A stretch of 20,392 bases of DNA from a virus, in the IMG/VR virus record IMGVR_UViG_3300032207_000403, positions 1 through 20,392 of that record; one strand, 5' to 3'. Below the pieces are notes generated by a model. It ran no database searches. It was not told the origin of the DNA and was given only the letters and a program-made list of their open reading frames with translations. Made by a program: the position numbers and the translations under genes. Positions 1-20,392 of the stretch are shown in pieces. Each line of letters opens with the position of its first letter. The first letter of the stretch is position 1.

Positions 1-3000
1 CTTTAACTGGTATTAATACTATTGGTATTACTACAGAAAATAATTCTGGAGTAATGAAATTTAGAACTACAGAGAAGAAGCTAAAGATTGATAGAATTAA
101 TGTTCTTAACCCTGGACAAGGATATTCTAATAGAAAACTAGTTGTTCAGTCAAGTGGTATTAGAACTGAATATGATACAGTTAACTTTGATAATCATAAC
201 TTCTCTAATGGTGATATTGTAGAATATGAATTCTCAGACACTGCTGTTTCGGGATTATCATCGGATACAAAATACAAGATTTTAGTCGTAGATAGTGATA
301 CTTTTAGACTGGCTAATGCTGGAACTGCTGGAACAGATGTAACTAATTTCAACAGAGGTAAATTTGTCAATATGACAAATGTTGGAGTTGGTAGTCATAT
401 CTTTAAATATCCAGATGTGGCTGTAACCATTAGTGCTGTAACCACACAACAACAAGAGGGTACATTTACAGCAACACCTGTTATTCGTGGTCCAATTGTT
501 GATGCTTATCTCTACGAACCAGGAACTGATTATGGATCTGAGATTTTAAATTTTGAAAGAACTCCTGAAATTGAAATTAACAGTGGAAAAGGAGCTGAAG
601 TAAAACCAGTTGTTCTAAATGGTAGAATTGATAGTGTATTTGTTCTTAGTGGTGGTAGTGGATATACTTCACCACCAGAATTAGTAGTTCAGTCAAATGC
701 AGTAGGAATTGCCACCACAGGTAGTGGTGCTAGACTGAGAGCACAGATAAACAGTGCTGGTATAGTAACCTCTGTAGTCGTCTTGAGTGGGGGTGTAAAC
801 TACGATGCCAATACAACTGTCATTAGGGCAGATTCTGTCGGTTCTGGGGCAAATCTGAATGGTTTCGTAAGACGTTTACGTGTCAATAAGTTTGCTAAAA
901 ATAATAATAACAGTGGTGAGATTATTTCACCAACACCTGATCAAGGTCTTGAATATGCTGCTATTGGATATGGTATAACTTTAAGAGATGCTTTTGAAGA
1001 TAGTGGATCTTTCCACTCACCATTGATTGGATGGGCATATGATGGAAATCCAGTTTATGGATCTTTTGGATATAATGATCCAGAAGATATTCAGAGTGGA
1101 ACCAGAAGAATGGAATCTGGTTATGTACAAAGTATCACTCATATTGAAAATAGACCTAGTTCTGTAACTTTCCCAGCAGGTTTCTTTGTTGATGACTTTA
1201 AATTTAACAACTCTGGAGATCTTGATGAGTTCAATGGTAGATTCTCTATTACCAATGAATTCCCACAAGGTGTGTATGCTTATTATGGAACTATTGATTC
1301 TTCTAACAATCCAGAATTCCCCTTCTTTATTGGAAATTCATTTAGATCAAAGGCGATTAGTGAAAATATAAATCCAGCTGATAAAATTGATCAGTCTTTT
1401 GATTTTAATAATTCAAAACTTATTAGAAATACTTTCCCACATAAAATTGCTCAACAACAGTCTGCTTATGACTTTGTTATTGAACCATATAAGATATTCC
1501 CACAAGATTCAATTGTTGATGACTTAAGTAGTGGTTCTGTTGACTTTATCAGTGTTGCCTCTACAGGTAATGCCAGATATGCTGTTGGGGACAACATTAA
1601 CTTTGATGAGACAGAGGTTGGGACAGGAGTTGCTGCTGAAATCAGTAGAATTAATGGTAGAACTATTACTAGCATTGCCTCTACAGAAGAAACATATGAA
1701 AACGCTATTGTAACTTGGAAAAATGATTCCACGGTAGAAGTTTCCATTAAACCAAACTTTGATTTATTGGATAATGATATTGTTCAAGTTACTGGATTAT
1801 CAACTTTCGTTGCTGGTCTTAACGGATCTCAAGAAGCTGGAATCGGAACTAATCAAGCAAAATTAGTTGTTGGAGTTGGATCAACAGGTGTCAGTGGTAT
1901 GGTAACTGACATTCAAGTTTCTTTTGTTCCAGTTTCTTTTGGTAGTTCGATTACAGTATCGAATGAAACCATGGGTATTTTGAATGTCTTTGAGGCAGAT
2001 GGAATATTAAGAGTTCAAAGATATGCTAATGAATCTGGCATAGCTCATACTGCAACTGAAAATGTCAATTTCTTACCTCAAAGGTTTGAAATAAAAATCA
2101 ATACACCTTATTTCCAATCTAGAGAACAGGATGAAATTTTCTTCAATCCATTTGAAGTTGTTGGTATTGGATCTACAGCAGGTATTGCCACCACAAGATC
2201 TTATCAGTTCAATGGAATTACTACAATAAGATCTATTCCAACACAATCTATTTTCTTACAAAATCATCCATTTGTAACTAATCAAGAACTTGATTTTACA
2301 GTTGGATCTGCTGCTGGAGCAATTGGCATTTCAACTTCCCCATCACAATCTCAATTCGATATGCCAAGCGTAGTTTATGCTGTTGTATCAAGTAAAGATC
2401 ATGTTGGTATTGCTACGGTATTGAATGGACCCAGTGTTTTCTTCCGTGACGTTACTGGAACTGATTCTTATGATTATAAGTTAACTACAAAATATCCACA
2501 AGTTACTGCTGATATCAAGAAGATAAAAGCAACAGTAACCACTGGAGAATCTCATGGACTTGTTAATGGTGATAAAATTGAATTAAACGTAAAACCAGGT
2601 ATAACGACTGGAGTTGGTGCTGCTAGTACTGTAACAGTTAAAATTTTAGATGAAAAACTGCTGATCAATCCAGTAGCAATTAGCTCTGCCGGTGTTAATG
2701 TAACGACTAACGTCATTACTCAAAATTCTCATGGATTTATAAGTGGCGATAAAGTCTACTATGAAACTAGTGAATCGATTGGTGGTCTTACCACAGGATC
2801 TTACTTTGTATATACGGTCGATACGAATAATTTCCAACTGGCAGATACCAAGAAAGATATATTCTCTTCTCCCCCTAGAACCATCACTTTGACTTCTGCT
2901 GGTGGACATGATCATACATTCTCTTTGATCAATCCTCCATTAGAAATCTTTAAAAACAACAATGTAGAATTTAACTTATCAGATTCTACTCTTACTGGAT

Positions 3001-6000
3001 ATAACTTTAGAATATATTACACTGATGATTATAAGAACAGAGTTGTATCTACAGGATCAACTACTGAATTCTTAATTACAGAATTTGGCACTCCAGGAAC
3101 AGTTGGTGCTGGAGTAACTTTAGAATATTCTGATAATTTCCCATCCATCTTATATTACAATCTTGAGAAGAGTGGATATATCAGCACTTCTGATGTTAGT
3201 GTTTTAAGTAATAATCAAATTCAATATTATAATAGCAAATATAATGGATCTTATAAAGTTACTGATGTAAGCAGCAATACTTTCGATGTTAATTTGAATT
3301 CTCCACCAGAAAGAGATTCTTATGTAAGAGATCAAATTGAAAAACTAGAATATACGACAGATTCTCTAACAGCAACTGGTGGAATTACCGATGTTAAACT
3401 TATATTCGAAGGTCTTGACTATAGAACAGTTCCTAGCATCTCTAGTATAACTTCTGATGAAGGTGTCGGTGCTATTTTAAGATTGAACTCAAGTAGCATT
3501 GGAAAACTTGAAGGTGTAAGACTGCTGACTCAAGGATTCTCTTATCCATCTGACAAAACCTTAAAACCTGAAGCTGCCATTCCCAATGAGTTGACCGTTC
3601 AGGACTATCAAACTCTCGATTCAGTAACAGTTGTCAGTGGTGGAAGAAACTATCTAACTCCACCTAGTTTGATTCTGTTTGATCCTGAAGAGGGAACTGT
3701 TGTTCCTGAGTTTGATGGAACAGTAGAACTAGCTGGAAGTTCTGTAAGTCCAACAACAGTCATAGATGGCGTAGAAGTTGCTGGCATTAGAATTGATAGA
3801 AATCCAGTTGGTCTTGATGATGAAAGTGTTTATAGAATTATTCCTGTAAACAATGATAATGGTGTTTCTATTGTTAGTGTTGCTTCAAGCACAGATAACA
3901 CAGTCACACTTAGTATTTCTACACCAATTTTGGGATTCTCGACAGCACCATTTGCTAACGGAGATCTAGTTTTTGTTGAAGGTATTGGTCTTGCTTCTAC
4001 TGATGGTCAGGGTCACAACTCATCTGACTATGATTATGCTTATTTTACAATTACAAACTATAATAGTTCTGCTAATCCCAATACTCTTACATATAGCCTT
4101 TCTAGTTTTGTTTCTGGGGGAAATAATACTGGTATTGCAATCACAAATCCAGGATTCTTTGCTAATGTAATTAAAAAGGACAATTTGGCAGAATTTTCTA
4201 TTCAAAGAAAATCATCTACATTTATACCTGGAGAAGCATTATTCTTGAATGATGATTTTGTCATTGGATCTGTTGATCTCTTTGTAAGTAGTTTCAATGA
4301 TTTGACTGGTAAATTGAATGTCACTGGAATTACACCAATTAAAGTTGGTGATAGACTAACTGGTTCTGTAAGTGGATCTAGATGTACAATTTCTGATTTG
4401 AGCAGTAAAGTTGGCAGATTTAATGTAGATTCTACTTCTAAGTTCACTAAGGGTTGGAGTAACGAAATTGGATTCTTAGATGAGGATTATCAAGTAACAT
4501 CTGATAATGACTACTATCAGAGAATGTCATATTCTGTTCAAAGTGTAAAATCGTTTGACGATGTTATCAGTTATGTGAATGATATTGTTCACCCAGCTGG
4601 ATATAGAAACTTCGTTGACATGCAGATAGACCCAACTGGTAATGTTGGTGCTTCTTTCACCACTGCTCAGGAAGATCCTTTCTTGGTCATTGATGTTTAT
4701 GATGGAGCAAAGAGAGTAGATTCGGTAAATGATTTTGATTATGTTAGAGATGTTGATGCTACAACTAACACTTCTAAATCTATAGAATTTGAAAATATTA
4801 AAGTCAGTGATTTTATCCTGAACAAATCAAACAGAGTTCTTTCTATTGATGATATTAGTGACAATTTCTTAAATGAAAACTCAGAAGACTTGATTGACTT
4901 TACTGATACTGGTGAGTGGACTGAAGGTAGACAAACTAATAAGTTTATTGTTCAGACAGTTGATGCTACAAATAGCAATGAACTGTCCCTGAAAGAAATT
5001 GTTCTGATAACAAATAATCAAGACACCTTTGCCTTGGAAAAGGTTGGTCTTGGTGATAGTGTTGGAGAATTTGATGGTGTTTATGATTCTGATGATAATC
5101 AATATAGTTTGAGATTCACTCCATTTGAACCATACAATACTGATTATGATATTAAAATATTACAAACATTCTTTGATGATACTACAGCAGGTGTAGGGTC
5201 GGCGAATGTTGGATTTGTTGATTTAATTTCCTCAACAGACACTGTTTCTGCCGGAGCATCAGCAACCGTTATTGGATTCAGCACTTTACATACCGATAGC
5301 ATATATTCCTCTGTAGAAGTTTATGATAGTTTGACAAATGATATTGATTACTATGAATTAGTATTGTCCCATAGTGCTGGTGACACTCATTTGACGGAAC
5401 TGGCAGCATTTAACACTAGAGTTTCTCTTTCGGGATTCTCTGGTCCATTTATTGGATCCTTTACTTCATCTATTGATTCTGGTGTTGTTACACTTTCATT
5501 TACTAACAATGGATCTAATGATGTAAGAATAAGAACTCAAACTGTAGGAATCAATACTAGTGGTGCTGGAATTGGAACATACAGATTCAAATTTACAGGA
5601 ACAATAGATGGTTCTGAAAGAACTGCAAGACTTGAGTCTGGTATTTCCACTACAACTAGTGGTGTTTCTACAAGCATCTTGGGTATTAGTAGTATTACTG
5701 ATGCTTCTGTTAAATCAACTGTAAAAGTTGCCATCGGTGAAACACAAGCGATTCACCAAGTTTACGTTGTAAACGATGATCAAAGAAAGAACCTTTATAT
5801 TCTAACTTATCCTTTCTTATCGATTGGTAGCACTAGTGGAGTTGGTACTTTCGGAGTTGATTATGGTGTTAACAATATCATTGATGTTAAGTTCTATCCA
5901 GACATTACTGGTGATGTTGATATCAAGACTTTCAATGAGATTGTTTATAGAGATCTTGATAACAATGGTGGTGTTAGTGGAATCGGTGATCTTACGTATG

Positions 6001-9000
6001 GAAATGTTAGATCAAATGTAGCTCAAGTTACTTACTTTGGTATTAATCAAAGAGAAGTATTGGAGTTTGATGCCAAACATAATTCTGTAGATATTTTTGC
6101 TAAAACTTTCGACCCAGATTCTTCTATTCTTAGACCTTCTGATGGTGTATTTACCGTAGAGCATTATTTCCAAGACGGTGAAGAATTAAGTTACACTCCT
6201 GGTAGCAACTTGGTTGGAGTAGCTGCCACTGGACTTGTTTATGATACTGGTGTTGGCACAGCCAGACTACCACAAACAGTTTATGCTATTAGAGATAATG
6301 CTTCTCAATTTAGAGTTGCTATTACCACTGCTAATGCCATAGCAGGCACAGGTGTTACATTTACATCTGTTGGAACGGGCAATAAACACGTTCTTTCCAT
6401 GGTTAAGAATAAGGAAAAGGCAATAATCAGTATTGATGGTATTGTTCAATCTCCAATTAGTAAAACTTCGCTTGATTTTACACTCACAAATGCTATAGGA
6501 GCAGGAGCAACTATTTTTGAACTGAGTGGAATTTCTTCCATTAGACCAAATGATTTGCTCAAGATTAATGATGAATATGTCAAGATTAATATTGTTGGTT
6601 TGGGCAGCACATCAGACGTTGGTGTTGCTGCGGATGGTGACATTCCTCTCGTAGAGGTTACAAGAGGATTTGTTGGAAGTAGTGCTACCTCTCATAGTGC
6701 TGACGATGCCGTTAGTGTTTATCGTGGAGCATTCAATATCGTTGATAGCAAAATTCATTTCACATCTGCTCCAAAAGGTGCTGGTAGACAAGATTTGGAC
6801 GAAAGAGGTTTAACCATACCTAGATCTTCTTTCAATGGTCGTGTTTATCTAAGAAAGAATTATGATAGCAATTTAATCTTTGACGATATCTCTGATCAAT
6901 TTGATGGAGTTACTTCTAGGTTTAGATTGACATCTATTGGCACTGATGTAACTGGCATCGGATCTACTGGAGGAAATGGATTAGTTTTAATCAATGGTAT
7001 TTTCCAAGCACCTTCGACTCCAAATAACACAAATAATAATTTCTCAATTATAGAAAATGCTGGTATAAGCAGTGTTGTGTTTACTGGTATTTTGTCAGCT
7101 GCCGGTGGTCAAATTGTTGATGAAACTGATATTAACCTAAATCAACTTCCAAGGGGTGGAGTTCCTATTTCGTTTGGTTCGACAAATGGATTGGGATATG
7201 CTCCAATTGTCCCAGCTGAAATTGTCGCTACGGCAACTAATGGTGTAATTACTGAAGTCACTGGTATTCCAACGACAGGAACAACAGTCAATATTTCTAC
7301 AGCTGCCTATGATAATCTGACAGGTATTTTGACAGTTACATCAGATGGAAACCATACACTGAATGTTGGTGACAAAATTAACTTTAGTGGACTAGAGTTC
7401 TCCTGTCCATCTGAATCTCCTTTCCACAATGTCTATGTTTTCCCATCTGAACAAGGAGTTAACTTTACGATTAGTTCTTTCGATTATGATAACAAAACAG
7501 GCATTGCTACTGTTGGATTAACTTCATCCCACAACTTTAGTATTGGTAGATATGTTGATCTGTCGAATATTGGATTCTCTTGTACTCTGCCACATGCTGG
7601 AGTAACTACAACTACTTTCCCCGATGGAAGTTCGGGCAAAAAAGCAATTGGTGTTAACACAAACAGATATCCAATTCTTGGAATTGCTGGCACGAATAAA
7701 TTCGTCGTTGATGTCGGTGTTTCTACAATTGCCCATACTTACACTGGATCTGGAGCAACTGCTGGAAATGCATTTGAGGTCAAACCAGCTGGTCCATATT
7801 ATGTTGATGAAATTATTTCAGCAACACAATTCAAGTCTCAGGTAGGTGTAGTTACATTTGCTCATACTTATGTTGGTAGTGGTAACTTTGCCAAGTGGAC
7901 AACTGCTAACTTTGGTAGTGGATATGTAACCGTTCCTGGAGTTGCTGTCACAGATATTGCTTTTGAGCATAGATTTGTAAGTGCTGGTGTTGGATCTATC
8001 AGACAAACAAGTTTTGATGGAACTGCCTTCACTGCCACTGGAGCAACTTATGATTCACCAACAGGACTTTTGGTTCTGACTATCCCAAGTCATGGATTAA
8101 CTACTAGTAATTCTATTGGAATTGATACTGGTGGTATTGTATTCACATGCTCCTCTGATGATTTTAGATCTTTGAATCCATATCCAAGATCAACAGATCC
8201 ACTTGCTGGAATCATAACCTCAATTCTTTCTGTAACCACAAATACAATCACTATTGATGCCCATCCTGGTGGTGGTGCTGGTACAGGTGCCGAAGTTACT
8301 GCTACAGTAGGTGCTGGTGGAACAATTGCTGTTTCGATCGTTTCTGGTGGAACTGGATATGTAAATCCAAGAGTTTTCGTTGATTCTCCAAGTTATGAAA
8401 ATCTTCCAGTTACTGGTATTTCTAGACTTGCTATTGGTAATACCTCAGAGACTGGTATTGGAATGTCGGTAACTATCGACGTTATTGGTATCAATACATT
8501 CTTCCAAGAAAAACCAATTGTAAACTTTGAATATGACGAAACCACTGGTCTTGCCACAGTAACAGCACCAGATTTTAAACCTAGACTTAATGAGTTTATA
8601 CAACTGAGAAATATCAGTTTTGCATGTACAGCACCACACGCTGGTGTGACCACAACCATTTTCCCAGATGGAACTCAAGGATTTGATTATCGTGTTCTGT
8701 CTATCGATTCAGATTTACAACAATTCACTACAAATGTTGGAATTAGTACGATTGCTCATACTTATGAAAGTGGTGGAATTGTAAGATCTGGTATTGGTGC
8801 TACTCTGTTTGAAATTAAGGAGTTTAGAATTACCAAACCAGGTTATGCTTTTAGAGCCGGTGATAAGGTGACTGTCGTTGGACTGGCAACAGATCCTAAC
8901 GTTGGTGACAATTTCCGACAGTTTGAGATTGAAATCCTTGATACATTTGAAGATACATTCTCATCTTGGCAATTTGGTGAACTTGATTACATTGATGACA

Positions 9001-11096
9001 TTAGTGCTCTTCAAGATGGACTAAGAGCTAGATTCCCATTATCATACAATGATCAAACATTGAGTTTTGAAGTTGATAAGAATGATCCTGATTCTGCCTT
9101 AATTGATCTCGAATCTCTATTGATTGTGTTCATCAATGGTGTTTTACAAGAACCTGGCACAGCATACAACTTTGATGGCGGCACATCAATTGTGTTTACT
9201 GAACCACCAGTACCACAGGACAAAATATCTATCTTCTTCTATAGAGGTAAGGTTGGTACAGATAGTCTGTTCACTAATATCAATGAGACAATCAAACCTG
9301 GTGATGACATCTTTATAAAGAGAACACCTTTGATTGAATTTGGATTAGCACCAAATACTTTAGAAAATCGTTCTCAAGAGTCCACCAGAACAGTTATTGG
9401 TATTACTTCTTCCAGTGAAACCGAAACCACTCTCTATAGAGGTGAGGGTGTTAATCAGGTAACCAATAAACCAATCATTTGGACCAAGCAAAAGGTTGAT
9501 AAGATATTGAATGGTGAATTTATTTCAAAAGAAAGAGATTCAATTGAGGCTCAAATTTATCCAACAGCAAGTGTGATTAAAAATGTTACAACTAGTGACA
9601 CACAAATATTTGTTGATGATACATCACTGTTCCTTGGTGTTGATGGAACAGATACTAATTTTGGTGGAGTGCTTCAAACTGGTATTGCTACTGTTGGATT
9701 TGGTTCTACCGAAACCATCAATATTGAATCTGTTGGTGGCATCACAAATCTTGAAGTTGAGGGATACACTGGTCTAATTACTGGCATCACAACATCTGCT
9801 GCTAGATTGGAAGAATTCTTCCCATTTGATGTTACCAAGGCAACTCCAAATGACAGAGTTGACGTATCTACAGGTATCAACACAGCAGTCTCTATAGCAG
9901 TTAAGGATGATGGTTCTAGCATCTTTGCTGCTGGAGCCGGTGGAACGATCACTGAATATACAATGTCAACACCACACAAAATCAATACAGCAGTTATCAA
10001 TAATAGCAATACTATTGATATTCGTAGTAGTGTTACTGAACTGTATGATATCTACTTCCTTGCTGATGGAACTAAACTGTATACAGTTGGCAAAGGTGCT
10101 CAGGCACCGTTTGTAACTCAATTAAATCAATTTGATTTAGGCACTGCTTGGGATCTTACATCAATTGCAGCAACTGGAGTTAGCACAGAGATTTCAATTG
10201 CCAACCAAACTCAGGCACATAGAGCAATGGTTGTTACTGGAGTCGGTCGTACAGTTTATACACTTGATCCAGCTACTGCTACTTTCTATCATTATCAACT
10301 TACAATTCCATATGACATTACCTCACTTGGATATGTACAAAATCACACCATTGTAGATGATAATGCTCCATATGACTTCTCAATCAGTCAAGATGGATCT
10401 AAGATGTTGATTGTTGGTGGTGAAAATGAACAAATTATTGAATTTGATTTGTCTACTGATTATGACATAACCACTGCCGTTGGTGTTGAAACCTCCACTA
10501 TTGGTGTTGGTATTCCTACAGCACTGACAATTCAAACTTCATCTGCCGATGGTGACAGGGCATATGTTCTTAACACCACTGGATTTACTTCTCAATATAA
10601 CTTGAGTATTCCTGCTGAAGGTTTGGGAATCGTATTCCAATTGGATCTTCAGGATGTTCCAACAGAGATTGAAAGGCAAAAACTTTTGCCTGGATATAGA
10701 ATTGTAGTTTCCGATACTGGAGTTGGAACTGGACTGACTACATTGGTTGGATCGGCAACATCTGTTGGTATTGGTACTACAAATGTGATTGGTATTTCTA
10801 CAGATAAACTTGATAATGTTTATGAATTGTATTATGCTAATATTTCTGGAACGGTTGGACTTATCACATGTTATGTTGATCCAGACACTAACGTAGTTGG
10901 TGTTGCTACAACTGGTTCTTACTTAGAACCTGCTGGTAAGATATCATGGGGACGTATCTTTGGTATTGACAGAGCATCTACACCATTAGAATTCTTCTCC
11001 GATGGTAATGCTTTTGAAGTTGGTCTTACAACTTATCCTACATTCCAAAGAAGAGACGTTGGTCTCAGAGACACAGGTGCTCTGAGCAAGAGGTAA
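1..11096 (+). CDS. Giant tail/baseplate structural protein at the gp7 locus (5' partial)
   Basis: The frame is open from the first complete codon at nt 3 (Leu-Thr-Gly-Ile-Asn...) and has no stop before the first Met at nt 54, so the true start is almost certainly upstream. At least 3,697 codons are in the window. The protein is acidic, rich in Gly, Ser, Thr, Val, Ile and Asn, and has only six cysteines. No membrane segment is obvious. Visible modules in order: V-x-x-G-G-x-G-Y repeats (102-803), a YHYH-like domain (about 1014-1370), H-G-x-x-x-G-D repeats (about 2530-2850), a DYYQ...HPAG core resembling T4 gp7 (about 4200-4640), NG-x-x-Q repeats, a cysteine-marked repeat array (7308-8840), a beta-propeller-like stretch (about 9888-10610), and a C-terminal tail with SWGRIFGIDR and YPTFQRRDVGLRDTG. 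It lies directly upstream of gp8, the slot of gp7 in T4, whose product is only about 1,030 residues. I infer a hugely expanded baseplate wedge or peripheral tail protein. A fibre-like adhesin is the alternative. Confidence 0.9.
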   Translation, partial: LTGINTIGITTENNSGVMKFRTTEKKLKIDRINVLNPGQGYSNRKLVVQSSGIRTEYDTVNFDNHNFSNGDIVEYEFSDTAVSGLSSDTKYKILVVDSDTFRLANAGTAGTDVTNFNRGKFVNMTNVGVGSHIFKYPDVAVTISAVTTQQQEGTFTATPVIRGPIVDAYLYEPGTDYGSEILNFERTPEIEINSGKGAEVKPVVLNGRIDSVFVLSGGSGYTSPPELVVQSNAVGIATTGSGARLRAQINSAGIVTSVVVLSGGVNYDANTTVIRADSVGSGANLNGFVRRLRVNKFAKNNNNSGEIISPTPDQGLEYAAIGYGITLRDAFEDSGSFHSPLIGWAYDGNPVYGSFGYNDPEDIQSGTRRMESGYVQSITHIENRPSSVTFPAGFFVDDFKFNNSGDLDEFNGRFSITNEFPQGVYAYYGTIDSSNNPEFPFFIGNSFRSKAISENINPADKIDQSFDFNNSKLIRNTFPHKIAQQQSAYDFVIEPYKIFPQDSIVDDLSSGSVDFISVASTGNARYAVGDNINFDETEVGTGVAAEISRINGRTITSIASTEETYENAIVTWKNDSTVEVSIKPNFDLLDNDIVQVTGLSTFVAGLNGSQEAGIGTNQAKLVVGVGSTGVSGMVTDIQVSFVPVSFGSSITVSNETMGILNVFEADGILRVQRYANESGIAHTATENVNFLPQRFEIKINTPYFQSREQDEIFFNPFEVVGIGSTAGIATTRSYQFNGITTIRSIPTQSIFLQNHPFVTNQELDFTVGSAAGAIGISTSPSQSQFDMPSVVYAVVSSKDHVGIATVLNGPSVFFRDVTGTDSYDYKLTTKYPQVTADIKKIKATVTTGESHGLVNGDKIELNVKPGITTGVGAASTVTVKILDEKLLINPVAISSAGVNVTTNVITQNSHGFISGDKVYYETSESIGGLTTGSYFVYTVDTNNFQLADTKKDIFSSPPRTITLTSAGGHDHTFSLINPPLEIFKNNNVEFNLSDSTLTGYNFRIYYTDDYKNRVVSTGSTTEFLITEFGTPGTVGAGVTLEYSDNFPSILYYNLEKSGYISTSDVSVLSNNQIQYYNSKYNGSYKVTDVSSNTFDVNLNSPPERDSYVRDQIEKLEYTTDSLTATGGITDVKLIFEGLDYRTVPSISSITSDEGVGAILRLNSSSIGKLEGVRLLTQGFSYPSDKTLKPEAAIPNELTVQDYQTLDSVTVVSGGRNYLTPPSLILFDPEEGTVVPEFDGTVELAGSSVSPTTVIDGVEVAGIRIDRNPVGLDDESVYRIIPVNNDNGVSIVSVASSTDNTVTLSISTPILGFSTAPFANGDLVFVEGIGLASTDGQGHNSSDYDYAYFTITNYNSSANPNTLTYSLSSFVSGGNNTGIAITNPGFFANVIKKDNLAEFSIQRKSSTFIPGEALFLNDDFVIGSVDLFVSSFNDLTGKLNVTGITPIKVGDRLTGSVSGSRCTISDLSSKVGRFNVDSTSKFTKGWSNEIGFLDEDYQVTSDNDYYQRMSYSVQSVKSFDDVISYVNDIVHPAGYRNFVDMQIDPTGNVGASFTTAQEDPFLVIDVYDGAKRVDSVNDFDYVRDVDATTNTSKSIEFENIKVSDFILNKSNRVLSIDDISDNFLNENSEDLIDFTDTGEWTEGRQTNKFIVQTVDATNSNELSLKEIVLITNNQDTFALEKVGLGDSVGEFDGVYDSDDNQYSLRFTPFEPYNTDYDIKILQTFFDDTTAGVGSANVGFVDLISSTDTVSAGASATVIGFSTLHTDSIYSSVEVYDSLTNDIDYYELVLSHSAGDTHLTELAAFNTRVSLSGFSGPFIGSFTSSIDSGVVTLSFTNNGSNDVRIRTQTVGINTSGAGIGTYRFKFTGTIDGSERTARLESGISTTTSGVSTSILGISSITDASVKSTVKVAIGETQAIHQVYVVNDDQRKNLYILTYPFLSIGSTSGVGTFGVDYGVNNIIDVKFYPDITGDVDIKTFNEIVYRDLDNNGGVSGIGDLTYGNVRSNVAQVTYFGINQREVLEFDAKHNSVDIFAKTFDPDSSILRPSDGVFTVEHYFQDGEELSYTPGSNLVGVAATGLVYDTGVGTARLPQTVYAIRDNASQFRVAITTANAIAGTGVTFTSVGTGNKHVLSMVKNKEKAIISIDGIVQSPISKTSLDFTLTNAIGAGATIFELSGISSIRPNDLLKINDEYVKINIVGLGSTSDVGVAADGDIPLVEVTRGFVGSSATSHSADDAVSVYRGAFNIVDSKIHFTSAPKGAGRQDLDERGLTIPRSSFNGRVYLRKNYDSNLIFDDISDQFDGVTSRFRLTSIGTDVTGIGSTGGNGLVLINGIFQAPSTPNNTNNNFSIIENAGISSVVFTGILSAAGGQIVDETDINLNQLPRGGVPISFGSTNGLGYAPIVPAEIVATATNGVITEVTGIPTTGTTVNISTAAYDNLTGILTVTSDGNHTLNVGDKINFSGLEFSCPSESPFHNVYVFPSEQGVNFTISSFDYDNKTGIATVGLTSSHNFSIGRYVDLSNIGFSCTLPHAGVTTTTFPDGSSGKKAIGVNTNRYPILGIAGTNKFVVDVGVSTIAHTYTGSGATAGNAFEVKPAGPYYVDEIISATQFKSQVGVVTFAHTYVGSGNFAKWTTANFGSGYVTVPGVAVTDIAFEHRFVSAGVGSIRQTSFDGTAFTATGATYDSPTGLLVLTIPSHGLTTSNSIGIDTGGIVFTCSSDDFRSLNPYPRSTDPLAGIITSILSVTTNTITIDAHPGGGAGTGAEVTATVGAGGTIAVSIVSGGTGYVNPRVFVDSPSYENLPVTGISRLAIGNTSETGIGMSVTIDVIGINTFFQEKPIVNFEYDETTGLATVTAPDFKPRLNEFIQLRNISFACTAPHAGVTTTIFPDGTQGFDYRVLSIDSDLQQFTTNVGISTIAHTYESGGIVRSGIGATLFEIKEFRITKPGYAFRAGDKVTVVGLATDPNVGDNFRQFEIEILDTFEDTFSSWQFGELDYIDDISALQDGLRARFPLSYNDQTLSFEVDKNDPDSALIDLESLLIVFINGVLQEPGTAYNFDGGTSIVFTEPPVPQDKISIFFYRGKVGTDSLFTNINETIKPGDDIFIKRTPLIEFGLAPNTLENRSQESTRTVIGITSSSETETTLYRGEGVNQVTNKPIIWTKQKVDKILNGEFISKERDSIEAQIYPTASVIKNVTTSDTQIFVDDTSLFLGVDGTDTNFGGVLQTGIATVGFGSTETINIESVGGITNLEVEGYTGLITGITTSAARLEEFFPFDVTKATPNDRVDVSTGINTAVSIAVKDDGSSIFAAGAGGTITEYTMSTPHKINTAVINNSNTIDIRSSVTELYDIYFLADGTKLYTVGKGAQAPFVTQLNQFDLGTAWDLTSIAATGVSTEISIANQTQAHRAMVVTGVGRTVYTLDPATATFYHYQLTIPYDITSLGYVQNHTIVDDNAPYDFSISQDGSKMLIVGGENEQIIEFDLSTDYDITTAVGVETSTIGVGIPTALTIQTSSADGDRAYVLNTTGFTSQYNLSIPAEGLGIVFQLDLQDVPTEIERQKLLPGYRIVVSDTGVGTGLTTLVGSATSVGIGTTNVIGISTDKLDNVYELYYANISGTVGLITCYVDPDTNVVGVATTGSYLEPAGKISWGRIFGIDRASTPLEFFSDGNAFEVGLTTYPTFQRRDVGLRDTGALSKR
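102..803 (+). repeat. V-x-x-G-G-x-G-Y beta-repeat modules, N-terminal cluster of giant protein
   Basis: Three copies of a short motif of the form hydrophobic-L-[NS]-x-G-x-[GN]-Y are encoded at 102-125 (VLNPGQGY), 642-665 (VLSGGSGY) and 780-803 (VLSGGVNY). The first two are each followed by a stretch ending in LVVQS. Further copies lie at 3630-3653 (VVSGGRNY) and 8340-8360 (VSGGTGY) in the same protein, at 11943-11966 in gp8 and at 18040-18063 and 18181-18201 in the DUF4815-type protein. The copies are related at protein level and have diverged in codons. Such motifs recur in marine phage structural proteins. Their role is not known to me; a beta-strand/turn unit is my inference. Confidence 0.7.
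1014..1370 (+). other. YHYH-like domain within the giant tail protein
   Basis: The encoded segment begins HSPLIGWAYDGNPVYG and continues through FPAGFFVDDF and then LDEFNGRFSITNEFP, GVYAYYGT and PEFPFFIGNSF. This order matches the YHYH domain family: a GxAxDGxPIYG element, a D-x-x-NGR/H element, a G-x-Y-H-Y-H-x-T element, and a FPyxIG end. The distinctive histidines of the third element are replaced (Y-A-Y-Y), while a His remains just before the first element. YHYH domains are known in secreted bacterial and marine proteins, and I recall them in cyanophage virion proteins. The function here is unknown; loss of the paired histidines argues for a purely structural role. Family assignment rests on motif order only. 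Confidence 0.65.
4200..4640 (+). other. gp7-like core segment (DYYQ...HPAG) of the giant protein
   Basis: The segment reads FIPGEALF, then NDLTGKLNVTG, VGDRLTG, DYYQRMSYSVQS (from nt 4509) and IVHPAGYRNF (His codon at 4590). T4 gp7, as I recall it, has near its C-terminal end a similar succession: LVGQTIY, SNGKLQWTV, IAGQEV, RSYYVMKIKS and FVHPVGFGF. In both, a tyrosine pair is followed about 25 residues later by HP[AV]G plus an aromatic. With the gp8 neighbour, this supports the whole giant protein being the functional equivalent of gp7, with the conserved core buried near the middle of a much longer chain. This is an inference from short motifs and synteny. Confidence 0.5.
7308..8840 (+). 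repeat. Cysteine-marked beta-repeat array (four copies) in the giant protein
   Basis: Four degenerate protein repeats begin at the Tyr codons 7308, 7485, 8049 and 8532. Each starts with a Y-D-x-x-T-G-[IL]-x-T/V-V element and has one Cys in the context F-[SA/T]-C, at 7404, 7581, 8148 and 8625. The Tyr-to-Cys spacing is 32, 32, 33 and 31 residues. Copies 2 and 4 also share HAGVTTT-x-FPDG (7593-7628 and 8637-8672) and G-[VI]-STIAHTY further on. An extra half repeat (VVTFAHTYVGSG) follows copy 2. Copy 1 is shortened after its Cys, and copy 3 has a different second half carrying a V-S-G-G-T-G-Y module. The protein contains only six cysteines, four of them at this one repeat position. Confidence 0.8.
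9888..10610 (+). other. Beta-propeller-like repeats near the C terminus of the giant protein
   Basis: Five imperfect units follow the pattern [FIV]-x-x-D-G-x-x-[IMLA]-[FYL]-x-x-G ... [IVT]-x-[EQ]-[FY]-x-[LM]-[ST]-x-P/D-[YH]-[DK]-I. The DG positions fall at 9909, 10065, 10392 and 10548, with a degenerate unit (VG) at 10242. Intervals are 52, 59, 50 and 52 residues. This repeat length and the order DG-then-YxLSxPYDI are characteristic of YVTN/WD-like beta-propeller blades found in many phage and bacterial surface proteins. Five blades are recognisable; degenerate flanking blades could complete six or seven. A binding or scaffold role on the particle surface is inferred. Confidence 0.55.
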
Positions 11097-11104
11097 AATC
11101 ACCT

Positions 11105-11112
11105 TATAAATA
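11105..11112 (+). promoter_or_regulatory. T4-type late promoter (TATAAATA) upstream of gp8
   Basis: A perfect TATAAATA lies in the 39-nt gap between the giant gene and gp8. This is the consensus -10 element of T4 late promoters, read by host core RNA polymerase with the phage sigma-like gp55 and coactivator gp33, and the same motif serves late genes in marine T4-like phages. It is 23 nt before the gp8 start codon, leaving room for a short leader. There is no -35 element, as expected. I see no hairpin terminator in the gap, so transcripts from upstream may read through. Confidence 0.8.
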
Positions 11113-11135
11113 CAAAAATAAACTATAGGCTTATA

Positions 11136-12719
11136 ATGTCTGCTATAATCACGGATCAATTTAGGATTTTGAACGCTAGTAATTTTGTTGCTTCGGTGGC
11201 AAATACAGCAAACTCATATTATACATTCATGAGTTTATCAGATCCTACTACTGCTGGATTTGGTAGGACATCTACATGGAATGATTCTGGTGGTCCTCCA
11301 TTCCCAACTGACAATATTAATTATTCTAACCATGTGTATGACACAATGCTGTTTGGCAAACGTGTTACATCTGCTAATACTAGAAGATTGGTTAGAAAAG
11401 TAAATTGGGTTCAAGGATCTACCTATGATTATTATAGACATGACTATAGTTCTACAAATCAATCTCAGGTAACTAACTCCAATAGACTTTATGGAGCAAA
11501 TTATTATGTGGTAAATAGTGAGTTCCGTGTTTATATTTGTTTAGATAATGGAACGGCAGCAGGAATTTCTACTGTTCCATCATCGTCTCTCGATGAACCA
11601 ACTTTTACTGATGTAGAACCAACTAGAGCAGGTACTAGTGGTGATGGATATCTCTGGAAGTATCTTTACACTATTAGTCCTAGTGACATTGTTAAGTTCG
11701 ACTCTACAGAATACATTACTGTTCCAAATGATTGGTCAACAACCACTGACGTAGGAATTCAAGCTGTTAGGGATAACGGTAACTCTGAGATTAATAACAA
11801 TCAAATTAAAGTTGTTGCAATTGATGATCCTGGTCTTGGATATCCACAATTTACTGCTAGGGAATTTGATATTCTTGGTGATGGAACAGGTGGCAAGGTT
11901 AGAATTACAACCAACTCCTTAGGTCAAATTATTGAAACTCAGGTTACTGCTGGTGGTGCTGGATATTCATTTGGTAGAGTGGATCTTTCTAGTGAAAACT
12001 CTGGTATTCAAACAGCAACTGCTGCTTTTGCTACATTGATTCCCATTATTCCACCATCTAAGGGACATGGGTTCGATGTCTATAAGGAACTGGGTGCTGA
12101 TAAGGTTCTGATGTATTCCAGATTTGATAATTCTTCTTCTGATTTTGCTTCCGATACTGTATTTGCCCAGGTTGGAATTGTTCAAAACCCAGCATCATTT
12201 GGATCTGACAGTATATTTACTGATAATCAGTTCTCTGCTTTATATGCTATCAAATACGAATCCCAGAGTTCTGCTCAGGATTTAGTAGTTGGTGATAAGA
12301 TTGAACAAACAGTTGGTGTAGGATCTACTGCTAGAGGAATCGTAGCTTCTTACGATACAAACACAAAGATTATCAAATACTACCAAGACAGAAGTCTTTA
12401 CTTCAACCCTGCTTCTGGTGGTCAAAAAGATAACTTTGGTGTTAACTTTAGATCACCAGTTATTGACTTTACATCAAGTGCAAATGCCATCACAAAAACT
12501 GGTGGTTCATTTAGTGTAAACGTAGATCAAAACTTTACTGGAATTACAACCACCTTGGCATCAGGAAAGGTCGTCAACCTTGGCGTTCAGTTCACAGATG
12601 GTCTTGCTAATCCAGAAATAAATAAGAGGAAAGGTGAAATCATCTACCTTGATAATAGACCTTCTGTAACCAGGAATGAAAGACAGAAGGAAGATGTTAA
12701 AATCGTATTAGAGTTCTAA
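11136..12719 (+). CDS. gp8: Baseplate wedge protein gp8
   Basis: The 527-residue product matches T4 gp8, a dimeric component of the six baseplate wedges, at several landmarks (T4 sequence from memory). These are an N-terminal YYTF...PPFPTDN segment (about residues 28-62; T4 has ITFG...APPYPTD), GDGYLWKYLY at 169-178 followed by EYITVP (T4 GDGYVWEYLF...EYIVVP), FAQVGIVQNP in the second half (T4 FRQISIITNP), and GEIIYLDNRP at 500-509 close to the C terminus (T4 GEMIYMENRP), ending in VKIVLEF. T4 gp8 is 334 residues, so about 190 are extra; part of the excess lies around 250-290 and contains a V-T-A-G-G-A-G-Y module. The start ATG has only a weak AGG at 11127-11129 as ribosome site and is preceded by a late promoter. 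The next gene begins 4 nt after the stop. Confidence 0.88.
   Translation: MSAIITDQFRILNASNFVASVANTANSYYTFMSLSDPTTAGFGRTSTWNDSGGPPFPTDNINYSNHVYDTMLFGKRVTSANTRRLVRKVNWVQGSTYDYYRHDYSSTNQSQVTNSNRLYGANYYVVNSEFRVYICLDNGTAAGISTVPSSSLDEPTFTDVEPTRAGTSGDGYLWKYLYTISPSDIVKFDSTEYITVPNDWSTTTDVGIQAVRDNGNSEINNNQIKVVAIDDPGLGYPQFTAREFDILGDGTGGKVRITTNSLGQIIETQVTAGGAGYSFGRVDLSSENSGIQTATAAFATLIPIIPPSKGHGFDVYKELGADKVLMYSRFDNSSSDFASDTVFAQVGIVQNPASFGSDSIFTDNQFSALYAIKYESQSSAQDLVVGDKIEQTVGVGSTARGIVASYDTNTKIIKYYQDRSLYFNPASGGQKDNFGVNFRSPVIDFTSSANAITKTGGSFSVNVDQNFTGITTTLASGKVVNLGVQFTDGLANPEINKRKGEIIYLDNRPSVTRNERQKEDVKIVLEF
12617..12624 (+). promoter_or_regulatory. Candidate internal late promoter (AATAAATA) in the 3' end of gp8
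   Basis: AATAAATA occurs inside gp8, 100 nt before the ATG of the DUF4815-type gene. It differs from TATAAATA only at the first base, a position I recall as relaxed in marine T4-like late promoters. The codons concerned encode Ile-Asn-Lys, so coding constraint alone could explain it. It would give the downstream gene its own late transcript. Confidence 0.3.
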
Positions 12720-12723
12720 TAAA

Positions 12724-15700
12724 ATGCCACAACAGACTAATCTCAACGTCAATCCATATTTTGACGATTTTGACGCTGATAAGGATTATTATCGTGTTCT
12801 CTTCAAACCAGGATTTCCTATCCAGGCTAGAGAACTAACGACTCTACAATCGATTTTACAGAATCAACTTGAAAACTTTGGTAGTCATATTTTCAAAGAA
12901 GGTTCCATTGTTATTCCTGGCAATGTTACTTTTGATAACCAGTATTATGCTGTAGAAATTACAGCAACTCATCTGGGAACAGATGTAAGTGTTTATATTG
13001 ATAACTTTGTAGGCAAGAGAATTATTGGACAGGAATCTGGTGTCACAGCACAGGTTCAGTATGTCCTTCCTCAGAGTCTATCCGAGAGGAATAATGTAAC
13101 TCTCTACGTAAAATTCATCAATTCTGCTACAAATTATAGTTTTGATGGATTTACTGATGGTGAAAATCTTGAGGCATTAGAACCAGTCGATTACGGTAAT
13201 ACAACCATTCCTGCTGGTAATACTTTTGCCACATGTATTCCAGAAGATACTAACTCTATTGGTGCCGCGGCACATATTGGTGATGGCATCATGTTCCTTA
13301 GAGGAACATTTGCTAGAGTAACAAAACAGACTATTTTACTTGAGCAGTACAGCAATCAACCATCATATAGAGTTGGATTGACGGTATCGGAAACTTTAGC
13401 AACTGCTAAAGATGATCCATCTCTCTATGATAATGCTAAAGGATTTTCTAACTATACTGCTCCAGGTGCTGATAGATTAAAAATCACCCTTACTTTATCT
13501 AAAAAAGTATTAGATGACACGACAGATGTCAATTTCATCGAACTTTTAAGAGTAGAAAACGGTGAAATAAGAAAAATTATCAAAGGGTCTCAATATAATA
13601 TCATCCGTGATTATTTTGCAAAGAGAACTTTTGATGAGTCTGGTGATTATTCTGTAGAAGACTTTGAATTCGATTTATACAATTCTTTAAATGATAGAAC
13701 TGGTAATGATGGTCTGTATTTTTCAAATCAGTCAACTCCACAAGGAAGCACCCCTTCCGATGATTTAGCTTTGTTAAAAGTCGGTCCTGGAGTTGCTTAC
13801 GTCAAGGGATATGACGTTGAAAAAAATGGCACAACAGTATTAGACGTTAAAAAAACTAGAGATACTAAAAAAGTAGAATCCTCATCCGTTGATTTTGAGA
13901 TGGGGAACCTTGTTAGACTCAATCGTGTCAATGGAATACCAGAATTCACTGGAACAGTTGAACTATATGATCAAAGAAGAGATAACACTGGTGTTGGTGT
14001 TGGAACACAAATTGGTCAAGCAAGAGTTTATACAGTAAGACCAGAATCTGCTGTTGGTGTTGTTACAGATGCCAGTACATTTGATTGCTATCTCTATGAT
14101 CTTCAAACATACACTAAACTTCAATTAAATGCTACAGTCGATGCTGGTGAATTACCAGCAACTGCCTATATCAAAGGAAACGGTAGTGGTGCTAGTGGAT
14201 ATGCCACTGTTGTAGGATCTGGAAAATCAGAAGTTTTCCTGAGACAAACTGCTGGCAAATTTGTTGTTGGTGAATCTATCACTATCAATGGTATTACGAC
14301 TGTTCCAAGAACCATTGATTCTGTAACTCAGTTTGGATCTGGTGATATCCGAATGTTGTATCAGAACAGTGCTGCTTTATCTGGATATTCTACAGATTTC
14401 ATGGCAGACGTTGTTCTTGATTTTGATACTCCATTTAATTACAGTGTAGCAGATACACTTTCTATCAATAATAATGGTATTACTACCTCTCCAGGAAATA
14501 ATTTTGTAAACTTCAAAGTTGGTGATATTATTAGATATCAGAAACCACAGGCTCAAGAGGTAACATTTAACAGAGTAGACTCTATTTCTGTTGGTGGTAC
14601 ATTTATGACGTTATCTGCCGTTGATAACGTTCAAGATGTTTGTGAAGGAACACTTCCAAGTTCTACAACAACCACTCAATTTAAATTGGGTAGAAGTAGA
14701 GTAAGAAATGAAGAAGAGGCATATCTTTATGCTCCAATTGACGATGGTAACATTGCCACAGTTGATTTCTTGGGTTCGGATCTTAAAGCAGTAGTTCAAG
14801 TTACTGGTAAAACCACTAATGCAAGTGGTGTGTTGACACTACAAACATCAGATATCACTGATCTTACGGACATTGTATTTGATGCTTTTGATGAAGACAG
14901 ATATGTCATCATTTATAGTGATGGTCAAATTCATCCATTGACTTCTGACCAAGTTACTGTGACTTCAAACACTGTAACTTTCAACTCTCTGAGATTTAGT
15001 GAGTCGAATATTGTTGTAGTTGCCACTATTAGAAAAACTTCTATTCAGAATAAGAAGAAAGTTTATAATCGTGTAAGAACTGTAGAAATTAGCAAGTCTA
15101 AGACTAAACAGTCTGGAACTGATGCCAATACCAGCAATAGTGATGGATTGGATTTCAATGTATTCTATGGAACTAGAGTTCAGGATAAAGAAATTTGCTT
15201 GAATTATCCTGATGTAGCAAATGTTTTTGCTGTATATCAATCTCTTGACGATGTTACTGTAACCTTAGATACTCTGAACTTCTTCACTAATTCTGAGATT
15301 AATGACAGTGTAATTTTAGGCGAAAATGTTATTGGCAATGACTCTGGTGCCGTTGCTAAAGTAGTGACTAAGGGTGCTAATACTATCACCTTCGTTTATT
15401 TGAACGAAAATACTTTTAATACTCAAGAAAATGTAATTTTCCAAGAATCTAATGTAATTGGTCAAATTCAGTCGTTTGTTCCTGGAAGATATAACGATGT
15501 CTCTTCCTTCTTCGATTTAGATAAGGGACAAAAAGATCAATACTATGATTATTCCCGTCTCATTAGAAGAGATGGATATCCAGAACCAACAAGAAAGTTA
15601 TTTGCTATTTTTGACCACTATACAGTGCCATCAAATGATGAGGGTGATATCTTCACTGTCGATAGTTATGATGCTGAAAGATTTGCCAAGGATATTCCAG

Positions 15701-18700
15701 TCATTGGTCCAAATATGAGAAGGGCTTCTGATACATTGGACTTCAGACCTAGAGTTGCCACATTTGATCCAGATACAGCAACTGCTTCTCCATTTGACTA
15801 TAATTCTAGGGTATTTACTAATCAACCAAAACTTTTACTTGCTTCGAATGAAAGTTCGATCATTGGTTACAATTTCTACGTACCTAGAATTGATAGACTG
15901 TATCTTAACAAACTAGGAAATTTTGTTTATGTTGAAGGCGTAGCTGATAGAAATCCAAAACCACCAGAAAAGGTTGGTGATGTAATGTTATTGGCAGAAA
16001 TTAATTTGCCAGCATACTTGTATGATCCAGATACTGCTGATATCACTAGTATCGATAACAGAAGATACACAATGCGTGATATTGGTAAGTTAGAAGATAG
16101 AATTGAAACTTTAGAGCAACTCACATCTCTCAACTTACTTGAAGTCCAAACACAATCGTTGCAAGTAAGAGATGCCACAGGACTGGATAGATTTAAGAGT
16201 GGAATCTTTGTTGATGACTTTAAGAATTCTGATTTTGTAGATGATTCTTCTACAATGCTTCCAGATACTGGACTTTTGATTCCATTTAGAGATGCTGCCA
16301 CTGTTGAAGGACTTCTCTCTAGTGCTAACAGTGTTCCAGATGATGAAATCGACTTGTCAATTGATTTTGATCTGTTGGATTCAAATGTACAGAAGACTGG
16401 TAAATTAGTAACACTTAAGTACAACGAAGTTGAGTTTTTAAATCAACCACATGCTACTAAAGTAGAGAACGTAAACCCATTTGCTGTTGTTCTGTACAAT
16501 GGTAGTGTTACATTGAACCCACAGCAGGATTTCTGGGTCAGAAGACTTTGGAGACCAGCTCGTATTAGCATGATCCCCAATCCAGGTCGTCGTGGACAAT
16601 CATTTGGTGGAACAAGAGTCGTCTCTAATAGAGCCGATGTCTTTATGAGATCTAGAAACGTAAGTTTCGAAGCAGTCGGACTCAAACCAAACACAAGATA
16701 TTATCAGTTCTTGGATGGTAACGGAGCCGTTGATTTTGTTCCCAAACTTCTTGAAATTCAAGATCTGTCTGGTATTTTCCAAATCGGAGAAACTGTAATC
16801 GGAACAATTGGTGATAATGACGTTGAAATCTGTAGATTCAGACTTTGTAGACCAGATCACAAGAAAGGTCCTTTTGCTGCTCCTACAACCTCTTATACAA
16901 ACAATCCATACAGCATAGACACTGTTCCACCAGAGCAGTATTCTTTGGCAACTACTTTCCTGAACATCGATGTTCTGGCAATGTCTCAGAATGCCCTAGG
17001 ACAGTATCGTGGAAGAGTTGAACCTCAGATGAAGGTCAAGGGTGTTAACAGTGGTGCTCAAGCTGTAGTATCTGATGTCAGACTCCTCTCTGATAATGGT
17101 GGTGATCTCCTTGGTTGTTTCTTCCTTAGAAACCCATTAGCAAGACCAGCACCAACCGTAAGAATTAGAACAGGTACTAAAGAGTATAAACTTACCAACA
17201 GTCCTACCAATGCCGAACCATTACCAGGTAGTAAACTAATTTCTACAGCAGAAACTACTTATACTGCTAATGGTAGAGTTCTGGTCCTTCAGAATGTTCA
17301 GACTGTCTTCTTTGATCCTCTGGCACAATCCTTCTTAGTTGAAGATGACGGTGCTTTCATCACGTCGGTTGATGTGTTCTTTGCAAACAAAGATCCAGGC
17401 AATATTCCTGTTGAAGTTCAGTTGAGAACAATGGAGTTGGGCACTCCAACAACAACTTTAGCTTCTCCACATGCTAGGGTTTTGGTAAAACCAGAGGAAA
17501 TTACAACATCTAGAGATGCCTCTATTGCCACAAACATTAAGTTCCCATCACCAATCTATCTGGAACCAAACTTAGAATATGCTGTGGTTCTTCTTGCTGA
17601 CACAGATCAGTATGAAGTCTGGATTGCTGAGATGGGTAAGAAGACTGTTAATGCTAACGATCTTCCAGCAGCAACAGGTGTTGTTTATGCTACCCAGTAT
17701 TCCATGGGATCCTTGTTCAAGTCTCAGAACGGGTCTATTTGGTCTGCTTCACAGTATGAGGATATGATGTTTAAGCTCTACAGAGCAGACTTTACTGCTA
17801 GTGCTGGTAGTGCTTACTTCTACAGTCCAAAACTGGATGTTGGTAACAGTGGAACTAGAATTCTTGGTCAGGATCCAATCGAAACCTATCCCAGAAGACT
17901 AACAGTTGGTATTGAAACATATACATCTGGTGTAAGTGGCATCACTACACTTGCCATTGGTAGAAAGGTAACATCCGATAGCAAGAGTTATATATTTGGA
18001 ACAGTTGAGAATCAAGGTGGAAGAGTCAATGGTGTTGGAGTCTTCACTGGAGGACTGGGATATGGTCCAACCTCAGGTGTAACTTCTGTAGACACTTATA
18101 ACCTCACTGGTAATGGAACAGGTCTGAAGTTGAGTGTTACCGTTGGTGGTGGCACTAGTGCCATTACAGCAGCAACCATCGTTGCAGGTGGATCTGGATA
18201 TGTCGTTGGTGATACTGTTGGAATTGTTACTTCAGATCTCGGTTCTGGAAATGGTGCTGTAATTAACCTAACATCACTCTCTGGTGTTGATACTCTATAC
18301 CTCACAAACGTTCAAGGTGAGGGTCCAACCGTTGGAGCAGGTCTTTCCTACTATGATAACAGTGGTAGCATCAAGAGTGCCAATGTTAATGTTCTCAGTT
18401 CTAATGTAACTGGAGGAACTGTAAATGATGGTTCTTGGGCATTTGTTAATCATGTAGCACATGGAATGTATGCTGCTAATAACAAGTTAAATCTGTCCAA
18501 GGTTGTAGCAAATACACCTGTTCAAAGTCTGACAGCATCTCTTGGAGTTGACGACACAATCGTTTCTCTCGGTAGCACTGTAGGACTGGAAACATTTGAA
18601 GGTGTTTCTGTTGGTGCTGCTAACACTGGATATCTGATCGTTGGTGATGAAGTTATTGCTTATAACTCTGTTGGTGTTGGAAGTGTTGGAGTTCTTCAGA

Positions 18701-19764
18701 GAGGTGTTGACAACAGTCTGACTGTTACTCACCCAACAAATACAGAAACACGTAAGTATGAACTCAATGGTGTCTCTCTGAGAAGAGTTAACAAAGATCA
18801 TGATATTGGATCTCTCGATAAAACCATCGCTGGATATTACATTCAGATTGATAGATCAAACAGAGACACTGATGATACTCCAAATCAAGAACCACAACTT
18901 TCATTTACTACAAATGCCTTAGTTGGTGGTGCTAGAATTGAAGCAACTCAGAATGTTCAGTTTAACCAGATTGCTCCTAGATTTGATTTAGTCACACCTG
19001 GAGATAAGACTAATGCTAGTGGTAGTCTCAGAACTATCTCAGCAACAAGTGTAGATGGAACTGAAGTTTCCTTCTTGGATCAAGGATTTGAACCAATCGG
19101 TATCAATACCATCAATGATTTGACTTCACCAAGAATGATTGCTTCTAAGATCAATGAAGATGCCAGAACTACAAATCTACCACGTAACAAGTCACTGACT
19201 TTCGGAGTAGAATTTACTACAGATAGTTCTTATGTTTCTCCATATATCAATCTTGATGTTGCTAGTTTCCAACTCTTTGCTAATAGAATCAACAATCCTG
19301 GTGTAAACTATGCTCTTGATGGAAGAGTGAATACTGATGAGGATGATCCACATACCTCAGTTTACATCTCTAGAAGAGTTGATCTTGCTCAACCTGCTAA
19401 CTCTCTCAGAGTCCTTCTTTCTGCTTCTAGACCAGCAGAGGCAGACTTTAGAGTTCTATACAAGTTGGTAAGAGCAGATTCTAGTGAAATTGATCAAGCA
19501 TATGAACTATTCCCAGGTTATGAAAATCTTCGTGATACAACTGGAAATGGTTTTGGTGATGAGATAATTGATCCAAGCAGAAATACTGGTCATCCAGACG
19601 TTATTGTCCCACCAAGTCTTACTGAAAACGATTACTTAGAGTATCAGTTCAGTGCCAATAATCTTGATCAATTTACTGGATTCCTGATCAAAGTTGTCTG
19701 TACAACTTCAAACCAAGCAAGAGTTCCTACATTCTCAGACATTAGAGTTGTTGCCTTAGCATGA
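12724..19764 (+). CDS. Large virion structural protein, DUF4815 type
   Basis: The 2,346-residue protein opens with NPYFDDFDADKDYYRVLFKP and ARELTTLQSILQNQLENFGS within residues 8-55, the signature start of DUF4815 proteins of marine T4-like phages. Later landmarks of the same family, as I recall it, are DFRP (about 1004), a short coiled coil IGKLEDRIETLEQL (1120-1133), GIFVDDF, SRNVSFEAVGLKPNTRYYQF (about 1310), DPLAQSF (1531-1537), GSLFKSQNG (1662-1670) and a C-terminal segment ending FSDIRVVALA. Between about 1735 and 2025 lie two V-x-x-G-G-x-G-Y modules (1773, 1820) and an E...RG-x8-H module also present in the giant upstream protein. It takes the position of gp9/gp10 in T4, so a peripheral baseplate or fibre-attachment role is inferred. 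The start ATG follows gp8 by 4 nt with only a weak GAG upstream, suggesting translational coupling. The stop overlaps the next start as ATGA. Confidence 0.9.
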   Translation: MPQQTNLNVNPYFDDFDADKDYYRVLFKPGFPIQARELTTLQSILQNQLENFGSHIFKEGSIVIPGNVTFDNQYYAVEITATHLGTDVSVYIDNFVGKRIIGQESGVTAQVQYVLPQSLSERNNVTLYVKFINSATNYSFDGFTDGENLEALEPVDYGNTTIPAGNTFATCIPEDTNSIGAAAHIGDGIMFLRGTFARVTKQTILLEQYSNQPSYRVGLTVSETLATAKDDPSLYDNAKGFSNYTAPGADRLKITLTLSKKVLDDTTDVNFIELLRVENGEIRKIIKGSQYNIIRDYFAKRTFDESGDYSVEDFEFDLYNSLNDRTGNDGLYFSNQSTPQGSTPSDDLALLKVGPGVAYVKGYDVEKNGTTVLDVKKTRDTKKVESSSVDFEMGNLVRLNRVNGIPEFTGTVELYDQRRDNTGVGVGTQIGQARVYTVRPESAVGVVTDASTFDCYLYDLQTYTKLQLNATVDAGELPATAYIKGNGSGASGYATVVGSGKSEVFLRQTAGKFVVGESITINGITTVPRTIDSVTQFGSGDIRMLYQNSAALSGYSTDFMADVVLDFDTPFNYSVADTLSINNNGITTSPGNNFVNFKVGDIIRYQKPQAQEVTFNRVDSISVGGTFMTLSAVDNVQDVCEGTLPSSTTTTQFKLGRSRVRNEEEAYLYAPIDDGNIATVDFLGSDLKAVVQVTGKTTNASGVLTLQTSDITDLTDIVFDAFDEDRYVIIYSDGQIHPLTSDQVTVTSNTVTFNSLRFSESNIVVVATIRKTSIQNKKKVYNRVRTVEISKSKTKQSGTDANTSNSDGLDFNVFYGTRVQDKEICLNYPDVANVFAVYQSLDDVTVTLDTLNFFTNSEINDSVILGENVIGNDSGAVAKVVTKGANTITFVYLNENTFNTQENVIFQESNVIGQIQSFVPGRYNDVSSFFDLDKGQKDQYYDYSRLIRRDGYPEPTRKLFAIFDHYTVPSNDEGDIFTVDSYDAERFAKDIPVIGPNMRRASDTLDFRPRVATFDPDTATASPFDYNSRVFTNQPKLLLASNESSIIGYNFYVPRIDRLYLNKLGNFVYVEGVADRNPKPPEKVGDVMLLAEINLPAYLYDPDTADITSIDNRRYTMRDIGKLEDRIETLEQLTSLNLLEVQTQSLQVRDATGLDRFKSGIFVDDFKNSDFVDDSSTMLPDTGLLIPFRDAATVEGLLSSANSVPDDEIDLSIDFDLLDSNVQKTGKLVTLKYNEVEFLNQPHATKVENVNPFAVVLYNGSVTLNPQQDFWVRRLWRPARISMIPNPGRRGQSFGGTRVVSNRADVFMRSRNVSFEAVGLKPNTRYYQFLDGNGAVDFVPKLLEIQDLSGIFQIGETVIGTIGDNDVEICRFRLCRPDHKKGPFAAPTTSYTNNPYSIDTVPPEQYSLATTFLNIDVLAMSQNALGQYRGRVEPQMKVKGVNSGAQAVVSDVRLLSDNGGDLLGCFFLRNPLARPAPTVRIRTGTKEYKLTNSPTNAEPLPGSKLISTAETTYTANGRVLVLQNVQTVFFDPLAQSFLVEDDGAFITSVDVFFANKDPGNIPVEVQLRTMELGTPTTTLASPHARVLVKPEEITTSRDASIATNIKFPSPIYLEPNLEYAVVLLADTDQYEVWIAEMGKKTVNANDLPAATGVVYATQYSMGSLFKSQNGSIWSASQYEDMMFKLYRADFTASAGSAYFYSPKLDVGNSGTRILGQDPIETYPRRLTVGIETYTSGVSGITTLAIGRKVTSDSKSYIFGTVENQGGRVNGVGVFTGGLGYGPTSGVTSVDTYNLTGNGTGLKLSVTVGGGTSAITAATIVAGGSGYVVGDTVGIVTSDLGSGNGAVINLTSLSGVDTLYLTNVQGEGPTVGAGLSYYDNSGSIKSANVNVLSSNVTGGTVNDGSWAFVNHVAHGMYAANNKLNLSKVVANTPVQSLTASLGVDDTIVSLGSTVGLETFEGVSVGAANTGYLIVGDEVIAYNSVGVGSVGVLQRGVDNSLTVTHPTNTETRKYELNGVSLRRVNKDHDIGSLDKTIAGYYIQIDRSNRDTDDTPNQEPQLSFTTNALVGGARIEATQNVQFNQIAPRFDLVTPGDKTNASGSLRTISATSVDGTEVSFLDQGFEPIGINTINDLTSPRMIASKINEDARTTNLPRNKSLTFGVEFTTDSSYVSPYINLDVASFQLFANRINNPGVNYALDGRVNTDEDDPHTSVYISRRVDLAQPANSLRVLLSASRPAEADFRVLYKLVRADSSEIDQAYELFPGYENLRDTTGNGFGDEIIDPSRNTGHPDVIVPPSLTENDYLEYQFSANNLDQFTGFLIKVVCTTSNQARVPTFSDIRVVALA
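18040..18201 (+). repeat. Two V-x-x-G-G-x-G-Y modules in the DUF4815-type protein
   Basis: The pair VFTGGLGY (18040-18063) and VAGGSGY (18181-18201) encloses a Gly/Thr-rich stretch with GNGTGLKLSVTVGGG. The arrangement, motif then GxGA/TxLxxxV then a second motif, is the same as in the N-terminal part of the giant protein at 642-803, where VLSGGSGY is followed by GSGARLRAQI and then VLSGGVNY. The module is therefore a pair, not just a short motif, and occurs in separate genes. Confidence 0.65.
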
Positions 19765-19955
19765 TAAGAGTTGAAGGTCATAAGCATTTGTATCGTGATC
19801 CACGGTCAAATGCTATTGTCAATACTGATACACAAGGGTATCGGGAATATATTCGTATGAGAAATATGAAAAATAGTGAGAACGATAGAATAGCAGAATT
19901 GGAGAATGAACTGCAAGAACTTAAAAAACTAGTTCATGACTTACTGACAAGATAA
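19761..19955 (+). CDS. Small coiled-coil protein of unknown function
   Basis: A 64-residue basic-and-acidic protein. Residues 1-30 (MIRVEGHKHLYRDPRSNAIV and on to TQGYREYI) form a compact motif that I recall in small proteins of marine T4-like phages, with no function known to me. Residues about 38-62 (NSENDRIAELENELQELKKL then VHDLL) carry hydrophobic residues at heptad spacing and are a clear short coiled coil. The ATG overlaps the stop of the large upstream gene as ATGA, so its translation is probably coupled to that gene; there is no good separate ribosome site. Location between structural genes suggests a virion component, chaperone or assembly factor. The conserved N-terminal motif makes a chance reading frame unlikely. 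Confidence 0.8.
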   Translation: MIRVEGHKHLYRDPRSNAIVNTDTQGYREYIRMRNMKNSENDRIAELENELQELKKLVHDLLTR

Positions 19956-19958
19956 ATA
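19951..19958 (+). promoter_or_regulatory. Likely late promoter (GATAAATA)
   Basis: GATAAATA overlaps the last codons of the 64-residue gene (the TAA stop lies inside it) and stands 28 nt before the ATG of the next gene. It matches the late consensus at seven of eight positions. Position at a gene boundary and spacing similar to the promoter before gp8 favour it being real. Confidence 0.55.
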
Positions 19959-19986
19959 CCAATACAGGGTGCTTTACTTACAATAA

Positions 19987-20325
19987 ATGGCTGCCGTATA
20001 TGTATCCAATCTTAGCATAAGTGTCGGTGCTGATTTTAGTCAAAATTTCACACTAGCAGACTCGGCATCCGACAGTGTTTTAGATTTAACTGGTTATGGT
20101 CATAGTGCTGCTTTAAGAAAACATTTTCTTGCCACAACTAGCACTCCCTTTGCTACAAATGCTGGTGTCGGAACCGATGGCGTAATCACGGTATCTATGG
20201 GTGCAACTTTGACTAGCACCTTGAAACCAGGTCGTTATGTTTACGATTTAGTTATTAGAACTGGTGACACTAGAACCAGAGCTGTTGAGGGAACCGTTCT
20301 TGTTAGAGGAGGTGTAACGAGATAA
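19987..20325 (+). CDS. Small predicted virion structural protein
   Basis: A 112-residue product beginning MAAVYVSNLSISVGADFSQN and containing DLTGYGHSAALRKHF (about 33-47) and LKPGRYVYDLVIRTGD (about 79-94). The alternation of hydrophobic residues and the late GRYVYDLVI strand suggest a small all-beta, possibly immunoglobulin-like, fold. Similar short proteins sit among the structural genes of cyanophages; I do not know a specific function. The start at 19987 has no close Shine-Dalgarno sequence (AGGG at 19966-19969 is 17 nt away). The stop and the next start overlap by one base (TAATG). Confidence 0.82.
   Translation: MAAVYVSNLSISVGADFSQNFTLADSASDSVLDLTGYGHSAALRKHFLATTSTPFATNAGVGTDGVITVSMGATLTSTLKPGRYVYDLVIRTGDTRTRAVEGTVLVRGGVTR
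20305..20313 (+). promoter_or_regulatory. Strong ribosome binding site inside the preceding gene
   Basis: AGAGGAGGT contains a full AGGAGG core at 20307-20312, 12 nt before the ATG at 20325. It lies inside the coding end of the 112-residue protein (Arg-Gly-Gly). It is the strongest Shine-Dalgarno match before any start in the window and supports the TAATG start of the following partial gene. Confidence 0.6.
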
Positions 20326-20392
20326 TGGCAAACGTAAAAGTACGTGTTGGACAACAACCTAGTATTAAAGTATTAACCGTAGGAACCTCTGG
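20325..20392 (+). CDS. Start of a further predicted structural protein (3' partial)
   Basis: The first 22 codons read MANVKVRVGQQPSIKVLTVG followed by TS, and the gene is cut by the end of the window. The opening MAN-[VI]-KVRVGQQ resembles, from memory, the N terminus of a virion structural protein family of marine T4-like phages found at this place in the late region. The ATG overlaps the previous stop by one base and is served by a strong ribosome site at 20305-20313. Nothing can be said about its length or fold. Confidence 0.7.
   Translation, partial: MANVKVRVGQQPSIKVLTVGTS

Follow-up and report, generated by a model that had tools for sequence, protein, structure and literature searches.

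Apparent recursive self-insertion of a cysteine-marked domain in baseplate and tail proteins of marine cyanophages

Genomic context of the window

The gene content of the window (the whole stretch of 20,392 bases of a virus record that was analysed here) placed it in the baseplate region of a T4-like virus of the marine cyanophage type. Besides the three large genes listed in Table 1, the window also encodes a small virion protein and a tail-fibre assembly protein. The giant protein was assigned to PHROG 2885 (gp7-like wedge) by a profile match and by its gene order beside gp8, both of which were found. It resembles the T4 gp7 wedge family (PHROG 2885) of kyanoviruses in its gene order with gp8 and the VrlC/DUF4815 protein and in a match over most of the protein, but differs in the nested domains described below, which are an elaboration.

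The open frame of the giant protein had 3,697 residues and was cut at the left window edge. Nucleotide 54, from which the first-pass annotation had read the protein, is not its start, as the frame of a near relative (L027) begins approximately 933 residues further upstream. This N-terminal extension adds three cysteines, so the cysteine total of the whole protein would be about nine. Within the window, the six cysteines counted earlier were all found again, four at the codons given in Table 1 and the other two at nt 4383 and 10869.

Repeats in the window

The repeat is a domain of two halves, an N-half (YDxxTG...LxFxC) and a C-half ([FY]P...VGxSTIAHTY), and both halves of all four copies in the window were located (Table 1). 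YDxxTG starts were present at nt 7308, 7485, 8049 and 8532 and nowhere else in the open frame. The cysteine followed them at +32, +32, +33 and +31, in agreement with the spacing of 31 to 33 residues reported before. The earlier description of a four-copy repeat held for the four YDxxTG/Cys copies but not for their layout as a plain series, because repeat 2 sits inside repeat 1. As read from the sequence, repeats 1 and 2 make up a nest of two levels, N1[N2 C2]C1, and repeats 3 and 4 are simple copies that come after it. In addition, an HGLxxGDxI element that is free of cysteine and has no YDxxTG was seen at nt 2529-2585; these proteins contain several such generic relatives of the N-half.

Table 1. 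Genes and repeat halves located in the window.
Feature	Position (nt)	Strand	Remarks
gp7-like giant baseplate wedge / virion protein	3..11096	+	phrog_2885 baseplate wedge subunit, E=0; gp8 next; open at left window edge
Repeat 1, N-half (host domain)	7302..7412	+	HMM score 51; Cys codon 7404-7406
Repeat 2, N-half, inserted in repeat 1 (as read from the sequence)	7479..7586	+	HMM score 42; Cys codon 7581-7583
Repeat 2, C-half (HAGVTTTTFPDG...VGVSTIAHTY)	7599..7754	+	HMM score 43
Repeat 1, C-half (YYVDEIISATQFKSQVGVVTFAHTYVGSG), would close the host domain after the insert	7794..7883	+	HMM score 26; this half aligns in 36/36 N-N-C-C stretches of alignment A1
Repeat 3, N-half	8043..8159	+	HMM score 40; Cys codon 8148-8150
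Repeat 3, C-half, YPR subtype, weak	8175..8264	+	HMM score 12.6
Repeat 4, N-half	8526..8633	+	HMM score 29; Cys codon 8625-8627
Repeat 4, C-half	8643..8777	+	HMM score 60; AF2 model of nt 8511-8792 with pLDDT 91.2, pTM 0.80
T4 gp8-like baseplate wedge subunit (context)	11136..12719	+	Pfam PF09215, phrog_438
DUF4815 / VrlC-like giant virion protein (context)	12724..19764	+	Pfam PF16075, phrog_358

Distribution of the domain

The repeat is a domain of approximately 90 residues, beta-barrel-like, that belongs to baseplate and tail proteins of marine cyanophages. Searches with one repeat copy matched 79 phage records and with another copy 324, nearly all of them Synechococcus or Prochlorococcus cyanophages. 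Nested domains were also present in proteins annotated as tail fibres and as 'structural proteins'. The repeat was contained in three PHROG families, 17885, 3442 and 1276, in which 36/36, 36/36 and 34/36 members matched; these are annotated just as 'tail fiber protein' or unknown, and the annotations shown mention neither the domain nor the nesting. The motif pattern of the repeat gave no match in bacterial and archaeal genome contigs. In four loci (L118, L123, L124 and L125), lone duplicates of the first hairpin (ALYDPVTGIMTVTNQQ...AIYDPVSG) precede full copies.

Conservation of the cysteine

Profiles built from seeds that carry the cysteine are biased towards it, and two tests independent of the cysteine were therefore made, one anchored on the C-half motif and one with the cysteine column masked. 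For the first, 119 IMG/VR contigs were collected with a DNA pattern for the C-half motif VGx[ST]TIAHTY, which does not include the cysteine, and were scanned together with the named-phage loci; all 58 distinct motif-anchored N-halves had the cysteine at +31 to +34. For the second, copies scoring at least 20 bits with the Cys-masked profile were dereplicated at 70% identity, and the cysteine was present in 308 out of 318 (approximately 97%). In the other ten copies the alignment ended before the cysteine column (six), or the column held proline (three) or threonine (one). The cysteine background outside the repeats in these proteins was approximately 0.35%. The placement of the cysteine after YDxxTG is far from chance.

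An alignment of 103 dereplicated single domains showed three invariant columns, G13, C39 and P52, and no others. Rare copies that are otherwise canonical carry proline or threonine in place of the cysteine (FTP, FSP and FST, in L012, L054 and L093). Since such copies exist, the cysteine is not absolutely required for folding.

Nested order of the half-repeats

A plain tandem-repeat reading was dropped after the N- and C-halves had been searched for separately. Searched in this way, the halves ran as NNCC, NNNCCC and NNNCNCCNNCCC. The order of the halves is very probably that of balanced brackets, in which whole domains would be inserted in the loop just after the cysteine of another copy. Among distinct half-order strings no shorter than four halves, 23 out of 43 were perfectly balanced, while 2,000 shuffles of the same 43 strings gave a mean of 4.7 balanced strings and a maximum of 12. 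Among the 20 strings that were not perfectly balanced, some were truncated where the block ended, and in others a half seems to have been missed or to have diverged. The deepest block was that of Synechococcus phage S-CAM7, where 30 halves, equal to 15 domains, went eight levels deep and returned to exactly zero over 1,438 residues. This topology was common to four phages, including ACG-2014f and two metagenomic phages, at an identity of 60-77% and a length of 1,438-1,442 residues.

The spacing after the cysteine differed between hosts, in which the next N-half began a median of 13 residues past it, and leaves, in which the C-half began a median of 6 residues past it. The cysteine itself was present in 208/209 hosts and 303/312 leaves. 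Being kept equally in both, it is a feature of the domain as such, whether or not a copy hosts an insert. In the S-CAM7 protein (QLF86304.1; residues 305-1742 of the large frame in L003), the stretch in front of the insert often ends in C-x-x-Y-G or C-x-S-Y in host copies, and leaf copies read C-P-G-G-S-G-I or C-x-x-x-H-A-G-V. As hosts and leaves differ in sequence past the cysteine, it may be possible to tell from these residues which copies carry an insert.

A natural empty site was also identified. Locus L086 reads LSGIAFTC-PGGS-GITTTIFPDG at the position where L136 reads LSGIAMTC-[100 residues]-GITTSIFPDG. The two flanks were 88% and 75% identical between L086 and L136, and the net insert of 96 residues equals one whole domain. 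The host domain that is uninterrupted in L086 was split by one domain directly past the cysteine in five relatives, with a net difference of 96 residues in 5/5.

Partnership between distant halves was examined with a covariation score trained on adjacent N-C pairs only, with the linker columns excluded. In 18 of the 19 dereplicated blocks, the bracket partners scored better than partners reshuffled within the block. For non-adjacent partners compared pair by pair, the count was 169 to 79 in favour of the bracket partners, these pairs not being independent of each other. When the score was limited to the top 20 column pairs, the pairwise count was even (117 to 117); the signal came with 60 or more.

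Structure predictions

The AF2 prediction for a single N+C pair (repeat 4 of the window, scores in Table 1) showed a compact all-beta domain. The cysteine ended the strand at 29-39, and confidence was low only in the loop after the cysteine. For the nested stretch N1-N2-C2-C1 of the window, the model had a mean pLDDT of 80 and a pTM of only 0.59; the outer halves were mostly confident, their block means running from 89 to 97 in N1 and, except at its start, from 84 to 98 in C1. In addition, independently predicted phage proteins in BFVD contain the single-domain fold, with a query TM mostly of 0.80-0.91 among the best nine matches. A sequence search for relatives with a solved structure gave none, only matches at chance level.

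The best weak Pfam family, with hits in 21 out of 36 members, was the E1_FCCH beta-barrel of ubiquitin-activating enzyme (PF16190), which is weakly like the HGLxxGDxV part of the N-half. The window scored 18.2 bits against a Pfam cut-off of 29.5 bits, and the best E value among the relatives was 2.1e-7. In a Foldseek search with the nested model, Uba1/FCCH was returned with a probability of 0.99-1.00, but with E values of 0.016-0.044, and it was absent from the best 50 matches of the single-domain model. Because the score lay below the Pfam cut-off and the structural match was not repeated by the single-domain model, the domain was not filed under E1_FCCH. The likeness implies no ubiquitin chemistry.

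Pairing of the halves could also follow a domain swap, in which an N-half pairs with the C-half of another copy or another chain and not with its bracket partner in the same chain. Swapping has been reported among the recursively inserted HABAS domains of RNA polymerase (PMC11515920). The covariation favours bracket partners, a signal that swapping between identical chains would also produce; overall, a swap was judged to be quite unlikely. A coincidental bracket order, with the two kinds of half as independent mini-repeats that were shuffled in tandem, is very improbable; this reading fits the runs of N- or C-halves without an adjacent partner but not the balanced order far beyond that of shuffles, the unit-size empty site, the covariation of partners or the folding of one N+C pair as a single domain in the AF2 model.

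Role of the cysteine

The first-pass annotation had taken the strict placement of the cysteine as a sign of constraint, which was borne out by its place among the three invariant columns, and had offered three roles for it, namely metal or cofactor binding, a buried core residue and an inter-chain bond. That interpretation was supported in part, and the buried core residue fitted best: positions 30, 32, 35, 37 and 39 were hydrophobic in 100% of the 103 copies, a strict strand alternation that places the cysteine in a core-facing register, and the cysteine ends a strand in the confident model. The favoured reading, held with some reserve, is a buried structural clamp: the cysteine would sit at the foot of the insertion loop, opposite the returning [FY]P strand. 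A merely buried cysteine should drift to alanine, serine or valine more often than was seen, so a residue this nearly invariant could still have a chemical role.

Disulfide bonds linking copies or chains, which would stabilise a multimeric fibre or baseplate in oxic seawater, would account for the near-invariance of one cysteine per domain and would suit a virion that is extracellular after lysis. However, assembly occurs in the reducing cytoplasm, some of the proteins appear to have a single copy, the copies with proline or threonine lack the residue altogether, and its strand register faces the core. Such bonds were regarded as unlikely.

Binding of a metal or cofactor together with the conserved histidines (HGL in the N-half and AHTY in the C-half) was disfavoured and seems still less probable. 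Both histidines are well conserved, at 81% (HGL) and 91% (AHTY), and potential iron-binding domains have been proposed in a marine phage tail fibre (PMC11705849), which was counted in its favour. However, among the 103 copies the cysteine was kept in 19/19 without the N-half histidine (including repeat 4 of the window) and in 8/8 without the C-half histidine. Furthermore, the N- and C-halves each keep their own residue even when they lie hundreds of residues apart. A Cys-His-His metal site was rejected accordingly, the histidines being lost without loss of the cysteine and the ligands not being conserved jointly. The core-facing register, taken with the retention of the cysteine despite the loss of nearby histidines, makes a structural clamp likelier than metal binding. 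The main point that the first-pass annotation had missed is that the cysteine, judging from the sequences, marks the point at which additional copies of this domain insert.

Proposed architecture and comparison with known nesting

Taken as a whole, the observations are probably best explained by a self-nesting, beta-barrel-like domain with a port in the Cys-Pro loop and a structural cysteine. The N-half would end in the strand ...LxFxC and the C-half would begin at [FY]P, and the loop between the conserved cysteine and the invariant proline would be a permissive site for at least one complete copy of the same domain, recursively. The cysteine and the returning [FY]P strand may keep the host barrel closed with or without an inserted domain. 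An insert in a loop has both of its chain ends on the host, so that each further level should be stacked farther out, and a loop with several inserts should give a branch. Nested copies may form stalks projecting from the tail baseplate, with a branch wherever a loop carries more than one copy; the innermost copies would then be presented for host contact, and a stalk could grow or shrink by one domain. The projecting role of these stalks, suggested by the topology and the gene context, is proposed only tentatively. The fullest form of the proposal has slightly less than an even chance in our estimate: that cyanophages build projecting, branched baseplate stalks by self-insertion to eight levels, the deepest nesting known in any protein, with the invariant Cys-to-Pro loop as a universal port and with stalks extended or pruned domain by domain.

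In cyanobacterial RNA polymerase, recursive self-insertion of HABAS domains is already documented (PMC11515920), and the six-level nesting of this polymerase served as the example of complex nesting in a 2026 survey that covered 2.7 million classified domains (PMC13114784). The phage domain is similar to HABAS (SI3 of beta') in that small beta domains are present in copies of the same family, at several levels and with branching (PMC11515920, PMC13114784). It differs in its fold family and protein, in the eight levels compared with the six reported, in the fixed loop between an invariant cysteine and proline, and in nesting in many phages and in several virion proteins. The phage nest of eight levels thus appears deeper than the six-level case of the literature. 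A search restricted to open-access journal articles gave no description of the nested insertion, the fold or the repeat in phage proteins.

With 15 copies of one domain, eight levels and one port, and with the topology kept as identity falls to 60%, a single phage protein would present nesting in an extreme and simple form. The outermost domain cannot close until approximately 1,400 residues later, which raises a question of folding. As the invariant cysteine would mark the port, its role is directly testable. Finally, nesting would explain the jumbled appearance of half-repeats in the giant proteins and would supply a grammar for their annotation.

In locus L013 (P-SSM2), a stretch of approximately 4 kb at 13724-17779 contains the repeat and has no annotated gene in the record. 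The locus tag PCMG_00301 is skipped there, and the repeat matches fall in two frames.
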